A stretch of 64,000 bases of DNA from Hoeflea sp. IMCC20628 (lineage in GTDB: Bacteria > Pseudomonadota > Alphaproteobacteria > Rhizobiales > Rhizobiaceae): contig NZ_CP011479.1 of the NCBI RefSeq assembly GCF_001011155.1, positions 3,366,501-3,430,500 on the forward strand, read 5' to 3'. The notes beneath the pieces are model-generated. The model was not told the origin of the DNA, made no database searches, and saw only the letters and a program-made list of their open reading frames with translations. The position numbers were made by a program, and so were the translations under genes. Below are positions 1 to 64,000 of this stretch, in pieces; the first letter of the stretch is position 1, and each line of letters starts with the position of its first letter.

Positions 1-1
1 G

Positions 2-859
2 ATCGAGGATCTGGCGCAGCGGCTGGAGATCGAACAGGCTTCTGCAGGGCATCCTCTGGCCATCTACCCCTACGCCAGCTTCGCCTATGCCGATGTGGCA
101 GCCGCCAATTCAGGTGTGATGGTCAGCATGAATACACATGATGACCCAGCGGCCTTGCAGGCGGCGCAGGGCGTGGCCCGGCGTGTAGTGGATGAAATGC
201 TGGCGCGCAAAGCCCGCTTTCGCCCTGATTTGCCAAGCGCAAAGAGCCTGCTGGCGCAAGCCCCGTGGCGCGATGGTCGCCGCTGGGCGATCCTCGAGCC
301 GTCCGATAATCCCATGTCAGGCGGCAACGGCGACACGACCGGCCTTTTGTCCGCAGCACTTGCGGCCGATCTGCCCGATGGCACCGTCTTTGCCTTCATC
401 AGCGACCCCGGCGCGGTCGACCGCGCCCGCCATGCGGGCGTGGGCGCGTCCCTGACGCTGGATCTTGGCGGCAGGCAAGACGCCAGATTCGGCAGTCCGG
501 TCCGGGTCAACGGCATCGTGGAAAAGCTGACTGACGGGAGATTCGTCAATTCCGGCCCGATGGAACATGGCATTTCAGTAGCCCTCGGCCCCACCGCGCT
601 GCTGAAGGTCGGGCCGATGCGGATCATCATTACCAGCCACGTCTATTCGCCAAATGATCCCGGCTATTTTCATCTGCACGAGATCGAAGCCACGGAAATC
701 CCGTTGTTGCTGGCCAAGGCCAAGAACCACATCCGTGCCTCCTTCGGGCGTAGCTTTGACGTATTTGCGCAGGTGGAAACGCCTGGGCCTGCGATGGCCG
801 ATACCACGCAATTGCCGTTCCGGCATATTCCGCCCCGGCGGTTGAATCTGGAGATCTGA
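2..859 (+). CDS. MlrC-like M81 family metallopeptidase, C-terminal part (5' end outside window)
   Basis: The reading frame is open from the left edge, so the N-terminal part lies outside. The visible 285 residues match the C-terminal half of the MlrC (microcystin-degradation, DUF1485/M81) family. This includes the conserved stretch around SDNPMSGGNGDTT, where a bound metal and substrate are thought to sit, the SGPMEHG segment, and the ending around SHVYSPNDPGYFHLH. In proteobacteria such proteins are usually peptidase or amidohydrolase-like enzymes of small-molecule catabolism with unknown true substrate. The next gene, an RpiR regulator, begins 30 bases later on the same strand and may control it. 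Family call is firm; substrate unknown. Confidence 0.85.
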   Translation: MEDLAQRLEIEQASAGHPLAIYPYASFAYADVAAANSGVMVSMNTHDDPAALQAAQGVARRVVDEMLARKARFRPDLPSAKSLLAQAPWRDGRRWAILEPSDNPMSGGNGDTTGLLSAALAADLPDGTVFAFISDPGAVDRARHAGVGASLTLDLGGRQDARFGSPVRVNGIVEKLTDGRFVNSGPMEHGISVALGPTALLKVGPMRIIITSHVYSPNDPGYFHLHEIEATEIPLLLAKAKNHIRASFGRSFDVFAQVETPGPAMADTTQLPFRHIPPRRLNLEI

Positions 860-889
860 AATACGAAAGTTACACAGGATACCACTTTC

Positions 890-1765
890 ATGACCCTGGC
901 CGAGCTTCATGCCCGTATCATGGACAGCCTACCGGACATGCCCCGCCAAGTGGCGCTGGCCGCGCGATATGTGGTGGATCATCCCGACGACGTGCCGCTG
1001 ATCTCTATGCGTGATCTGGCGTCGCGGGCAGGTGTATCGCCGGCCACGCTTCTACGCCTCACCCAGACGCTGGGTTTCGGAAACTGGGGCGATTTTCGGA
1101 TACTGCATGTCAATCATCTGCGCCAGGCCCCGATCCCCTATACCGAACGCGCCAAGCGCGCGCTGTCCAGGAATGGGGTCGATGCACTGGTGGCCGAGTG
1201 TTTCAGTGCCTCCCGCGCCAACCTGGATCAATCCGAATGGGCCAACCCGCCCGAGGTGTTCGCCCGCGCCGCCTCGCATCTGGTCCGGGCCGATCGGGTA
1301 TTCATCTCTGCCTTCATGAGCTGCCGGGGGCCGGGCATGACATTCGCCTATCTCTGCCGGATGCTGCGCAACAATGTCGCTCTTCTTGGAGCCGAAGCAA
1401 CCTCACTCGGCGTTGATCTGGCGCTGCTGCGACCCGGCGACCTGGTCCTGTCGATCAATTTCAATCCTTATGGGCGGGAAATTCACCAGATCGCTCGTGC
1501 TGTCGAGTCAACAGGCGCCACGCTGATATGCATGTCGGACAGCCGTGCTACGCCGCTCACACGGTTTGCGGCAGAAACATTGATCTTTCCGGTTGACGGG
1601 CCATCCTTTTTTCCATCCATCGTCGCTGCCCAAGCGCTGGTCGAGGCGCTGATCGCTGCTGTGCTGACGGAACTTGGCTCCGATGCTACCGCACGCATCG
1701 GCCATATCGAAAAAGCTCTTTATGATAGCGGTACATACGCCGACCCCCACAAATGGAACTCATGA
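890..1765 (+). CDS. MurR/RpiR family transcriptional regulator (HTH + SIS domain)
   Basis: This 291-residue protein has the two-part RpiR layout. Residues about 1-75 form the HTH_6 helix-turn-helix (SMRDLASRAGVSPATLLRLTQ is the recognition region). Residues about 120-270 form a SIS sugar-phosphate-binding fold, with a glycine-poor version of the usual phosphate loop around FISAFMSCRGPG and the later DLVLSINFNPYGREI strand-turn. Regulators of this family respond to sugar phosphates or related metabolites and usually control a neighbouring catabolic operon. Candidate targets are the MlrC-like gene just upstream and the decayed aminotransferase just downstream. It starts with ATG, close behind the previous stop. 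Confidence 0.9.
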   Translation: MTLAELHARIMDSLPDMPRQVALAARYVVDHPDDVPLISMRDLASRAGVSPATLLRLTQTLGFGNWGDFRILHVNHLRQAPIPYTERAKRALSRNGVDALVAECFSASRANLDQSEWANPPEVFARAASHLVRADRVFISAFMSCRGPGMTFAYLCRMLRNNVALLGAEATSLGVDLALLRPGDLVLSINFNPYGREIHQIARAVESTGATLICMSDSRATPLTRFAAETLIFPVDGPSFFPSIVAAQALVEALIAAVLTELGSDATARIGHIEKALYDSGTYADPHKWNS

Positions 1766-1799
1766 CCTGAGCGACATTTTCAACCGCTGCGCCCAGAGC

Positions 1800-2039
1800 C
1801 GTACGGGTATAGGACGCGTGTGTCTTCGGCACCAAAAGCAGGGGTTATCTGGATGCGTCGGGGCGATTGAATGAACAGAACCAGATACCGTGACTCTGGC
1901 CAAGGGGCTGAGCGGTGGCTATCTGCCCATAGGGACAGGTGCCGCCGCATCGGTTTCGCAAGCTGGCAGAAGCAGAGCGGACCAGTCGGCGCTGTACCGT
2001 ATTGCGGGAATTTGCCGATTTGCCAAAGGCGACCCAGCT
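1800..2039 (+). pseudogene. Decayed fragment of a class III (omega) aminotransferase
   Basis: The gap between the RpiR gene and the reductase is not empty. The frame starting near 1875 reads TEPDTVTLAKGLSGGYLPIG and continues with alanine-rich sequence to a stop at 2039. This is the signature around the PLP-binding lysine of class III aminotransferases (PDIVTLAKGLTSGYLP-like). Just upstream, in shifted frames, RTG and VFGTKS fragments resemble the GFGRTG-x-FG segment that normally lies 15-20 residues earlier. In-frame stops (for example at 1872-1874) and frame changes show it cannot be translated whole. I read it as the remains of a deleted gene once controlled by the RpiR protein. The limits are approximate. 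Confidence 0.6.
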
Positions 2040-2060
2040 TGAAGAGATCAGCGCAGATAT

Positions 2061-3038
2061 TTACGGGTACAGGCCGGCGACCCTTGCCCTGAGCTGCGTC
2101 AGTCCGAGGACGGTATCGATAATGGGCGTGGGGGTCTGGGTGATCTGGCCCAACTCCTGAACAGAACGAACCAGAGCATCAATTTCCATCGGGCGGCCGG
2201 CATCGAGATCCTGCAGCATCGAGGTTTTATGCGCGCCAACGGCAGCCCCGCCATCGATGCGCCGGTCGACGTCGACTGGAAATTTGACGCCAAGCTTTTC
2301 CGCGATGATCTGGGCTTCGAGCATCATGTTGCGCGCAACCTGCCGCGTTCCCGCATCCGTGCACAACACATCAAGTGTGGCATGCGTCAGCGCCGAAATC
2401 GGATTGAACGACAGATTGCCCCAGAGTTTTGTCCAGATTTCGTCGCGAAGCTTTGGACGCACCGGCGCCTTGAGCCCCGCTTCGGTGAGTGCTTTGGACA
2501 ATGCAAGCACGCGTTCGGATTTGGAACCATCCGGCTCCCCGAGCGAAAACCGGTTTCCCTCGATGTGCTTTACAATTCCGGGCTCAATGACTTCCGCGGC
2601 CGGATAAACCACGCAACCCAGGACATTGTCGGGGCCAAACCCATCCCATTGCGCACCGTCCGGATCGACGCTTTCAAGGCGTGTGCCTTCCAGCGGCCCG
2701 CCGATTTTGTGAAAGTACCACCAGGGCACACCGTTGACGCCGCTGACAATCGTCGTGTTTTCGCCAATCAGTGGCTTCATCCTGCCCACGACTGCCGGAA
2801 CAGAATGCGCTTTCAGCGTTACGATCACATAATCTTGTGGCCCCAGATCGGCAGGATTGTCGCTGACAGTGACAGCCACATTGGTCGTGCCACTTTCCTC
2901 GATCAGAGTAAGCCCGTTTTTGCGCATCGCAGCCAAATGAGGCCCACGGGCGACGAGACTGACGTCCGCACCTGCATGAGCCAGTTTTGCACCCACATAG
3001 CCGCCAATTGCACCGGCGCCAAAAATACAAATCTTCAT
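2061..3038 (-). CDS. 2-dehydropantoate 2-reductase family protein (ApbA/PanE)
   Basis: The 325-residue product begins with a Rossmann NADPH-binding motif, ICIFGAGAIGGYVGAKLA, followed by the ApbA N-domain to about residue 165. The C-domain follows, with the family's catalytic lysine region (KLWGNLSFNPISALT) and a glutamate-rich segment near NMMLEAQIIAEKLG. Ketopantoate reductases reduce 2-dehydropantoate with NADPH for pantothenate synthesis. However, paralogues placed in catabolic clusters often act on other 2-keto or 3-hydroxy acids, and this copy lies beside an acyl-CoA ligase and transporter genes rather than pan genes. The start ATG is at 3038. The symbol panE is withheld because a housekeeping role is doubtful. 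Confidence 0.85.
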   Translation of the reverse strand: MKICIFGAGAIGGYVGAKLAHAGADVSLVARGPHLAAMRKNGLTLIEESGTTNVAVTVSDNPADLGPQDYVIVTLKAHSVPAVVGRMKPLIGENTTIVSGVNGVPWWYFHKIGGPLEGTRLESVDPDGAQWDGFGPDNVLGCVVYPAAEVIEPGIVKHIEGNRFSLGEPDGSKSERVLALSKALTEAGLKAPVRPKLRDEIWTKLWGNLSFNPISALTHATLDVLCTDAGTRQVARNMMLEAQIIAEKLGVKFPVDVDRRIDGGAAVGAHKTSMLQDLDAGRPMEIDALVRSVQELGQITQTPTPIIDTVLGLTQLRARVAGLYP

Positions 3039-3056
3039 CAGGTTTGCCCTAACCCC

Positions 3057-3161
3057 TAGAGCGCCGTGCGTCCAATTGGACGCACAAAGGTCGCTCTACC
3101 TCTGTGATTCTAGAGCATCTTGTCTGCAAACCGGCGATTTCGCCGGATTGCAGGATGCTCT
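3057..3161. repeat. Tandem pair of palindromic intergenic repeats (RIME-like)
   Basis: Two long imperfect hairpins lie end to end between two minus-strand genes. The first (3057-3098) has outer arms TAGAGCG/CGCTCTA around a perfect 20-base palindrome at 3066-3085 (GTGCGTCCAATTGGACGCAC). The second (3111-3161) has arms AGAGCATC/GATGCTCT around an inner stem CCGGCGA/TCGCCGG. Pairs of large palindromes of about this size are known as RIME and related mosaic elements in rhizobia. The TAGAGCATC end is also found at the edges of the IS630-like element at 12614-13668. The element may act as a transcript-processing or termination structure. Confidence 0.75.
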
Positions 3162-3166
3162 GGTCG

Positions 3167-4702
3167 TCATGCTGATGTGACCAGGCCCAGTTTTTGAGCG
3201 AGCCCGATGCGCTGCATCTTGCCGGTCGCCCCTTTGGGAATCTCATCGAGGATGAGCACTTTGCGTGGGACCTTGAAATCAGCCATTCGTGTTGCGGCAA
3301 AATCGCGAATGTCGCGCTCAGTTGCCTCCATGCCTTCTCTCAACACCACCGCTGCCGCCACTTCTTCACCCAGCTTCGGATGCGGCAAAGCAAAAGTCAC
3401 AACCTGCGCAACAGCCGGATGATCCATCAAAACGCCATCGACCTCCAGCGGGCTGATCTTCTCACCGCCGCGATTGATGATTTCCTTGAGACGACCGGTC
3501 AGTCGCAAATATCCCTCATCGTCAAGCAAACCGCGATCCCCGGTGCGGAACCAGCGTTTGCCTTCGGCAACGAAGAAACTTGACTGGTTGGCTTCATCGT
3601 TGCTTTCGTAGCCGAGCGTCACATTCGGACCGGAGATAACAACTTCACCCGCATCATTGATCAGGGTGTTTTCAAGTTCGGCGGCAATTCGTACCAAGGG
3701 TCCGGCAGCGATGCCGACCGAACCTGGTTTTTGAGCTCGTGGTGGCAGCGGGTTGCAGGTCATTTGATGAGCTGCTTCCGTCATCCCATAGGCTTCAATC
3801 ACAGGCGCGTTGAACGTGGCGACGAGTTCCCCCATCACCTGAGCGGGAAGGGAAGCCGACGAAGACCGCAAAAAGCGTAGCGGAACGTTCTTGATGACAT
3901 CTTCGTTCCGCGACGCACGGGTCAGCAAGGCCTGATGCATGGTTGGTACAGCCGTGTACCATGTGGGACGGGCATCCTTCATCCACCCGAAAAAGCGCAA
4001 TGCGTCAAAACCCGGCGCGCACCAGATGGAAGCTCCCGCTGCCAAAGATGCAGTGACCGCAGCAATCAACCCGTGAATGTGGAAAAGCGGCATGACATTC
4101 ATGCACCGATCATCCCGCGTGAGCTGCAAGGTTTCCTTGATGTGCTCAGCCGACGCAACGACATTGGATTGCATCAGCGGCACGATCTTGGGGCGTGATG
4201 TGGTGCCTGACGTGTGAAGGATCAGCGCGATGTCATCGTGACTTGGTTGCCTCACATCGGCACTCGACGACATCTCACCGTCCGGCTCCAAAGTGAAATG
4301 GCCTGCTGGCGCGGACGCATCGGTTTTCAACCTTAGAATGGAGATGCCATTCGCCCTCGCCGCCGCGACCGAGGGGCCCTCGTCCCCTTCCAGCACGACC
4401 AAAGCCTTGGCTTTCAGGTCATCCAGATAGAAGACATATTCCTCCTCGCGATAGGCCGGGTTTAGCGGCGCGGTGACTGCTGCCTGGGCAATCGTGATAA
4501 AAGCTGTCGCCATTTCCGGGCCGTTTGGCAGGACAATGGCGACGCGGTCCTTTGCTCCAATACCCAGGCCGTTCAGCGTGCGGCCGACACTGGCCGCGAG
4601 ATCGCGCAAACCGCCATAGGTGAGCCATTCGCGATCAGGTGCACCAATGGCGAGAAGGGTTTCATCATGGTCTGCAATGAGTGCTTTGAGGGTACCGCTC
4701 AT
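3167..4702 (-). CDS. Acyl-CoA synthetase (AMP-forming), oxalyl-CoA/Pcs60-like
   Basis: This 511-residue member of the ANL superfamily activates a carboxylic acid with ATP and CoA. Visible motifs are the P-loop LHTSGTTSRPKIVPL (about residue 165), the MPLFHIHGLI segment, EAYGMTEAAHQM (A5 region), the hinge GDRGLLDDEGYLRLTGRLKE, and the C-terminal catalytic lysine in GATGKMQR. The TSGTTSRPK and PLFHIHGL wording is typical of the Pcs60/AAE3 oxalate-CoA ligase branch, so a short dicarboxylic or similar polar acid is a plausible substrate; this is inference. Its stop is followed by the palindromic repeat. Upstream on the same strand lies an ABC importer that may bring in the substrate. Confidence 0.85.
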   Translation of the reverse strand: MSGTLKALIADHDETLLAIGAPDREWLTYGGLRDLAASVGRTLNGLGIGAKDRVAIVLPNGPEMATAFITIAQAAVTAPLNPAYREEEYVFYLDDLKAKALVVLEGDEGPSVAAARANGISILRLKTDASAPAGHFTLEPDGEMSSSADVRQPSHDDIALILHTSGTTSRPKIVPLMQSNVVASAEHIKETLQLTRDDRCMNVMPLFHIHGLIAAVTASLAAGASIWCAPGFDALRFFGWMKDARPTWYTAVPTMHQALLTRASRNEDVIKNVPLRFLRSSSASLPAQVMGELVATFNAPVIEAYGMTEAAHQMTCNPLPPRAQKPGSVGIAAGPLVRIAAELENTLINDAGEVVISGPNVTLGYESNDEANQSSFFVAEGKRWFRTGDRGLLDDEGYLRLTGRLKEIINRGGEKISPLEVDGVLMDHPAVAQVVTFALPHPKLGEEVAAAVVLREGMEATERDIRDFAATRMADFKVPRKVLILDEIPKGATGKMQRIGLAQKLGLVTSA

Positions 4703-4776
4703 CTTGCTCTTTCTTGCTATTGCCCGGCCCGGACGGGAATTCCAATCCGGCCTCCGGCGTTTTATCGCTTGGTGCT

Positions 4777-5529
4777 CTAGCGCGAGGCAGCGTAGTAGGA
4801 CACGCGCCGCTCCAGATAGGCCAGGAATTCAGACATTGTGAACGCGACGGCGAACAACACGATCAGCACCGCCCAGAAGTGTTTCATCATGAAGTTGTTG
4901 GAGTAGAGCTCAAACAAGGCGCCGAACCCGACAATCGAAATCAACAACTGGCCGATGATGACACCCTTGACCGCGCGGATCACGCCGATACGCACACCGC
5001 CCAAGATCTCGGGCAAGGCCGCCCAGAAGTAGATCTTGAAGAACGCATCCATCGGCGTCGCGCCGAAGCTTCTCGCCATATCGACCAGAGATCGGTTGAT
5101 CTGCTTCACACCGGCACGCGAATTCAGGATGATGATCCAGATTGCAAACAGGGTTGTCGTGATGATGATCGACTTCATACCAAACCCGAACAGAACCATC
5201 AAAACCGGAACGAGCGCGGTGAGCGGTGCGCTCAGAAAGATGTTCACCCATGGCAGGATCAATTCATCGAGCAAGCGGCTTTTACCGATCAGGATGCCGA
5301 CCGGAATGCCGATGATGACGGCGAAGAATACGCCGGCAAAAAACGCATAGGCAGTTTCATACATCGCCTTGAGGAAAGCCGGCGTGCCGATCACCTCAAA
5401 CAGCGTGATGAGAACATCTGACAGGGGTGGAATGAAGAATGTCCAACCTGTCCGCCCGACAATTTCCCACAGCAGCGCCCATAGCAGCAGTGAAGACATT
5501 CCCGGCAGTCTGTATCCAAATACCGTCAT
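4777..5529 (-). CDS. ABC transporter permease (SsuC/TauC type)
   Basis: The 250-residue inner-membrane protein has about six predicted membrane segments and the BPD_transp_1 cytoplasmic loop, DMARSFGATPMDAFFKIYFW followed by AALPEILGGVRIG. That loop is the EAA contact with the ATPase. Proteins of this size class serve importers for sulfonates, nitrate, taurine, thiamine precursors and similar small ligands. It ends the gene run 8134 to 4777 (binding protein, permease, ATPase, permease) and starts 6 bases after the ATPase stop, so the four genes are probably one transcript. Having two different SsuC-like permeases suggests a heterodimeric membrane channel. Confidence 0.88.
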   Translation of the reverse strand: MTVFGYRLPGMSSLLLWALLWEIVGRTGWTFFIPPLSDVLITLFEVIGTPAFLKAMYETAYAFFAGVFFAVIIGIPVGILIGKSRLLDELILPWVNIFLSAPLTALVPVLMVLFGFGMKSIIITTTLFAIWIIILNSRAGVKQINRSLVDMARSFGATPMDAFFKIYFWAALPEILGGVRIGVIRAVKGVIIGQLLISIVGFGALFELYSNNFMMKHFWAVLIVLFAVAFTMSEFLAYLERRVSYYAASR

Positions 5530-5535
5530 GTCACC

Positions 5536-6336
5536 CTACTCCACATAGTTGCGCAACGACGCCCAGATTTCATCCACGATATCGAGATATTCCGGCGAAC
5601 GACGAATGTTCTCGATGCCGGTTCCCCGAAAGCTCTGGGGACGAATAATCTCGGAAACACGGCTTGGCCGCGGCAAGAGAATGGCGATTTGGTCAGATAC
5701 GTAGACCGCTTCTTCGATCGAGTGGGTCACGAAAATGAAGGTCTTGTTTTCGTGGCGCACCAGTTCGAGCATATCCTCTTGGAACTTGCGCCGGTTCTGC
5801 TCATCAACCGCTGAAAACGGTTCATCAAGCAGCAGCACCTGCGCGTCGACCGATAGGGCCCGGGCCAATCCCACACGCTGGCGCATGCCCCCGGAGAGTT
5901 CGTGCGGATAGGCTTTTTCAAATCCAGACAGCCCGACATTCTTGATGTATTTTTCGGCGATTGCATCGCGTTCGGACTTGGCCACGCCGCGCAATTCGAG
6001 GCCGAAGGCGACATTGCGGATGACACTTGCCCAGGGCAGCAGGGCAAAATCCTGAAACACGAACGCACGATCCGGTCCGGGGCTGTCGATGATCTTGCCT
6101 TCGATCTCGACTTCGCCGGAGTCCGGCTTGAGCAGACCGGCAATGATCTTGAGCAAGGTGGTCTTGCCGCAGCCGGACGGTCCCAGCAATGACGTCAGTT
6201 GCCCGCGTGGAAACTCGAGAGACAAGTTTTTCAGCGCCTCGACTGGCCCATAGTTCTTGGAGACATTGCGAACAGAAACAGCGCTGTCGCTGTCCAGAGG
6301 AACCGCCTTTGTGAAAGCATCATTAGTCTGAGACAT
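5536..6336 (-). CDS. ABC transporter ATP-binding protein (SsuB/TauB type)
   Basis: The ATPase carries Walker A GPSGCGKTT, the signature LSGGMRQRVGLARAL, Walker B VLLLDEPFSAVD and the switch histidine in FVTHSIEEAVYVSD, all in the order expected for the nitrate/sulfonate/taurine importer class. A longer frame is open to 6381, but the ATG at 6336 (MSQTNDAF) is preferred. That start overlaps the upstream permease stop by 14 bases, the usual tight spacing in such operons, and gives the usual family length of about 266 residues. It powers uptake through the two flanking permeases. Confidence 0.9.
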   Translation of the reverse strand: MSQTNDAFTKAVPLDSDSAVSVRNVSKNYGPVEALKNLSLEFPRGQLTSLLGPSGCGKTTLLKIIAGLLKPDSGEVEIEGKIIDSPGPDRAFVFQDFALLPWASVIRNVAFGLELRGVAKSERDAIAEKYIKNVGLSGFEKAYPHELSGGMRQRVGLARALSVDAQVLLLDEPFSAVDEQNRRKFQEDMLELVRHENKTFIFVTHSIEEAVYVSDQIAILLPRPSRVSEIIRPQSFRGTGIENIRRSPEYLDIVDEIWASLRNYVE

Positions 6337-7081
6337 AACCACGATTGTTCCCTTCGAACAGATAGTTTTCGGTGCGCTCAAGCAGGTTCAGGAAGAGAAC
6401 GGCGAGCACGATGATGGAAAAGATCGCCGCGTACATCGACGGATAATCGGCGATTGAGCGGCTATAGGTGATGATGTCCCCGACACCGGTCGGGGTGATC
6501 TTCAGTTCGGACAGGATGGCGCCGATAAAGCCCGCCGAGATCCCTAGCCGAAGGCCCGAGAATATGACGGGAGACGCTGCAGGTATGATGATCTTGAGGA
6601 TGATGTCGCGATCGGAAGCCAGAAAGGATTTGCCCATATCCTTGATTGATGCGGGCGTATTGCGCACCGCACTTGCCGTATTGAGGACGATCACCGGCAT
6701 CGCCATGATGCACACGACAAAGACTTTGGATGTCAATCCGATGCCATAGGCCATGACAAGAATGGGGATGAGCGCGGCCAGCGGGGCTGCCTGCATGACC
6801 ACGAAGATGGGCGAAAACAGCCATTCGAAACGGCTGCTCAGACCAACCCAGAGGCCGATGATGATGCCGAAGAACGCCGAGATCGCGACCCCGATGACAA
6901 GTGGCTTCAGCGTTTCCGCATAGGCGGTGAATATCGACCCGTCGAAGGTCATGACGACCAGGGCGCGCATGGATTCGAGGAATGTCGGAAAGGCGTAGCT
7001 GACAGGGACCCGACCGGCGATCTCCCATGCGCCGAACACGATGGCGGCAGACAACAGCTTTAATGCAAGAGAACGATTCAT
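6323..7081 (-). CDS. ABC transporter permease (SsuC/TauC type), second subunit
   Basis: This 252-residue membrane protein has an N-terminal signal-anchor-like helix, five to six further hydrophobic segments, and the EAA-type loop DMGKSFLASDRDIILKIIIP before SPVIFSGLRLG. It is only distantly similar to the permease encoded at 4777-5529, so this is not a recent duplication. It starts with ATG at 7081 and lies 75 bases from the binding-protein gene, the gap being filled by a strong hairpin. That arrangement normally lets the binding protein be made in excess over membrane subunits. Confidence 0.88.
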   Translation of the reverse strand: MNRSLALKLLSAAIVFGAWEIAGRVPVSYAFPTFLESMRALVVMTFDGSIFTAYAETLKPLVIGVAISAFFGIIIGLWVGLSSRFEWLFSPIFVVMQAAPLAALIPILVMAYGIGLTSKVFVVCIMAMPVIVLNTASAVRNTPASIKDMGKSFLASDRDIILKIIIPAASPVIFSGLRLGISAGFIGAILSELKITPTGVGDIITYSRSIADYPSMYAAIFSIIVLAVLFLNLLERTENYLFEGNNRGYVSD

Positions 7082-7112
7082 CGTCTTGGATCACCCCAAG
7101 CTTGAGAAAATT

Positions 7113-7141
7113 GCCACCCGTCCATGTGGAGGACGGGTGGC
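7113..7141 (-). terminator. Intercistronic hairpin between binding-protein and permease genes
   Basis: Perfect 11-base arms, GCCACCCGTCC and GGACGGGTGGC, flank a 7-base loop. There is no following T-run on the minus strand, so it more likely protects the upstream binding-protein message from 3' decay or weakens read-through than acts as a full terminator. Confidence 0.7.
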
Positions 7142-7156
7142 TTCCATAAATGTGTC

Positions 7157-8134
7157 TTATTTCTTCATCGCTGCATCGAGCGGCGCCAGGTACCAGAAGT
7201 CCTCGATGTTCAAGGTCGACGGATCGCCATCAAGCTGTCCGGCAGCAGAGTACCACTCCATGTCGGCCTGAGCCGCTTTGCGTCCACCGCCATTGGGATC
7301 ATACAGACCACCCGCGACTGCGTCCGTGTAGAAGCCATCCAGTTCGGCGAGGATCTCTTTCGGCAACTGGCCGATCGGACCATCAGGATTGGTCTCTCTG
7401 GAAATGATGGTCGGATCTTCCTGCATGTCCTGCCAGACGCTGGACAGTGCCTTGACCAGGATATTGACCTGCTCTTCATTCTCCTTGATCCAGTCAAGGT
7501 TGGCGAAGAGCGCTTCGTCGCTGGAATCGACTTCAAACATAGGCAGAACGTTGAACTTGTCCGGGAACTGCTTCACGACCTTGTTCTTGTTCGAAAGGTC
7601 GATGATTGTTGCATCGGTCTGCCCCGATACCAGCGCCACAACACGGTTGGACGATCCGGGCACATAGGAACGGTCACCGAATTTGATGCCGACCTTGTCT
7701 TCAATCACGTTGGCGATCGAATCCGTTCCGCCACCGCGCGAGTGCAGCAGAATTGGCTGACCATCAAGGTCCTTCAATTCCGAATACTTCTTGGATGTGA
7801 CCGGAAAGAACTTCAGCTTTGAAAGCTGGAAGATAATCCGGATTGGCGCCTTTGAACGCTGCATTGCCGAATAGGGCGTGCCAAAGCCGATATTCATCTG
7901 ACCGCTCAACACCGCTTGAATGGCAAGTTCCTCGTCCGAGAATGCGGTCCATTCATAATCGAGACCATTGGCTTTTGCGCGGTCAAGGGCGACGAAGAAC
8001 GCCGCCAACTCGTCCGATGGCGTCTCCGCCAGTGCAATCTTGAGCGTTGCGGCTTGTGCGCCTGACAGCATCAGGCCAACGGCCATCGGTACTGCGACCG
8101 CCAAACCCGCCATTTTTTTGAGTATCTGTTTCAT
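7157..8134 (-). CDS. ABC transporter periplasmic substrate-binding protein (SsuA/TauA/NMT1-like)
   Basis: The start is the ATG at 8134 (MKQILKKM), which follows a GGAGGA ribosome site; a frame open to 8164 is ignored. A signal peptide with basic head, hydrophobic core and AQA-A cleavage site covers about 25 residues. The mature part is a type II periplasmic binding fold: LKIALAETPSDELAAFF opens it, GTPYSAMQRSK lines the ligand cleft, and HSRGGGTDSIANVI begins the second lobe. The ligand is unknown. It is the first gene of an importer operon that also includes an acyl-CoA ligase, so an organic acid ligand is a fair guess. A very A/T-rich promoter region lies at 8165-8345. Confidence 0.88.
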   Translation of the reverse strand: MKQILKKMAGLAVAVPMAVGLMLSGAQAATLKIALAETPSDELAAFFVALDRAKANGLDYEWTAFSDEELAIQAVLSGQMNIGFGTPYSAMQRSKAPIRIIFQLSKLKFFPVTSKKYSELKDLDGQPILLHSRGGGTDSIANVIEDKVGIKFGDRSYVPGSSNRVVALVSGQTDATIIDLSNKNKVVKQFPDKFNVLPMFEVDSSDEALFANLDWIKENEEQVNILVKALSSVWQDMQEDPTIISRETNPDGPIGQLPKEILAELDGFYTDAVAGGLYDPNGGGRKAAQADMEWYSAAGQLDGDPSTLNIEDFWYLAPLDAAMKK

Positions 8135-8345
8135 CGGTTCTCCTCCCAAAGTGCAGGGGCACATGCCCCTCCGGTTAAAACGTCTCTAATGCATACAACT
8201 CCAATAATTCAACTTTTTCAATATTTTTTTTAGTGTTTTAAATAATTATCGATTTAATCTTTCTTTTTAATTTTTTGTCTATTTAATTGATTGTGACGAC
8301 GGGTTTGGATCTTGATCCTGAATCGGCAGTCCCGATCTCCGCGAA

Positions 8346-9041
8346 TCATATTTCGCCAAAAAGACGCTCAGCCACTGAACGCAAATGTTTGCGCATCGCC
8401 TCATGGGCCGCAGTTGGATCACGGTTGGTAATCGACAGCACAATCTCTTCATGTTCTGCGAAGCTCCCGTGATCTGCAGGCGGTCTGACTGACTGTCGCT
8501 TGACCGCCCCCCAGGCAACGGCACGCCGAACCAAATTGAGTTGATCGAACACCGAAAGCAGCAAAAGATTGTCACTCGCCTCTGCAACTTCGCGATGAAA
8601 AACATCATCTTGCGTTTCATAAAGCTGCCAGTTGGGTGCAGCGCGCATGCGCTGTATCGTGGCATTCAACCGCGCAAGCACATCGCCAGAGGCGTTGATT
8701 GCAGCTTCGCGTGCAATCGCTGGCTCGATCGCCAACCGCGCTCGCATCATACGATACGGCGTCAGCTGCTTTCCAAGCTCAACCGGTGACTTGGTCATCT
8801 TGTCGAGATCGTCTGCTGATGCGGCGACAAACGTGCCCTTGCCGACGTGGCGCCATATCCTGCCATCGCGCTCCAGAGCATCAAGCGCCTTGCGCAATGT
8901 ACTGCGCGTAATGCCCAACTCCGCCGTCAGAGCCCTTTCAGCGGGCAATCTCTCACCGGGCTTCAGACCATTTGACGTGATGTACTCACGCAAACCGGTA
9001 ACTGCCTCGCCTGCCGACAAAAAACTGTCCCTATTGAGCAT
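8346..9041 (-). CDS. GntR family regulator, FadR/FCD subfamily
   Basis: The preferred start is the ATG at 9041 (MLNRDSFLS), which has a GGAGAT ribosome site 7 bases upstream; the frame is open to 9074. Residues about 10-75 form a winged helix (ERALTAELGITRSTLRKALDALERDGRI), and residues about 95-225 form the all-helical FCD ligand domain. In the FCD domain the metal-site histidines appear in DVFHREVAEASD and later in helix segments ending HEAMRKHLRSV. It faces the FAH-hydrolase gene across a region containing a perfect ATTGGT/ACCAAT dyad and three further half-sites, so it probably controls itself and that gene in response to an organic acid. Confidence 0.9.
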   Translation of the reverse strand: MLNRDSFLSAGEAVTGLREYITSNGLKPGERLPAERALTAELGITRSTLRKALDALERDGRIWRHVGKGTFVAASADDLDKMTKSPVELGKQLTPYRMMRARLAIEPAIAREAAINASGDVLARLNATIQRMRAAPNWQLYETQDDVFHREVAEASDNLLLLSVFDQLNLVRRAVAWGAVKRQSVRPPADHGSFAEHEEIVLSITNRDPTAAHEAMRKHLRSVAERLFGEI

Positions 9042-9053
9042 ACAGATCTCCAT

Positions 9054-9134
9054 ATTGGTTGACCAATTACCCAACCAATCAACAGAGGATTACAAATTGG
9101 TTTGGAAACTGCAACCGATTTATTCACATTGGTT
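9054..9134. promoter_or_regulatory. Probable FadR-type operator cluster (ATTGGTT half-sites)
   Basis: Between the divergent GntR and FAH genes the palindrome ATTGGT-TG-ACCAAT (9054-9067) is followed by AACCAAT (9073-9079), ATTGGTT (9096-9102) and ATTGGTT (9128-9134). Four copies of a 6-7-base element in 81 bases is far above chance. The central GGT-N2-ACC spacing fits FCD-type GntR sites. The palindrome sits just upstream of the regulator's own ribosome site, which fits autorepression. Confidence 0.65.
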
Positions 9135-9200
9135 GCGATTGATTTTCATCAGACTCTGCAATATGTCGTTACCACAACGCATTTCAGCTGGGAGACTTCA

Positions 9201-9884
9201 ATGTCTGATTACGTAATTTCTGCTCCGAAAATTCCGACAATTCCCGTACAGGGCGGCGGGGAGTTTCCCGTGAGGCGTGTCTATTGTATTGGCCGCAATT
9301 ATGCTGCCCACTCCATCGAGATGGGTGACGATCCGGATCGCGATCCGCCGTTCTTTTTCCAGAAGAACCCGGATAACCTTGATAGTTCTGGGGAATTTCC
9401 TTACCCGGACAAGACAACGGACGTGCATTACGAAGTCGAAATGGCGGTCGCGCTGAAGACCGGCGGGACCAACATTCCTGTCGCCGAGGCGCTCGATCAC
9501 GTTTATGGCTATGCGGCGTGCCTCGACATGACTCGCCGCGACCTGCAAAACGAAGCCAAGAAAAAGGGGCGCCCGTGGGAAATCGGCAAGGCCTTTGAGC
9601 GCTCCGGACCAATTGCACCATTGCAGACCGTTTCCCAGGTCGGGCACCCGGCCGTTGGGCGCGTAGAACTTCTGGTCAATGGCGAAGTCCAGCAGGAAGG
9701 CGATCTCAACCAGATGATCTGGAAAGTGCCTGAGATGATTTCCTACCTGTCTGACTACTTTGAACTTCAGCCAGGCGATGTGATCATGTCAGGAACACCA
9801 TCGGGCGTCGGTCCGATCGTCAAGGGCGATGTCATGGTGGTCAATATTGAAGGACTTGAATCCCTCACCATCAAGGTTGTGTAA
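9201..9884 (+). CDS. Fumarylacetoacetate hydrolase family protein, fumarylpyruvate hydrolase-like
   Basis: Start ATG at 9201 follows a GGGAGA ribosome site; the open frame reaches back to 9102 but that part carries the operator region. The 227-residue FAH fold shows VYCIGRNYAAHSIEMG at the N-terminus, the metal ligands in DVHYEVEMAVAL (E-x-E pattern), the GKAFERSGPIAPL loop and PGDVIMSGTPSGVGP near the end. Length and wording match fumarylpyruvate hydrolases (NagK type), which cut the isomerised ring-opening product of gentisate to fumarate and pyruvate. The substrate is inferred. No gentisate dioxygenase is seen, though a cupin gene lies at 20279-20818. Confidence 0.88.
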   Translation: MSDYVISAPKIPTIPVQGGGEFPVRRVYCIGRNYAAHSIEMGDDPDRDPPFFFQKNPDNLDSSGEFPYPDKTTDVHYEVEMAVALKTGGTNIPVAEALDHVYGYAACLDMTRRDLQNEAKKKGRPWEIGKAFERSGPIAPLQTVSQVGHPAVGRVELLVNGEVQQEGDLNQMIWKVPEMISYLSDYFELQPGDVIMSGTPSGVGPIVKGDVMVVNIEGLESLTIKVV

Positions 9885-9890
9885 CGCATC

Positions 9891-9922
9891 AGCCCGTCGC
9901 ACATATCTATGTGCGACGGGCT
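9891..9922. terminator. Bidirectional terminator hairpin
   Basis: A nearly perfect hairpin with 15-base arms (AGCCCGTCGCACATA and its complement) and a 2-base loop lies between convergent genes, 7 bases after the FAH stop. It is well placed to end both transcripts, although no long T-run follows on the plus strand. Confidence 0.8.
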
Positions 9923-9992
9923 GGCATTATCCTGCTCGGACGCAGGTAGCCCATAATTGAATGCTCCACTGTGCGTCTGATGGCGACGAAAC

Positions 9993-11213
9993 TTAAGCGG
10001 CTCTACGGGCGAGAACGGGCTCGGCAATTGCCTTGAATTCATCGTCGGTCAGGGTATCGCGCTTCTTGATGCCGGCCTGCTTTACAGCATCCAGAATCTC
10101 GGCGAGATCAGCATCTTCTGCGGTCCCCATGCCCAACTGATCGAGCTTGTAGACAACCGATGCCTTACCGCTCTTCTTGCCAAGCACCACTTCGCCCACG
10201 CGCCCGGTCAGGGCCGGATGGGTTCCAAACATCACCAGCGGATCATGCATCACATACTGGATGCCGATGCCGGATTCACGGGTGAAGTTGCTGGCGCCCA
10301 GGATCGGCTTGTTGCGGGCAATCGGAATATTGGCGCGCTCGGACAGCAACCGGCCGAGTTCAGGCATCAGGTCGAAGCGGTACCCGGTGTCATAGCCATA
10401 GAGCAGATCAAGCGCGAGCATGAGCTCCTCAAGCGCCGCATTGCCGGTGCGCTCGCCAAGTCCGTTGCCACAGCTGTGAACCACTTCAGCACCGGCCGTG
10501 ACCGCGGCCAGTTCGGTTGCCACACCCATGCCGAAATCATTGTGCGTATGGATCTCGATCGGAAGTCCGGTCATGCGCTTGACCCAGCGCACCATGTACT
10601 TGATCGCTTCAGGGGTAGCGCAGCCCATCGTGTCGACGATGCCGATGGAGTCCGGCGGCGATTCCGCCATGATTCCCTTGCAGAGGTTCTCCAGATCATC
10701 CGGACGGGCGCGCGTCGTATCATAGGGAAAGAACACGGCGTAGAGCCCGTTTTCACGCGCATAATTGATCACCGGCGCGCTGCGCTCGAGGACATCTCGC
10801 CAGGTCCAGCCGAATTGGGTCGTGAGCTTGGGGTAGCCAATCGGCACTTCGATGATGACGCCCTGCGCACCACATTCGAGCGCCATGTCGATATCCTGCT
10901 TCATCGCCCGGGCAAAGGTGAATATGCGGGACTTCAAGCCCATCTTGCTGATTTGCTTGATAGCTTCCGCATCCTGAGGCGACACGGCAGGCATGCCCGC
11001 CTCGATGCGGTCGACGCCAACATCGTTGAGCATCTGGGCGATGGCAATTTTGTCATCGACCGAGAACACCACGCCGGGCGTCTGTTCGCCGTCGCGCAAG
11101 GTTGCATCATGGATCTGCACTTTCGGGGGCAACTCAAGCGAATTGCGCACTTCGGGCACAAAATTATATGGGCTCACCCACCATTTTCCGTCTTCAAAAT
11201 GCGTCTCGCGCAT
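9993..11213 (-). CDS. HMGL-like family enzyme (2-isopropylmalate/homocitrate synthase or lyase-like)
   Basis: This 406-residue protein has a complete HMGL-like TIM barrel at about residues 30-300. Visible are the catalytic and metal aspartate in IHDATLRDGEQTPGV, the strand GIVDTMGCATPEAI, the metal histidines in IEIHTHNDFGMGV, and the glycine loop GNGLGERTGNAAL. A C-terminal extension (about 300-406) resembles the communication domain of homocitrate and isopropylmalate synthases but lacks a LeuA regulatory domain. Such enzymes either join acetyl-CoA to a 2-keto acid or cleave a 3-hydroxy-3-methyl acyl-CoA. Placement in a catabolic region, away from leucine genes, favours a degradative or unusual role. 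Exact reaction unknown. Confidence 0.85.
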   Translation of the reverse strand: MRETHFEDGKWWVSPYNFVPEVRNSLELPPKVQIHDATLRDGEQTPGVVFSVDDKIAIAQMLNDVGVDRIEAGMPAVSPQDAEAIKQISKMGLKSRIFTFARAMKQDIDMALECGAQGVIIEVPIGYPKLTTQFGWTWRDVLERSAPVINYARENGLYAVFFPYDTTRARPDDLENLCKGIMAESPPDSIGIVDTMGCATPEAIKYMVRWVKRMTGLPIEIHTHNDFGMGVATELAAVTAGAEVVHSCGNGLGERTGNAALEELMLALDLLYGYDTGYRFDLMPELGRLLSERANIPIARNKPILGASNFTRESGIGIQYVMHDPLVMFGTHPALTGRVGEVVLGKKSGKASVVYKLDQLGMGTAEDADLAEILDAVKQAGIKKRDTLTDDEFKAIAEPVLARRAA

Positions 11214-11469
11214 GAATTGGCCTCCTCTGCCTTAAAATGTGATCTTCGAAAATACGACCATGAACATCATGATAGTCAGCCAATGTTATGTAGTTTTTAG
11301 CGTGCAACCCAAATATATCAACATTTTATTCCATCTTGATTTTTGATGGCTTTGCCGAAAATGCCGATCCAGCGCCACCAAACGAACATTAGCTGTGTAA
11401 ATATACGAATTATTTATACATTTTTCGCGTCTATCAGTTTTTCGTACTCAGAGTTCCGAAAACTGATGC

Positions 11470-11778
11470 TTGCAGATTGACTACAAAATCGATATTTTTG
11501 ACGCAATGACGCCTTCATTGATCCAATCACGATCGCAAACCGTTGCCGATAAAGTCTTCTCCAACGCCTCAGGCGCCGCTATCCCCGGCGAAATTCTGAC
11601 CTGCTACAAACCGCTGGGCGACTGCCACGAGATGTTTGCCAACAAAGGAGTGGTCGTTGCATCACCCGTCGTTATAAAGGCGGCAAAAGCTTATGGCAGT
11701 GTGCTTGCCAGGCAAAATCCGGTGGAAGCCTCGTCAGAAGGCGGGGCTGCTTCCATCGAATCATCGGGAGTGCCATGA
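11470..11778 (+). CDS. Small hypothetical protein upstream of and overlapping a GntR gene
   Basis: A 102-codon frame ends at 11778 in a 4-base ATGA overlap with the next gene, as is normal for translationally coupled pairs. I recognise no domain. The sequence has no signal peptide or membrane segment, is rich in Ala, Ser and Val, and contains two cysteines (ILTCYKPLGDCHEM). No convincing ribosome site is seen at either possible start (11470 or 11506), and the first start overlaps a putative operator. It could be a leader peptide or chance frame; the overlap is the only positive evidence. Confidence 0.3.
   Translation: MQIDYKIDIFDAMTPSLIQSRSQTVADKVFSNASGAAIPGEILTCYKPLGDCHEMFANKGVVVASPVVIKAAKAYGSVLARQNPVEASSEGGAASIESSGVP
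11485..11496. promoter_or_regulatory. AAAATCGATATT motif, possible GntR operator
   Basis: This 12-mer is the exact reverse complement of AATATCGATTTT, which also occurs at 18956-18967 and 23826-23837. It lies 290 bases upstream of a GntR regulator, in the A/T-rich stretch 11214-11500 that separates the divergent HMGL-like gene from the regulator. Confidence 0.5.
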
Positions 11779-12557
11779 TGCCGGTAAAGACAGAACCCAG
11801 GTCGGGGACAAATTTGGACGAGCTTAGCCAGAAAAACGAGGTAGCAGCCCAGGATGAAACCACGCTTGGGCAGCAGGAGGATTCGTCCGGATCAAGCTCG
11901 ATTACAAGCCAAGCTTACACAAGACTTCGCGCCGACATCATGTCAGGCGTTCTTACTCCGGGTAAAAAACTCAAGATTGAAGAGCTGCGCAGCCTTTATG
12001 ACTTCGGCTCAAGCCCGATCCGTGAAGCGCTGAGCATGCTGACCTCAGATCTTTTCGTCGAACGTATCGACCAGCGCGGTTTTCGCGTCGCCGATGTCAG
12101 CGAAAAGGAGTTTGACGAGCTTCTGCGCACCCGCCGCTGGCTCGAAGAACGGGCCTTGCGGGAATCCATTGCCCATGGAGACAGCAATTGGGAGGAACAG
12201 GTGGTCCTTTCAGCCTACCGGCTTTCACGTGTGCCGCGTTCGCAGACAAATGATCATTTCGTTGCCAATGAAGAATGGGAAAGGCGCCACAAGCATTTCC
12301 ATATGTCGCTGATTGGCGCCTGCCCCTCCTCAATCATGCTCAAATTCTGCGACCAGTTGTATGATCAGAATGTGCGCTACCGCCATTTGTCCGGTTCAAA
12401 GGCCTATCCCTCGCGCGACATCAACGCAGAGCACAATGCCATCACAGATGCCGTGCTCGAGCGGAATGCCGATCTCGCTGTCGAACTCTTGATGTCGCAT
12501 TACGCAACGACCGGAGGTTTTCTCAAGGACGAGCTGGCGGCGAAGAAAAAGGCCTGA
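11775..12557 (+). CDS. GntR family regulator, FadR/FCD subfamily
   Basis: The 260-residue protein has about 45 disordered polar residues first. A winged helix follows (residues about 48-115; LRADIMSGVLTPGKKLKIEE is the GntR hallmark and SSPIREALSMLTSD the recognition helix), and then an FCD domain to residue about 250. It is clearly paralogous to the regulator at 32935-33645, sharing motifs such as SPIREAL/SPMREAL and HGDSNWEEQV/KGDGDWEESV, where both have the unusual tryptophan-glutamate pair. Members of this branch control catabolism of small organic acids. The IS630-like element is inserted 57 bases after its stop. Confidence 0.9.
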   Translation: MMPVKTEPRSGTNLDELSQKNEVAAQDETTLGQQEDSSGSSSITSQAYTRLRADIMSGVLTPGKKLKIEELRSLYDFGSSPIREALSMLTSDLFVERIDQRGFRVADVSEKEFDELLRTRRWLEERALRESIAHGDSNWEEQVVLSAYRLSRVPRSQTNDHFVANEEWERRHKHFHMSLIGACPSSIMLKFCDQLYDQNVRYRHLSGSKAYPSRDINAEHNAITDAVLERNADLAVELLMSHYATTGGFLKDELAAKKKA

Positions 12558-12613
12558 TGCATGTCAGCGCCGCGCATACAACTTGCCTTCGGCTGTTCGA
12601 GGATGACGCAATC

Positions 12614-13668
12614 TACAGCATCGGTCACGAAACGTGAATCAGGTGGGATTCCATTTCGTTCGGTTTCATGGTTGTTTCGGGAATGGAGGTGTCTCATGGG
12701 CAAACCGCATTCCGTAGATATCCGAGCACGGGTCATTGCTATGGTTGAGGCCGGGCATTCCTGCCGGGCAGCAGCACGTCGTTTCGCCATCGGCGACAGC
12801 ACGGCGATCCGTGTCATGCAGCATCGCCGCAAGACCGGGTCTGTGTCGCCACCGCGCCAAGGCCGCCCGCCGGGCGGCGGCAAGCTTGCGGCTTACCGCT
12901 CCTTCCTGATTGCCGAAGTCGAGAAAAAGCCCGATATCACGATGCCGGAATTGGTCGACAAGCTTGACGAGACGCATTGCGTTCGCGTTCCGCCATCGTC
13001 CCTGTCGCGCATTCTGGTGGCGGAAGGGTTCACATATAAAAAAAGCGCTGATGGCATCCGAACGCGCCCGCGCGCCAGTGCGGCTTTCTCGTGATGTCTG
13101 GATCGCCAAGCGACAGCCGAGGATGCGGCTCGAACCGCATCGTCTTGTCTTCATTGATGAAACATCGGTGAATACGAAAATGGTGCGTCTTCGCGGGCGC
13201 TGCCCGCGCGGTGAGCGGCTGCATATGGATGCACCATTCGGTCATTGGGGCACGCAGACCTTCATCGCCGCCCTGCGCTGCCATGGCCTGACCGCTCCGT
13301 GGATCATTCACCACGCCATGAACCGCATATCCTTCGACACCTACGTCGAGACACAACTCGCCCCGACCCTATCGCCCGGCGACGTCGTCATCCTGGATAA
13401 CCTCGCCGTTCACAAAAGCGAAAAAGCCGCCGAGATCTTGAAGGAAAGCAAAGCCTGGTTCCTGTTCCTTCCGTCCTACAGCCCAGATCTCAATCCCATC
13501 GAAATGGCTTTCTCGAAGATCAAGGCACATCTGAGAGCCGCGGCCGCCAGAACATTCGACGCGCTTTCAGACGCACTTGGCTCTATCTGCCATCTCTTCG
13601 AAAGAACCGAATGCTGGAACTATTTCAAGGCAGCAGGCTATGCGCCGGATTAAACGTACGATGCTCTA
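12614..13668. mobile_element. IS630-type insertion sequence
   Basis: The transposase gene is bracketed by imperfect inverted ends: CTACAGCATCGG at the left (12613 on) and, read inward, CTAGAGCATCGT at the right (ending 13669). TA sits at both outer edges, as expected for the TA target duplication of the IS630/Tc1 group. The right TA falls inside the stop codon of the intradiol dioxygenase gene (13666-13668), so the insertion touches the last codon without removing coding sequence. Length is about 1.05 kb, usual for the family. Ends were set by eye and could be off by a few bases. Confidence 0.75.
12696..13653 (+). CDS. IS630 family transposase in two overlapping frames
   Basis: Frame one (12696-13094, ATG with an upstream GGAGG) holds the helix-turn-helix N-part: [20 protein letters not shown], then GRPPGGGKL. 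Frame two (to 13653) holds the DDE catalytic core: first Asp in [12 protein letters not shown], second in [12 protein letters not shown], and Glu in [17 protein letters not shown]. The frames meet at a run of seven A at 13038-13044, where a +1 (or -2) shift gives the family's conserved [10 protein letters not shown] joint. Rhizobial IS630 elements are known to use frameshifting at A-runs, so this may be a programmed site rather than a disabling mutation. No other lesions are seen. Confidence 0.85.
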
Positions 13669-14538
13669 GGCTTCCCGAACCAGAACAAAGTCGAAGTCCA
13701 CCTTGTAATATGGATCGGTGAGCGCATCGCCGGCTGCAAGGCCGCTTGGAACAGGATCGCCTGCGGACTGCTTCTCATAGACCATGATGAGTTTCTCGCG
13801 AACGCCGAATACCGCATCTGCGTCGAGATAGGGATCATCACTGGGGAAGACTTCAGTCACCAGCGAACGATAGCCCGGCGCCGTGATAATGAAATGCAAA
13901 TGCGACGGCCGCCAGGGATGACGCCCCGTGGCATGTAGCAATTCACCGACCGGACCGTCATCGGGAACAGCATAAGGTTGCGGGCGAATGGTCGTGAAAA
14001 GATAGCGCCCATCGTCGCCGACAACCATATGACCGCGCAAATTGTATTCCGGTTGTTCAGGGTCCTGGTTCGAATACAGGCCATTGTCAGCGGTCTGCCA
14101 GATTTCGATTTCTGCTCCCTTGATCGGCGTGCCATCCGGCTCGCTCACAATTCCGGACACGATGACGGTCGGACCATCATTGTCCCCTTTCAGGTCACCT
14201 CCGACCGGCAGGTCGGGTGCACCCAGAATATGGAACGGGCCGAGGACGCTCGATGGCGTGCAGTCATCCGGCGAGTTGATCATGTCGACCAGGGATGACA
14301 AACCAAGCACATCGGAAAACAGCACGAACTCGTTGCGTTCGGAGTCCGTGATCTCCCCTGCCTTGGTCAGCAGTTCCAGGCCTTTGCGCCATTCGGCATG
14401 GGTCAGGTTGTTTTCCATCGCAAAGGCGTGGAGATGCCTGACAAGGCTCTCCAGCACGGATCTCAGGCGCGGATCAGTTTCGGCGCCGCAATAATCCAGG
14501 AAAGTCTGGGTCAGGGTGTCGCGAGTTACGTTGCGCAT
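13666..14538 (-). CDS. Intradiol ring-cleavage dioxygenase, hydroxyquinol 1,2-dioxygenase-like
   Basis: The 290-residue protein has the N-terminal helical dioxygenase domain (about 20-100) and the beta-sandwich catalytic domain (about 105-285). The iron(III) ligands are visible: Tyr in ADNGLYSNQDPEQP, Tyr in RPQPYAVPDDGPVG, and two His in HPWRPSHLHFII. Length and the ADNGLYSNQD wording fit hydroxyquinol or chlorocatechol 1,2-dioxygenases, which open benzene-1,2,4-triol or catechols to maleylacetate or muconates. No maleylacetate reductase is in the window. The stop codon abuts the IS630-type element. Upstream on the same strand are TRAP transporter genes that may import the aromatic substrate. 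Confidence 0.9.
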   Translation of the reverse strand: MRNVTRDTLTQTFLDYCGAETDPRLRSVLESLVRHLHAFAMENNLTHAEWRKGLELLTKAGEITDSERNEFVLFSDVLGLSSLVDMINSPDDCTPSSVLGPFHILGAPDLPVGGDLKGDNDGPTVIVSGIVSEPDGTPIKGAEIEIWQTADNGLYSNQDPEQPEYNLRGHMVVGDDGRYLFTTIRPQPYAVPDDGPVGELLHATGRHPWRPSHLHFIITAPGYRSLVTEVFPSDDPYLDADAVFGVREKLIMVYEKQSAGDPVPSGLAAGDALTDPYYKVDFDFVLVREA

Positions 14539-14559
14539 ACATCTACCTCGATGTCATTT

Positions 14560-15870
14560 TCAATGGATGATCCCCGTCGAGAGAATGGGGAAACGGATAA
14601 TCAAGATCAGCACCAGCAGCATGACGAAGGCGAATGGCAGGGCGCCAAGAAACACATCTTTCAAGGTCACGTTCGGATCATTCAGCGTTGCCTTGATGAC
14701 AAAACAGGAAATGCCGAGCGGCGGGGTCAAAAGGCCTATTTCAGCACCGATTACCGTGACGATGCCAAACCATACGAGGCTGTGACCACTTGCTTCAATG
14801 AGGGTGATGAACAACGGTACAACGATCAGGATGATCGATGCGGTATCGAGCAGTGTGCCAAGAAACAGCATCAGCAGAACATAGACCACCATGATGCCAA
14901 AGAAACCGAACTGGTAGTGATCTAGGAACGCATGGAGCTCTCCTGGGAGGTCGGCATAGCCCAGCATGCGGCTATAGAGCGACGCCATGGTGATCAAAAA
15001 CAGGATAGACGCGGTGATGTAGCCAGTATCAATCGTTGTTTCCCACAGACCCTTGATGCCGATTTTGCGGCGCGCCAGCGCAATCAACAGCGCGATCAAA
15101 GCGCCGGCAGCGCCCGCTTCCACCGGCGTCAGCCATCCGGTGTAGATCCCGCCAAGCACGACGACAATGAGGAACATTATCGGCAGCGTCTTGTCCGCCA
15201 GTTCCGCATAGGTCAGCGGTGGCGTATCGCTTTGTCCGGCGTCCTCGCCCACGAAGGACGGCCAGAACTTGCCCATCAGCATGATGGTCAAGATATAGGC
15301 GGCAGTCAGCAACAACCCCGGTACGATGCCCGCCATGAACATCTCGCCGACCGATTGTTCCGCCACAAAAGAATAGATAATGAGCATAGCACTCGGCGGT
15401 ATAATCATGCCGAGAACGGATGAGCCGGCAACCACGCCTACGGCGAATCTCGGGTTGTAGTTGAAACGCTGCATTTCCGGCACAGCGATCTTGGTAAACA
15501 CCGAGGCCGATGCGATCGACGATCCGGTCACAGCGGCGAACACTGCATTGGCGCCCACCGTTGCCATACCGATGCCGCCGGTTATTTTCCTGAAGCCGCG
15601 GTTCATGACCTCATAGATATCTGTTCCCACGCCTGCTTTGGAGACAAGAAGTCCCATGACGGTAAACAACGGTATCGTGGCAAAGGAGTACTCCGTCACT
15701 CCGTCACCGACAGCCACCTTCAGGAAATTGAAGGCAAGGATTGATTTGCCGCTGATGATCCAGATTGACGCGAAAGACACAAGGCCAAGCGCCACGGGAA
15801 TGTAAACTCCCATATAGATCATCACCACGATAGCGATGACCGAGATGATACCGATTTCAACAGGGCTCAT
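14560..15870 (-). CDS. TRAP transporter large permease (DctM type)
   Basis: This 436-residue membrane protein has about 12 hydrophobic segments and the DctM motifs, including GSSIASASVFTKIAVPEM, GSSVLGMIIPPSAMLIIYSF and the late LLTPPLGISCFVIK. It forms the sodium-coupled channel of a TRAP importer. It overlaps the small permease gene by ATGA and is 21 bases from the dioxygenase gene, so the four genes 17641 to 13666 probably form one operon devoted to an aromatic or organic acid. Confidence 0.92.
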   Translation of the reverse strand: MSPVEIGIISVIAIVVMIYMGVYIPVALGLVSFASIWIISGKSILAFNFLKVAVGDGVTEYSFATIPLFTVMGLLVSKAGVGTDIYEVMNRGFRKITGGIGMATVGANAVFAAVTGSSIASASVFTKIAVPEMQRFNYNPRFAVGVVAGSSVLGMIIPPSAMLIIYSFVAEQSVGEMFMAGIVPGLLLTAAYILTIMLMGKFWPSFVGEDAGQSDTPPLTYAELADKTLPIMFLIVVVLGGIYTGWLTPVEAGAAGALIALLIALARRKIGIKGLWETTIDTGYITASILFLITMASLYSRMLGYADLPGELHAFLDHYQFGFFGIMVVYVLLMLFLGTLLDTASIILIVVPLFITLIEASGHSLVWFGIVTVIGAEIGLLTPPLGISCFVIKATLNDPNVTLKDVFLGALPFAFVMLLVLILIIRFPILSTGIIH

Positions 15871-16511
15871 GATTGTTTGTGCTGTGTGCTGGAGGAATTA
15901 TTATCGGGTTCCGGCAAGGCTTCACCATACTCAGAACCTACAAGCGCTTTGAGGAAGAACAGGACGGTCGAAAGCCCGACGCCAAAGAGGATTGCAAGCT
16001 TGGCAGGCCACCACGGCGTTGTGAAAATGCCCGGCGTGCCAAAATAGTCGCAGCGTCCCCAGGCCTGCGCCAGGTCTCCCCACAGACTACCGGTTGGCGC
16101 GCCGCCAAACTCCGGTTGGACGAAGAATCCGCAACTGCCAAAGGAGTCGAGAAATTCCGGCCACATCGTCCATGTAATCAGCGCCATGAAGACGCAGGAC
16201 ACAGCATCGATCAAACGCGATGCCAAGTGCGATACTTTCGGACGGATGGCCTGCATCAGCAGAAGGAACCCGTCGGATCGGGTTAGCCTTCCTCCCTGCA
16301 CCACGTTTGGCAACTGCAGGAAAACGATCAGCACCAGCGAGAAGATAACGACTTCGACAGTTCCGCGTAGTGGCGCATGGAAAACCCCGCGCGCCACTAC
16401 GTCGACATTCATGATAACAACCAGCAGCAGGATGAACGTGGTGCCAATCACGTTCGCGCCAACGGCAAGACTTGTGGCAATGGTTCTAATACCGGTCACC
16501 AATTTCCGCAT
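15867..16511 (-). CDS. TRAP transporter small permease (DctQ type)
   Basis: A 214-residue protein with four hydrophobic helices and the DctQ-type NVVGT/NVDVVARGVF segment early on. It is longer than usual (about 160-180) because of a hydrophilic loop around residues 125-160 with several Cys, Gly and Trp (GSCGFFVQPEFGGAP), placed between the third and fourth helices. The stop overlaps the large-permease start. It pairs with DctM and the binding protein encoded next door. Confidence 0.88.
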   Translation of the reverse strand: MRKLVTGIRTIATSLAVGANVIGTTFILLLVVIMNVDVVARGVFHAPLRGTVEVVIFSLVLIVFLQLPNVVQGGRLTRSDGFLLLMQAIRPKVSHLASRLIDAVSCVFMALITWTMWPEFLDSFGSCGFFVQPEFGGAPTGSLWGDLAQAWGRCDYFGTPGIFTTPWWPAKLAILFGVGLSTVLFFLKALVGSEYGEALPEPDNNSSSTQHKQS

Positions 16512-16543
16512 GTTTCACCGTCCCCTGCCATAGCTGGTTTGCA

Positions 16544-17641
16544 TCAGTTTGCGAGTTCAGCCGCCCAGTCACGGACCGGCACAGCACCAGCGTCAGTCAA
16601 CTTCTTCATGTAAGCCTTCAGCATGTCGGAACCCGGCGCACCGGCCTTGTCCAGTTCTGCGGCCCATTCGACAGCGATGTTCGGCATTGCATTTGCCCAT
16701 GCCTCGCGATCGGCTGCGGGGAGTTCGACCACACTGCCGCCAGCAGCCTCGAAAGCTGCAACCGAAGAAGCCGCTTCATCCATGGCAACATTGGCCACCT
16801 GGTCGCGGTATTCGACAGCAACCTGCTGAAGGACACCCTTCACCTCATCCGGCAGCTTTGCCCAGACATCCTTGTTGATGGTCACGGTTTTCGAGTTCAC
16901 CGCACCAAGGTCAACCTTGAGCATGTAGGGCGCCACTTCGGCCATCTTGAAGGTGACCGCGGCTTCAGGCCACAGCATGGCGGCGTCCACGACACCGGTC
17001 TGAACCAGATTGTAGAAATCCGGCAAACCACCGCGTACTCCGGCTGCATCCTTGACACCTTCAAGATAGCGCAAGTTGTAACCCGCACCGGCGACCTTCT
17101 TGCCCTCAAGATCCGTCAGCGAACTGATCGGGGTCTTGGAAAAGATCTGATAGCTGTCGAGTACAACACCTGTTGCCAGGTAGACCTGATTTTCCGCATC
17201 AAATTCCTTGTTCATCTGCGGGAATTCCTTGGCGATCTCATCGACCGCCTTGGCAACCACTCTCGCGTCTGCAGACACCATCGGAGTTACCGCCGAAATG
17301 CCCTGGCTGGGCAGCGCGGAATTGTGGAAGATGGTCGTCACAATGCCTATATCTCCAAGACCGAGCTTGATACCTTCGAGCACGCCACGGGGCTTCACGA
17401 TGGTGCCGCCATAGGCCTCTTGCCAATCGATCTTGTAGTTTCCAGTCTTGGCGAGTTCCTCGTTGACCCGCGGAATGAAGAAGCCGGAAAATTCCTTCAC
17501 CCACATTGATCGGTCAGGATAGCCGTCTATCGCGATCATCTTGATCGTTTCTGTTGCCTGTGCCGGCGAAGCCAGCGGCGAGAGAGCCATGCCCAGGGAC
17601 ATAGCTGTCAAAAGACACATCCGGCGCGATATACTCGTCAT
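16544..17641 (-). CDS. TRAP transporter substrate-binding protein (DctP type)
   Basis: The ATG at 17641 is chosen because a GGAGGATGAG ribosome site precedes it, although the frame runs to 17800. The signal peptide (ISRRMCLLTAMSLGMAL, cleavage near AQA-TE) has a twin arginine, but its hydrophobic core is ordinary. The mature protein follows the DctP pattern: DLEGKKVAGAGYNLRYLEG is the domain-crossing strand with the carboxylate-binding arginine, and LVQTGVVDAAMLWPEA follows. The ligand is unknown; neighbours point to an aromatic carboxylate. It is the first gene of the TRAP-dioxygenase operon. Confidence 0.9.
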   Translation of the reverse strand: MTSISRRMCLLTAMSLGMALSPLASPAQATETIKMIAIDGYPDRSMWVKEFSGFFIPRVNEELAKTGNYKIDWQEAYGGTIVKPRGVLEGIKLGLGDIGIVTTIFHNSALPSQGISAVTPMVSADARVVAKAVDEIAKEFPQMNKEFDAENQVYLATGVVLDSYQIFSKTPISSLTDLEGKKVAGAGYNLRYLEGVKDAAGVRGGLPDFYNLVQTGVVDAAMLWPEAAVTFKMAEVAPYMLKVDLGAVNSKTVTINKDVWAKLPDEVKGVLQQVAVEYRDQVANVAMDEAASSVAAFEAAGGSVVELPAADREAWANAMPNIAVEWAAELDKAGAPGSDMLKAYMKKLTDAGAVPVRDWAAELAN

Positions 17642-17684
17642 ATTCTCATCCTCCCAGTTTATCGTCTCAATGCATTTTGCAGAT

Positions 17685-18146
17685 TCAGACGGATTTCTTC
17701 TTCCAGATTTCCTCGATTTGAGTGCCCGCTTGCCTGAACAGTTTCGAAACCGGACAATATTTGGCGACTTCCTCAGCCAGACGCTGCAGGTCGGCTTCAC
17801 TGGCTGAACCGTCTGCCTCCACGGTCAGTATGATCTTGGTAAAGGGAACGTCGACCTCCTCCATCAACGTCACCCCCCGCCTGTCAAAATCACACACTGC
17901 AGAAATATGGAAATGGCCGGCATCAATGCCCAGGCTGGCCGCGCATTTGCTTCCTATCGTGTTGGTGCAGCCAACGAGTGCAGCAATCACGGTATCGGTC
18001 GGCGTCGGCCCCATATTGGTGCCACCGCGCTCCAATGGCTCATCAATGACAAACGAAACATCACGTGTGCTCAGCTCCGACAGCGAATGCGACGGACATT
18101 TGGCCGCCATCCTGAGTTTCACCGTCATTTTCGGCCTGATTTCCAT
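17685..18146 (-). CDS. OsmC family protein
   Basis: About 153 residues with the OsmC fold. The first peroxidatic cysteine is in ALVGCTNTIGSKCA and the second in VAKYCPVSKLFRQ, and the GGTNMGPTPTDTV stretch is the classical dimer and active-site loop. OsmC/Ohr enzymes reduce organic hydroperoxides, though many OsmC relatives in catabolic operons have unknown roles. The ATG at 18146 follows AGGAAG; a TTG two codons upstream is possible. It lies between the TRAP binding-protein gene and the nitroreductase gene, all on the same strand with short gaps, so it may share their promoter. Confidence 0.88.
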   Translation of the reverse strand: MEIRPKMTVKLRMAAKCPSHSLSELSTRDVSFVIDEPLERGGTNMGPTPTDTVIAALVGCTNTIGSKCAASLGIDAGHFHISAVCDFDRRGVTLMEEVDVPFTKIILTVEADGSASEADLQRLAEEVAKYCPVSKLFRQAGTQIEEIWKKKSV

Positions 18147-18167
18147 GCTCAATACACTTCCTTGAAG

Positions 18168-18851
18168 TTACGCAAATGTGAAGATATCTTCAAATTCAAA
18201 GCGAGGCAGCCGCTGGAAAAGCGCCTTCTCATCAGCATAGCCGAGATTGCAGAGAAAATTTGATTTCAGCGTCGTGCCCTTGAAAAACTCTTCGTCGACG
18301 ATGGCGTTGGAAAACCCCGACATGGCGCCGATATCCAGTCCGATCGCGCGTGCGGCAATCATGAAATAGGCGCCCTGCAGTGTTGAATTGCGGAAGGCCG
18401 TGCTTTCACTATGTTCCAGCTTGCCCGCAAACAGTGGCCGACGGTCTTCGTGCGGAAACAGCTTGGGCAGTTCACGCCAGAACTCTGTGTCGTAGGCAAT
18501 GATGGCCGTCACCGGCGCACCAGCCATCTTGGCAACGTTGGCAGGCTTCAGAGATTTGGCAAGCTTCTCCTTGCCTTCCTTGGAACGGACATAAACAAAC
18601 CGGGCCGGGCATGAATTCATGCTGGTCGACCCCATTTTTACAATGTCATGAATGCGTCGGAGTTGCTCTTCAGAAACAGGCTTGTCCGTCCAGGCATAAT
18701 GAGAGCGGGCCCGTGTCAGGATGAGGTCAAGGGAGTCTTGGTCGAGCATCCGGATTCGCTCCCGCAATGCCTTTGCATCCGCTTGCGCGTTTGCCCGAAG
18801 CTCTTCAGGTGTGTTTCCGTCTGGTATGTGCATGTCCATTCCTATTTTCAT
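18168..18851 (-). CDS. Nitroreductase family protein, RutE/HadB-like
   Basis: The FMN-dependent nitroreductase fold is clear: ARSHYAWTDKPVSEEQLRRI opens it, SMNSCPARFVYV lines the flavin site, and TLQGAYFMIAARAIGLDIG carries the conserved helix. The wording is closest to RutE-type malonic semialdehyde reductases, which use NAD(P)H to reduce small aldehydes, but nitro or quinone substrates remain possible. The frame extends to 18932 from a GTG, with ATG codons at 18890, 18851, 18839 and 18833. The start chosen here is uncertain. The upstream region holds the AATATCGATTTT motif shared with two other control regions. Confidence 0.8.
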   Translation of the reverse strand: MKIGMDMHIPDGNTPEELRANAQADAKALRERIRMLDQDSLDLILTRARSHYAWTDKPVSEEQLRRIHDIVKMGSTSMNSCPARFVYVRSKEGKEKLAKSLKPANVAKMAGAPVTAIIAYDTEFWRELPKLFPHEDRRPLFAGKLEHSESTAFRNSTLQGAYFMIAARAIGLDIGAMSGFSNAIVDEEFFKGTTLKSNFLCNLGYADEKALFQRLPRFEFEDIFTFA

Positions 18852-18955
18852 TCCCAAAGCCATTTCGCCAGCTTCGACAGGATGCAGCATTCGCGTACGA
18901 AACCGCCACCCCTCTCTAACCTGAAAATACACATATTAATTTCTCAAGGTCAATT

Positions 18956-18967
18956 AATATCGATTTT
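18956..18967. promoter_or_regulatory. AATATCGATTTT motif in divergent promoter region
   Basis: It lies between the minus-strand nitroreductase operon and the plus-strand YciI-like gene. The surrounding bases (CAATTAATATCGATTTTTTAT) almost repeat those at 23820-23841 before the TAXI transporter operon, which makes a shared regulator likely. Confidence 0.55.
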
Positions 18968-19023
18968 TTATTTTCTGTACCAATTATCTATGCAAAAATG
19001 CAAACAGAACCGACAGAGGAGAC

Positions 19024-19416
19024 ATGACTGTGCCAACTTGGAATGAATATCAGACAATCGCGCAGGGACGTGGCGCACTGGCTTTTGAATTGTTCATCGT
19101 GGAATCGAAGGCCAATGCAACACCCGAAGAGATGCAGAAAATCCTGCCTCGACACCTTGCCTACCAAAAAGAGATGGAAGCTGCTGGAAAGCTGTTTTTG
19201 GCCGGACCGGTTTCGGATGATACCGGCACCGCCATGAGCGGTGGAGGCCTCATCATTTATCGTGCCGCAGACATAGGCGAGGCGCGCACTCTTGCCGACA
19301 ATGATCCAATGCACAAAGAAGGCGGCCGGACGTTCAGCGTTCGCGCATGGTTGGTGAATGAGGGAGCTTTGAATTTCCAGCTCAGGCTTTCGGAACAGCG
19401 AAGCATTCTTGGCTGA
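19024..19416 (+). CDS. YciI-like protein
   Basis: A 130-residue protein with a perfect ribosome site (GAGGAG) before its ATG. The YciI/ferredoxin-like alpha+beta fold is suggested by FELFIVESKANATPEEM at the start, the active-site-like histidine in LPRHLAYQKEME, and the AGPVSDDTGTAMSGGG and ADNDPMHKEGG segments. YciI proteins include putative dehydrogenases/isomerases (for example muconolactone isomerase-like 5-chloromuconolactone dehalogenase), which would suit an aromatic-degradation neighbourhood. It is a single gene followed by a strong terminator. Confidence 0.8.
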   Translation: MTVPTWNEYQTIAQGRGALAFELFIVESKANATPEEMQKILPRHLAYQKEMEAAGKLFLAGPVSDDTGTAMSGGGLIIYRAADIGEARTLADNDPMHKEGGRTFSVRAWLVNEGALNFQLRLSEQRSILG

Positions 19417-19430
19417 TGAGATGCTTTGAT

Positions 19431-19462
19431 AGCGGGGCCTGCAAAGAAGCAACCGCCCCGCT
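19431..19462. terminator. Terminator hairpin between convergent genes
   Basis: Arms AGCGGGGC (19431-19438) and GCCCCGCT (19455-19462) pair perfectly around a 16-base loop. It stands 15 bases after the YciI stop and before the end of the oppositely oriented TSUP gene. No T-run follows. Confidence 0.6.
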
Positions 19463-19510
19463 ACTCATAAGGCATGAACGGCGAAGACCGTATTCGGATG
19501 GCGCTACGGG

Positions 19511-20272
19511 TCATGACATTTCTACATAGATCAAGCGGATCGCAAGGATGGCGAGAAATGTCAGAATCAGCATGTCGAATACTCTCGGGCTGATGCGCCG
19601 GCCAATCCAATCTCCAACAGGGAGTGCGGCAAACAGTGGAATGGCGGCAAGAAGGCCAAGCGTCGCAACATCTCGCGTCAGGAGACCGTAATAAATTTGT
19701 GTCGGGATCTGCACAAATGCCATGGATATAAAGAAAATCGAAATCGTGAAGATAAAAGCCGGCCGAGCCAGTTTCATGGCATTGAGAAACGTGACAGCCA
19801 CCGGCGCCGAAACTCCAACGGCGCCTTGCAAGATGCCGCCAAGCATCGCGACCACTGCAACCGCTTTCCTGGCACTTGCCATGGAAAGCTGAACGCTCGG
19901 TTTGAGCGCACGAAGCAGAATATAGGCAATGATAATTCCAGCCATGCAAAGGCTCAAAAAGCTGGATGGCAATTCAGCCAGTGCAACGGTACCGATGCCC
20001 GCACCGATCGCTCCAAACACCGCCAGTTGCCAGCAGAAACGCATATCCGTCGGATGGGCGCGGAATTTGTAAATCTGCCATAGGTTGGAAATCAGATTTG
20101 GCAGAACCATGACTGCGACCGCGATCTTGACATCGTATACAGCGGCAATGACTGGTACGGCAATGACAGGAATCCCGGCACCGGTCGCGCCTTTCAACAT
20201 GCCACCGAGGATCATGGCGACCGCAATGGCTGCCAGACCCCCGATGTCGGTAAACAGGATTTCCGGTGGCAT
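19511..20272 (-). CDS. TSUP family transporter (TauE/SafE-like)
   Basis: A 253-residue membrane protein with eight hydrophobic segments and two related halves, beginning with the family's AMILGGMLKGATGAGIPVIAVP loop and echoing it in AMLGGILQGAVGVSAP. TSUP proteins export or import sulfite, sulfoacetate and other small anions. It starts 6 bases after the cupin stop and lies in the minus-strand run TAXI receptor, TRAP permease, cupin, TSUP. It may therefore move a product of the same pathway. Confidence 0.88.
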   Translation of the reverse strand: MPPEILFTDIGGLAAIAVAMILGGMLKGATGAGIPVIAVPVIAAVYDVKIAVAVMVLPNLISNLWQIYKFRAHPTDMRFCWQLAVFGAIGAGIGTVALAELPSSFLSLCMAGIIIAYILLRALKPSVQLSMASARKAVAVVAMLGGILQGAVGVSAPVAVTFLNAMKLARPAFIFTISIFFISMAFVQIPTQIYYGLLTRDVATLGLLAAIPLFAALPVGDWIGRRISPRVFDMLILTFLAILAIRLIYVEMS

Positions 20273-20278
20273 GGACGC

Positions 20279-20818
20279 TTATTTCACCGCATCGTTGAGA
20301 ACGAACATGATGATGCAGGGTTCGGTGCCACGGTTGGCCCAGGCATGGTTGGTGCCCTGCTGGACGATCACATCGCCCTGCTTCAGCAGCACGTCTTCTT
20401 CATCCATCAGCATCCAGACTTCGCCTTGCAGCACGATGGAATAATCCAGCGAATCCGTGCGGTGCATATAGGGGTGGCGGGCGTTTTCGACCACATTGGC
20501 ACCGGCCCCCATCGCAGCAAAAGCTTTCTTGCCATCAATGTTGGCGATGACATCGGGGTCTTCGGGATCAAATTGCACCACGCGGAAAACCGCGCCATTC
20601 TTTGGCGGGTGCAAAACCAATGGGCCTTCGACAGGATCGTCATGGCTTTCCATCGGCGCCGGAGACTGGCTGTGCTGCCAGAAATTTGTCAGCGTCACGC
20701 CGGGCCGGGTCGGGCGCTGCAAGATGCATGAGGCTGTATCGTCCCGGATGACCTTCGCGACGCCGTTGGCATCATGCCCGGTGACCACACGCCGGAATTT
20801 CCTCGCTTCATATGCCAT
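20279..20818 (-). CDS. Cupin-domain protein
   Basis: A 179-residue protein with a C-terminal cupin (about 105-179). The histidine and carboxylate motifs are HRTDSLDYSIVLQGE, where the second histidine of the usual HxH pair is not evident, and GDVIVQQGTNHAWANRG. The N-terminal 100 residues resemble the extra arm of bacterial cupins found next to aromatic catabolic genes. Metal binding is likely but incomplete by motif, so a dioxygenase or isomerase activity cannot be claimed. It follows the TRAP permease gene by 21 bases and overlaps no gene. Confidence 0.8.
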   Translation of the reverse strand: MAYEARKFRRVVTGHDANGVAKVIRDDTASCILQRPTRPGVTLTNFWQHSQSPAPMESHDDPVEGPLVLHPPKNGAVFRVVQFDPEDPDVIANIDGKKAFAAMGAGANVVENARHPYMHRTDSLDYSIVLQGEVWMLMDEEDVLLKQGDVIVQQGTNHAWANRGTEPCIIMFVLNDAVK

Positions 20819-20839
20819 TGTCGTTTCTCCTGAGTTGTA

Positions 20840-22723
20840 TCAAAACTTTATCGGTGCACGCTTAAGGGCCATCGATCCGGTGACCCAAACAACAGCGATA
20901 CCTGCGAGGCCCAACAGGTTGGACTCAATCCCCTGATCCATCAGCGCAATACCGGAGCAGAAGATGACCGCCCGTTGCCAGACGACGAGTGGCAATCTGA
21001 AATAACCCACCACGCCTGCGGCCACACAAAACACGCCGACCAGCCCGCTTATGACGGCCATACCGATTTCAATCGGTGTACCCTGCAACATCAAAGCCGG
21101 GCCATAAAAGAACATGTAAGGCAGGACAAAGCATGTGATGCCGTAACCAAATGCCGTCCAGCCGACCTTGTTGATGTCCGCCTTGGCGATGCCTGCAGCC
21201 ACATAGGAGGCGAGCGCAACTGGCGGCGTAATCGTTGAAACGCAGCCGAAGAAGAACACAAACATATGCGCGGTCAGGATAGGAACGCCCATCTTCGCCA
21301 GTGCCGGTGCGACAACGGTTGCAAGAATGAGATAGGCCGCCGTAGTGGGCAGGCCCATGCCCAGGATGAGAGCGGTGAACATCGTCAGGATCAGCGCGAG
21401 CAGCGTATAGCCCATCGACGCATCAATGATGAGGCTCGAAATTTTCGACCCCAAACCGGTAATGCCCAGCGTACCTGCGATGATGCCGGCGGCGGCGCAG
21501 GCAATCGCAATCGGGACGACGCTTATTGCGCCTTCGACAATGGCAGTCCCGATCTTGCGAAACGTGTCGAGCGTAATGCTGCGGTTCCAGATGACGTCGC
21601 AGGCAAGAAGCAGCAGGATCGAATAAAACGAGGCCATGAAAGGCGAATAGCCATAGACCATCATCACGATCAGCGTGACGAAGGGAATAAGGTATTGCCC
21701 GCCCTTGAGAAGGATCAACCAGATGGATTCATCGTCCTCCACCGGCTGTTCAAACGGGACGATGTTGTTCTTGTGTGCCTGAAGATGGACGACGAAAAAC
21801 ATCGAACTGAAGAACAGGAAGGCGGGAATGAGTGCTGCGCCCATAACTGTCGAATAGGGAACCCCGACAATTTCCGCCATGATGAATGCGGCAGCGCCCA
21901 TCACGGGGGGCATGATCTGGCCGCCGGTCGAAACCACTGCTTCAATCGCACCGGCCTGATGGGCCTGGTAGCCTTCCTTCTTCATCATCGGAATTGTCAG
22001 GGTCCCGGTGACGGCGACATTGCCGGCTGCCGAGCCTGAGATCATGCCGAGCAAAGTGGAGAAAATGACCGCCGTTTTCGCGCCCGCCGCGCGTGTTCCA
22101 CGGGTCAGACGGTTGGCAACACGGAAGAAGAAATCCCCCGCGCCAAACGAGCTCAGAAAAGCTCCATACATCGAAAACAGAATGATGTAGGTCGACGACA
22201 CACCGATCGGCACGCCGAAAATTCCATTGGATGTGGTGGTCATATATTCGGCAATACGGGTCAGGCTGTAGCCACGACTGGCAAGCGGCCCCGGGAGATA
22301 TTCAGAGAAAAACGGATAGGTGAAGAAGAACGTGCACAAGATTGCGAGCGCCAACCCTGCTCCACGCCGCGCCGCTTCCAGCACCAGCAATATGACGATG
22401 ATGCCAACAGTCGCGTCCATCGGCACTGTCGCGCCGCCGGACATGGCAATGTCTTTCCAGCGCGACAGGAGATAAACACCAGCCCCGATGGTGATTGCAA
22501 TCAGCACGAGCCGGAGCAGCTTCTCCCAGGCTGCATCCTTGAACTGCCTGGCAAGCGGCGTGACCATGAAAAGCAGCACCAGCATCATGACCAGGTGAAA
22601 AACGCGAATTTCACGCGTCGACAGAACCACGATACCCGACACATTGAGCAGGTGGAAAAGCCCGATCACAAATGCAAAGGCCACCGCACCGTATTTGAAG
22701 AACTTATCGACCGGATTTTTCAT
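20840..22723 (-). CDS. TRAP transporter fused permease (DctQ-DctM, TAXI type)
   Basis: This 627-residue protein has about 17 hydrophobic segments. The first four correspond to a fused small subunit, and the rest form the DctM-like domain with GSAAGNVAVTGTLTIPMMKK, ILGMGLPTTAAYLILATVV and TPPVALASYVAAGIA motifs. Fused permeases of this size work with TAXI receptors, and one is encoded immediately upstream. Known ligands of TAXI systems include glutamate-like and other organic acids; here it is unknown. Confidence 0.92.
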   Translation of the reverse strand: MKNPVDKFFKYGAVAFAFVIGLFHLLNVSGIVVLSTREIRVFHLVMMLVLLFMVTPLARQFKDAAWEKLLRLVLIAITIGAGVYLLSRWKDIAMSGGATVPMDATVGIIVILLVLEAARRGAGLALAILCTFFFTYPFFSEYLPGPLASRGYSLTRIAEYMTTTSNGIFGVPIGVSSTYIILFSMYGAFLSSFGAGDFFFRVANRLTRGTRAAGAKTAVIFSTLLGMISGSAAGNVAVTGTLTIPMMKKEGYQAHQAGAIEAVVSTGGQIMPPVMGAAAFIMAEIVGVPYSTVMGAALIPAFLFFSSMFFVVHLQAHKNNIVPFEQPVEDDESIWLILLKGGQYLIPFVTLIVMMVYGYSPFMASFYSILLLLACDVIWNRSITLDTFRKIGTAIVEGAISVVPIAIACAAAGIIAGTLGITGLGSKISSLIIDASMGYTLLALILTMFTALILGMGLPTTAAYLILATVVAPALAKMGVPILTAHMFVFFFGCVSTITPPVALASYVAAGIAKADINKVGWTAFGYGITCFVLPYMFFYGPALMLQGTPIEIGMAVISGLVGVFCVAAGVVGYFRLPLVVWQRAVIFCSGIALMDQGIESNLLGLAGIAVVWVTGSMALKRAPIKF

Positions 22724-22762
22724 TGGATTTCTGCGGATCCCTGCATGGCGTCAGCGGAGGAA

Positions 22763-22783
22763 GGCGGGCCCTTGCGGCCCGCC
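22763..22783 (-). terminator. Intercistronic hairpin in TAXI operon
   Basis: GGCGGGCC and GGCCCGCC arms around a 5-base loop separate the receptor gene from the permease gene. There is no T-run, so a role in message stability or partial termination is likely, as for the hairpin at 7113-7141. Confidence 0.6.
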
Positions 22784-22811
22784 CGTCACATTGTCTCACA
22801 GTGGGGACAGT

Positions 22812-23744
22812 CTACTCTTTGAAAAAGCGCTCGGCACCGGCGTGAAGCGGGATAGCCAGCTGCATCGACAAGGCTGGATCAATCTGCTTGGCCAAGGCAT
22901 TTTCCGTGCGAAATTCATCCATGTTGCCGTAGACCGCCTTGGCGATCCTGTAAGCGGTGTCTTCATCCATGCTGGCGTTGACCACCAGCACGTTTGACAC
23001 GCCCACAACCAATCCGGCCTCATCGGTATCGTAGACATCTGGATCTACGGTGAACGAACCATAGGCAGGGGTCTTTTCTTTTAATGCGGCCAGTTGAGCT
23101 TCCGACAGATTGAGAAACCGCAATTTGGCCGAGGCTTTTGCCTGCATCACTGCACCGGCGGGGAAACCTGAAAGCGCGAATGAGGCGTCAACGATGCCAT
23201 CGGACAATTGGCTAAAACCGTCTTCATAGGACACAAAGCTTGGCGTGATGTCATCACTGGTCAGCCCTTCAAGTGCAAGGATTGCGTTAAGGAACGGGAT
23301 TGTGCCGCCGCCGGCAGGACCAACCGCCACACGCTTGCCCTTGAGATCGGCAATCGACTTGATGTCGGAATTATCCAGTACCATCATGTGCAGAATACTG
23401 GGATGCAACGTTCCGATGGCGCGCAGATCGAGACCGGCATCCTTGTAGGGACCGATATTCTTGTTGGCGAGGACGGCCAGATTATTGTTGGTAATACCAG
23501 CATCAACCTCGCCTGAACCCAGAAGGCGCGGGTTCTGGACCGAGCCTTCGGTGACGATCGGAACCATGGTGATGCCGTCGCCTGCATGTTTTGAAACCAG
23601 CGTAGAAATGGCCTGGCCAACAGGATAGAACGCACCACCCTGGCTTGCCGTTCCCAGGCGCAGTTCAGCGGCATTGGCCGTTATCGCTGAAAACGCGAGC
23701 GTCGCGCCAACGGCGATCGACACAATAAGGGATTTATACTTCAT
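22812..23744 (-). CDS. TAXI family TRAP transporter solute receptor
   Basis: A 310-residue exported protein. Signal peptide MKYKSLIVSIAVGATLAFSA is cleaved near ANA-AE. The mature chain opens with LRLGTASQGGAFYPVGQAIS, the hallmark of TAXI receptors, and contains the domain-linking strand GKRVAVGPAGGGT and the late YGSFTVDPDVYDTDEAG region. It feeds the fused permease. An A/T-rich region with the AATATCGATTTT motif lies about 85 bases upstream of the start. Confidence 0.92.
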   Translation of the reverse strand: MKYKSLIVSIAVGATLAFSAITANAAELRLGTASQGGAFYPVGQAISTLVSKHAGDGITMVPIVTEGSVQNPRLLGSGEVDAGITNNNLAVLANKNIGPYKDAGLDLRAIGTLHPSILHMMVLDNSDIKSIADLKGKRVAVGPAGGGTIPFLNAILALEGLTSDDITPSFVSYEDGFSQLSDGIVDASFALSGFPAGAVMQAKASAKLRFLNLSEAQLAALKEKTPAYGSFTVDPDVYDTDEAGLVVGVSNVLVVNASMDEDTAYRIAKAVYGNMDEFRTENALAKQIDPALSMQLAIPLHAGAERFFKE

Positions 23745-24097
23745 GAATGTCTCCTCCCGAGAATTCTGAGGCTGTCATCTGCCCCGCATCCCCGACTCTA
23801 GCACAATATTTTCTCCTGACAATTAAATATCGATTTTTTATGAAATTGCATCAAAATACCCAAATTAATACAAACCTGGCGAGGCGACCGGGGCACACGC
23901 AGTTTATCGTCCAGAACAACAAACCAGATCTGTTGTCAAAAATTGGATATTCCAGACCCGAATGCCGCTGTTGAACGGCACACCATCCCTGCCAACACGG
24001 CTTGACCATCAGGACTCAATGCCCGGGCGCCATCGCTGAATGCGTTCCGGATATATCCGGTCAGTCCCGCAGCCCAGCGGATGTCCGCCCTGGAAAA
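23745..24097. other. Intergenic control region
   Basis: This 353-base gap holds the promoter side of the TAXI operon: a GGAGGAGACATTC ribosome region, an A/T-rich block at 23805-23880, and the AATATCGATTTT motif at 23826-23837. The rest (23880-24097) is ordinary G+C and also lies downstream of the VOC dioxygenase gene. I see no gene, tRNA or clear terminator in it. Confidence 0.6.
23826..23837. promoter_or_regulatory. AATATCGATTTT motif upstream of TAXI operon
   Basis: Exact copy of the 12-mer at 18956-18967 and reverse complement of 11485-11496. The flanking AATTAA and TTTTAT bases are also shared with the 18956 copy. It is about 82-93 bases upstream of the receptor start codon. Confidence 0.55.
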
Positions 24098-24991
24098 CTA
24101 TTTGAACCCGATTGCAAGCTGTGCCGCTTTGCATGCCCCGGATTTTGGCGGGGCGACCCCCCAATGATCCGTTCGTCCAGCCGGCCAGACCCAGTCCTCG
24201 GGGCCACCGACGCGGTAGGTGTCGTCGACCTGCAGCACTTCGGCTGTGTGCTCGACCACAAACCCTGCAGGGTCGACGAAATAGGCAAATACATTGTCGC
24301 CCGGACCGTGTCTGCCCGGCCCCCAACCCATCGGATAATCCGCATCCACCATCCGACCCGAAGCCTTCATCACGTCCTCCCAGGTCGGGTGATTGAAAGC
24401 AATATGATTGAGCGTATCAACGGGAGCTTTCGCCAGAACGACGGTATGGTGATCGCTGTTGGTGCGGACAAAGCCCATCATCTTGCTACGGTCGGTGACC
24501 CTGAACCCGAAGCCAAGCTCATAAAAAGCGATATCGCGCTCCAGATCGGTTGTGTTGATATTGATATGCGACAGGCGGTCGGGGCGGCTTTGACCGGAGT
24601 TGAATGGGTCAAGCCGTGTATCACCCTGCACGACGCGCAGCTTCCGCCCAACTGTGTCGCGCAGGGAAAAGCCTGTTCCGCCGCCCGCCTCCAACATCGG
24701 AGCAATGTCTCCGTCCGCCACCCCGCCTGCAGCAATTGCACGCGCGCGCAAGGCCGCCAGGTCGGTGCCGTCAGCCGCCCGGAGCGTATAGGAAAGGATG
24801 GCCGGTACGCTGGCTTCATTCAGCCGAACAGCATAGGCATCCTCGCCTTCGCAGCGCAGATAGATATGGCCGTCCGCGCGCTCTGCTTCGACCAGGCCCC
24901 AGACATCCATGTAGAACGCTGCCGATCTGGCAAGATCCGGCACTTCCAGCTCGACGCTTCGCAAACCGCTTATCAGAAAATCACTGCCCAT
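24098..24991 (-). CDS. VOC family type I extradiol dioxygenase-like protein
   Basis: A 297-residue protein of two tandem vicinal-oxygen-chelate modules (about 1-125 and 135-285). The second, catalytic module shows the three iron ligands of class I extradiol dioxygenases: His in RLSHININTTDLER, His in VDTLNHIAFN, and Glu in GFVVEHTAEV. These enzymes cleave catechol-type rings next to the hydroxyls. The FAH-family gene that follows its upstream neighbour would act on the resulting semialdehyde or keto acid. Together with the GST and MFS genes it may form a second ring-cleavage unit, distinct from the intradiol enzyme at 13666-14538. Confidence 0.88.
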   Translation of the reverse strand: MGSDFLISGLRSVELEVPDLARSAAFYMDVWGLVEAERADGHIYLRCEGEDAYAVRLNEASVPAILSYTLRAADGTDLAALRARAIAAGGVADGDIAPMLEAGGGTGFSLRDTVGRKLRVVQGDTRLDPFNSGQSRPDRLSHININTTDLERDIAFYELGFGFRVTDRSKMMGFVRTNSDHHTVVLAKAPVDTLNHIAFNHPTWEDVMKASGRMVDADYPMGWGPGRHGPGDNVFAYFVDPAGFVVEHTAEVLQVDDTYRVGGPEDWVWPAGRTDHWGVAPPKSGACKAAQLAIGFK

Positions 24992-25034
24992 TGCCGCTCG
25001 CCTCCAACACTTCTTCTCAAGTTACACGGTTTCT

Positions 25035-25868
25035 TCAGGCCTCATCGACTATCTGGCTGACCAGCGTTCCCACTCCGGATATGCGCACCTCGATCGTGTC
25101 GCCCGCCTTCATCCACACTGGCGGATTGCGTTTCGCACCGACACCGCCGGGTGTGCCGGTGGCGATGACATCGCCCGGCGACAACGGCGTGAACGTGGAG
25201 ATGTAGGCAATGATCAACGGAATGGGAAACAACATGTGATCGAGCGTTGCGCTCTGCATGACCTGGCCATTGAGCACCGAAATTACCTGAACTTTGTCAA
25301 GGTCGGCGATCTCGTCAAGCGTCACCAGTTCCGGGCCAAAGGGAGCTGTGCCGGGAAAGTTCTTGCCCGGTGTAAACTGGTTGGTATGCCACTGCCAATC
25401 GCGCAGCGAGGCATCATTGAAACAGGCCACGCCAGCAACGTGACTCATGGCTTCGGATTCACTGATATTGCGCCCGCCCTTGCCGATCACCACCGCCAGT
25501 TCACCCTCAAAGTCCAGACTTGTGGATACGGCGGGTCGCACAATGGCATCGTCCGCACCAATCAATGTGTCGGCAAAACGGATGAAGATCGAGGGATGCT
25601 TGGTCTTGTCACGTCCGGTCTCAACCCGGTGGGATTCGTAATTATGGCCAACGCAGAATATCTTTGACGGGTTGGGCACGACCGGCAGCAACCGGACAGA
25701 AGCGCGTGCGCGTCGGGGTGAATCGCCCACCATGTCGAGCTTTCCCGCTGTGATCGCGGCCTTCAGATCTTCCGGTGCGTCCGGCTGCGCGCCAAGATCG
25801 ATGATTTCGTTTCCATCCACGCGCCCCCAGGATGCGCGCCCATCCACTTCAAAACTTACATAACGCAT
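25035..25868 (-). CDS. Fumarylacetoacetate hydrolase family protein
   Basis: A 277-residue protein with an N-terminal cap (1-70) and the FAH domain (about 75-277). It has the substrate loop KIFCVGHNYESHRVETG, metal-binding EGELAVVIGKGGRNI (E-x-E), FNDASLRDWQWHTNQ and the closing PGDVIATGTPGGVG. Relatives act on extradiol products such as 2-hydroxyhepta-2,4-dienedioate or on acylpyruvates. It lies directly upstream of the VOC dioxygenase gene in the same direction, so coupled ring cleavage and hydrolysis is likely. It differs clearly from the shorter FAH protein at 9201-9884. Confidence 0.88.
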   Translation of the reverse strand: MRYVSFEVDGRASWGRVDGNEIIDLGAQPDAPEDLKAAITAGKLDMVGDSPRRARASVRLLPVVPNPSKIFCVGHNYESHRVETGRDKTKHPSIFIRFADTLIGADDAIVRPAVSTSLDFEGELAVVIGKGGRNISESEAMSHVAGVACFNDASLRDWQWHTNQFTPGKNFPGTAPFGPELVTLDEIADLDKVQVISVLNGQVMQSATLDHMLFPIPLIIAYISTFTPLSPGDVIATGTPGGVGAKRNPPVWMKAGDTIEVRISGVGTLVSQIVDEA

Positions 25869-25953
25869 TCAATATCTCCCGATCTCTGTTTTTGCCTGAC
25901 TGGCTGCGCGGAATGCCAAGTGTCCCGGAACGCCAGACACTCGCTTTTGCGGG

Positions 25954-26751
25954 TCAAGCCGACGCACGCCAGCGGTCTTCCAATTCGCTCCAGAACTCGG
26001 ATCCATCCCGGAGTTGCGCTTCGGCCATCTGCGCTGGTATCTTGCTCTGGACTTCCACCTGATAGCTCTGGCGGGATTGCATGCTGGCCAACCAGTCGGC
26101 GACGCGCGGTTCAGTGTCGAGCCAGAGCCCTCTAAAGCCGAGGCGTTCGAGCCGGTCGATATAGGAGATGAGCGCGATATCGGCGATTCCGAATTCGGGG
26201 CCAGTGACCCAATCGCCTTCGGAGAGCACCTTGCCCATATCCGCAAAGGCGCTACGCAAATGCATGAGAGCCTGAGACACGTAGGGGGATTTCAACCCAT
26301 TGGCGTAGAGGTCCTTGCGTTTCATCTGCGAAACCGGATCTGGCTTCCGGGCGATCATCGCTTCGATTTCCTGCGGGGTTTTGCTCGCAAGGTGTCGTTT
26401 GCGATTGACCGTAGAGTGGGTGAGCGTGTTGACGGCGGCATGAATGGCGAGACAGCGCAGAAGCCAATGACGCGCCGCAACTGCCTTGGCACGATCAACC
26501 GGCATCAGCCGGTTCTGATTGTAGGTCTGGTCGAGATACTCAAGGATCAGGCTTGATTCAACCAGAACAAGCCCGTCATCGATCAACGTCGGAACGACAG
26601 CCGCCGGATTGAGCTTCATATAGTCGGGGTCAAACTGGTCGCCCTTTTGTATATCAAGCCGTTGATCCTCATAGTCCAATCCAATTTCCGCAAGCCCTAT
26701 CCGGACCTTGACAGAGCACACACTGGTGACACCGTTATATAATTTCAACAT
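25954..26751 (-). CDS. Glutathione S-transferase family protein
   Basis: The ATG at 26751 (MLKLYNG) is preferred because AGGAG lies 9 bases upstream; the frame is open to 26769. The thioredoxin-like N-domain (1-80) has NGVTSVCSVKVRIGLAE, with serine or cysteine at the glutathione-activating position, and the cis-proline PTLIDDG with following ESSLILEYL that binds glutathione. The helical C-domain continues to residue about 230, with a longer than usual tail. GSTs in such settings act as maleylpyruvate or maleylacetoacetate isomerases, dehalogenases or ether lyases, and the presence of FAH enzymes favours an isomerase. Substrate unproven. Confidence 0.88.
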   Translation of the reverse strand: MLKLYNGVTSVCSVKVRIGLAEIGLDYEDQRLDIQKGDQFDPDYMKLNPAAVVPTLIDDGLVLVESSLILEYLDQTYNQNRLMPVDRAKAVAARHWLLRCLAIHAAVNTLTHSTVNRKRHLASKTPQEIEAMIARKPDPVSQMKRKDLYANGLKSPYVSQALMHLRSAFADMGKVLSEGDWVTGPEFGIADIALISYIDRLERLGFRGLWLDTEPRVADWLASMQSRQSYQVEVQSKIPAQMAEAQLRDGSEFWSELEDRWRASA

Positions 26752-26791
26752 TTCCAACTTCTCCTTCATTCACATTCTATAATTTGCAGTT

Positions 26792-28180
26792 TTAACGGGC
26801 CCGGATGGCCACTGCCCGACCCATGCTTGCAACCGCACCCACAAGTGCCAGGACGCCTGCAATGTTGAGGACCACGAGCACACCGGAAATTGAACTTGTG
26901 GCAAGTGCAAATGCCGCTATGGCCGTTCCTGAGGCGCGGCCGAATTGGCGCGCCAGCGAGATCATCGCGCTGGCCGCGCCGCTGCGTTCCCGCGGCGCAC
27001 TCAGCATCACAAGCCGATTGTTGGGTGTCTGAAACACTGCAAACCCAATGCCGCACAAGGCCAGCCTTAGCGCAATGCCGGTGGCACTGGCATCAACGGG
27101 CATTGCAGCCAGCAAGAAAAACCCGCAGGCATAAATGCCAAGCCCTGCCGCTCCCACCGGTCCGGCCGGGATGCTGTCCGAAATCCAGCCCAGAAAGGGG
27201 GCAAGCAGCGCTGTTGTCAGCGGCCATATGCTCAAAACTGCCGCCATTTTCATCGGGCTCAGCCCAGCATCATTCAAAAGGTAAAATGGCAGCAGCACAA
27301 ACCCCAGTGACTGTGCCGCGAAGACGCAGATTGAAGCAATGATCGACAAGCTGAAAACCGGAAGCGCAAGCAGATCCAGCGGGAACACTGCCCCCACCCT
27401 GCCCTTCGAGGTACGACCTAGAACCATGAAACCGACAGCCGACGCCAAACCGGCGAGCGCCAGTGACCAGCGGGCCCAGTCATTTGCCAGGCCGTTCAAA
27501 ACGAACAGAAGACATGACAATGTCAACGCGACAAGAACCGAGCTCTTGAGATTGAAACGGCGGCCGGAAGGCCGGTTCGCGGGCAGCAGTAGCAGTCCCC
27601 CAACATAAGCGACTGTGCTGAAAAACAGCATGAGACCAAACACTGCTCTCCACCCACTGTATTCGAGAAGCACCCCGGATATCGCTGGCCCGCCAGACGA
27701 CGCCAAGGCTACTGTCGTGGCAAGAAAACCGATGGACCGCCCCAGTGATTTATCCGCATAGATCGTCCGTGCCATCGCGAAACCCACGCTCATGCTCCCA
27801 GCCGTACCGATCGACTGGAAAGCCCGCGCAACCACAAGCGCGTTGAAGCTTGGTGCGGCGATGCAGGCCACCGTGGCGAGTGAAAACACCAGCAGGGCAG
27901 ACAGATAGAGGCGCCGATAGCCGATCGTATCGGCCAGCGATGCCATGGGCAGCAGCAGCGCCACGATGATGAATTGCGACATGCCCATGACCCATGTCGC
28001 AGAAGCAGCCGACACGTCAAACTCACGTGCAATGGCAGGCAAGGCGACAGTGACCGCCATGCTTTCCAGGGCAACCGCGCAGGTCGCCACCAGAACCATT
28101 GCAAAGGCAAGGTGCGCGCGTAGTCCCTCCCCTTTCGGGTCTGGCAAGTCATCTGCCATGGTTGTGTGGTTCTGCGTCAT
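26792..28180 (-). CDS. MFS transporter, 14-helix DHA2-type
   Basis: 462 residues, about 14 hydrophobic helices. Motif A-like loop LADTIGYRRLYLSAL lies after helix 2, and motif C-like SSGGPAISGVLLEYSGW in helix 5 points to an exporter (drug/proton antiporter type). The start at 28180 lies 6 bases after the ABC ATPase stop; two upstream in-frame codons (TTG, GTG) are not needed. It could export a toxic intermediate of the neighbouring pathway, which is inference. Confidence 0.88.
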   Translation of the reverse strand: MTQNHTTMADDLPDPKGEGLRAHLAFAMVLVATCAVALESMAVTVALPAIAREFDVSAASATWVMGMSQFIIVALLLPMASLADTIGYRRLYLSALLVFSLATVACIAAPSFNALVVARAFQSIGTAGSMSVGFAMARTIYADKSLGRSIGFLATTVALASSGGPAISGVLLEYSGWRAVFGLMLFFSTVAYVGGLLLLPANRPSGRRFNLKSSVLVALTLSCLLFVLNGLANDWARWSLALAGLASAVGFMVLGRTSKGRVGAVFPLDLLALPVFSLSIIASICVFAAQSLGFVLLPFYLLNDAGLSPMKMAAVLSIWPLTTALLAPFLGWISDSIPAGPVGAAGLGIYACGFFLLAAMPVDASATGIALRLALCGIGFAVFQTPNNRLVMLSAPRERSGAASAMISLARQFGRASGTAIAAFALATSSISGVLVVLNIAGVLALVGAVASMGRAVAIRAR

Positions 28181-28186
28181 CACCAA

Positions 28187-29284
28187 TCAGGCCGCAAGAA
28201 TTGCTACGTCGTCGGGTCTTATAACAACGTCCACCTTATCGCCGGCCACGACGGCACTGCTTGGGTGCATCCGCGTGATCAAATTGGAGTCACCGAGATT
28301 GATCCGGCATTCAAGTGCTTCGCCAAGAAACACGATTTCCGACACCTCACCCGTGATCCGCGGCACGCCAGCCTGGGTGTGATCGTCGGCAAGCCGTACG
28401 TTTTCGGGCCGAACCGCGATGGTGACGTCATCTCCCGCCGCGCGCCCTCTCCCATCCGAAAATGCCAGCGCCCCCCATTCCGTATCAATGTGCCCGAGCG
28501 CGTCACCAGTCGGGAGCGCGCGGATGGTGGCCTTGGCAAAATTGCACTGCCCGATGAAGCTGGCGACGAATTGAGAGACCGGACGTTTGTAAATTTCGAC
28601 CGGCGTTGCTTCCTGGGCGATTTGTCCATCGCGCATCACCGCAACACGGTCTGCCATGGTCAGGGCTTCGGTCTGATCATGGGTGACATAGAGTGCGGTC
28701 ATGCCCAGCCGTTTTACCAGCCGGCGAAGCTCCAGCCGCGTTTCGGCCCGCAGCTTGGCATCAAGGTTTGAAAGCGGTTCGTCAAACAGCACTACGGACG
28801 CCTCGCGGACGATGGCGCGCGCCAGCGCAAGCCGTTGTTGTTGCCCCCCACTCAGGAAGGGCGCCGGACGCGTCTCATAACCGCTCAACTGAACAAGCTC
28901 GAGCGCGTTCTTGACGCGACGTTCAATCTCGCTTTCCGCCAGCTTCGGCCGCATTTCGCGCAAGGGAAACGCCACGTTCTCAAAGACAGTCAGATGGGGC
29001 CAGATTGCATAGGATTGAAACACCATCCCTATATCGCGGCGATAGGTCGGGATCGAGATATCCTTGTCGGTATCGTGGACCAGAACGTCGCCGATGGTAA
29101 TGCTGCCGCCCGACGGTCTTTCGAGGCCTGCCAGACACCGGAGCGTCGTGGTTTTGCCGCAGCCGCTGGGCCCCAGAAGAGTGTAGAATTCACCAGGTGC
29201 GACATTGATGCTGACACCGCGAACCGCGTGAACCTGCCCCTTGTCGGAGTTGAAGCGAACATGAAGGTTGTCGATGCCAATCAT
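28187..29284 (-). CDS. ABC transporter ATP-binding protein (Fe3+/spermidine type, with TOBE)
   Basis: Start ATG at 29284 (MIGIDNLHVRF) overlaps the permease stop by ATGA; the frame is open to 29407 but the added part is unlike the family. Walker A GPSGCGKTT, Q-loop, signature LSGGQQQRLALARAI, Walker B VVLFDEPLSNLD and a C-terminal TOBE domain (about 270-365) match the FbpC/PotA class. It energises the fused permease encoded upstream and the binding protein at 31135-32304. Confidence 0.9.
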   Translation of the reverse strand: MIGIDNLHVRFNSDKGQVHAVRGVSINVAPGEFYTLLGPSGCGKTTTLRCLAGLERPSGGSITIGDVLVHDTDKDISIPTYRRDIGMVFQSYAIWPHLTVFENVAFPLREMRPKLAESEIERRVKNALELVQLSGYETRPAPFLSGGQQQRLALARAIVREASVVLFDEPLSNLDAKLRAETRLELRRLVKRLGMTALYVTHDQTEALTMADRVAVMRDGQIAQEATPVEIYKRPVSQFVASFIGQCNFAKATIRALPTGDALGHIDTEWGALAFSDGRGRAAGDDVTIAVRPENVRLADDHTQAGVPRITGEVSEIVFLGEALECRINLGDSNLITRMHPSSAVVAGDKVDVVIRPDDVAILAA

Positions 29285-31062
29285 AGCGCACCCCCACCAT
29301 TCTTTTGACCGAAGCCAAACACACGAAGCGAAAGTGCGAAGCCGAACATGACCGTCATTAGCATTATCCCGATTGCTCCTACTGAGTTGATATTTCCGTT
29401 GTCCCACAAGGACCAGATCATCACGCCGAGGACTTCATTGTTGCCACCCTGCGACAGGATCAGCGGCAGGCTGATGAACCGGACACTCAGCATGGCAACA
29501 TAGATCCAGATACCAACCAGCGTCGGCATGAGAAGCGGCGCAAAAATCCGTACAGCGACCCGCCAGGGCGGCGCTCCGCAAAGCATGGCGGCATCCTCGA
29601 GGTCGGGATGAACCTGTATCATCGCCACGCTCATGGCCCGCACCGCGTAGGCAAGGAACAGGATGGTGAAGCCGATCACCAGCGAGTAGAGCGATCCAAA
29701 CGAACTGGCGCCGGTAAGCGAGTCAAACTGGATCAGCAACCAGAATAGCGCCAGGCCGAGAACAATGCCCGGAATCGAGTGCGGCATGAACGCCAGAACG
29801 TCGAGCGTGTACCGCGCTGAAAATCTCGTGCGAACAACGATATATGCAATCACAAATGACAGGATTGTCACCGCAGTTGAGGTCATCACTGTCAGGAAAA
29901 TCGTGTTCCACAGCACCCTGCCGACGCGCGGTTGCTCGAATACGGCCAGGTAGTGCTTGAACGAAAAGCTCTGAAAGGCTTCGAGCGATGGCTGCCGCAG
30001 ATAGCCCACCAGCGATACATACAGCAGCACAAGGAAAGGCAGGACAATTGTAACAAACAGGAACAGCGCCGACATAGCCGCCGCCGGATACCGCCACGCA
30101 CCAAGCCGCACGGCGCGCGGCGTATAGCCTTTGCCGGTGATGATCGAATAGCGTTCGGAGTGGCGCACCAGCCTCAAATAAAAGAACGAGATCACCAGAG
30201 CGATCCCGAGATAGAAAACAGCGGCCGCATTTGCCTGGCCGAAGGCCGGTATCGCACCGATATTGTCAATCAGATTGAATACACGGGTACTGAAAACATG
30301 GATATTCACCGGCAATCCGAGAATGCCGGGTACCTCAAAATTTTCCATCGCGGTGATCGCCTGGAAGATGCTGATTGCCAGAACGCCGGGAAGCAGCAGC
30401 GCGAATGTCACCCGTCGCACAGTGCGCATCGGGCTCGCGCCGCTGGCCGCGGCTGCTTCCTCAAGACTTGGGTCCATGCTGCGCATCAGCGGCACCAGCA
30501 TCAGGAAGGCCACCGGAACCAGCCGCAGTCCTTCCGCGAAAATCAGTCCGGTCATGGAGTAAATGGTAAAAAGCGGTTCTTCGGCGCCGGTAAGATACAT
30601 CCAGCTGCGGTTTATGAATCCCGACCGGGGGCTCAGCAGGAGGACCCATGCAATGGCGTGAAGAATTCCCGGCACGGCAATTCCAAGCGGTACGCCGGCA
30701 TAAATCCAGATCTTGCCCGGCATATCCGAGCGCTCAACCAGCCAGGCCAGGATTGCGGCAGTTCCAATGCCGAAGATGGTTGCACCGGTTACATAGACAG
30801 CGGTGTTCCAAAGGACCAGATCGATGCGCTGCTCGACCCAGACTGCGTAAAAATTGCCAAACCCCATATTGTCCATGGAGAATTCATTGGGCAAACGCGC
30901 CAGGCTGAAAGCGCCGACAACCAGCGAGAAAATCGGGGCGAAGACCATCGCCGCGACCAGCAACAGGACAGCCCAGGGGAAAAACCGCCGCGCGGCATTG
31001 TACAGATTGAACGGGCGGCTGTGGCCCTGATCCCGGATAGGATCGATAGCGGTATTGCTCAT
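29281..31062 (-). CDS. ABC transporter permease, fused two-domain (FbpB/ThiP type)
   Basis: About 593 residues and 12 hydrophobic segments arranged as two BPD_transp_1 domains. The first has an EAA loop around EEAAAASGASPMRTVRRVTF, and the second around EDAAMLCGAPPWRVAVRIF. Fused permeases of this layout belong to iron(III), 2-aminoethylphosphonate and thiamine importers. The ATG at 31062 is chosen over a GTG at 31083. Its stop overlaps the ATPase start. Confidence 0.9.
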   Translation of the reverse strand: MSNTAIDPIRDQGHSRPFNLYNAARRFFPWAVLLLVAAMVFAPIFSLVVGAFSLARLPNEFSMDNMGFGNFYAVWVEQRIDLVLWNTAVYVTGATIFGIGTAAILAWLVERSDMPGKIWIYAGVPLGIAVPGILHAIAWVLLLSPRSGFINRSWMYLTGAEEPLFTIYSMTGLIFAEGLRLVPVAFLMLVPLMRSMDPSLEEAAAASGASPMRTVRRVTFALLLPGVLAISIFQAITAMENFEVPGILGLPVNIHVFSTRVFNLIDNIGAIPAFGQANAAAVFYLGIALVISFFYLRLVRHSERYSIITGKGYTPRAVRLGAWRYPAAAMSALFLFVTIVLPFLVLLYVSLVGYLRQPSLEAFQSFSFKHYLAVFEQPRVGRVLWNTIFLTVMTSTAVTILSFVIAYIVVRTRFSARYTLDVLAFMPHSIPGIVLGLALFWLLIQFDSLTGASSFGSLYSLVIGFTILFLAYAVRAMSVAMIQVHPDLEDAAMLCGAPPWRVAVRIFAPLLMPTLVGIWIYVAMLSVRFISLPLILSQGGNNEVLGVMIWSLWDNGNINSVGAIGIMLMTVMFGFALSLRVFGFGQKNGGGAL

Positions 31063-31134
31063 GCTCTTGCCTGTAATGTGCACTTAGAATTCGGGCCGGC
31101 GCATTTTGCAGCGCCAGCCCAATCGACCTTGCTG

Positions 31135-32304
31135 TCACTGCCCGCCGGAATTGGCCCAGAGCGGATTCCAGACATCATAGAGTTTGGGCAATCCGTCAGT
31201 GAGGCCTTCAATGGTCCGAAGGGCAATATCCTTGCCGACAAACTCTTCGCTAAGCGCGGATGCGCCGGCAATCTGCAAGTCCTTGTGCACCGGTCCGTCG
31301 CCGCCCGCCACAAAACGAACCAGCTGACCTTCCTGGCTTAAAATCCAGTTGATGAAGATCTTCGAGGAATAGTGGGTGGGGGAATCGCGGAACATGCCGA
31401 TGAGGTTGAAGTACTGCGGGACCGGTTCGGGGCAATGCCATCCGACAGGTGCACCGGTCTGCATCAACTCTTCGGTCTCGTCATTCGGCGCGGGCAGAGC
31501 CACGTCAAATTCGCCCACCAGCATCAGGTTGGAAATTCCCGAAATCCCTTCCTTGCGCAGTTGCGGCTTGAGCGTGTCAAAGAACGCGGGCAGCAACTCG
31601 TTGGCCATACGCTCCGGACCATAGTCGGGATGGGTCCACAGGTTCAGCGTCCAGAGTTGCGCGCGGTTGGCGGCTCCGACACGGCCACCGGCGAGTGGAG
31701 AGTCGGGTGAGACCAGATCCCACCAGGTGGCGGGCAACTCGTCCTTTGAAACCGTGTCCTTGTTGTAGGCCAGACACCAGGTTGTGTTCTGCATGCCGGC
31801 ATAGGTTCCGTTCGCCGCACGCCGATCGGTGGGGACACCGTCCCAGGCTGGCAGGTCGTCGATTTCAGCCAATGCATCGGCTTCGATGAAATCGGGAAGC
31901 GACCCTTCGAAACTGACCAGCACATGACGGACCAGGCTGCCCGCCTTGTAGGCAAGCAACGGCTGCACAGCGCGCGCTGCGCCGGACGTCTCGGTTGCGA
32001 CAATGTTGATGTCCGGATAACGGGCCTGAAAGATCGGCAGCCATGCCGCAACATGTGCTGGTGCATCGTTTGTACTGAAATCGATGGCCTCCTCTTGCTT
32101 GGCCTTGTCGATCCATTCCTGCGGAACATCGAGCTCGGTCGCTGTTGCAGAATCGACCTGTTCAATGAGTGCGGCGTCAACACCACCCCCGGCCAGATAT
32201 GAACGGGCCTCGTCCGTCATCTCTGCCGCAGCAGACCCTGCGAACACCAATAGCGCTATGGCCGAGCAGCCGACCGCCCTCGACATCTTCTGAATCGAAG
32301 TCAT
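31135..32304 (-). CDS. ABC transporter substrate-binding protein (family 1, Fe3+-type)
   Basis: The ATG at 32304 has a strong GGGAGGAA ribosome site; a GTG at 32328 is possible. The signal peptide ends near GSAAA-EM. The mature protein has the family 1 solute-binding layout: AAWLPIFQARYPDINIVATE starts lobe one, and NTTWCLAYNKDTVSKDELPATWWDL marks the hinge seen in FutA/AfuA-type proteins. The tyrosine pair usual for ferric iron binding is not obvious (LYDVW is a poor match), so an organic ligand such as a phosphonate or polyamine-like compound is possible. First gene of a four-gene run that ends with the MFS exporter. Confidence 0.88.
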   Translation of the reverse strand: MTSIQKMSRAVGCSAIALLVFAGSAAAEMTDEARSYLAGGGVDAALIEQVDSATATELDVPQEWIDKAKQEEAIDFSTNDAPAHVAAWLPIFQARYPDINIVATETSGAARAVQPLLAYKAGSLVRHVLVSFEGSLPDFIEADALAEIDDLPAWDGVPTDRRAANGTYAGMQNTTWCLAYNKDTVSKDELPATWWDLVSPDSPLAGGRVGAANRAQLWTLNLWTHPDYGPERMANELLPAFFDTLKPQLRKEGISGISNLMLVGEFDVALPAPNDETEELMQTGAPVGWHCPEPVPQYFNLIGMFRDSPTHYSSKIFINWILSQEGQLVRFVAGGDGPVHKDLQIAGASALSEEFVGKDIALRTIEGLTDGLPKLYDVWNPLWANSGGQ

Positions 32305-32934
32305 CTTATTCCTCCCTAGCTTTTTCACGCACCCTCCGTGCGCTCCTCATGACCCCATTGGCCCCGAGGGGCGGTATGCGGCTGACCAACAGTAGATCAA
32401 GGATTACTAGCAGGCAATCACTTGATCGATTATTCTGTAATAATTACAACATAATCTATCAAATCAGATATATCGCTCAATAATCTGACGAAATGATCGG
32501 AATTTCATTGCTTTGGAGAATTTTTGCGGTTCTGGGCGTGCGTGCCTTTTGGTATCGACATCGCGCCGAGAGTAGATGGATCACTGCATCAGATAGACCT
32601 TTTGAAGTGAACAAGCACCCATTATTGCACGAAAGGAAACGTTCTGAAGGGAACTCACCCACCTTCTATCATCCATTTATTCAATGACTTAATTGAAAAT
32701 TATAGTGCATCATACCGCTGTGCGAACCGAAAAACTGGAACAAGAATCTTTCGGTTGCGACAGAGCAATCTCCCCACCCTCTACATCCATAACCCTGTTT
32801 CTCAACGCGTGAATTCCGGCGCTACTGCATATCAACGATGGATTTCTGAATAATCGATTATTTTTGAAAATGCTCAAATCAGGGTTTAACTTTCCCGGTT
32901 TGAGCGATAAGTTCGAATCCAATCAACACTTAGA
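32305..32934. other. Long A/T-rich intergenic region between divergent operons
   Basis: This 630-base gap separates the ABC operon (minus) from a GntR gene (plus). Parts at 32400-32480 and 32840-32880 are strongly A/T-rich. They carry ATCGAT-centred sites at 32425-32430 (TGATCGATTATTC) and a perfect 12-base palindrome ATAATCGATTAT at 32851-32860 and flanks, similar in core to the AATATCGATTTT motif elsewhere. The middle (32480-32830) holds short frames without recognisable domains; I see no gene there. Confidence 0.6.
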
Positions 32935-33645
32935 ATGGGTTCAAGTTATATGGTCATCGCAGCAACCGAGCAGAAACAGACGCGGGCGTCATCGATCTAT
33001 CTGCTTTTGCGCAATGATATCCTCAACGGCGCGATGCTACCTGGCACAAAGCTCAATATCCGCGACCTCTGCGAACATTATTCTTCCGGGTTGAGCCCGA
33101 TGCGCGAAGCATTGAACCGGCTCTCGGCCGAGGGGCTGGCACAACAGTTGGACAATCGCGGCTTCAAGGTCCAGCCGGTCAGCGTGCCTGAATTAATGGA
33201 TCTCACCCAAGCCAGATGCTGGGTCAACGAAATTTGTGTTCGCAAATCGGTCGAAAAGGGTGATGGAGATTGGGAAGAGTCGGTTCTGCTGACCTGTCAT
33301 CGCCTGAGCCGTACACCACGCGATCTTGCCGAAGGCGACTCCCGGCCAAACCCGGACTGGGTTACTGCTCACAAAGCGTTCCATCAGGCATTGATATCAG
33401 CCTGCGGTTCCAACTGGATGATCGACACATGCAGCCAGCTCTTCGACGCAGCCGAGCGCTACCGCAATTTGGCGCGCGTTGCCGGCGTGTCCAGAAGCGA
33501 TCCGCGTGACGAGCATCAGGAAATCATGAACGCCGCCGTCAACCGGCAGGCGGATCTTGTCGTTGAGCTTCTCAATTCACACTTTGAGCGCACCGCGCAT
33601 CTGGTCCGTTCAGTGGTGAGTCAAACAGAGGCGGACGCAGAATGA
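32935..33645 (+). CDS. GntR family regulator, FadR/FCD subfamily
   Basis: 236 residues: winged helix at about 18-85 (LRNDILNGAMLPGTKLNIRD, SGLSPMREALNRLSAEGL) and FCD domain at about 95-225, with DWVTAHKAFHQALISACGS supplying a metal-site histidine. It is a clear paralogue of the regulator at 11775-12557. Its start ATG lacks a good ribosome site; an ATG at 32950 is an alternative. It stands between the ABC operon and the polyketide cluster and may regulate the ABC operon across the A/T-rich gap. Confidence 0.88.
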   Translation: MGSSYMVIAATEQKQTRASSIYLLLRNDILNGAMLPGTKLNIRDLCEHYSSGLSPMREALNRLSAEGLAQQLDNRGFKVQPVSVPELMDLTQARCWVNEICVRKSVEKGDGDWEESVLLTCHRLSRTPRDLAEGDSRPNPDWVTAHKAFHQALISACGSNWMIDTCSQLFDAAERYRNLARVAGVSRSDPRDEHQEIMNAAVNRQADLVVELLNSHFERTAHLVRSVVSQTEADAE

Positions 33646-33763
33646 ATACTGCCACCCGACATTTGGCGTGGTCTGCTGTGCTCACCCGTCTCTGTCTATC
33701 TCCTTACAGGGTTGCGCGAGGCGCCATCAGACTAACGAACAGTGCTCAAAGAGAGCTTAAACC

Positions 33764-33882
33764 ACCAATGCTATCATTGTTGGTAGTTACATAAATATTC
33801 CCTTTTAAGTAGAAATAGCTCCATCGAGAAAGCGATTTTTCCGGAGCAAAACATGACGAAAAGGGCATTGATTACTGGCGCC
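33764..33882 (+). repeat. Promoter/start region repeat, copy A (ketoreductase promoter)
   Basis: This stretch runs from ACCAATGC through the ketoreductase start codon to its GGCGCC codons. It recurs in degenerate form at 45579-45690 before the luxR gene. Shared blocks are GTAGTT, ATTCCCTTT, AAGTAG, TAGCT-CATC and GGGCATTGATT. At its left side (33770-33787) is GCTAT-N8-GTAGT, a weakened form of the 18-base dyad present in copy B. It is the likely promoter of the whole polyketide operon. Confidence 0.7.
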
Positions 33883-34632
33883 TCCGGAGGAATCGGAACG
33901 TCCATCGCGCAAAAGTTTGCGAAGGATGGCTTTGAGCTTTTTCTAGTCAGCCAAAACACGGCCCGCCTGGAACATGCGGCCCACGGCATCGAGAATTCCC
34001 ATCCAGAGACCCGTGTCGAAACCATTGCCCTGGATGTTTCGGATGCCGCCGCCGTGAGCGCAGCCTTGAGCGGGCTCAAGGATCGCGGCCTGAGCTTCAG
34101 TGTTGTGGTCAATGGCGCGGGCATTTCCGGTGGTGGCATCACCGGTGAAGTTACCACGGAGCTTTGGGACCGGATCATCGACGTCAATCTCAACGGGGCT
34201 TTCTACGTCATCCGCGATGTCTTGCGTCTTGATCTCATCGAGGCGGGTGGGCGCATCATCAACATCGCCTCGACCGGCGGCAAACAGGGCGTCATTCATG
34301 GCGCTCCTTACTGCGCCTCAAAACACGGTCTCATCGGGCTGACCAAAGCACTCGGACTGGAGCTTGCCCGCAATGGTTCCGGCATCACGGTGAATGCAGT
34401 CTGTCCCGGGTTCGTCGAGACGGAAATGGCTGGACGGGTACGCGAACACTACGCCGCTATCTGGAACACGGATATAGCTGAAGCCAAACGCCGCATCGAA
34501 GAACGCGTCCCGATCGGCCGTTATATTGCCAGCGAGGAAGTCGCCGCGATGGTTGGCTACTTGACCGGCCCCCATAGTTCGGGGGTCACAGCGCAGGCGC
34601 TCAATGTCTGCGGCGGGCTGGGGAACTATTGA
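33853..34632 (+). CDS. Type II polyketide ketoreductase, ActIII-like (AntA position)
   Basis: A 259-residue short-chain dehydrogenase with NADPH loop TGASGGIG (residues 8-15) and catalytic Asn114, Ser140, Tyr153, Lys157. It is more than a generic SDR. The stretches NIASTGGKQGV, PFGY-like PYCASKHG, AVCPGFVETEMA, REHYAAIW, RVPIGRY and the exact ending TAQALNVCGGLGNY are those of aromatic polyketide C9-ketoreductases such as actinorhodin ActIII. It reduces one carbonyl of a poly-beta-ketone bound to ACP and so fixes the first ring fold. First gene of the polyketide operon, matching antA of Photorhabdus in place and type. Confidence 0.93.
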   Translation: MTKRALITGASGGIGTSIAQKFAKDGFELFLVSQNTARLEHAAHGIENSHPETRVETIALDVSDAAAVSAALSGLKDRGLSFSVVVNGAGISGGGITGEVTTELWDRIIDVNLNGAFYVIRDVLRLDLIEAGGRIINIASTGGKQGVIHGAPYCASKHGLIGLTKALGLELARNGSGITVNAVCPGFVETEMAGRVREHYAAIWNTDIAEAKRRIEERVPIGRYIASEEVAAMVGYLTGPHSSGVTAQALNVCGGLGNY

Positions 34633-34633
34633 A

Positions 34634-35290
34634 ATGTCCCACCTCACGCCTTTCTCCGAAATGGTCGAACTGGTTGTTGTCCAGCTTCACAAAGATGATG
34701 ACGTCGAAGCTCTGCCACTTCGGGAGGAAATCGACAGGCTGGCCTGTCAACGCATTCGCCCAGCCCAGCGGCGTCGCCTGTTTCACTTTCGCCGCGCGGC
34801 GTTCTTCGCGCTGCTGACGCGTTTCCGGAAGGGCTCGACCGTCCTTCGTGATGCCGCGGGTCACATCAGGGCGCTCCTCGACGCCAGGGAAGCAAGCCAC
34901 GTGTGCACGAGCGCATCCGGGGCAGTTTGCGCAGTGGCATTTTGCGACAAGCCGGTGGGTGTCGACATTGAACGAGCTGACGGTCCGGTCGATCTGGTTT
35001 CGCTACTCGACTTCATTGCCGCACCCTGCGCTACCGGCCTCAAGTCGCTGCCACCAGACATCGCTGCCTTCGAGGCGCGCATGGCCTGGACACGGATTGA
35101 AGCCCGGTTGAAGCAGGTGGGGCGCGGCATCCATGATTACATCGTTGGCGGTCCGGCAATCCTTACGGAGGAACAAGGCGAAACCCGTGTCATGGCAGCA
35201 ATCGGCTGGGTCTGCGCATTGACTCATGCAGGTGGTCCGATCGAGATCCGCGCACGGCTTATCGATTTCAGGACGTTGTGCGATGAGTGA
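34634..35290 (+). CDS. 4'-phosphopantetheinyl transferase-like protein (AntB position)
   Basis: The 218-residue protein, starting at ATG 34634 two bases after the ketoreductase stop, carries the two Sfp/AcpS superfamily motifs. VGVDIERADG (about residue 105) holds the magnesium-binding Asp and Glu, and WTRIEARLKQVGRGI (about 155) corresponds to the W-x-x-KEA-x-x-K signature, here with Ile replacing the usual Lys. The Glu and second Lys are kept. It should attach phosphopantetheine to the cluster's ACP (41119-41379). N-terminal half is poorly conserved, as is usual in small Sfp-like enzymes. It ends overlapping the next gene. Confidence 0.78.
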   Translation: MSHLTPFSEMVELVVVQLHKDDDVEALPLREEIDRLACQRIRPAQRRRLFHFRRAAFFALLTRFRKGSTVLRDAAGHIRALLDAREASHVCTSASGAVCAVAFCDKPVGVDIERADGPVDLVSLLDFIAAPCATGLKSLPPDIAAFEARMAWTRIEARLKQVGRGIHDYIVGGPAILTEEQGETRVMAAIGWVCALTHAGGPIEIRARLIDFRTLCDE

Positions 35291-36122
35291 CGTTACGATT
35301 ATCGATCTCTCTGTCGCTATTTCGCCCGAGAACTGGGAGCCCGAACCGATCGTCATCGATTGGATCGACCATGTGGCTGGCGCCGACAAGCTCGGCAAGA
35401 GCGCCTATTACTTTCAGCAGAACAAGGGTTGGCGCGGATTGCTCGATGGGCTTTTCTGTCGCCGCCAACAACCGATTGATCACTGCGATTTCCCGGACGG
35501 GATGGGGTTGTCACAAATGTTCTACCGGCTCTCAACCCATACCGGCACCCATATCGATGCGCCGATCCATTATGGCTGGCGCAAGGACGCCGGGACCCTT
35601 CCCTGCACTATTTCCGAGATCCCGCTCGAATGGTGTTACGGCGCCGGCATACTTCTTGATTCCAGCACTGATCGTGGAGAGATCGACGCTGAGAACGTCG
35701 CCCGGCAATGCAAATCTGCAGGCTTGACGGTCTCCGCAGGCGACATTGTGCTGATCAATACAGGCGCGAACCGGCTTTTCAGTCGACGAGAATACTTCAT
35801 CGACTACCGGCCGATCGGACCCAGCGCTGTTTCCTACCTGCTCGACCGGGGCGTCAAGGTGATCGGAACCGACGCCTTCAGTTTCGATGCACCGTTCATG
35901 GAGATGATCGAGGCTTACCGCAATACCGGCGACACCTCGACTCTTTGGCCGGCCCACATGATGGGCCGGGACCGGCCTTACCTGCAGATCGAACGTCTCG
36001 GCAATCTTGACCGCTTACCCCGGGCGAACGGCTTCACAGTGAGTTGCCTGCCGATCAAGCTCGAACACGCCGACGCCGCCTGGAGCCGCGTTGTCGCGAT
36101 ATTCGAGGGTAAAATTCAATGA
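35283..36122 (+). CDS. Cyclase-family protein (PF04199, kynurenine formamidase-like; AntC position)
   Basis: 279 residues starting at ATG 35283 inside the end of the transferase gene. The family's zinc motif HTGTHIDAPIH is present (residues about 88-98), with further ligands expected near GDIVLINTGA and the GTDAFSFDAP segment. PF04199 includes kynurenine formamidases, but members also serve as late-ring cyclases in aromatic polyketide clusters. In this context ring closure on the polyketide is the likely job. The stretch YYFQQNKGWRGLLDGLFCRR near the N-terminus is longer than in formamidases. Confidence 0.85.
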   Translation: MSDVTIIDLSVAISPENWEPEPIVIDWIDHVAGADKLGKSAYYFQQNKGWRGLLDGLFCRRQQPIDHCDFPDGMGLSQMFYRLSTHTGTHIDAPIHYGWRKDAGTLPCTISEIPLEWCYGAGILLDSSTDRGEIDAENVARQCKSAGLTVSAGDIVLINTGANRLFSRREYFIDYRPIGPSAVSYLLDRGVKVIGTDAFSFDAPFMEMIEAYRNTGDTSTLWPAHMMGRDRPYLQIERLGNLDRLPRANGFTVSCLPIKLEHADAAWSRVVAIFEGKIQ

Positions 36123-36155
36123 AAACCCGCGCCTTTCCAGAAAGCGAGAACCGCC

Positions 36156-37634
36156 ATGTATACAATCGATATGGTCGATCTTGACCGTCCCTACCCCAAC
36201 AAATGCTACCTGCCCTTCATCCTTTATCCACCGGGCATGCATCGCAACACCGAAGGCGAAGCCTTCCTCTCACGCCTCAAGGCGCTCGATGAACAAGGCG
36301 AGGACTTCGTGCTTTACCTTGGCGTTCCCTTCTGCCGGACCAGATGCAAATCCTGCCCCTATTTCATCAGCCTGCTGCCGGAGAACGACCAGCACAATCG
36401 CGAAGATGCCTATGTCGAGGCGCTGATCAAGGATCTTGAACACTGGGCAACGTTCCGGCGCTGGAGAACCGGGCTGGTGCGCAATATCTATATTGGCGGC
36501 GGGACCGGCAGCGTCTTGAGGACTGACAATCTGAAGCGCCTGGTCGACAAGATCTTTTCTCTCTTCAGGGTCGCCGATGACTACGAGTTTACCCTCGAAG
36601 GCAATGCGCGCGATTTCGACGATGAGAAAATCGACTTCCTGGTCGGCTCGAAGATCAATCGTCTGAGCCTCGGGGTTCAATCATTCCAGCCCGAAATCCT
36701 CGCGACCATCGGCTCGCCGCATGCCGCGGAAGATTCAATCCGCGTGATCCGGGCGTTTCAAAGCCGAGGCTTCAAGAACATCCAGCTCGACCTGATGTAC
36801 AACATGCCGGGCCATACGCTGAATGTGTGGCGGCGGGATCTCAAGACGCTCAATGATCTCGATATTCCGCATTTCACCATCTACCTCTACCGCATCCACA
36901 AGCAGACACCGCAGGACAAGCTGATCACCAAAGGCAAGGTTGTCCAGCCGCAGGACGCCGAAACGCCGATGGTGAAGGCGATGTACACACAAGCGAAAGA
37001 CATCGCCGAGGCGATGGGCTTTACGATGTACATGGTCGATCACTTCTGCAAACCCGGTTTTGAGAACATGTACAATCACTGGAACTGGAAGGCCTATATC
37101 GACACGCTCGCCGTGGGCCCGGGTTCCTACAGCTATTTCGATGGCTACCGGCTGGGAACCGACACCGATGTCGAAGGCTATGTCTCCGCGTGCAACAAAG
37201 GCCAATTCGTCATCAGCTCCGTGACCGACAAGCTGTCGCCTCGGGTGCAACGCGAACGCTATGTGATCTTCGCACTGCTCTACTACGAGATCGAATTCAG
37301 CTTCTACCGCAGCAAGTTCGGATCGTCGCTGCTCAAGGACTTCGCCAGCGAAATCGAACGTCTGACGGCGAAAGATCTCATCGACGTGTTGCCCGACCGT
37401 ATCACGCTCACCCAGCTCGGACTGATCTGGCACACCAACATCATCCTGGAATTCTTCAACCAGGCCTTCTGGTCAGATACCGCGTCATTGAACGAGCCAA
37501 ACTGGTCCCTCAATGGCGTCATGGTCGAGGTCGGAGCCCATGAACGCAGTTACTGGCTGGGCGATCCGGTGTTGGCTGACCCGAATTCAACGCCGTATCC
37601 GGGCACATTCATGGAGGTAGACGCACATGTCTGA
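36156..37634 (+). CDS. HemN-like radical SAM enzyme inside polyketide cluster
   Basis: A 492-residue radical SAM protein with the CxxxCxxC cluster motif at Cys60, Cys64, Cys67 (GVPFCRTRCKSCPYF), the glycine-rich SAM motif NIYIGGGTGSVL, and HemN-type segments INRLSLGVQSFQ and NIQLDLMYNMPGHT. The C-terminal HemN domain (about 370-490) is present. The HemN family contains coproporphyrinogen dehydrogenase, heme chaperones, class C methyltransferases and radical SAM cyclopropanases that modify polyketides. No heme gene is near. Placement between cyclase and SRPBCC genes with an 8-base overlap downstream argues for tailoring or methylation of the polyketide; this is inference. Confidence 0.87.
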   Translation: MYTIDMVDLDRPYPNKCYLPFILYPPGMHRNTEGEAFLSRLKALDEQGEDFVLYLGVPFCRTRCKSCPYFISLLPENDQHNREDAYVEALIKDLEHWATFRRWRTGLVRNIYIGGGTGSVLRTDNLKRLVDKIFSLFRVADDYEFTLEGNARDFDDEKIDFLVGSKINRLSLGVQSFQPEILATIGSPHAAEDSIRVIRAFQSRGFKNIQLDLMYNMPGHTLNVWRRDLKTLNDLDIPHFTIYLYRIHKQTPQDKLITKGKVVQPQDAETPMVKAMYTQAKDIAEAMGFTMYMVDHFCKPGFENMYNHWNWKAYIDTLAVGPGSYSYFDGYRLGTDTDVEGYVSACNKGQFVISSVTDKLSPRVQRERYVIFALLYYEIEFSFYRSKFGSSLLKDFASEIERLTAKDLIDVLPDRITLTQLGLIWHTNIILEFFNQAFWSDTASLNEPNWSLNGVMVEVGAHERSYWLGDPVLADPNSTPYPGTFMEVDAHV

Positions 37635-38061
37635 GACCGAACAATTCTTCGCAAGCGAGACCACCACCATCAATGCTGACCCCAGCGACATCTGGGCTAT
37701 CTGGGTCGACATCAACGGCTGGCCACGTTGGGATGACGGATTGGAAAGTACGAAATTCTCCGAAACCTTTCGCGAGGGCAACAGTTTCGAGTTGACGCCC
37801 AGAGGCGGCGATCCCCTCACAGTCACGCTGCGCAGCGTGACCCAGGGCGAAGAATTCTCGGACGAAGCAGTCCTGCCTTTTGGCAAGATCAGAAATGCCC
37901 ACCGGTTGAGGCCAATCGGCGGCAAGGTCGAAGTGACCCATGAGATCCAGGCCATGATCAACAAGCCAGAAGCCGGCTTCTTCGCCAAGGATATCTGGCC
38001 GCACATGCGGGACGGCCTGCCTGCAGCGCTGTCCAATATCCGCAGGATCATCGAGGATTGA
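37627..38061 (+). CDS. SRPBCC (polyketide cyclase/START-like) protein
   Basis: 144 residues with the Bet v1-like fold: an opening beta strand, then INADPSDIWAIWVDINGWPRWD, the typical helix-turn of the family, and a long C-terminal helix from about 112. It overlaps the radical SAM stop by 8 bases. It is a paralogue of the protein at 46920-47366 (shared: DIWAIW/DVWAVW, EEFSDEAVLPFG/EEFTDETTLPSG). Single-domain SRPBCC proteins in aromatic polyketide clusters bind or cyclise the chain. Not present in the Photorhabdus ant operon. Confidence 0.85.
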   Translation: MSETEQFFASETTTINADPSDIWAIWVDINGWPRWDDGLESTKFSETFREGNSFELTPRGGDPLTVTLRSVTQGEEFSDEAVLPFGKIRNAHRLRPIGGKVEVTHEIQAMINKPEAGFFAKDIWPHMRDGLPAALSNIRRIIED

Positions 38062-38195
38062 AAGGCCGGGAAGGCAAAAGGCCGAGTGCAATCAAAAGGA
38101 AAGCCCGAACCGGAGGGAAGACGCACCTCACGGGCTCCAGGCCGCACCGATCATCATTTCATGGCTCAACGTCGCGTCAAGGAAAGGAAAAACCA

Positions 38196-38702
38196 ATGTC
38201 GGCCTTCTGGTGCGGAGTTGTTTCCCGGGATCATATCAAACGGGGCGAGCGCGAAGGCTTCTGCCAGGTCTGTCGTGGCAAACGGTCGCCACTTGACCGC
38301 ATGGCTGTGGGGGATGGAATTGTTTTCTACTCGCCAACAACGGCTTTTCGCGGCGCCGAAAAGTGCCAGGCATTTACGGCGATCGGCGAGATCGTAGGAC
38401 CGCAGTCGTACCAGTTTCAGATGACGCTGGATTTCATGCCGTTCCGAAGAGATGTCGCCTATTTCAACGCATCGGACGCCCCCATCAGCCCGCTGCTGGA
38501 CGCGCTCGAATTCACCCGCAAGAACAAGAACTGGGGCTACAGGTTCCGCTTCGGCCACTTCCAGATCAGCAGGCATGACTTCGAGTGCATAGCCTCGGCC
38601 ATGATCTGCGGAGACGCCTGGCGTGAGCGCTTTGCCGAGGAACGAAATACGGCCAGCGCAGACTCCGCACCTCCGCCCGCAGCACCCATTCCATTTTATT
38701 GA
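38196..38702 (+). CDS. EVE-domain protein (UPF0310)
   Basis: Start ATG at 38196 follows GGAAAGGA; the longer frame from 38058 is unlikely. The 168-residue product shows the EVE/PUA-like pattern: FWCGVVSRDHIKRGEREGFC, GKRSPLDRMAVGDGIVFYSP and aromatic residues that line a cage for modified bases. EVE proteins read or bind modified nucleic-acid bases and are usually found near restriction, RNA-modification or toxin genes. A place inside a polyketide operon is unusual. It might be a resistance or ligand-sensing factor, or simply a hitch-hiker. Confidence 0.85.
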   Translation: MSAFWCGVVSRDHIKRGEREGFCQVCRGKRSPLDRMAVGDGIVFYSPTTAFRGAEKCQAFTAIGEIVGPQSYQFQMTLDFMPFRRDVAYFNASDAPISPLLDALEFTRKNKNWGYRFRFGHFQISRHDFECIASAMICGDAWRERFAEERNTASADSAPPPAAPIPFY

Positions 38703-38734
38703 AGGTCGGGCTCAACCGAGGGAAAGGAGCCATC

Positions 38735-39988
38735 ATGTCTGGACAAAGAGTCGTCGTGACCGGCCTCGGTGTCATTGCGCCGAACGGAATCGGCAAGGAT
38801 GAATTCTGGAACAATGCATGCGTCGGAACATCCGGCCTCAAGCCAAACTCGAGAAATGCCGACTTCGGATTCAAATCGCGCGTCATTGGCGCGGTGGAGG
38901 GTTTTGACAGTCTCTTCTCTGGGCCGGGCGGCCGCCATCAGGCCTTTGCAATCGAAGCAGCGCGGATGGCGCTGCAAGACAGCGAGACTACGCTCACTGC
39001 CATCGATCCGTACCGTTTCGGCGTTTGCGTCGCCAGTGCCATCGCCGGGGCCGCACAGATGGAGGACAATCTCCTCATGCTCGCTGCCTGGGAAGAGACG
39101 GATGCGAATGGTGCCCCCTGCCCCGACCTGCCGGTGAACGCATTTGAAAGCTTCGACTTCGGTCTGGCGGCAACATCGGTCGCACGCCTTTTTGGTGCCA
39201 GCGGGATGGTTGTCAATCTCTCCACCGGCTGTACCGCAGGTCTGGATGCGCTCGGCTTTGCCTATAACCAGATCCATTCCGGCGACATGGACTTCATGCT
39301 GGCAGGCGCCACCGAAGCGCCGCTGTGCCCATTGTCAATTGGAGCGTTCGAAGCGCTTGGCGCGCTTTCGACTCGGGAAACGATCGCCCCCTGTCTGGCA
39401 TCAACGCCGTTTTCCGCAGAGCGCGACGGGTTCGTGATCTCCGAGGGTTGCGGCATGCTTGCGTTGGAAAGCTACGACCATGCACGGGCCCGTGGTGCGA
39501 CTATCTATGCAGAGGTTGCAGGCTATGCCTCTGTCAACAATGCCTATCACATGACGGATCTGCCTCCGTCAGGTGAAGCGCTCGCTCACTGCATCAAACT
39601 TGCCCTCACCAACGCCGGCATCGAGCGCGGTGAAATAGACCACATCAGCGCACATGGGAGCTCGACGCCTCAAAACGCCGTCAACGAAACCGGAGCCATC
39701 AAGTCCGTTTTCGGTGAGCTGGCGAAGAGCATCCCGGTCAACTCGCTGAAATCGATGACTGGTCACGCGCTCGCGGCGGCCAACGCAATCGAATGCGTGG
39801 CTCTCAGCCTCGAACTTTACCATCAAAGGCTCCACCCGACCGTGAATTATCATAAAGCCGATCCGGCCTGTGACCTGGACTACGTTCCCAATATAGGGAG
39901 ATATTCCCGAATACGGTCAGCAATGAAACTGACCAGCGGCTTTTCCGGCATCCACAGTGTCCTTGTCATGAGAGCCGAACAGCCATGA
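38735..39988 (+). CDS. Type II PKS ketosynthase alpha (KS-alpha; AntD position)
   Basis: 417 residues. The thiolase-fold condensing enzyme has the full triad: nucleophile Cys166 in NLSTGCTAGLDAL, His307 in ISAHGSSTPQNAV, and Lys339/His344 in LKSMTGHALAAAN. ATIYAEVAGYA, AYHMT and DPACDLDYVP are those of ActI-ORF1-type aromatic ketosynthases rather than FabF, so this is a dedicated polyketide condensing subunit. It overlaps the next gene by ATGA, the classical KS-alpha/CLF coupling. The ribosome site is GGAAAGGAG. Confidence 0.93.
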   Translation: MSGQRVVVTGLGVIAPNGIGKDEFWNNACVGTSGLKPNSRNADFGFKSRVIGAVEGFDSLFSGPGGRHQAFAIEAARMALQDSETTLTAIDPYRFGVCVASAIAGAAQMEDNLLMLAAWEETDANGAPCPDLPVNAFESFDFGLAATSVARLFGASGMVVNLSTGCTAGLDALGFAYNQIHSGDMDFMLAGATEAPLCPLSIGAFEALGALSTRETIAPCLASTPFSAERDGFVISEGCGMLALESYDHARARGATIYAEVAGYASVNNAYHMTDLPPSGEALAHCIKLALTNAGIERGEIDHISAHGSSTPQNAVNETGAIKSVFGELAKSIPVNSLKSMTGHALAAANAIECVALSLELYHQRLHPTVNYHKADPACDLDYVPNIGRYSRIRSAMKLTSGFSGIHSVLVMRAEQP

Positions 39989-41085
39989 ACCGCACAGTCG
40001 TCATAACAGCCGCCAACACCCTAACGCAGTCCGGTGCAGATACTGGCTGCATCGCCCCGGATGCCGCAATTTGCACAAAGACACGCACAATCCCGGAATC
40101 CCTTGTCGATGCCGATTGCCCGATTGGTCAGCGTCTGAAGCGCAAAGTCGATGGCTTCTGCCGCAAGGGTCTCGCTGTGGCCAACAGGGCGATCGCCGAG
40201 AGTATGCTTCTCGAAAGCGATACGGACCCCGATCGTATCGGGATCTATGTCGGCAACTGCCTCGGCGGCTGGGGCCACATCGATGCGGAAATCCGCGCAC
40301 TTCACCAGGTCGGCGTATCGGCGATAGGCCCTTACGTAGCCACGGCCTGGTTCCCTGCCGCGCTGCAAGGGCAGATTTCCCTGCACTACGGTTTTCGCGG
40401 CCATTCGAAGACGTTTTCTGCCTTCGACGTCGCGGGTGTGCAGGCCTTGGCCTATGCAGCCCAGGCAATCAGGCTCGGTGTTGTTGATGCAGTGGTCTGC
40501 TGCGCCAGCGAAGACCTGTCGAGCGTTTATGTGCGGCGCGTATTGGAAGAGACCGTGGCGCGGGGATGGCCTGCTTCACCGGTGTTCGAGCAGAAGCGGG
40601 CTGGCAGCGGCGTTGAAAGTGCTGTGGCCTTCGTTCTGGAAAACCGGGAGATGGCTATTGCACGCGGGGCACCGATCCTTTGCGAATTGGCAGGATGCCA
40701 CGACGGTTTCATCAACGTCAGGAGCCAGATCGGGCCGATGCTGCACGCGTGCATGGAAAAGCTCGTCGAAAGCAAGAGCGACCCGCTTCTCTGCATCCTC
40801 GATGGCCGATTTTCCTGCGAACATTCGGCTACAGCCAGCACTCTTCAGGACCGCTGCATTGACGGCCGGATGATCGACGTCTCCGCGATTCTCGGCGAGC
40901 AGTTCTCGGTCGGTGGACTGATGGAAACCGCCATCGCCGCGCGCGCGCTTTATAAAGACCGACTGAGCCCGGCAACCTTCGGACAGTCAGGTGAAAACCT
41001 GTTCCGTCAGGCGATCATCCAGCGCCTTTCGGCAAACGGAAATCTCGTCGCCCACGGACTGCGCGCGGTCAATCGCGTGAATTGA
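39985..41085 (+). CDS. Chain-length factor (KS-beta; AntE position)
   Basis: A 366-residue ketosynthase-like protein with a degenerate active site. The nucleophile region reads SKTFSAFDVAGVQALAYA, with Asp148 at the place of Cys (Gln in actinobacterial factors). The HGT histidine motif and the GH motif are absent (SVGGLMETAIAA instead). It is about 40 residues shorter than actinomycete chain-length factors. It would form a heterodimer with KS-alpha and set the number of malonyl extensions. Divergence is strong, so the call rests on fold motifs plus the 4-base overlap with KS-alpha. Confidence 0.85.
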   Translation: MNRTVVITAANTLTQSGADTGCIAPDAAICTKTRTIPESLVDADCPIGQRLKRKVDGFCRKGLAVANRAIAESMLLESDTDPDRIGIYVGNCLGGWGHIDAEIRALHQVGVSAIGPYVATAWFPAALQGQISLHYGFRGHSKTFSAFDVAGVQALAYAAQAIRLGVVDAVVCCASEDLSSVYVRRVLEETVARGWPASPVFEQKRAGSGVESAVAFVLENREMAIARGAPILCELAGCHDGFINVRSQIGPMLHACMEKLVESKSDPLLCILDGRFSCEHSATASTLQDRCIDGRMIDVSAILGEQFSVGGLMETAIAARALYKDRLSPATFGQSGENLFRQAIIQRLSANGNLVAHGLRAVNRVN

Positions 41086-41118
41086 CCTTCCTTCTCAGCA
41101 AGCCAGGAGTTCAAGACA

Positions 41119-41379
41119 ATGATCCAGAATTTTGCAGATGTACGAACAATCCTTGCGACCTACACCGAAACGCCAATCGAGGAATTCGACATGTCGGAGG
41201 ATCTCGACCTGACCTATGACATGGACTCGACCGAACTGACGGACTTCGCCAAACAACTCACCCAGCAATACGGCGTTGTCATTGCCAAAAGCGATCGAGC
41301 TGATTGGACAACGGGCAACGACATCGTTGCTTTCCTGAAGCGAGCGGCGTCGAACACGGATCACACGGCGGCGGTCTAG
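41119..41379 (+). CDS. Acyl carrier protein (AntF position)
   Basis: 86 residues, acidic, with a four-helix ACP pattern. The phosphopantetheine serine is Ser37 in YDMDSTELTDFAKQL, where DSTEL replaces the common DSLDL. CAGGAG precedes the ATG. Only 2 bases separate its stop from the CoA ligase start. It carries the growing poly-beta-ketone chain and should be activated by the transferase encoded at 34634-35290. Confidence 0.9.
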   Translation: MIQNFADVRTILATYTETPIEEFDMSEDLDLTYDMDSTELTDFAKQLTQQYGVVIAKSDRADWTTGNDIVAFLKRAASNTDHTAAV

Positions 41380-41381
41380 CG

Positions 41382-42929
41382 ATGAAACTCATATCCTGCC
41401 TGCTGCAAGGCGGAGAGCGGTCGGGGCAAATGCCCTTCGCCATGACGCCTCACGAAATCTGGACACGTGCTGACGCAGCGGCGTCCGTGGCGCATTTCGT
41501 AACTCGCCTCAGAGAAGCGGGAGTCAAACCAGGGGACCGCGCACTCGCGATCCTCCAGCACGATCATCACGCGATCTGCCTGATTGCCGCGGCGAGCGCT
41601 TTGGGGCTGAAACTCGTGATGCCTTACAATCTTCAGTCGGCCGCGCTCGGCGAGTGGCTGGGTATCGTTCAGTCGATGCAGCCTGAGCATATCGTCTGTC
41701 TTGATCAACCCGCCGGCAGGCAACTTTTGGAAGCCGGAATGTTCCCCCTTGATCTCGGCGACGACATTCTTGAAAAGCCTTTGGCTTCAGAGCCAGTCGT
41801 AATCACCGCGCCGGATGCAATCGCCGGATTTCTGACTTTGTTTTCCAGCGGAACGACCGGGCAGCCAAAGGCAATCAGCCTTGCGGAGGACATGGTTGCG
41901 AGAAAGATCCTCAACGTTTGCGATCATCTCCAATTTGACGCAAACACGCGGGCTTTCTTTTCGGGCCTGATCAACAACACAACGGGCTTCATCTTTGCTT
42001 TTGGCGCGCTCGCCCATTTCGCGGTGCTGTGCGTTCCAGAGACGAGAAACATCGCGCAGTGGCCGGGTCTCGTTTCAAAATTCCAAGCCACGCATATCAT
42101 GCTGCGCCCCGTCGCCCTTGATCATTTTGTCGCTGCAACTCTGGCATCTCGGGCCGATCTGTCGAGCTTGCAAATGCTGGCCTATGGCGCAGCAGCAATG
42201 CCTGCCGAAACGCTTCGGCTGGCGCGTGAGATCCTGTCCTGCGATTTCACGCTCGGCTATGGCCTCAGCGAGACATTCGGTCCCTTCACCTTTCTGGACG
42301 AGGCGGCACACCGTGCCGGGTTTCAGCTCGGAGAGCCATATCGGGTTGGCGTCGCCGACAAGGACACGAAGATCTGGATAGACCTCCCGGATGCAGACGG
42401 TATCGGCGAAATTCTGATCGATGGAGCTCTGCGGATGGAGGGCTATATCGATCCGGCGACACGCAACGTCATTACACTGCAAGGTCCTTTGCGGACAGGC
42501 GACCTCGGACGTATCGACGCTGACGGCCATCTGATTCTCAAGGGTCGCTTGTCATCGAGCATGCTTACGCCGTCCGGTCATCGGATCTATCCGGAAGAGA
42601 TCGAGGCGTTGCTGCGCACTGTCGACGGCGTGGATGAAGCTGTGCTTGTTGGACTTCCAACCGGTGACAGGCTCTCGCTGCGGCCCGTGGCCTGTATCCA
42701 CGGCGATCTGGCGCGCCGAAGCGCCGACACTGTCCGGCAAACCCTGCGCCTGAAACTCGAGAAAGCGCTCGGTCGAGAGAAATGGCCTGACTACATTTTC
42801 GCCAGCGCTTCCCCGTTTCCCAAGAACGCCAACGAGAAAATCTTGAAGACCGAGGTCGTGCGTCTGGCATCCACGACCGAATTGATCGCCCTGCACATCA
42901 GCCGCTTCGAGGAGATGACCTTACCATGA
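41382..42929 (+). CDS. AMP-dependent CoA/ACP ligase (AntG position)
   Basis: 515 residues from ATG 41382. ANL superfamily motifs are TLFSSGTTGQPKAISL (P-loop), YGLSETFGPFTFLDE, GDLGRIDADGHLILKGR (hinge) and the C-terminal lysine in NANEKILKTEV. It is clearly unlike the ligase at 3167-4702. In the Photorhabdus ant cluster the equivalent gene is needed for a functional ACP/synthase rather than for loading an exotic starter. Here it may do likewise or activate a starter acid. Stop overlaps the next gene by ATGA. Confidence 0.87.
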   Translation: MKLISCLLQGGERSGQMPFAMTPHEIWTRADAAASVAHFVTRLREAGVKPGDRALAILQHDHHAICLIAAASALGLKLVMPYNLQSAALGEWLGIVQSMQPEHIVCLDQPAGRQLLEAGMFPLDLGDDILEKPLASEPVVITAPDAIAGFLTLFSSGTTGQPKAISLAEDMVARKILNVCDHLQFDANTRAFFSGLINNTTGFIFAFGALAHFAVLCVPETRNIAQWPGLVSKFQATHIMLRPVALDHFVAATLASRADLSSLQMLAYGAAAMPAETLRLAREILSCDFTLGYGLSETFGPFTFLDEAAHRAGFQLGEPYRVGVADKDTKIWIDLPDADGIGEILIDGALRMEGYIDPATRNVITLQGPLRTGDLGRIDADGHLILKGRLSSSMLTPSGHRIYPEEIEALLRTVDGVDEAVLVGLPTGDRLSLRPVACIHGDLARRSADTVRQTLRLKLEKALGREKWPDYIFASASPFPKNANEKILKTEVVRLASTTELIALHISRFEEMTLP

Positions 42930-44389
42930 CACTTGTTCTCTCACACTCAGTCCTTTGCAAGGCCGAACCCTGGCAGGTGTTTTCAATCATCGCTAAACCA
43001 GAAGACTGGCCGACGCTGTTCGAGCCTTGCCTTGCTGTCGATGTCGTCGAGCGCGCGAACGGTATCGAGCGCATTTGCGTCACGGCCAAGGTAAACGGTG
43101 AGCCTCGCACCTGGCAGTCGCGCAGGGTCGTCGATCATGCAGAGCTCAAGATCGACGCAGAGATGATCGCTCCGCTCACATTGGTGGCAGCCATGCGCAC
43201 ACGTTGGCGGATCTATGGAGTCGGTGATCGGGAGACCCTTCTGGTTCTTGAACACGACTGTGATCTCGCAACCCGGGTTGATGGGCTTGTCGCAGGTGTC
43301 GAAACACCCGCGGAAGCCGAGAACTGGATCAGAACCGCGATTGATACGAATTCCGCGACCGAACTGGAAAACATCCGGCAACATGCTGAAGGTTCTGCCG
43401 GATCAACGCCAGGTGGTGACGGCCTCTACCGAACGAGCCATATGGCGATTTGCGATGCGCCAGCTGATCTTGTCTTTCCCTTTGTTTCCGACCCCTCGCA
43501 GTGGCCGCGCCTGTTCAAAGCCTGCCTGTCGGTCGAAATTCTTCCGTCCGACAACAAGTGGCAGATTGCGAAGATCCACGCCGATCAGGAAGGACGGGCG
43601 GTGAGCTGGACAACCCGGCGCCGGGTCGATGTTGAGGCGTTGGTCGTCGACTACGAACTCCTTGATCCGATGCCTTATACCGCGGCAATGAGCGGACGTT
43701 GGCGCGTCGTACCGCTTGGGCCAGAGCGGTGTCTCCTCGCAGTCGATCGGGCCTGGTCGATCGCTGATCCCGTCGCGCCTCTGCGCGGCGACATCACCAG
43801 CATCGAGGACGCGGCTGCCTTCATCGCCCGGTTCGTCGAGACCAATGCGAAGCGCGAGATGGAGGTGATCGCCGCTTTAGCTGGCGACCACACGGCTGGG
43901 ACGTTGTTCATCGAGACCGAGATTGATGTCGAAGCCAGCGCCGACGAAATCTATCATGCGTTGGCAAACGCCGCGGCCTGGCCGAGCTTCGCGCCACATT
44001 GCCGATCCCTCAACGTCGTTTATGACGACGGTGTTTATCAGGAGCTGCTGTTCGAGATCGAGACACCAACAGGCGCGCCCGAGGTGTTTCGTTCCTTCCG
44101 GGTCTGTGACCGCGTCAACCGGCGGATTTCCTTTGTCCAGGTGGAGCCGCCGCGTACGCTTGAACGGCAACATGGCGGCTGGAGTGTTGAAGCAACGCCA
44201 ACCGGATCGCAGGTCACGTGCCGCCATTATGCGACACCCCAACGATCTGTTCTCGCCGAGGTCACCGGAGAAACCACCGAAAGCGGACAAGACGAGGCGA
44301 TGCGCAAAATGATCGAGGCCAACAGCAGGGCGATTGTCACGGCTTGTGCTGCGCAAATTCAAGCACGCCGCAAAGAGCAAGCGGCATGA
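42926..44389 (+). CDS. Triple-SRPBCC aromatase/cyclase (AntH position)
   Basis: 487 residues built of three successive SRPBCC/Bet v1-like modules (about 1-150, 165-320, 328-480). Each begins with an EPWQVFSIIAKPEDWP / APADLVFPFVSDPSQWP / SADEIYHALANAAAWP type helix and ends with a long C-terminal helix. Known aromatase/cyclases have one (TcmN) or two (didomain) such modules, so three in one chain is unusual. Expected job is folding and aromatising the first ring(s) of the ketoreduced chain. Overlaps its neighbours on both sides by ATGA-type junctions. Confidence 0.88.
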   Translation: MTLVLSHSVLCKAEPWQVFSIIAKPEDWPTLFEPCLAVDVVERANGIERICVTAKVNGEPRTWQSRRVVDHAELKIDAEMIAPLTLVAAMRTRWRIYGVGDRETLLVLEHDCDLATRVDGLVAGVETPAEAENWIRTAIDTNSATELENIRQHAEGSAGSTPGGDGLYRTSHMAICDAPADLVFPFVSDPSQWPRLFKACLSVEILPSDNKWQIAKIHADQEGRAVSWTTRRRVDVEALVVDYELLDPMPYTAAMSGRWRVVPLGPERCLLAVDRAWSIADPVAPLRGDITSIEDAAAFIARFVETNAKREMEVIAALAGDHTAGTLFIETEIDVEASADEIYHALANAAAWPSFAPHCRSLNVVYDDGVYQELLFEIETPTGAPEVFRSFRVCDRVNRRISFVQVEPPRTLERQHGGWSVEATPTGSQVTCRHYATPQRSVLAEVTGETTESGQDEAMRKMIEANSRAIVTACAAQIQARRKEQAA

Positions 44390-45534
44390 ACACGCGCGTC
44401 CGGCCACCCCGGATCTCGTCAACAATTCTTGACCGAGTCGGCTATTTCTTGCCTCGATTGCTGTTTGCCAACGCCCGGATTGCACCGCAACTCCACTGGG
44501 GCGACATCACACGCGCGCTGGATGGTTTTGCGCCCGACCTGGTTGATCCAGCGTCCGCAGCGTTCTGGAACGAATGGCGGCGGCGCTTCAGCGCTGTGGG
44601 CGAAAGCTACGAGACGCTCGCCGACACGAGCACGTGTGGCGCCGGCCGTGCAGCCGCTTTGCGCTCCGCCTCCGCAGCCTATCATTTCGCCGAGTTCATG
44701 TTTTTCGAGGACGCCGCGATCAAGACCACCCTCCGGCTGGCCGTGCGCCGTTGCTTCACGGCGGCGATGGCAAACTCCCAGACACCTTTCGAAAGTTGGA
44801 TCGTGAAAGCCGGTGGGGATGAGGTTCAGGTCTTTCTCTTCCTGCCGCAGGAAAGTCGTCAAAGTGCCAAGCTGCCCTGTGTGTTGCTGAGCAATGGTCT
44901 CGATTCGATGACCGAAATCGAGATTCTTTCGATTGGCGAGCACCTTCTGGACCGGGGAATCGCGATCCTCCTTTTCGAAGGCCCAGGCCAAGGGCTCGAC
45001 CTCGGTATTCGCCCGCTGCGCATCGATATGGAGGCGGTCGTCGCCGATCTCGTCAGTAAGCTGGACAACAGCTTTGACATGGACCGGATTGGTTTTTTCG
45101 GTGTTAGTTTCGGCGGCTATTTCGCGCTGCGCATGGCCGAGACGCTACCCAAGACTTTTCGCGCTATTGTCAACCTGTCCGGAGGACCGGCAATCGCACC
45201 TTTCTCGGGCTTGCCACGACGGTTGAAGCAGGATTTTGCCTTCGCGTTCGGCTCCCATGACGTCCACGACCTTCAGTCCCGCTTCGACGATCTTCAACTG
45301 TCCGGAGGGAGAGTGGCAAATGGGCCCAACGTCCTGTCGATCCACGGCCGTCTGGATGACATATTCCCTGTCGACGCGCTCGAGACCTATGCAAGCGCCC
45401 AGGGCGATCGCCATGAGCTTCGTATTTTCGAGGCCGAAGCCCATGTCTGCATGAACCACCTTCACCCCAATCTGATACGCGCTTCTAACTGGATGGTGCA
45501 GACGCTCGATCCAAAGGGGATGATTGGCAGATGA
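44386..45534 (+). CDS. Alpha/beta hydrolase, possible polyketide-shortening lyase (AntI position)
   Basis: 382 residues: a helical N-terminal cap (about 1-135) and an alpha/beta-hydrolase core with nucleophile Ser241 in FFGVSFGGYFALR, acid Asp324 in IHGRLDDIFPVD and base His353 in EAEAHVCMNHLHP. The capped layout is that of carbon-carbon hydrolases such as 2,6-dihydroxypseudooxynicotine hydrolase and of Photorhabdus AntI, which crops the octaketide to a heptaketide during anthraquinone formation. The same function is proposed here by position and layout. Last gene of the overlapping run. Confidence 0.85.
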   Translation: MNTRVRPPRISSTILDRVGYFLPRLLFANARIAPQLHWGDITRALDGFAPDLVDPASAAFWNEWRRRFSAVGESYETLADTSTCGAGRAAALRSASAAYHFAEFMFFEDAAIKTTLRLAVRRCFTAAMANSQTPFESWIVKAGGDEVQVFLFLPQESRQSAKLPCVLLSNGLDSMTEIEILSIGEHLLDRGIAILLFEGPGQGLDLGIRPLRIDMEAVVADLVSKLDNSFDMDRIGFFGVSFGGYFALRMAETLPKTFRAIVNLSGGPAIAPFSGLPRRLKQDFAFAFGSHDVHDLQSRFDDLQLSGGRVANGPNVLSIHGRLDDIFPVDALETYASAQGDRHELRIFEAEAHVCMNHLHPNLIRASNWMVQTLDPKGMIGR

Positions 45535-45578
45535 AATTGCGCCTCGCTATTAAAGTGTCGCAATCCTCAACCCTTCCC

Positions 45579-45690
45579 ACTACCAATGTTAGTAGTTCCA
45601 TTTTTATTCCCTTTAAAGTAGTAGTAGCTTCATCAGAACAGGCTCTTTTCGAAGCCTGACTGATGGCAAGGGCATTGATTTACAGGCGTC
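45579..45690 (+). repeat. Promoter/start region repeat, copy B, with 18-base dyad (possible lux box)
   Basis: Degenerate duplicate of 33764-33882. At 45579-45596 is ACTAC-N8-GTAGT, an 18-base dyad of lux-box size. ATTCCCTTTAAAGTAG follows, then ATGGCAAGGGCATTGATT-TACAGG, which reads MARALI plus one extra base relative to the ketoreductase start MTKRALITG. It therefore carries the remains of a second ketoreductase start. It lies 120 bases before the luxR gene and after the last polyketide gene, so it probably drives luxR from a copy of the operon promoter. Confidence 0.7.
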
Positions 45691-45806
45691 TTAAAGAAGT
45701 AGGCGCCCCGGTTTGCCAGGCACGGAAATGTCCGTTGCAGGTTGGCGAAGCCTCCGCCGCCCAAGGGCATACCGATGTGGCGGTGACCCAATAACCAAGG
45801 AGTTTA

Positions 45807-46586
45807 ATGCAGTTAGAACGCAAACGACACAGGCCACACAAATCGCGGTGCGCGATTTTTGCAAAGGAAAGCGAGGTTGCTATGCACAGAACGAGCTTTT
45901 TGGCCGGCATTCGCGCGGCTAACGATCCTGCAGAGTTACGAAAGGTGATTGCCGATGTCGGTACAGCCTTTGGTTTTGATGACTTCGCCTATGCAAGTTG
46001 GCCGTCCAACTGGCGCAACTACAGCACACCTGACACGATCAGCAGTTGCCACAACTCATCGACGTTCCGCTTTGAAGAGTGCGTCGCCGCAAGCGCGGAT
46101 GACGGTTTCGTCGCCGAGGCCATGGACACGATCCTTCCCATACTCTGGAACTACAAGACAGATCGGCACCGCGGCCCGCTGACAAAAGAATTCTCGCGAC
46201 AAGGCTTTCGCGAGGTCTGGGCAAAAAGTGAGCGGGATTCACACAACAATCGCGGCCTTGTCTGCTTTCTTCGGTCCCGAACCGCACTTGACCGCCCCGA
46301 AATGCTGCATGAGGAGGAACTCGTCTGGATGAGTTATCTCATTCACCTCCATGGCGGTGAAATATTCGCGCCAAAACGGCAGGCAAATCTCACAAAGGAA
46401 CTCTCGGCGCGGGAACGCGAGGTCCTGCGCTGGACGGCTGAGGGCAAGACCTCCGAAGAGATATCATCCATCCTCGCAATCTCAAAAAACACCGTGAACT
46501 TTCACGTCAAGAATGCCGCTCAGAAGTTGGGTTGCGTCAACAAGACAGCTTCTGTCGTCACGGCCATGACACTCGGTCTGCTTTGA
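45807..46586 (+). CDS. LuxR family regulator, autoinducer-binding-like domain + HTH
   Basis: 259 residues from an ATG behind AAGGAG (45882 is a second possible start, 234 residues). The N-part (about 30-185) follows the quorum-sensing LuxR pattern, with aromatic residues in FAYASWPSNWRNYSTPD and ILPILWNYKTDRHRGP, though the Trp/Tyr/Asp set of acyl-homoserine-lactone receptors is not fully clear. The C-part is a typical GerE/LuxR HTH: LSAREREVLRWTAEGKTSEE, ISKNTVNFHVKNAAQKLG. No luxI-type synthase is in the window, so it is a LuxR solo here. Probable pathway-specific activator of the polyketide operon. Confidence 0.88.
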   Translation: MQLERKRHRPHKSRCAIFAKESEVAMHRTSFLAGIRAANDPAELRKVIADVGTAFGFDDFAYASWPSNWRNYSTPDTISSCHNSSTFRFEECVAASADDGFVAEAMDTILPILWNYKTDRHRGPLTKEFSRQGFREVWAKSERDSHNNRGLVCFLRSRTALDRPEMLHEEELVWMSYLIHLHGGEIFAPKRQANLTKELSAREREVLRWTAEGKTSEEISSILAISKNTVNFHVKNAAQKLGCVNKTASVVTAMTLGLL

Positions 46587-46639
46587 CCCGGGGACTGTGG
46601 GCAGGGCGTCAGGCGCCCAACCGAAATGTTGGATTGATA

Positions 46640-46677
46640 CTTGTCGGCATCGAATGGATTGAGGCCGACAAGTTTTT
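46640..46677 (+). terminator. Rho-independent terminator after luxR
   Basis: Arms CTTGTCGGC and GCCGACAAG pair perfectly around a 15-base loop and are followed directly by five T. It stands 54 bases after the luxR stop, in the 333-base gap before the next gene. The rest of that gap (46678-46919) shows no recognisable gene; it must carry the promoter of the SRPBCC gene. Confidence 0.75.
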
Positions 46678-46919
46678 CCAAAGATTGGAGTTTGCGGACG
46701 GTTCAGTATCCAGGATGCAAGGCGAATAGACTAATCGCGCCGACGAGGAACGCGCGTTTCTCTCCCGGATTCGGACCAACCGCCACAAGGGCACCTCACT
46801 TGTTCAAACGCCTTGAACCGCGTGTTCGCACGGCGATCTGAGTAAGAGAAACAGTGCGATCAAGACAGGGTTGTCTTGATGAAAACAGTCCAATGATGAG
46901 AGAAAAAGGAGTTTATGAT

Positions 46920-47366
46920 ATGAGTTCGTCTTCAAAGACAGTCAGGTTTGTGGCATCGCACACAAACACATTTGAGGCCTCCTCCAGCGATGTCTGGGCG
47001 GTCTGGTCTGACGTGAGCAAATGGCATGCCCTGGACGCAGGAAACGGCAAGGCCACCATCCAGGGCCCCTTCGCCCCCGGATCCGTCGTGACCTTGGGGC
47101 TCAAGGGCGGCGATTCCGTCGAAGTCGTCCTTACCAGTGTGCAGGAGAACGAAGAGTTCACCGATGAGACCACCTTACCGTCCGGGGTTGTCCGAACCAG
47201 GCACAGCATGGAACAGAACGGCAAGAACCTCATCCTCACTTACGCCGTTGAGGCAGAGATCGCGGAAGGAGAGGCGCGCGCCTTCGATTCCGGGATGTGG
47301 CAAAACCTGATCGCCGGCGTCCCCGCTCAGGTCGACAACGTCGCGGCGTTGGCACGGGCCGCCTGA
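46920..47366 (+). CDS. SRPBCC (polyketide cyclase/START-like) protein
   Basis: 148 residues from an ATG behind AAAAGGAG (an upstream frame from 46854 is ignored). Same single-domain fold and the same internal phrases as the protein at 37627-38061: DVWAVWSDVSKWHALD and EEFTDETTLPSG. It belongs by sequence to the polyketide cluster, though separated from it by luxR and a terminator. It may be a second binding protein or cyclase with its own promoter. Confidence 0.85.
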   Translation: MSSSSKTVRFVASHTNTFEASSSDVWAVWSDVSKWHALDAGNGKATIQGPFAPGSVVTLGLKGGDSVEVVLTSVQENEEFTDETTLPSGVVRTRHSMEQNGKNLILTYAVEAEIAEGEARAFDSGMWQNLIAGVPAQVDNVAALARAA

Positions 47367-47457
47367 CACAGGCGTGTGTCGTTTGTCCATTTTATTGCGA
47401 AGAAATGACACTGCGTTGAACTGGGGGCGTTACTGGAGCCAACCCGGCTTCGGCAAC

Positions 47458-47477
47458 GCCCCTTGTCGGGGCATTTT
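47458..47477. terminator. Terminator between convergent genes
   Basis: GCCCC and GGGGC arms around TTGTC, followed by ATTTTG on the plus strand, 90 bases after the SRPBCC stop. The stem is short, so strength is uncertain. Confidence 0.45.
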
Positions 47478-47554
47478 GACCTGAAAGATGGCCCCACCCG
47501 TCGGGATCCCGCCTGGGTTGTCTCAACGGTCATCAGGCCAGCCTTGTTGATGGG

Positions 47555-48394
47555 TCAGCTCTTGCCCTTGTCGCCATCCTTCAAGTTCAGAAGCGCAACG
47601 CCACTATTGCCCAATTCAACCGATGCGAATGGACCACCGTGACGCATGTTGCCGGGGTCCTTCGGGTCGAGCGGACCGGCCTCGGCATAGATTTCCTTGG
47701 CGAACTGTTCGGCATTGTCCTTGGGGCGATATCCCAGATGCTGAGCCTTGGCGTTGTCGACCGGGGCGCGATCATTGTTGGAGACGCCGTAGACGACGGA
47801 AAAGCCGGTGACGGGCGTGTCGATGGCGCGCTCCACCAACTGGATGAGATCATCATAGCTGAGCCAGCTGCCAACTGCGCGGGGATTGGAAACCTGGGCG
47901 CAGGAGAGAATCCGCATGCAGACTGATTCCAGTCCGCGCTTGTCCCAGTAAAGGCTCGCCAGATCCTCGGCAAAGCACTTGGCCAGACCATAGAAGGTAT
48001 CGGGCCGGTGCGGCGCATCGATGCCGATAAAATCAGTCTTCTTGTGCATGCCGACCGCGTGGATCGAGGAGGCGTAAACCACACGGCGCAAGCCATTGCG
48101 ATGCGCGGCTTCCCAGATGTTGTAGGCGCCGATGAAATTCGGACCAAGCAGCTTCTCAAACGGAGCCTCGTCGCAGACAGCGCCGAAATGAACCACCATG
48201 TCGGCGCCTTCCAGCAGTGCCACCATGGCGTCCAGGTCCTGCAGGTCTGCCTTCACATAGCTTTCGCCCGGATACAGATTGTCTATGCCTTCGGCCAGAT
48301 CAGTGGAGACGAGCTCATCACAGAGCTTTGAGAGTGGCTCGCGCAGGTAAGAGCCAAGGCGGCCGGCGGCACCGGTCAGGACGAGTTTCTTCAT
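47555..48394 (-). CDS. NAD-dependent epimerase/dehydratase family protein, uronate dehydrogenase-like
   Basis: 279 residues from ATG 48394 (MKKLVLTGAAGRLGSYLRE). Extended SDR fold with the NAD loop TGAAGRLG. The catalytic Ser is in VVYASSIHAVGMH, and YxxxK is in TFYGLAKCFAEDLA. RILSCAQVSNPRAVGSWLSYDDL and the ASANDAG-like VSNNDRAPVDNA segments match bacterial uronate dehydrogenases, which oxidise glucuronate or galacturonate to aldaro-lactones. The sugar specificity is inferred. It follows the oxidoreductase gene at 48474-49691 by 79 bases and probably shares its transcript. Confidence 0.85.
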   Translation of the reverse strand: MKKLVLTGAAGRLGSYLREPLSKLCDELVSTDLAEGIDNLYPGESYVKADLQDLDAMVALLEGADMVVHFGAVCDEAPFEKLLGPNFIGAYNIWEAAHRNGLRRVVYASSIHAVGMHKKTDFIGIDAPHRPDTFYGLAKCFAEDLASLYWDKRGLESVCMRILSCAQVSNPRAVGSWLSYDDLIQLVERAIDTPVTGFSVVYGVSNNDRAPVDNAKAQHLGYRPKDNAEQFAKEIYAEAGPLDPKDPGNMRHGGPFASVELGNSGVALLNLKDGDKGKS

Positions 48395-48473
48395 GTTAAA
48401 TCTCCGCAAGTTTCGTGAAATGTCAATTGCGTCACCACGGCAGGGCTGCGGTGACGGGATTTGGCGAGCAATA

Positions 48474-49691
48474 TCAGATGATGGCCTTTTCGACGATCGA
48501 GCGGCCCGCCTGAATACGATCGAAACTGAACTGCGTCAGATCCAGTGTGCGATACTCACCATAGGTGAGCCATTCCGCGGTGCCGCGTCCCATGGCAGGC
48601 GACTGCTGCAATCCGTGACCGGAAAAGCCGTTGAGGAAAATGAAATTCTGCAACTCCGGATGCGGCCCCGTGATCGCGTTCTGGTCGAAGGTGTTGTAGG
48701 CGTAATGCCCGGTCCATTCCGACTGCACCTTGATCGCCTCGAATTGCGGAATCCGCGTCGCCACAATCGGCCAGACATGGGATTCCCACAAGGAATGATC
48801 CATTGAGAAGTCGTCATAATCGACAGCCGGATCTATCTCGGAATGGGCGCCGCACTGGTATGTGCCGCCACCGATTTCACGCACATGAACGCCGGAAGGG
48901 TCGATGGTCAATGGAAGATCTCGATCAAGCGGCTTTTCAGCCTTGAATATCCAAGTGTAACGCTTGCGCGGCTCGACCGGCACCTCGATGCCCGCCATCC
49001 GAGCCGTTCGCGCCGCGCGCGGTCCCGAGGCATTGACCAGTTGATCACAGGCGATGACCTCGCCTGATTTCAGCGTGACGCTTTCGACACGGGTGCCTGC
49101 GGCGTTGCGGTTGATCGCCATCACCTCGTTCTCGACATATTCCACGCCGCGCTCGCGCGATTGCCGGCGCCACCAGTCAAACACCGCGCTTCCATCCCAG
49201 TAACCTTCATCGACCAGATTGATCGAGCCCAGAACGATGTCGTCAAGATTGTAGAAAGGATAGGCCGCGGCGATCTCTTCTGCCGACATCAGTTGCGTGG
49301 CTGCACCAGCAGCGAGCTGGACTTTCTGATTTTGACGCAGAACATCGGCGAAGGCGTCATTGTCGGCCAGGTACATGTAGCCGAAAGAATGAATCGAAAG
49401 TTCAGGAACACGGACATCACCGCCCATGTAGGTGCGCAGATTTTTGACGAAATCGGCGGCGAACTGGCTGATACGGACGTTGAGTTCAGCAGAGAATTGC
49501 TGGCGCATGCAACTGTTGGTGTGAGCCGTCGAGCAGGACTGATAACTGGTGTCACGTTCGACCACCAGGACCTTGCCGTTGAAGTCCTTGTTATCGGTCA
49601 GGAACCAGGCGGTCGATGCGCCCATGATTGCGCCGCCGACGATGACGACATCATAAGATGTATGTTTTGGTGCTTCCGTCTTGCCGGCCAT
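48474..49691 (-). CDS. FAD-dependent oxidoreductase (DAO family, sarcosine-oxidase-beta-like)
   Basis: 405 residues with the FAD-binding GxGxxG region as VVIVGGAIMGASTAWFL near the N-terminus. The later DAO features are QLVNASGPRAARTARMAG and a C-terminal FAD loop, NFIFLNGFSGHGLQQSPAMG. A conserved THxNSCMRQQF segment (AHTNSCMRQQF) suggests a sarcosine or dimethylglycine-type amine oxidase/dehydrogenase subunit; the amine substrate is unknown. It is transcribed toward the uronate-dehydrogenase-like gene. Confidence 0.87.
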   Translation of the reverse strand: MAGKTEAPKHTSYDVVIVGGAIMGASTAWFLTDNKDFNGKVLVVERDTSYQSCSTAHTNSCMRQQFSAELNVRISQFAADFVKNLRTYMGGDVRVPELSIHSFGYMYLADNDAFADVLRQNQKVQLAAGAATQLMSAEEIAAAYPFYNLDDIVLGSINLVDEGYWDGSAVFDWWRRQSRERGVEYVENEVMAINRNAAGTRVESVTLKSGEVIACDQLVNASGPRAARTARMAGIEVPVEPRKRYTWIFKAEKPLDRDLPLTIDPSGVHVREIGGGTYQCGAHSEIDPAVDYDDFSMDHSLWESHVWPIVATRIPQFEAIKVQSEWTGHYAYNTFDQNAITGPHPELQNFIFLNGFSGHGLQQSPAMGRGTAEWLTYGEYRTLDLTQFSFDRIQAGRSIVEKAII

Positions 49692-50019
49692 TACAATTCC
49701 TTCCCTTTGCTGACAGCCGCCGCAACGGCTTCGTTATCATGTTGGCTCTGACCGGAATCGCAAGCGATGCTTTTTGCCGAGATTTGGCCGTAGGCGAGGT
49801 CGTGCCTGACAGCGCTTTGGTGCCAATTAATGTACCGCCATAACCTGCGGCGGCGGGGATTACCATAACCACAGCGCGCCCTTGAGGCACAAAATGCTCG
49901 GCCTGCCCGGCAGCGTGTTTCATTGCCCTTGCCAACCGCGGCAGACCGGCTTTTTGAGCAAGAAACATGACGGGTGAAATTGTCTGAAATATTTCAGCAG
50001 GTTTTTCTGGGGTTCATCA
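49692..50019. other. Intergenic region without recognisable gene
   Basis: The stretch upstream of the FAD oxidoreductase contains frames up to about 105 codons, but none has a ribosome site, domain or family resemblance I can name. It must hold the promoter of the 49691 gene. The 3' hairpin of ribH (50020-50042) closes it on the right. Confidence 0.5.
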
Positions 50020-50042
50020 CTACGCGTCGTTCCGACGCGTAG
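50020..50042 (-). terminator. Hairpin terminator after ribH
   Basis: Ten-base perfect arms CTACGCGTCG and CGACGCGTAG with a 3-base loop, 25 bases after the ribH stop on the minus strand. No strong T-run follows. Confidence 0.65.
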
Positions 50043-50067
50043 CCGGTCTTTCCGCAAGCCTTGCTGA

Positions 50068-50541
50068 TCAGGCCGCTTCGGCTCTGGCGTCGGCTGTCGT
50101 GATCTGCGCAGTCAATGCGACGATCTGAGCCGCCGCATCTGCGGCTTCGCGCCCCTTTTGCACAAAATGCCTGGTAAAAAAGGCTTCATGCTCGCCCTTG
50201 GGCTGGAAGTGGTGCGGCGTAAGCGAGACGGAGAACACCGGCACTTCGGTCTTCAACTGAACATCCATCAACCCAGTGACCACCGCCTGGGCGACGAAAT
50301 CATGCCGGTAGATGCCGCCGTCAACGACAAGAGCAGCTGCAACAATCGCATCATAGTCGCCTGTCCTGGCCAGTTTTTGCGCCAGCAGCGGCATTTCAAA
50401 CGCGCCGGGCACATCAAAGCTGACCACCTCGGCATCGAGACCGAGCTCACCAACCCGCGCCAAGAAACCGGCATAGGCCTGATCAACGATATCGGCGTGC
50501 CAGCGTGCTTTGATGAAAGCGAATTTTAGGGATTTTGTCAT
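50068..50541 (-). CDS. ribH: 6,7-dimethyl-8-ribityllumazine synthase, RibH2 type
   Basis: 157 residues from ATG 50541. Lumazine synthase features are the substrate-binding FIKARWHADIVDQA (with Trp, as in rhizobial and Brucella RibH2), DVPGAFEMPLLA, and VVDGGIYRHDFVAQAV with the catalytic His, plus SVSLTPHHFQP. The enzyme joins 5-amino-6-ribitylaminouracil and a butanone phosphate to form the riboflavin precursor. In Brucella and relatives the second lumazine synthase gene is riboswitch-controlled, and an FMN riboswitch is present upstream here as well. It lies beside the nos operon, whose NosR and NosX proteins depend on flavins. Confidence 0.93.
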   Translation of the reverse strand: MTKSLKFAFIKARWHADIVDQAYAGFLARVGELGLDAEVVSFDVPGAFEMPLLAQKLARTGDYDAIVAAALVVDGGIYRHDFVAQAVVTGLMDVQLKTEVPVFSVSLTPHHFQPKGEHEAFFTRHFVQKGREAADAAAQIVALTAQITTADARAEAA

Positions 50542-50623
50542 TGCTCGGATCCTTTCATAAATGACAAGATCCCAGAGCGCACGAGCGTTCGGAACAGGTT
50601 TGACGACCTGTTGCCTCACGTCC

Positions 50624-50747
50624 CATTCTCTACCATCCGGACTATACCGTCGGCTCCGGAATTACACCGGATCTGCTGACCTTTCAGACCCTGAAAGCGC
50701 TCGCGGGCTATACCGCCGGTGGGGAATTTCACCCCGCCCTGAGAATG
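50624..50747 (-). promoter_or_regulatory. FMN riboswitch (RFN element) controlling ribH
   Basis: Read on the minus strand the block starts with GAGAATG, follows with the AGGGCGGGGTGAAATTCC core and CACCGGCGGTAT, AGCCCGCGAGC, then GGTCAGCAGATCCGGTG, CCGACGGTATAGTCCGGATGG and closes with GAGAATG, all standard RFN landmarks. P1 pairs 50741-50747 with 50624-50630. Between it and ribH is a stem, AACAGGT/ACCTGTT, at 50593-50612. No T-run follows, so control by ribosome-site occlusion seems more likely than termination; this part is inference. Confidence 0.95.
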
Positions 50748-50848
50748 CTGATTTGTTAACTTATCGACACCTGCGCGTCAACGCAGTTTTGCCGCAAGGA
50801 AAAAGGTCGGCCGAGAATCAGATTTGGTCAAACCCGGGGAGTTCAAGA

Positions 50849-51796
50849 TCAAACGATCAACTCGTGTCCGGATTGATCAACGGCACGGACTGATGCTCCA
50901 GGGAACTGAAGCGCCAGATCGCGCAGTGCAGCTGAATTCAGCATGACCCCGGCTGTGGAGAGGCCATCGGCAATTGCCGCCGAGGAGTGAATGATGCTAA
51001 CCCGCCGCCAGGCTGACGTGGCAGGCAAGCCGGTGACCGGATTGAGAATGTGTCCGGCCTGACCTGCACCAAACATGGTTCCCGTCGCACTGGAGGTCGC
51101 AACCGCTTTGTCCCGCAAATAGACCGTTGCGTCGGGCTGACCGTCTTCATGGTCTGCAAGGCCGACCGGCCAGTCTCCGCCAACTGGCGAACCTCCCACC
51201 GCGGCAATCTCACCGACCGAAACAAGCCCTGCCTCAAGACCGTTGGACACCAGCAGTTTGACTATCCTGTCGGTGATGAAGCCTTGCGCAATCCCGTTGA
51301 GCGTCAGGCTGCCACCCGGCGCGAGCTCGATGCGATCCAGTGAGATCCGGACCTTGGACCAGCCGACCATTGCCCGGGCGGCCTTGATGACCTCCCGATC
51401 CGGTGCGCCGCCGGCACGAGCATAGGCCATCCACAAAGGCTGAACACTTGGATCGAACAACCCGCCGCTAGCCTGATGAATCGCCGAGACCAGAGACATC
51501 AGCTCGACCATATCGGCCTCGGGCTGATGCAGGGCACCGGTCGCGTTGAGCCGAGCTAGAGCGCTGTCGGTTCGGTACAGGCTGAAGATCTGCTCCAGCC
51601 GTTCGATCTCGGCGCGCGCAACGGCAAGCAGCTCTTCAGCCTCGCGTGACGGCAATCCTACCAGTCGAAGATCGGCATGCGCGCCAAGTGCGACACCCTG
51701 CCAGCGTGCGCCGGGAAACGAAGCGGAAAATGCACTGTTGGCAGTGAGCATGCAGCCTGCGGTGATGCCAATGAAACGGCGGCGACTGATCGTCAT
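50849..51796 (-). CDS. nosX: FAD:protein FMN transferase NosX (ApbE family)
   Basis: 315 residues. The twin-arginine signal ISRRRFIGITAGCMLTA marks export. The ApbE core follows: FSLYRTDSALARLN, SGGLFDPSVQPLW, GSLTLNGIAQGFITDRI and the metal-binding region near TSSATGTMFGAGQAGHILNP with the catalytic Asp/Thr area ADGLSTAGVML. NosX covalently attaches FMN to NosR, which supports electron flow to N2O reductase. Its start overlaps the end of nosL, and it is the last gene of the nos operon. Confidence 0.92.
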   Translation of the reverse strand: MTISRRRFIGITAGCMLTANSAFSASFPGARWQGVALGAHADLRLVGLPSREAEELLAVARAEIERLEQIFSLYRTDSALARLNATGALHQPEADMVELMSLVSAIHQASGGLFDPSVQPLWMAYARAGGAPDREVIKAARAMVGWSKVRISLDRIELAPGGSLTLNGIAQGFITDRIVKLLVSNGLEAGLVSVGEIAAVGGSPVGGDWPVGLADHEDGQPDATVYLRDKAVATSSATGTMFGAGQAGHILNPVTGLPATSAWRRVSIIHSSAAIADGLSTAGVMLNSAALRDLALQFPGASVRAVDQSGHELIV

Positions 51797-52344
51797 TGGA
51801 TCGCTCCTGTAACCGGATTGTTTGATTGCTGGTCGAGACCGACGGGGCCCAGAACATAGGCGTCGGGGATGCCGGCAAGCCGGACCACCATACCGCCATT
51901 TTCACCGACGAAAGCGGACGCTGATTGCTCGCTGCCGAAAGGGATGACCTCGGGCGTGCCCATTCCGCCGGTCTTGCGGGACTCGATCACGAACCAGGCC
52001 TGCTGCGCGTCAATCCAGGTGTCATCACCGGGAAAGTCCCACTGGCTCGCCTTGCCCATATCGTTGACGTAAACGGCGGTGGTTTCATAATGCTCTTCGG
52101 GTGAACGGAGGAAGGCGATGCCGTCGCGGACCTGGCTGAACCAGATCGGGTTCGGGTTGTTGGCGAGATGGATCTGCGCCTTCGGGCCGGTGTGCTCGAG
52201 AATGGTCATGTTGCAATAGTGCCCGACTGATTCCTCGGTCAGCGCCACCGGCTGCGGCACTTCGATTTTGGCCTCTTGCTCGCTGCAGGCCGAAACAGTG
52301 ATCGCAACGACGGCTGTGGCTGCGAGCTTCATGAGCATGTTCAT
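51793..52344 (-). CDS. nosL: NosL copper-chaperone lipoprotein
   Basis: 183 residues with a lipoprotein signal (VVAITVSACSE lipobox). The NosL motif GHYCNMTILEH carries the copper(I)-binding Cys and Met, and the fold ends with GMVVRLAGIPD-type strands. NosL delivers copper to the catalytic CuZ cluster of N2O reductase in the periplasm. Overlaps nosX and nosY. Confidence 0.95.
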   Translation of the reverse strand: MNMLMKLAATAVVAITVSACSEQEAKIEVPQPVALTEESVGHYCNMTILEHTGPKAQIHLANNPNPIWFSQVRDGIAFLRSPEEHYETTAVYVNDMGKASQWDFPGDDTWIDAQQAWFVIESRKTGGMGTPEVIPFGSEQSASAFVGENGGMVVRLAGIPDAYVLGPVGLDQQSNNPVTGAIQ

Positions 52345-53174
52345 GGCCGGACCCTTTTGAGAATGAAGGTTGCGAGGCCCAATGCGATGACGGTCCAGAC
52401 TACCGGGCTGAGCATGGTCGCAAGGCCGGACACGGGCAGCGACGAGCCAACACTGCCACCCAGATTGCTGCCCACCGCGGCCGCATCGATAGCGCTCATA
52501 TTGTAAAGACGGAAAGCATCCGCCGGATTGAATACCAGCAACCAGGGGAAAATCTGGCTGGCGAAAAAGCCGTCCTGGCTGGCCAGCAGCCCGCCCAGCA
52601 GCGCCAGATCATAAAGCACCACGGCAAACAGCCATATCGCGATGGCGAGTGCGGCCGCGGTGCCGGTCTGGCGCACGCTTGCGCTGGCGATATAGCCAAT
52701 GGCAATGAAGGTGGCGCCAAGGATGACAGAGCTTGCGATCAAGCGGCCGACGCCAATAAACGCGCTCACCTCGCCGCCGCCATTGGCAAAAAAGGCAACC
52801 AGTCCGGCAATGCCATAACCAAAGCTGACAGCGATGCTTAGAACCGCGACGTGGCCCAGAAACTTGCCGACAAGCACAGTGCCGCGCGAGACCGGGCTTG
52901 CGAGCACCAGTTGCAGCGTTCCGCGGTCGATTTCACCGGCAATCGCGTCAAATGACAGCAACAGCGCAATCAACGGCACCAGATAGACCGATAGCGTCGA
53001 CAGGCTGGCGACCACCACGGTGACCGCGTCGGTCTTGACCTCGCCGCCCGGCGCACTGCCCAGGAGCACAAGAATGAGGGCGAAAGCCAGGAGGATCAGC
53101 GTCGACAGGATGATCCAGCGGTTGCGAAGACCGATGCGGATTTCCGTTGCAGCTATGGTCAGAACGCCGTGCAT
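52341..53174 (-). CDS. nosY: NosY ABC transporter permease
   Basis: 277 residues from ATG 53174, sharing ATGA with the nosF end (longer frame to 53348 ignored). Six hydrophobic segments of the ABC-2 type, with LIALLLSFDAIAGEIDRGTLQLVLASPVSRGTVL typical of NosY. With NosF and NosD it forms the complex needed to mature CuZ. Confidence 0.93.
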   Translation of the reverse strand: MHGVLTIAATEIRIGLRNRWIILSTLILLAFALILVLLGSAPGGEVKTDAVTVVVASLSTLSVYLVPLIALLLSFDAIAGEIDRGTLQLVLASPVSRGTVLVGKFLGHVAVLSIAVSFGYGIAGLVAFFANGGGEVSAFIGVGRLIASSVILGATFIAIGYIASASVRQTGTAAALAIAIWLFAVVLYDLALLGGLLASQDGFFASQIFPWLLVFNPADAFRLYNMSAIDAAAVGSNLGGSVGSSLPVSGLATMLSPVVWTVIALGLATFILKRVRP

Positions 53175-54091
53175 CACAGTGCCCTCTGCGGAGCTTCGTC
53201 GGCCCCTATCTTTGAAAAATAGCGGTAGACTTCGTCCAGCGTCGGGGCGGCGACATCGACGTCTTCCACCTGCGCGCCAAGGCCGCTGATCTGTGAAAGA
53301 ATGCGCATCTTGTCGCCTTGGGCACAAAACAGTTCCACCGAAGCGCAATTGATCCGTCCGCCGCCCATCTCCGCATGAACCTTCTCAACAGCACCGGCAG
53401 CGGCCCGCACCCGGATTCTGATCGGCAGATTGGCCTCGCGCTGCAGATCTGCCAGCGGCGCGTTGGCAACCAACCGGCCTTTGCGCAGGATCGCCACGCG
53501 ATCGGTCTTGGCTTCGAGTTCACTCAATCCGTGGGAGGACAGAAGCACCGCGCCACCCTGACGGGCCACGTCGGCGATCAGTTCATAGAAATGCTGCCGC
53601 GAAAGCGGGTCGAGGCCCGAAGTCGGCTCGTCAAGCAGCAGCAGGTCGGGCTTGCCGACCAGCGCCTGGGCCAGTCCCAGCCGTTGCCGCATGCCCTTCG
53701 AATAGGTGTCCACCCGGCGGTCTGCCGCCTCGACCAGTTCGACCTTGTCGAGCACGGATTGCACATCGTCCAGTGCTGCGCCCTTGAGCTTGGCATAGAA
53801 GCGGACGACCTCGCGGCCGGTCAGCATTTTCGGGAATGCGACCTGTTCTGGCAGGTAGGAAACCGTGCGCCGCGCTCCATCGCTGCCCGGCTCAAACCCG
53901 GCAATCGAGATCGAGCCGGCGGTTGGTTTGATGAACCCGAGGATCAGACGGAACAGCGTGGTCTTGCCGGCGCCATTGTGACCGAGCAGTGCCACCTGCT
54001 CACCGGGCGCAACATCGATCGAGACATCCGTCAAAGCGTCAACCGCCTTGAACTTCATGCTGATATTTGAGGCTTTGACGATCTCGCTCAT
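53174..54091 (-). CDS. nosF: NosF ABC transporter ATP-binding protein
   Basis: 305 residues; Walker A GHNGAGKTT, signature YSKGMRQRLGLAQAL, Walker B LLLLDEPTSGLD, then a C-terminal domain of about 90 residues. It provides ATP energy for NosY. Gene starts with an overlap with nosD and ends overlapping nosY. Confidence 0.93.
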   Translation of the reverse strand: MSEIVKASNISMKFKAVDALTDVSIDVAPGEQVALLGHNGAGKTTLFRLILGFIKPTAGSISIAGFEPGSDGARRTVSYLPEQVAFPKMLTGREVVRFYAKLKGAALDDVQSVLDKVELVEAADRRVDTYSKGMRQRLGLAQALVGKPDLLLLDEPTSGLDPLSRQHFYELIADVARQGGAVLLSSHGLSELEAKTDRVAILRKGRLVANAPLADLQREANLPIRIRVRAAAGAVEKVHAEMGGGRINCASVELFCAQGDKMRILSQISGLGAQVEDVDVAAPTLDEVYRYFSKIGADEAPQRAL

Positions 54092-55356
54092 TGCAGCGAT
54101 GCCTTCCAGTTGCGCGCTGTTTCGGGCAACTCATGTGGTTTCATCAAGGGCCGGTCGTCGACAATACCGCCTGGCAGCAAGGCTGGAAACTCGCTTTGCG
54201 CCCAGCGCACCAGCTGCACAGCCGGACTGCCAAGCAGCAGTTTCGCGGAAGGCTGGGTCCACAGCACCTGATCCATCGCGTCATTGGGGCGGAAAGCCTG
54301 GTCGGCGATGCCGTCGCCGTTGACGTCATAGGCGGCGTGGTCGCTCCAGTAATTTCCGGACCAGGTGTGATCCTTGGTGCTGACAAACTTGATCTGGGTG
54401 CGGTTGCCGACAAATGCGTTGCCGGTAATTTCGTTGCGCGCCGAGCCTCCGGTGAAGTGGATGCCGATCTCGCAGCCTTCAATCCGGTTACCTCGGATGA
54501 GGTTCTTGTTTGCATTGTAGACGAACAGGCATTTTTCGCCACCGCCGACCACGGCATTGCCTTCGATAATGGCGTTGTTGGCATAATTCAGCATGATGCC
54601 ATGATCACGATCGTCGAGCGAGATGTTGTCGCGCATGGTCACGCGCTTTGAAAACATGATGGCGTAACCAAGATGGTTGCCAATCGAGATGTTTCCCGAA
54701 ACCTCGCTGTCATCGGCATTCATGTAGTGAATGGCAAAGCGTAGGCCCTCGAAACGGTTGTTGGTGAATGTGTTCTTGCGGCTGGTGTTGACGAAAATGC
54801 CGTCCCGGCCTTGGCGCATCGTGTTACCTGTCACCGTGGCGCCGGGCGCGTTCCAGACATAAACTCCATTGCCGCGCCGGCTCATCAACCTGTCGTCGCC
54901 GCCAATGATGGTGTTGCCTTCAACAAGTGCATCGCGCGCGCCGTGAATGTCGACGCCGTAAAGATTGTCTTCAATGTGATTGTTGCGGACGATGGCGCGG
55001 ATGGCTTTTTTGGTCATCTGCACGCCACTGTCGATGGTTTGATGCGACGTGCCGGAGCCCGTCAGTTTCAGACCTTCGATGATCACGTCTGGCGCATCAA
55101 TGGTGATCACCGAGCCTGTGCCCGTGCCAACAATATGAGCCTTGCCGCTGCCGTCAATTTCAAGCGGCTTGGTCAGGACAATGCCGCCCTGATAGGTCCC
55201 GCCGGACAACAGCAGCCTGTCGCCCGGTTGAGCCAGTTCGACCGCCCGCACCAGTGCATCCGGACCCGGGTCGACGCGGATATCGGCGGAATACGCCAAC
55301 CCCGCGAAGAGGGAGGTTCCAAAGAGCACTGCAAATGTGCGGGCGGTCAGGTTCAT
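54088..55356 (-). CDS. nosD: NosD periplasmic copper-processing protein (right-handed beta-helix)
   Basis: 422 residues with a signal peptide (cleavage near AYSA-D). Parallel beta-helix repeats rich in N and G follow (RNNHIEDNLYGVDIHGARD, NNRFEGLRFAIHYMNAD and so on), typical of NosD/CASH-domain proteins. It works with NosFY in assembly of the CuZ centre. It follows nosZ by 19 bases. Confidence 0.94.
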   Translation of the reverse strand: MNLTARTFAVLFGTSLFAGLAYSADIRVDPGPDALVRAVELAQPGDRLLLSGGTYQGGIVLTKPLEIDGSGKAHIVGTGTGSVITIDAPDVIIEGLKLTGSGTSHQTIDSGVQMTKKAIRAIVRNNHIEDNLYGVDIHGARDALVEGNTIIGGDDRLMSRRGNGVYVWNAPGATVTGNTMRQGRDGIFVNTSRKNTFTNNRFEGLRFAIHYMNADDSEVSGNISIGNHLGYAIMFSKRVTMRDNISLDDRDHGIMLNYANNAIIEGNAVVGGGEKCLFVYNANKNLIRGNRIEGCEIGIHFTGGSARNEITGNAFVGNRTQIKFVSTKDHTWSGNYWSDHAAYDVNGDGIADQAFRPNDAMDQVLWTQPSAKLLLGSPAVQLVRWAQSEFPALLPGGIVDDRPLMKPHELPETARNWKASLQ

Positions 55357-55375
55357 GGTCGTTTGGTCCTAAGTG

Positions 55376-57292
55376 TTACGCCGGTTCAACCAGCATGCGT
55401 CCGCGCATTTCCATGTGCAGGGCATGGCAGAACCACTGGCAGTAGAACCAGTGAACGCCTGGACGGTCTGCAGTGAAGGTGATCGACGCAGTTGCCTGCG
55501 GCGCCACTTCCATCGCAATCCCGTAGTTGGAAATACTGAAGCCGTGGGTCACGTCGTCGACATCGTCAAGGTTCGTGACATACACCGTGACTTCCTGTCC
55601 CTGCTTGACCGTGAACTTTTCAAGGCCGAACTGCGGAGCAACCGAGGTCATGTAAACGCGGACCTTGTTGCCATCCACGATGACCACGTCGTCATAGTCC
55701 AGATCGACACCATCGGCTTTCGCCTGGGCGTAAGCGTCCTCGAACACCTTGTCATCGCGGGACCAGACATTGACCGGATTGACGATGTCCGCACGCACAA
55801 GACACACATCATGGGGTTCGGCAAAGGTCGGTCCGTCGTGAACCACTTTCATCTCATCGGTCGAAATGTCGATGATCTGTTCGTTTTCCGGCTTCAGCGG
55901 TCCAACATTCAGGAACCGGTCCTTGGAGAACTTGTTAAGCGAGATCAACCACTCGCCGTCAGCCTCCAGGGTTTCACCCATCGTTGTATGGTTGTGACCC
56001 GGCTGATAATGCACATCGACCTTCGAGACGATCGGATCGACTTCCTCACCGGCGAAGGCGCGGATGGCCTTGTCGATGTCCCACTTCACCATCTGGCTGT
56101 CGAGGAACAGCGTCGTATAGGCGAAGCCCTTGCCGTCGAACGCGGTATGAAGCGGCCCAAGCCCCAGTTCCGGCTCGGCAACAATGCACGACCGCGGATC
56201 GGCATCTTCGTCGAACAATGCGTCAACTTTTGTCACATCAATAACAGACACCGTCGGCGACAGCTTGCCGGCAATCATGATGTGCTTCTTGTCCGGCGCG
56301 GTGTTGACGCCGTGCGGGCTGTTCGGAATCGGAATGTAGCGGGTGTACTTCTTGTTCTGGCCCTTGCGACCGTCGATGACCGGCACACCGTTGAGCACCT
56401 GCACGTCGCCAGCTGCAACGCCTTCCTCGATGGCCTTGATGTTGAACACGACCACATGGTCGAGTTCGCTCTCGGTCATTTCGGCGAGATTCATGCCCAT
56501 TTCCGAGTTGTAGCTCGTCGAGAAGGCGTATTTGCCCTGATAGTCACAATCGGTGTTGTCGAGGTTGCCCGACACGATGACCTGCCAGGCCACTGTCATC
56601 TCATCACCATCAATCGCGGTGAAGATGTTCACATACTGTGACGGATCATCCAGAATTGTGCCGTCATTGACCAGCGGTGCTTCGTGCTCGCCATTGGCAA
56701 AGACGTAGCCGGTGCGCGGGAATTTCTGCGGACGCATGCCGTGAATGTCATTGGCGTTCGGGATCTCGAGGATCTTGTCACACTTCATCACGTCGCAACG
56801 GATACGCGCAACCCGGGTATTGGCCTTGTCGTTGGCGAAAATGTAGCGTCCATCATAGGTGCCGTCGGTGAACGACATGTGCGGATGGTGAAGGTCGCCA
56901 TTGTCATAGGTCTTCATGCCCTTGGCCGCCAGAAACGTCTTGGTTTCTTCGGTCAGGCCTTCGGTGAGGACTTTCAGGCTTTCGTTGGTCTGGCCCCAGC
57001 CGGTGGCCGAGCAGCGGTTGAAAACCGGAACCCGCATCAGTTCGCGCATAGACGGAAAGCCGAGAATGCGCAGTTCGCCCGTCTGGCCGGAGGACCAGAA
57101 GCCATAATAGGGATCAAGTTCGCCAGGTTCGAAATTCAGTTTCGGCGAGGATGACGCATGCGCCTGAGTTACAAGCGCTCCGCCCAGCAGGCTTGCGCCC
57201 ATTCCTGAACCGGCCAGAACGGCGCCACCGGCGGTTGCGGTCATCAGGCTGCGGCGCGACAGGCCTTTTCTTTTGGTTTCTTCGGCTGACAT
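55376..57292 (-). CDS. nosZ: Nitrous-oxide reductase NosZ, clade I (Tat-exported)
   Basis: 638 residues. The twin-arginine signal [14 protein letters not shown] exports the folded protein. A seven-blade propeller supplies CuZ histidines (for example [53 protein letters not shown]). The C-terminal cupredoxin holds the CuA ligands in [17 protein letters not shown]. It reduces N2O to N2 in the periplasm. The Tat signal and short intergenic spacing are those of clade I alphaproteobacterial enzymes. Confidence 0.97.
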
Positions 57293-57307
57293 ATGCTGTC
57301 TCCTTTT

Positions 57308-59527
57308 TTAAGTTGTAGGCTGTGTTGTCGGATTGGTTCCCACGAGCGGCTGCCCCTTGCCTGCTGGCGCAGGAGCAATCGGATCGAGAAGGTTCTGCTT
57401 GCGGAACTTCTCCCGCTTGGATTCTTTCTTGATGCACACCGGGCATTTGGTGGCACTCTGGTAGAGCACCTGGCAGTGCAGGCACTGCAGGCATTCATTG
57501 GGATTGATATTGCCCTCGGGATGGATCGCCTGAACCATGCATTCCTTGGCGCAGCGCTGGCACGGATCACCGCACTCCTTGTAGCGCTTGAGCCAGTCGA
57601 ACATTCTCAGCCGGGCCGGGATCGCCAGCGCAGCACCGAGCGGGCACAGGTAACGGCAGTAGAACCGCTCGATGAACAGGCCGGCGCCGAGCAGCACGAC
57701 GACGAACAGGATATACGGCCAGCCGCGCTGGAATTTCAGGATGATCGCGGTTTTGAACGGCTCGATTTCGGCATAGCGTTCGGCCATTTCCAGCGAATAG
57801 AGCGACAGGCCGAACAGACCGAGGAAGATCATGTATTTGAGCGGCCACAGCCGTTCGTGCAGCCCCCAGGGAACCGTATATTGCGGAATCTTGAACAAGC
57901 GCGCGACCTTGTTGGTCAGTTCCTGCAGCGCGCCGAACGGGCAGAGCCAGCCGCAATAGACACCCCGGCCCCAGAACAGCAGTGACGCCGCCACCGAGAA
58001 CCACAGGATGAAGACCAGCGGATCCATCAGAAAGGCGTTCCATGAGAAGCCTGCCATCACAGCCGAGAAGAAAGCCAGCACATTGACCACCGACAATTGC
58101 GCGTTGGCGTACCAGCCGAGGCCGACCAGCGTGAACACCAGGAATCCGACGCGGAACCAGTAGGTGAAACGCTCGTATTTCGTCACCTGCATCTGGAAAA
58201 AGAACACACCGGTCAGGATGGTCAAGGCGGCGATCAGCACGACGACTTCGACACGCTTTTGCAGCCAGATCCGCTTCCAAAGATGGCTGAGTTCGCTGGT
58301 ATCGGACACTGCCACGTCACTCTGGATCTGCGGATTGTTGACCGCAGCCGTTTCGACTGCCAGCTTTTCGGTGTAGCGGTCTGGAATGCGGTAGCCGAGA
58401 TCGAAGGTGATGAAAGACTTCTCGATGGCGCCAACGGCGCGCTGCACCAGCAATTGCAGGCGGAATGGTTCAGCCGGATCAAAGCCGCTGTCGGCCTTCA
58501 CCTTGAAGATATCAAGCTCGGTGAAGGATGGCGCATCCTCTGTCGCCAGTTTGCCAAGGCGCCTGTGCTGCTTGTCGTGGAACCGGACAGAGGTATCGCC
58601 CTGGATCAGATGCATGCGATCAAAGATCCCGCCACGCACATAGCCTGAGCCCTTGAAGGAATATTTGCCGCGACCAACCACCAGAATGGCCTGGTCGCCT
58701 TCGTCGAGCCATTCGAGCAGATTTGCGTATTCGCTGTCACCGAGCAACGTGCGACCGATTTCGGGCGCGCTGACCAGCGCCACCTGCATGTCGATAAATG
58801 TGTCTTCCGGTGGGCCCTTTTCCGCGCGCTTGATGGCACGGGCATCGCCGGTCTCTTCAAAGGCCGCGTTCACCTGCCCGATATCAAGCCGCAAGCTGCG
58901 GATCGACCCATCGCCGGCAAGCGTTTGCCAGTCGGTTATCGTGATATCGGCATCGCTCGGCATCACAAGCTTCTTCGTTGGCCCGGCGCTCGCCAATTCG
59001 GGTTCAAGGCCGCCAAGACCAAGCGAGCGCGCCACTTTCAGACCCGCCCTAACGATGGAATCGTCGATAACGATGATGGTCACGGTGGCGCCAGAAACGA
59101 TATCGAGATCATGCGCCGAACCGCCGGCGGCGGCCTCGGCGATCAGATCAAGTCCGGCATATTTTTCCGTCACCGCGGTGATCTTGGATTCGGGAATGCC
59201 GACCAGTACGATTGGCTCGGAGTGCTTGACCAGGCGAACGCCGGTCACCTTTGCATTGTCGTCAACACCCATCAACGTATGGATCGGCTTCCCGGAATAG
59301 CCGGTTGTGGTGACGAAGTCAGATGTGAGAAACACATAGCCGACGACCTTGCCCTCTTTCAGGGCCTCGACCACGGGTAGATCGGAGCGCAACTGACCAT
59401 ACTCGGTGGCGCCGGGCACGATCTCCCCGACACTGGCCTTGTCCAGAAATTTCATCACCAGCGGTTCGGCTTGCGCGGCGGCGACGCCAAGCACAAGGCT
59501 TGCCAACACAGCAAACACCTTCATCAT
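57308..59527 (-). CDS. nosR: NosR membrane flavoprotein/iron-sulfur protein
   Basis: About 739 residues. A signal sequence (cleavage near AAA-QAE) is followed by a periplasmic FMN-binding domain (about 65-190, with SGATVTIIVIDDSI, the flavinylation Ser/Thr area). A membrane part with CGWLCPFGALQELTNK and CRYLCPLGAALAIP motifs leads to two 4Fe-4S clusters in CGDPCQRCAKEC and CLQCLHCQVLY. It passes electrons to NosZ and regulates its expression. The start is uncertain: ATGs at 59560, 59527 and 59524 are possible and the frame opens from a GTG at 59590. Confidence 0.94.
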   Translation of the reverse strand: MMKVFAVLASLVLGVAAAQAEPLVMKFLDKASVGEIVPGATEYGQLRSDLPVVEALKEGKVVGYVFLTSDFVTTTGYSGKPIHTLMGVDDNAKVTGVRLVKHSEPIVLVGIPESKITAVTEKYAGLDLIAEAAAGGSAHDLDIVSGATVTIIVIDDSIVRAGLKVARSLGLGGLEPELASAGPTKKLVMPSDADITITDWQTLAGDGSIRSLRLDIGQVNAAFEETGDARAIKRAEKGPPEDTFIDMQVALVSAPEIGRTLLGDSEYANLLEWLDEGDQAILVVGRGKYSFKGSGYVRGGIFDRMHLIQGDTSVRFHDKQHRRLGKLATEDAPSFTELDIFKVKADSGFDPAEPFRLQLLVQRAVGAIEKSFITFDLGYRIPDRYTEKLAVETAAVNNPQIQSDVAVSDTSELSHLWKRIWLQKRVEVVVLIAALTILTGVFFFQMQVTKYERFTYWFRVGFLVFTLVGLGWYANAQLSVVNVLAFFSAVMAGFSWNAFLMDPLVFILWFSVAASLLFWGRGVYCGWLCPFGALQELTNKVARLFKIPQYTVPWGLHERLWPLKYMIFLGLFGLSLYSLEMAERYAEIEPFKTAIILKFQRGWPYILFVVVLLGAGLFIERFYCRYLCPLGAALAIPARLRMFDWLKRYKECGDPCQRCAKECMVQAIHPEGNINPNECLQCLHCQVLYQSATKCPVCIKKESKREKFRKQNLLDPIAPAPAGKGQPLVGTNPTTQPTT

Positions 59528-59678
59528 CCATTCGCGACTGCCGTTTGGCTTGCCCATCATTTTCGCATTTACCCGGTTTCCGTCATCCACTGTGTAGGCT
59601 TGCGAGACCAGGTTCTCTTTGATCTAGCGCAATCCAGACATCGATCTGGACAGATATTTTTGTCCGTTATATCTTATA

Positions 59679-59692
59679 TTGTGAATTTACAA
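59679..59692. promoter_or_regulatory. Crp/Fnr-type (Dnr/NnrR-like) binding box
   Basis: TTGTGAATTTACAA is a 14-base palindrome of the Crp/Fnr family class (TTG-N8-CAA), lying about 120-150 bases upstream of the nosR start in an A/T-rich gap (59600-59840). Directly next to it is another dyad, AATCAATTGATT. The divergently transcribed regulator gene starts beyond it. The rest of the 59528-60002 gap has no recognisable gene. Confidence 0.6.
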
Positions 59693-60002
59693 TCAATTGA
59701 TTTATGTACCCTTTTGTACTCACAAGTATATAATTCCTATATCGCATTATATACAGATCGAGAATTTTTCAGGTTCTCGTTTTTTATCAGTTTATACTTA
59801 TTGATTTTTTGTTCTCCGCATATTTTCACGTCCTGTTCACGGTGTAAGCGACAACAACGTACAGTCCAAAAGTGAACCTCTAAAGCCTGTATCGTGCCGC
59901 GATCATCTCTCATCCGAGCGGTATCCTGATTGCGTCGAAGTGACGATATGGCTATCAGTCTGGCCCGCCCTGTCTTTGCGTTTTCGCAAACTGGAGAGCC
60001 TG

Positions 60003-60698
60003 TTGAGCCGTCTTGATGCTTCCCTTCTGACTGATCTGCCTCCCTTTGCCGGGTTGAGCCGTGAGGCGCTCGACGACATGCTTGCGCGCGCCGTTTCCCA
60101 CCGCCACGCAAAAGGTGGCTATATCTTCCGGGAAGGCGAGCAAGCTCACTCGTTCTTTCTGCTTCTCGACGGATATGTGCGCGTAGTGAAAGTGACACCC
60201 GATGGCGAACAGGTCATTGTCCGCTACATCGCAACCGGTGAACTGCTCGGCATCGCAAAAGCCATAGGACGTGACACCTATCCGGCAAATGCAGTGGCTG
60301 CGGCCGATTGCGTCGTACTTGCCTGGTCATCATCAGCCTGGGAAAGCATGGTTGCAGCACATCCGGGCTTTGCCACCAATACCTATGCCATGGTTGGAAG
60401 CCGGCTGATCGGAACCCAGGACCGGGTGGTTGAACTGGCCACCGAACGGGTGGAGCAACGGGTTGCCAATGCAGTCCTCAATCTTGCCCGGCAGACCGGT
60501 CGCCAGACCGACGACGGCATCCTGATCGATTTCCTGATTTCGCGGCAGGATATTTCCGAGATGACCGGAACAACGCTGCATACGGTCTCCCGCCTGCTCA
60601 GCGGCTGGGATTCGAAAGGCTGGATCAAAAGCGGTCGCCAGAGGATTACCCTGGTCGAGGGCCACAAATTGACGTCGCTGACCTCCGCTCGGGAGTAA
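60003..60698 (+). CDS. Crp/Fnr family regulator, DNR/NNR-like
   Basis: A cyclic-nucleotide-binding-like sensor (about 20-130; SFFLLLDGYVRVVKVTPDGEQ) is joined to a Crp-type winged helix (about 155-225; SRQDISEMTGTTLHTVSRLLSGWDS). It has no N-terminal cysteine cluster of the FNR type, which fits NO-sensing NNR/DNR regulators of denitrification. The start is a TTG at 60003 behind GGAGAG; a GTG at 59940 is an alternative. Stands opposite the nosR promoter, so it probably activates the nos operon. Confidence 0.85.
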   Translation: MSRLDASLLTDLPPFAGLSREALDDMLARAVSHRHAKGGYIFREGEQAHSFFLLLDGYVRVVKVTPDGEQVIVRYIATGELLGIAKAIGRDTYPANAVAAADCVVLAWSSSAWESMVAAHPGFATNTYAMVGSRLIGTQDRVVELATERVEQRVANAVLNLARQTGRQTDDGILIDFLISRQDISEMTGTTLHTVSRLLSGWDSKGWIKSGRQRITLVEGHKLTSLTSARE

Positions 60699-60789
60699 CC
60701 CCAGCCATAGGACTCTGGCATCGGGTTCATCCTCGCGCCAACTAAGCCGAGCCCCCTGAAGCCGAAAGGTTGCTCCTAGGTGGCGCGGC

Positions 60790-61797
60790 TCAGACGGCGA
60801 CCGCAATCACGCCGACGCAGTCTCCCGGCTTGACCAGACCCGGCACATGGCGCGCTGTCAGGATTCCGCTCATCTTGGCGTGGATTTCGCGGGGTGTCGC
60901 ACCGGTCCGGGACACCGGATAGATCCGCGCGATCGCCGATCCCATGGTCACCGGATCGCCAAGATTGACGAGCAATTCGATCAGCCCGCCATCTTCGGCA
61001 AAACTGAAGCAATCGCCATCAGGCATGTCGAGCCATTGCGTTGGTTGCGGCTCGACCGTTCCAGCCAGGATCCCGGCTGCTTTGAGCACGTTGGAAACCC
61101 CGCGCTTGGCGATCATCACACTGGTGGCGGTTGCTGTTCCGGCACCGCCGATCTCGGTGGTAATGAAGGTCTTGCCCATTTCCTCGGCGGCGGTGTCGTA
61201 CATGCCGATGGCATCAATCTCCAGCATTCTCATCGAGAACGGCGCGCCGAAGGCCTCGACGAGTTCAAAGGATTGCGCCTCCTGGATCTTGTCAGCGAGA
61301 ATATGCGCTGCACAAAACGGCAGGAAGTCGAGGGTTTTGCCGCCGGAATGGAAGTCCAGCACAATATCGGCATTGGGAAGCAGGACACGCTGGAAATAAT
61401 CGGCAATCTTCTCCGTTGCCGTTCCATCCGGCCTGCCGGGAAAACAGCGGTTCATGTTGCCCTTGTCAATCGGCGAGGTCCGCGTGCCGGCCGCAAAGGC
61501 CGGATAGTTCATCGCCGGAACGATGATCACCCGGCCGCTGACATCCTCCGCCTTGAGCGAGCGCGCCAGATCGAAAAGCGCGATCGGCCCCTCATATTCA
61601 TCGCCGTGATTGCCGCCGGTGAGCAGCGCCGTCGGCCCGGTGCCATTCTTGATGACAGTCAGCGGCACCATGACCGACCCCCAGGCGGAATCGTCACGGC
61701 TGAAAGGCAGCCGCAGAAAACCGTGCTGGACGCCCTCCTCCAGCAGGTTGACGGTCGGCGAAACAGGCGACGGGCGCAGGGTCGGCAACAGGTCCAT
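60790..61797 (-). CDS. doeB: N-alpha-acetyl-L-2,4-diaminobutyrate deacetylase DoeB
   Basis: 335 residues of the succinylglutamate desuccinylase/aspartoacylase (AstE/AspA) family. Zinc ligands are in LLTGGNHGDEYEGP (His, Glu) and DFHSGGKTL (His), and catalytic Glu is in FITTEIGGAG. Immediately downstream of doeA with 4 bases between, it follows the order of ectoine-degradation operons. It hydrolyses N-alpha-acetyl-2,4-diaminobutyrate, produced by DoeA from ectoine, to 2,4-diaminobutyrate and acetate. The whole operon lets the cell use this osmolyte as carbon and nitrogen. Confidence 0.92.
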   Translation of the reverse strand: MDLLPTLRPSPVSPTVNLLEEGVQHGFLRLPFSRDDSAWGSVMVPLTVIKNGTGPTALLTGGNHGDEYEGPIALFDLARSLKAEDVSGRVIIVPAMNYPAFAAGTRTSPIDKGNMNRCFPGRPDGTATEKIADYFQRVLLPNADIVLDFHSGGKTLDFLPFCAAHILADKIQEAQSFELVEAFGAPFSMRMLEIDAIGMYDTAAEEMGKTFITTEIGGAGTATATSVMIAKRGVSNVLKAAGILAGTVEPQPTQWLDMPDGDCFSFAEDGGLIELLVNLGDPVTMGSAIARIYPVSRTGATPREIHAKMSGILTARHVPGLVKPGDCVGVIAVAV

Positions 61798-61801
61798 GGC
61801 T

Positions 61802-62995
61802 TTAATCCTTCACGACAAGCTTGCGCGGTACATTGGCAAGGCACTCGACGCCGGTTTTGGTAATGAGAATGCTTTCGGTGACCTCGAAGCCCATGTCTTC
61901 TAGCCACAGACCAGTCATGAAATGGAAGGTCATTCCGGGTTCAAGCACAGTCTTGTCACCGGGCCGCAGGCTCATGGTGCGTTCGCCCCAGTCCGGTGGA
62001 TAGGACAGGCCGATCGGATAGCCGGTGCGGTTGTCCTTGACGATGCCGTGTTTCTTCAACACCGCGAAAAACGCGTTGGCGATGTCCTCGCAGGTGTTGC
62101 CGGGCCTGGCGACGGCGAGCCCCGCATCCATACCCTCGGCCGTCGCCTTTTCGGCATCAAGAAAGGCCTGGGTTGGTTTGCCAAGGAAGACAGTGCGCGA
62201 CAGCGGTACGTGATAGCGATTGTAGCAGCCGGCGATCTCGAAAAAGGTCCCCTCGCCCTTTTTCATCGGTCTGTCATCCCAGGTGAGATGCGGCGCGGAC
62301 GCCTCAACGCCCGAGGGCAGCAGCGGCACGATCGCCGGATAATCACCGCCGATCCGCCCGTCGGGACCATCGACACCGCGTATGCCGGCGTCATAGATTT
62401 CCGCCACCAGATCGCATTTGCGCATGCCGACCTCGATCTTGTCGAAGATACGCGCATGCATCGCCTCGACGATGCGGGCGGCGTTGCGCATATATTTGAT
62501 TTCGGTCTCGCTCTTGACCGCCCGCTGCCAGTTGACCAGCGCAGTCGCGTCGACGAAGCGGGCGTTGGGCAGGTGCTTGACCAGCGACGCAAAAGCGGCT
62601 GCCGAAAACCAGTAATTGTCCATCTCGACGCCGATGGTCAGCTTGCCAAAGCCCTTATCGGCCAGAATGCCCGAGAGATAATCCATCGGGTGCCGCTCGG
62701 TCGATTGCACATAGTGATCCGGATAGCCCATGATGTTGCTGTGCTTTAGATAGGCGGTCAGCTTGGCGCCATTGCCGTCCTGGCCGCGGCCAAACCAGAT
62801 CGGCTCGCCGGTGGGCGGCACAATCACTGCCTGATGCACATAGAACGACCAGCCGTCATAGCCGGTGAGCCAGTTCATGTTGGATGGATCGCTGACGATC
62901 AGCAGATCAATCCCCTTGGCTTCCATTGACCGGCGGGTCTTGGCGAGCCGCGCTTCGTACTCGGCAAGTGAAAACTTGAGGCTGGGTTGTGTCAT
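61802..62995 (-). CDS. doeA: Ectoine hydrolase DoeA (M24 peptidase fold)
   Basis: 397 residues. Creatinase-like N-domain (about 1-160; LIVSDPSNMNWLTGYDGWSFYVHQ) and an M24 pita-bread catalytic domain (about 165-390) with RNAARIVEAMHARI, ISLSRTVFLGKP and late MTFHFMTGLWLEDMGFEVTESILI. The usual five metal ligands of M24 peptidases are partly replaced, as in ectoine hydrolases. It opens the ectoine ring to N-alpha-acetyl-2,4-diaminobutyrate. Very strong family match including the GYPIGLSYPPDWGERT loop. Confidence 0.93.
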   Translation of the reverse strand: MTQPSLKFSLAEYEARLAKTRRSMEAKGIDLLIVSDPSNMNWLTGYDGWSFYVHQAVIVPPTGEPIWFGRGQDGNGAKLTAYLKHSNIMGYPDHYVQSTERHPMDYLSGILADKGFGKLTIGVEMDNYWFSAAAFASLVKHLPNARFVDATALVNWQRAVKSETEIKYMRNAARIVEAMHARIFDKIEVGMRKCDLVAEIYDAGIRGVDGPDGRIGGDYPAIVPLLPSGVEASAPHLTWDDRPMKKGEGTFFEIAGCYNRYHVPLSRTVFLGKPTQAFLDAEKATAEGMDAGLAVARPGNTCEDIANAFFAVLKKHGIVKDNRTGYPIGLSYPPDWGERTMSLRPGDKTVLEPGMTFHFMTGLWLEDMGFEVTESILITKTGVECLANVPRKLVVKD

Positions 62996-63026
62996 GTCAA
63001 TTCCTCATTTGCCGGTCTTGCCGGGG

Positions 63027-64000
63027 TCAGCTTTCGAAGGTGGTTCCCGCCCCGGCTGCCAGGGCACGGTCATAGGCGAGCGAGGCAATCGCGGTGTCCT
63101 GGATGCCGGTCCCGGTCAGATCCGCGACGGTGATCTGTCCAGCGTGGGTGCGGCCGGGTTTTTGACCCGCGACCACCTGACCAAGTTCGGCAAATTCGGT
63201 ATTCGCCCCGACCAGCCCGGCCGTAATGGCATGATGGAGTTCCCCCAATCGGCGGGTCTGGTTCAGGCTGTCGGCGATATAGAGCCCGGCCTTGGCGATC
63301 AGCGCTGGTTCGAGTTCATTCTTGTGTTCAGCGTCCGAGCCCATCCCCGTGATGTGTTGGCCCGGCTCGAGCCAGTCGGCCTTCAGGATCGGCGTTACGG
63401 ATGGCGTCGTCGTCACGATGATGTCGGCGCCGGCGACAGCCGCCTTTGGATCGGCAAAAGCCGTGACGGGAATGCCGAGCTCTGCGGTCAATTCACCCGC
63501 CAGCGCCGTCGCCTTGGCGTCATCGCGCGCCCAGATCCGGGCCTCGCGGATTGGCCGCACCAGCATCACGGCCTTGAGCTGGAGCCGGGATTGCATGCCG
63601 GCGCCGAAGATCGCGGCAATGGCCGAATCCGGACGCGACAGGTGTTTTGCCGCCACCGCTCCGGCTGCAGCCGTTCGCACATCGGTGAGATAGCCATTGT
63701 CGAGCAGCAGCGCCTGAACCTGGCCGGTGCGGCTCGACAACAACACCATCATGCCGCTGGTGCTGGGCAGGCCAATCTTCGGATTGTCGAAAAAGCCCGG
63801 ACTGATCTTGATGGCAAAGTCTTCAATGCCTGGCACATAGGCGGCTTTCACATCGACCTCTCCACGGTATTCCGGAATATCGAGCCGAAGGATCGGCGGC
63901 ATCACCACGGCCTTTGTGGCCAGCGCATGAAACGCATTTTCCACGCAAGCGACCGCGTCTGCGTCGAGAGACACGAGTGATTTGAGATCTCTCTCGGTCA
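63027..64000 (-). CDS. eutC: Ectoine utilization protein EutC (ornithine cyclodeaminase/mu-crystallin family), 5' end outside window
   Basis: The frame is open to the right edge, where TG-ACC-GAG could be the last two bases of an ATG one base outside. Visible are the NAD Rossmann motif AAIFGAGMQSRLQLKAV, the substrate-binding MPPILRLDIPEYRGEVDVK, GGF-like PGFFDNPKIGLPST and the ending ADLTGTGIQDTAIAS. EutC is conserved in ectoine-use operons, supposedly as a cyclodeaminase or iminoacid reductase of the pathway. It is separated from doeA by 31 bases. Confidence 0.9.
   Translation of the reverse strand, partial: TERDLKSLVSLDADAVACVENAFHALATKAVVMPPILRLDIPEYRGEVDVKAAYVPGIEDFAIKISPGFFDNPKIGLPSTSGMMVLLSSRTGQVQALLLDNGYLTDVRTAAAGAVAAKHLSRPDSAIAAIFGAGMQSRLQLKAVMLVRPIREARIWARDDAKATALAGELTAELGIPVTAFADPKAAVAGADIIVTTTPSVTPILKADWLEPGQHITGMGSDAEHKNELEPALIAKAGLYIADSLNQTRRLGELHHAITAGLVGANTEFAELGQVVAGQKPGRTHAGQITVADLTGTGIQDTAIASLAYDRALAAGAGTTFES

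Follow-up and report, generated by a model that had tools for sequence, protein, structure and literature searches.

Described relatives of the locus

Two described systems stand close to the locus studied here. The ant cluster of Photorhabdus (antABCDEFGHI) is a model aromatic polyketide synthase (PKS) of Gram-negative bacteria, and its product is the anthraquinone AQ-256. This compound has m/z 255, and the ant genes have been expressed in E. coli (PMC11165489); AntB and AntG are reported to be required in the pathway (PMC6638757). The second system is the coe cluster from a soil-metagenome cosmid, which leads to coelulatin (PMC9714029). There, the radical SAM enzyme CoeI places a C2 methyl group on an anthraquinone with the mass of AQ-256: deleting CoeI leads to a build-up of an anthraquinone with [M-H]- 255.03, which the purified enzyme can methylate. 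The in vitro output was the methyl product only. The authors are unsure whether CoeI alone makes the hydroxymethyl product, suspect the methyl product to be an in vitro by-product, and describe the chemistry of HemN-like enzymes as diverse.

Gene content of the Hoeflea locus

The window, a stretch of 64,000 nucleotides from Hoeflea sp. IMCC20628, contains twelve + strand open reading frames (ORFs) between 33853 and 45534, of the types and in the order originally described. Pfam matches back 11 of the 12, the phosphopantetheinyl transferase (PPTase) being the exception, and comparison at the sequence level confirms an ant-type (AntA-I) aromatic type II PKS cluster. Its antC/antD interval holds three further genes, which code for a HemN-like radical SAM enzyme, a small protein of the SRPBCC type and an EVE protein. 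The features are:

33771..33786, +: operator-like imperfect palindrome CTATCATTGTTGGTAG, 5' of the ketoreductase gene (weak pattern match)
33853..34632, +: AntA-type ketoreductase, SDR (PF00106; Photorhabdus identity)
34604..35290, +: AntB-type PPTase, divergent (alignment and motifs)
35283..36122, +: AntC-type cyclase (PF04199)
36156..37634, +: HemN-like radical SAM enzyme, CoeI type (PF04055; CxxxCxxC at residues 60/64/67)
37627..38061, +: small SRPBCC protein, predicted radical SAM partner (PF10604)
38196..38702, +: single-domain EVE protein (PF01878, 8e-17; NF002616)
38735..39988, +: AntD-type ketosynthase, KS-alpha (6smo_B; Cys166, His307, His344)
39985..41085, +: AntE-type chain length factor, CLF (6smo_C)
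41119..41379, +: AntF-type acyl carrier protein, ACP, Ser37 (PF00550)
41382..42929, +: AntG-type CoA ligase / acyl-ACP synthetase (PF00501)
42926..44389, +: AntH-type aromatase/cyclase, three SRPBCC stretches (Polyketide_cyc; BexL 4xrw, StfQ 4xrt)
44386..45534, +: AntI-type polyketide-trimming lyase, Ser241 and His353 (AntI 6hxa)
45580..45595, +: second operator-like palindrome CTACCAATGTTAGTAG, 5' of luxR (weak pattern match)
45807..46586, +: LuxR-type regulator with autoinducer-binding domain (PF00196; PF03472, 5.3e-7)
46920..47366, +: second SRPBCC paralogue (34% identity to the 37627 gene)

The earlier description of the genes as mostly overlapping by ATGA was overstated: with the start codons chosen here, 4-base ATGA-type overlaps occur at 3 of the 11 junctions (KS/CLF, CoA ligase/aromatase and aromatase/hydrolase), at three others the genes share 8, 8 and 29 bases, and the remaining five leave gaps of 2-134 bases. 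The bounds at 33853 and 45534 were also too narrow, the locus reaching 47366 with the LuxR and second SRPBCC genes.

The core polyketide synthase

Among solved structures the KS-alpha is closest to 6smo_B (482 bits, against 284 for the actinorhodin KS), a record titled PKS_KS domain protein which we take to be AntD, and its three active-site residues are exactly those predicted. The CLF is closest to 6smo_C, presumably AntE (232 bits, against 61 for the best FabF-type structure), and lacks the active-site Cys, reading KTFSAFDVAG versus STGCTAG in the KS as judged by eye, the two not being mutually aligned. In the KS tree the protein falls in the AntD clade with the KS of Photorhabdus, Mixta and Oxalobacteraceae (SH-aLRT 100) rather than with FabF, and four further KS-family members encoded in the genome stand apart (split 99, with a long-branch warning by the program). 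An identity as FabF is ruled out by the 6smo_B score and this tree. Structures, gene order and KS tree agree on an ant-type aromatic type II PKS in antABC-DEFGHI order, as proposed.

Dedicated PPTase and CoA ligase genes accompany KS, CLF and ACP. The ORF at 34604-35290 gave no Pfam or NCBIfam match in profile searches; it aligns with its counterparts from Photorhabdus (20-24% identity), Mixta theicola (27%) and Oxalobacteraceae (30%) and carries VGVDIE at residue 118 and WTRIEARLK at 162, and at this low identity it is a predicted, divergent PPTase. Identity is higher for the ketoreductase (60-62% to Photorhabdus), the PF04199 cyclase (54-57% to Photorhabdus, Mixta theicola and Oxalobacteraceae) and the CoA ligase (39-44% to ant-type and Streptomyces V4I2 counterparts). 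The aromatase/cyclase aligns over nearly its full length with those of Photorhabdus and V4I2. The lyase keeps all 11 functional AntI residues named in PMC11165489; in the numbering of Photorhabdus bodei AntI, whose Ser is 245, the features present are Ser245/His355, the GLDS loop and the Tyr20/Arg282/Asp327 gate. An identity as enzymes of ordinary metabolism was rejected for two of these proteins: arylformamidase, the best NCBIfam model for the cyclase, scores far below its cut-off, and the best solved relative of the hydrolase is AntI (6hxa, 341 bits).

The trees, built from stop-to-stop frames with a 'quick' method and SH-aLRT support only, cover KS, CoA ligase, aromatase (without L006, L019, L021 and L023) and AntI, rather than ketoreductase, PPTase, CLF, ACP or radical SAM enzyme. 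Locus L042 has no CoA ligase, aromatase or AntI. While the KS goes with Proteobacteria, the CoA ligase (support 80), AntI (87) and aromatase (99) are nearer to actinobacterial proteins than to those of Photorhabdus, and the cluster may therefore be a mosaic of origins.

The radical SAM enzyme

The best solved relative of the radical SAM enzyme is NocN (9p2u, 85 bits), followed by HemN (1olt, 74 bits), and the nearest NCBIfam models, HutW/ChuW (216 bits, family cut-off 400) and HemW, are both under cut-off. NocN and HutW/ChuW are radical SAM methyltransferases that act on different substrates. Much closer are the enzymes of Streptomyces V4I2 (72% identity), Oxalobacteraceae (71%) and Mixta theicola (64%). 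The V4I2 genes come in the same sequence as the rows of Table 1 in the coe paper, with one SRPBCC gene added, and the 72% match is the gene at the place corresponding to CoeI (PMC9714029). V4I2 (L008) serves as a sequenced proxy for the coe cluster; the link to CoeI runs through the row order of that table, some sizes and V4I2, rather than through the sequence of CoeI itself.

Because the V4I2 enzyme is so similar and stands in a coelulatin-like order, and because the anthraquinone that CoeI methylates at C2 matches AQ-256 in mass, a product can be predicted: AQ-256 bearing a C2 methyl or hydroxymethyl group. The enzyme could instead catalyse another reaction (cyclopropanation, bridging, or attack on an earlier ACP-bound intermediate) and so give a new scaffold. 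The diversity of HemN-like enzymes, the sub-threshold scores with curated models and the by-product suspected by the coe authors lend this some weight; yet identities of 64-72% between enzymes from different phyla point to a shared chemistry, and the reported CoeI substrate has the mass expected for the output of an AntI-containing cluster (PMC9714029). We consider such a departure unlikely, though worth keeping in mind.

Loss of the radical SAM gene in Photorhabdus

The original prediction saw the antABC-DEFGHI order as interrupted by three genes. Three genes do stand there, but Photorhabdus holds the wreckage of a radical SAM gene, so the direction is reversed for that gene. Decayed radical SAM pieces occur in 11 of 11 Photorhabdus antC-antD gaps, collinear with the intact gene and in the same position, and every gap outscores 100 of 100 shuffles of itself. 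The pieces match CoeI-type enzymes, not seven HemN/HemW-like controls. The count takes plus-strand pieces only; all pieces listed in an earlier unstranded search lay on the coding strand. The weakest gap (L016) scores 27.7 bits against 25.8 reached by 1000 shuffles, falls below the 28.9 bits that an SRPBCC query attains on shuffles by chance, and leans on 76-88% DNA identity to other Photorhabdus gaps. Evidently, to judge from these remnants, the gene was present in the ancestor of the Photorhabdus cluster and was then lost. Loss is demonstrated for the radical SAM part only, as no SRPBCC or EVE remnant scored above the best shuffle in any of the 11 gaps.

This leaves little room for a Photorhabdus-type cluster that later gained all three genes and now makes a product unlike known anthraquinones. 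The genes do occupy precisely the antC-antD interval, where Photorhabdus has none of them intact and no visible trace of SRPBCC or EVE; for the radical SAM gene, however, later insertion is contradicted by the remnants and by the matching arrangement in Mixta theicola and Oxalobacteraceae, and a product of the coelulatin type is on record (PMC9714029). We regard later insertion as very improbable.

The SRPBCC and EVE proteins

In all five closest loci the SRPBCC gene comes directly 3' of the radical SAM gene. The structure model of its product (37627..38061) is confident (pLDDT 95.1), with SMU.440, of unknown function, and the TcmN aromatase/cyclase as best fold matches (TM 0.81). The second SRPBCC protein (46920..47366) has no Pfam match at 1e-5. 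EVE domains have been described to bind modified bases. The window protein scores 62 bits with PF01878 (cut-off 23) and 206 bits with NF002616 (cut-off 139), its structure prediction from three sequences reached a pLDDT of 49.5, and the gene recurs in all four examined proteobacterial clusters with an intact radical SAM gene. Probably the SRPBCC partner holds the substrate or steers a one-carbon intermediate, and a role in protection or regulation is probable for the EVE protein.

Could the cluster simply make AQ-256, and the three genes be passengers without relation to it, or belong to haem metabolism? There is indeed a resemblance of the radical SAM enzyme to HemN and HutW, and the EVE protein belongs to a curated single-domain family, but the recurrence of both companions, EVE even in a divergent plasmid cluster, makes this highly improbable. 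At the other extreme, the three genes may form a dedicated module. In it, the radical enzyme would attach an electrophilic one-carbon arm (hydroxymethyl, a quinone-methide precursor) to an anthraquinone, the SRPBCC protein would decide what becomes of this arm, and the EVE protein would read nucleobases alkylated by the product and so protect the producer. This is speculative and, in our view, quite unlikely; if true, the Photorhabdus AQ pigments would be what is left of an alkylating agent once its reactive arm is gone.

Occurrence and regulation

Type II PKS had been called rare outside actinobacteria, which holds, although they are not unknown there: we found clusters in Photorhabdus, Mixta, Oxalobacteraceae, Zooshikella and a gammaproteobacterial MAG, and Azospirillum, an alphaproteobacterium, carries another type II PKS. 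As to the remark that no product of such a cluster is described from Rhizobiales, a limited literature search on type II polyketide synthases with chain length factors in Alphaproteobacteria found no paper. AntI was not found at E 1e-30 in 17 other genomes of the genus. The genome searches covered 294-396 genomes, drawn evenly from larger groups, and absence there refers to that sample. Long synteny with three relatives ends at ~50.9-51.3 kb, beside nos genes, in 3 of 3, and an empty site sought in these three was not found.

The negative AntI search in the genus, and decay among relatives (the Photorhabdus radical SAM gene, the CLF of Mixta theicola, a radical SAM gene split over two frames in Parafrankia), might point to a silent or decaying locus. 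Against this, all twelve genes are open and the checked catalytic residues intact, and we consider decay improbable.

The LuxR-type regulator is a candidate for control, and the sole LuxI-family match in the genome lies ~1.8 Mb from its gene. The palindromes at 33771 and 45580 are the only matches to their pattern at <=2 mismatches, both within the window and across the 5.1 Mb genome. The pattern was built from this very pair, and its reversed control also has two genome matches, which makes them weak evidence of operators. In four relatives' loci the best similar palindrome has 3 mismatches (L018).

Proposed pathway and product

We propose, with a probability of about 75%, a horizontally acquired and probably LuxR-regulated pathway to a heptaketide anthraquinone that carries an additional carbon at C2. 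The PPTase and CoA ligase would ready KS, CLF and ACP for the assembly of an octaketide, which the ketoreductase, the aromatase/cyclase and the PF04199 cyclase would convert to an ACP-bound bicycle. The AntI-type lyase would then offload this intermediate, trim one ketide and close the third ring, giving AQ-256, and the CoeI-type enzyme would add a methyl-derived carbon at C2. We thus infer a 2-methyl- or 2-hydroxymethyl-trihydroxyanthraquinone of the coelulatin type. The forecast that the product differs from known anthraquinones would hold for AQ-256 but not for coelulatin, which it should resemble given the published activity of CoeI (PMC9714029).

Comparison with known systems

Photorhabdus shares gene order and types with the window, at 57-59% identity for KS, 37-40% for CLF and 43-45% for AntI, and differs in its antC-antD interval, which has radical SAM wreckage but neither SRPBCC nor EVE as an intact gene. 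In Mixta theicola (L018) and Oxalobacteraceae strain BJB404 (L020) the genes run as in the window, radical SAM-SRPBCC-EVE among them, starting with the PPTase; the ketoreductase is truncated by the locus edge in the former and outside the locus in the latter, and both have MFS and SDR genes after antI that the window lacks. The CLF frame of Mixta theicola stops early, and this comparison cluster may therefore be dead. More distant is the Mixta intestinalis plasmid cluster (L055, NZ_CP028272.1), whose record names no product: identities are 44% for the radical SAM enzyme, 37% for the PF04199 cyclase, 33% for KS and EVE and 29-30% for two SRPBCC-like proteins. Unlike the window, it has no AntI among 13 genes compared and its radical SAM and SRPBCC genes are not adjacent; it also has an apparent ACP-cyclase fusion (the ACP part judged by eye) and a 216-residue CLF-like protein.

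The coe cluster, as its table presents it, shares the CoeI-type enzyme, CoA ligase, ketoreductase, a 487-residue aromatase/cyclase and an AntI-like hydrolase (CoeF, judged from position and size). It differs in its actinobacterial KS/CLF (the V4I2 KS is 40% identical to that of the window), in another cyclase (CoeD; V4I2 has a metallo-hydrolase-like protein of 307 residues, by eye) and in an extra SDR, and the table lists neither SRPBCC nor EVE (PMC9714029), so substrate and outcome may differ. No EVE was seen in V4I2 either.

New here are the linkage of SRPBCC behind radical SAM genes, the recurrence of an EVE protein inside polyketide clusters, and the extension by LuxR and a second SRPBCC gene. 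In a literature search for anthraquinone and radical SAM with Photorhabdus and type II, the first two met in a reference list only. The window locus joins two described systems, AQ-256 and coelulatin. The ant cluster is reduced from an ancestral pathway that included a radical enzyme predicted to C-methylate, and this changes how the pigments of Photorhabdus are to be read.

Identity and extent of the locus

All twelve ORFs of the original prediction were found in the claimed order at 33853-45534, and the KS-alpha residues named there (Cys166, His307, His344) match exactly. Pfam backs 11 of the 12; the PPTase ORF has no Pfam or NCBIfam match, can be aligned with its Photorhabdus and Oxalobacteraceae counterparts, and contains the motifs VGVDIE and WTRIEARLK. 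The genes had been described as mostly overlapping by ATGA, which did not hold: with the start codons chosen here, four-base overlaps occur at just 3 of 11 junctions. The bounds 33853-45534 do enclose the twelve genes, but the locus runs on beyond 45534:

45807-46586, LuxR with an autoinducer-binding domain, past the claimed cluster end
46920-47366, second SRPBCC protein, 34% identical to the first

KS-alpha, CLF, hydrolase and aromatase were scored against all solved structures. KS-alpha reached 482 bits with 6smo_B vs 284 with the actinorhodin KS, and the CLF 232 bits with 6smo_C vs 61 with the best FabF-type chain; the structure records of 6smo give domain names only, and we take it to be AntD/AntE of the Photorhabdus anthraquinone (ant) cluster. 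The hydrolase scored 341 bits with AntI (6hxa) and the aromatase 85 bits with BexL. In a quick tree of 23 sequences, for which the program warned of long branches, KS-alpha falls outside FabF, as proposed, grouping with the KS of the Oxalobacteraceae strain, Mixta theicola and 11 Photorhabdus (SH-aLRT 100), and this group is split (99) from four further KS-family proteins encoded by the same genome, here termed FabF-like. The AntI-type hydrolase keeps all 11 functional residues named in PMC11165489 (Tyr20, Arg24, the four of GLDS, Ser245, Arg282, Asp326, Asp327 and His355); the Arg282/Asp327 pair is missing from two distant gammaproteobacterial proteins.

Elsewhere in the window, nitrous oxide reduction genes occupy 50849-59590 on the - strand (ApbE, NosL, ABC transporter, NosD, Nos propeller protein and a 4Fe-4S protein, presumably NosR-like); of 18 genomes from the window's genus, 10 have NosD at E 1e-60. 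Genes resembling aromatic catabolism lie at 13666-25868 (intradiol dioxygenase, DctM/DctP-type transporter components, FAA hydrolase).

The cassette in other clusters

Three genes separate the antC and antD types:

36156-37634, +, radical SAM enzyme
37627-38061, +, first SRPBCC protein
38196-38702, +, EVE protein

The window's order, PPTase-cyclase-radical SAM-SRPBCC-EVE-KS-CLF-ACP-CoA ligase-aromatase-AntI, is repeated in Mixta theicola and Oxalobacteraceae BJB404; as for the ketoreductase, the Mixta theicola sequence compared has it at its edge, and the Oxalobacteraceae sequence does not reach it. Streptomyces V4I2 and Parafrankia have radical SAM-SRPBCC-CoA ligase-aromatase-AntI, and the sequence examined there shows no EVE match; in Parafrankia the block spans two contigs and the radical SAM gene is in two frames. 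In all five loci, the gene immediately after that for the radical SAM enzyme encodes SRPBCC. The Mixta theicola CLF frame ends at 272 residues (L018, 5485-6243), and this cluster may be broken or its sequence faulty.

Three plasmid records match at E 1e-40; the best, from Mixta intestinalis, carries a far diverged cluster (radical SAM 44%, PF04199 cyclase 37%, KS 33%, EVE 33% identity to the window). Here, unlike in the five closest loci, the radical SAM gene has no SRPBCC gene next to it. The plasmid cluster encodes a pair of SRPBCC-like proteins (29 and 30%; one with no Pfam match, the other under the Pfam cut-off) and an apparent ACP-cyclase fusion; none of the 13 genes compared is an AntI. 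Its CLF-like protein (L055, 14838-15488) has 216 residues vs 366 in the window.

Loss of the radical SAM gene in Photorhabdus

The original prediction saw the radical SAM gene as an insertion into the ant order. The direction is reversed, with decayed radical SAM pieces in 11 of 11 Photorhabdus antC-antD gaps, which measure 529-1031 bases. At E 0.01, pieces appeared in nine of ten gaps, the L016 gap giving none. In a retest with L042 added (n=11) and 100 dinucleotide shuffles of each gap, every gap scored above all its own shuffles (27.7-58.5 bits vs shuffle maxima of 20.4-24.3), L016 (27.7) and L010 (30.4) being lowest. Chance scores reach 25.8 bits in 1000 shuffles, and 28.9 with the SRPBCC query on the shuffled L013 gap, so L016 would be unconvincing by itself; over long pieces, however, its gap shares 76-88% identity with the others. 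The pieces are collinear on the coding strand (approximately residues 202-296, then 366-470, window numbering), with frequent stops, and a C-terminal piece resembling GVMVEVGAHERSYWLGD is present in the gaps of some species. On the same gaps, seven HemN/HemW-like controls gave 0-22.7 bits and the Mixta intestinalis enzyme at most 28.9. No SRPBCC or EVE remnant exceeded the best of its own shuffles in the 11 gaps. The KS was found at E 1e-90 in 10 of 12 genomes searched for the genus Photorhabdus. As read from these sequences, it is Photorhabdus that lost the gene. Within the open-licence literature we found no paper on ant-cluster pseudogenes in Photorhabdus, nor any joining its type II anthraquinones with radical SAM, save one paper that names anthraquinone and radical SAM in its references only; others may have noticed the loss elsewhere.

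Repeats of ~128 bases lie within the decayed stretch (L013, 3401-3524 and 3819-3947, and other gaps). We take them to be ERIC-like in length; Rfam returned only sub-threshold V_AS5 matches.

Distribution and regulation

A single scan of genome contigs with AntI (80 pattern matches) yielded 17 loci. Ten are from Photorhabdus; the others are from Mixta theicola, Oxalobacteraceae BJB404, Streptomyces V4I2, Parafrankia, Pseudofrankia, Zooshikella and a gammaproteobacterial MAG. Of the 151 genomes in the relatives set, the window's own was the single one with AntI at E 1e-30, and 17 other genomes of its genus had no match. Each search for the radical SAM gene returned just the genome already known:

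Radical SAM gene searches
Class of the window, E 1e-100: 1/385
Family of the Oxalobacteraceae strain, E 1e-100: 1/294
Family of V4I2, E 1e-100: 1/297
Order of Mixta theicola, E 1e-100: 1/394
Phylum of V4I2, E 1e-80: 1/396

Long sequence common to the window and three relatives stops next to the nos genes, at ~50.9-51.3 kb, apart from a 239-base match at 28.6 kb. Given this boundary and the rarity of the matches, horizontal gain of the cluster is likely.

Two other loci deserve mention. An Azospirillum brasilense plasmid carries another alphaproteobacterial type II PKS cluster (L056, 2826-11071), with KS, CLF-like, ACP, SRPBCC and four annotated antibiotic biosynthesis monooxygenase genes. A Crinalium plasmid (L006, 1-14113) has AntI, AntC, AntA, AntG and AntH homologues next to a type I PKS, with no KS/CLF match within that stretch.

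The 5' sides of the ketoreductase and luxR genes share a ~55-base stretch with an imperfect 16-base palindrome, which has no further match in the 5.1 Mb genome at ≤2 mismatches. This uniqueness is weak evidence, since these two sites served to define the pattern and a reversed control also gave two matches. The sole LuxI-family match of the genome is ~1.8 Mb distant. Downstream in Mixta theicola there is likewise a LuxR-type gene, 26% identical.

Roles of the SRPBCC and EVE proteins

The structure model of the first SRPBCC protein (pLDDT 95.1) matches best the fold of SMU.440, whose function is not known, followed by the TcmN aromatase/cyclase (TM 0.81) and ABA receptors (TM ~0.62-0.71). This is a ligand-binding cup, in keeping with a role in holding an aromatic polyketide. 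A strict requirement for SRPBCC in hydroxymethyl formation is spoken against, because CoeI, the radical SAM enzyme of the coelulatin (coe) cluster, alone made the hydroxymethyl compound in E. coli whole cells (PMC9714029).

Two points are of value here: Photorhabdus changed in the opposite direction to the one proposed, and EVE recurs as a partner. EVE is present in all four examined proteobacterial clusters with an intact radical SAM gene, scoring above the family cut-off of 139 in the window (206), Mixta theicola (226) and Oxalobacteraceae (225), and below it in Mixta intestinalis (112). The position of a normal EVE protein beside the producer of a dehydrating, alkylating anthraquinone hints at a putative protective or regulatory role.

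Comparison with coelulatin

From the described structures, we take compound 4 of the coelulatin work and AQ-256 of Photorhabdus both to be 1,3,8-trihydroxyanthraquinone. In PMC9714029, deletion of coeI leads to build-up of compound 4 ([M-H]- 255.03), which purified CoeI turns into a C2-methyl product of m/z 269. With the cluster intact, C2-hydroxymethyl (285) and methoxymethyl compounds are made, the methyl of the latter coming from methanol, and the hydroxymethyl group dehydrates readily to an electrophile. The printed formula of compound 4, C15H10O6, misfits its mass, which the description "de-hydroxymethyl form of 2" does fit. AQ-256 has m/z 255 (PMC11165489).

Table 1 of PMC9714029 lists KS, CLF, ACP, cyclase (306), ketoreductase (249), "aminopeptidase" (384), aromatase (487), CoA ligase (537), CoeI (493) and ketoreductase (261). 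Taking rows as gene order, V4I2 has the same order plus an extra SRPBCC (sizes, V4I2 vs coe: cyclase 307 vs 306, ketoreductase 248 vs 249, radical SAM 492 vs 493, ACP 87 vs 76). By this match, CoeF would be AntI-like. Because the rows match V4I2 and CoeI methylates a 255-mass anthraquinone at C2, the predicted product of the window is AQ-256 with one additional carbon at C2. The cluster is real and unusual; it is best classed as an ant-type PKS that carries a CoeI-type tailoring module rather than as something new in kind.
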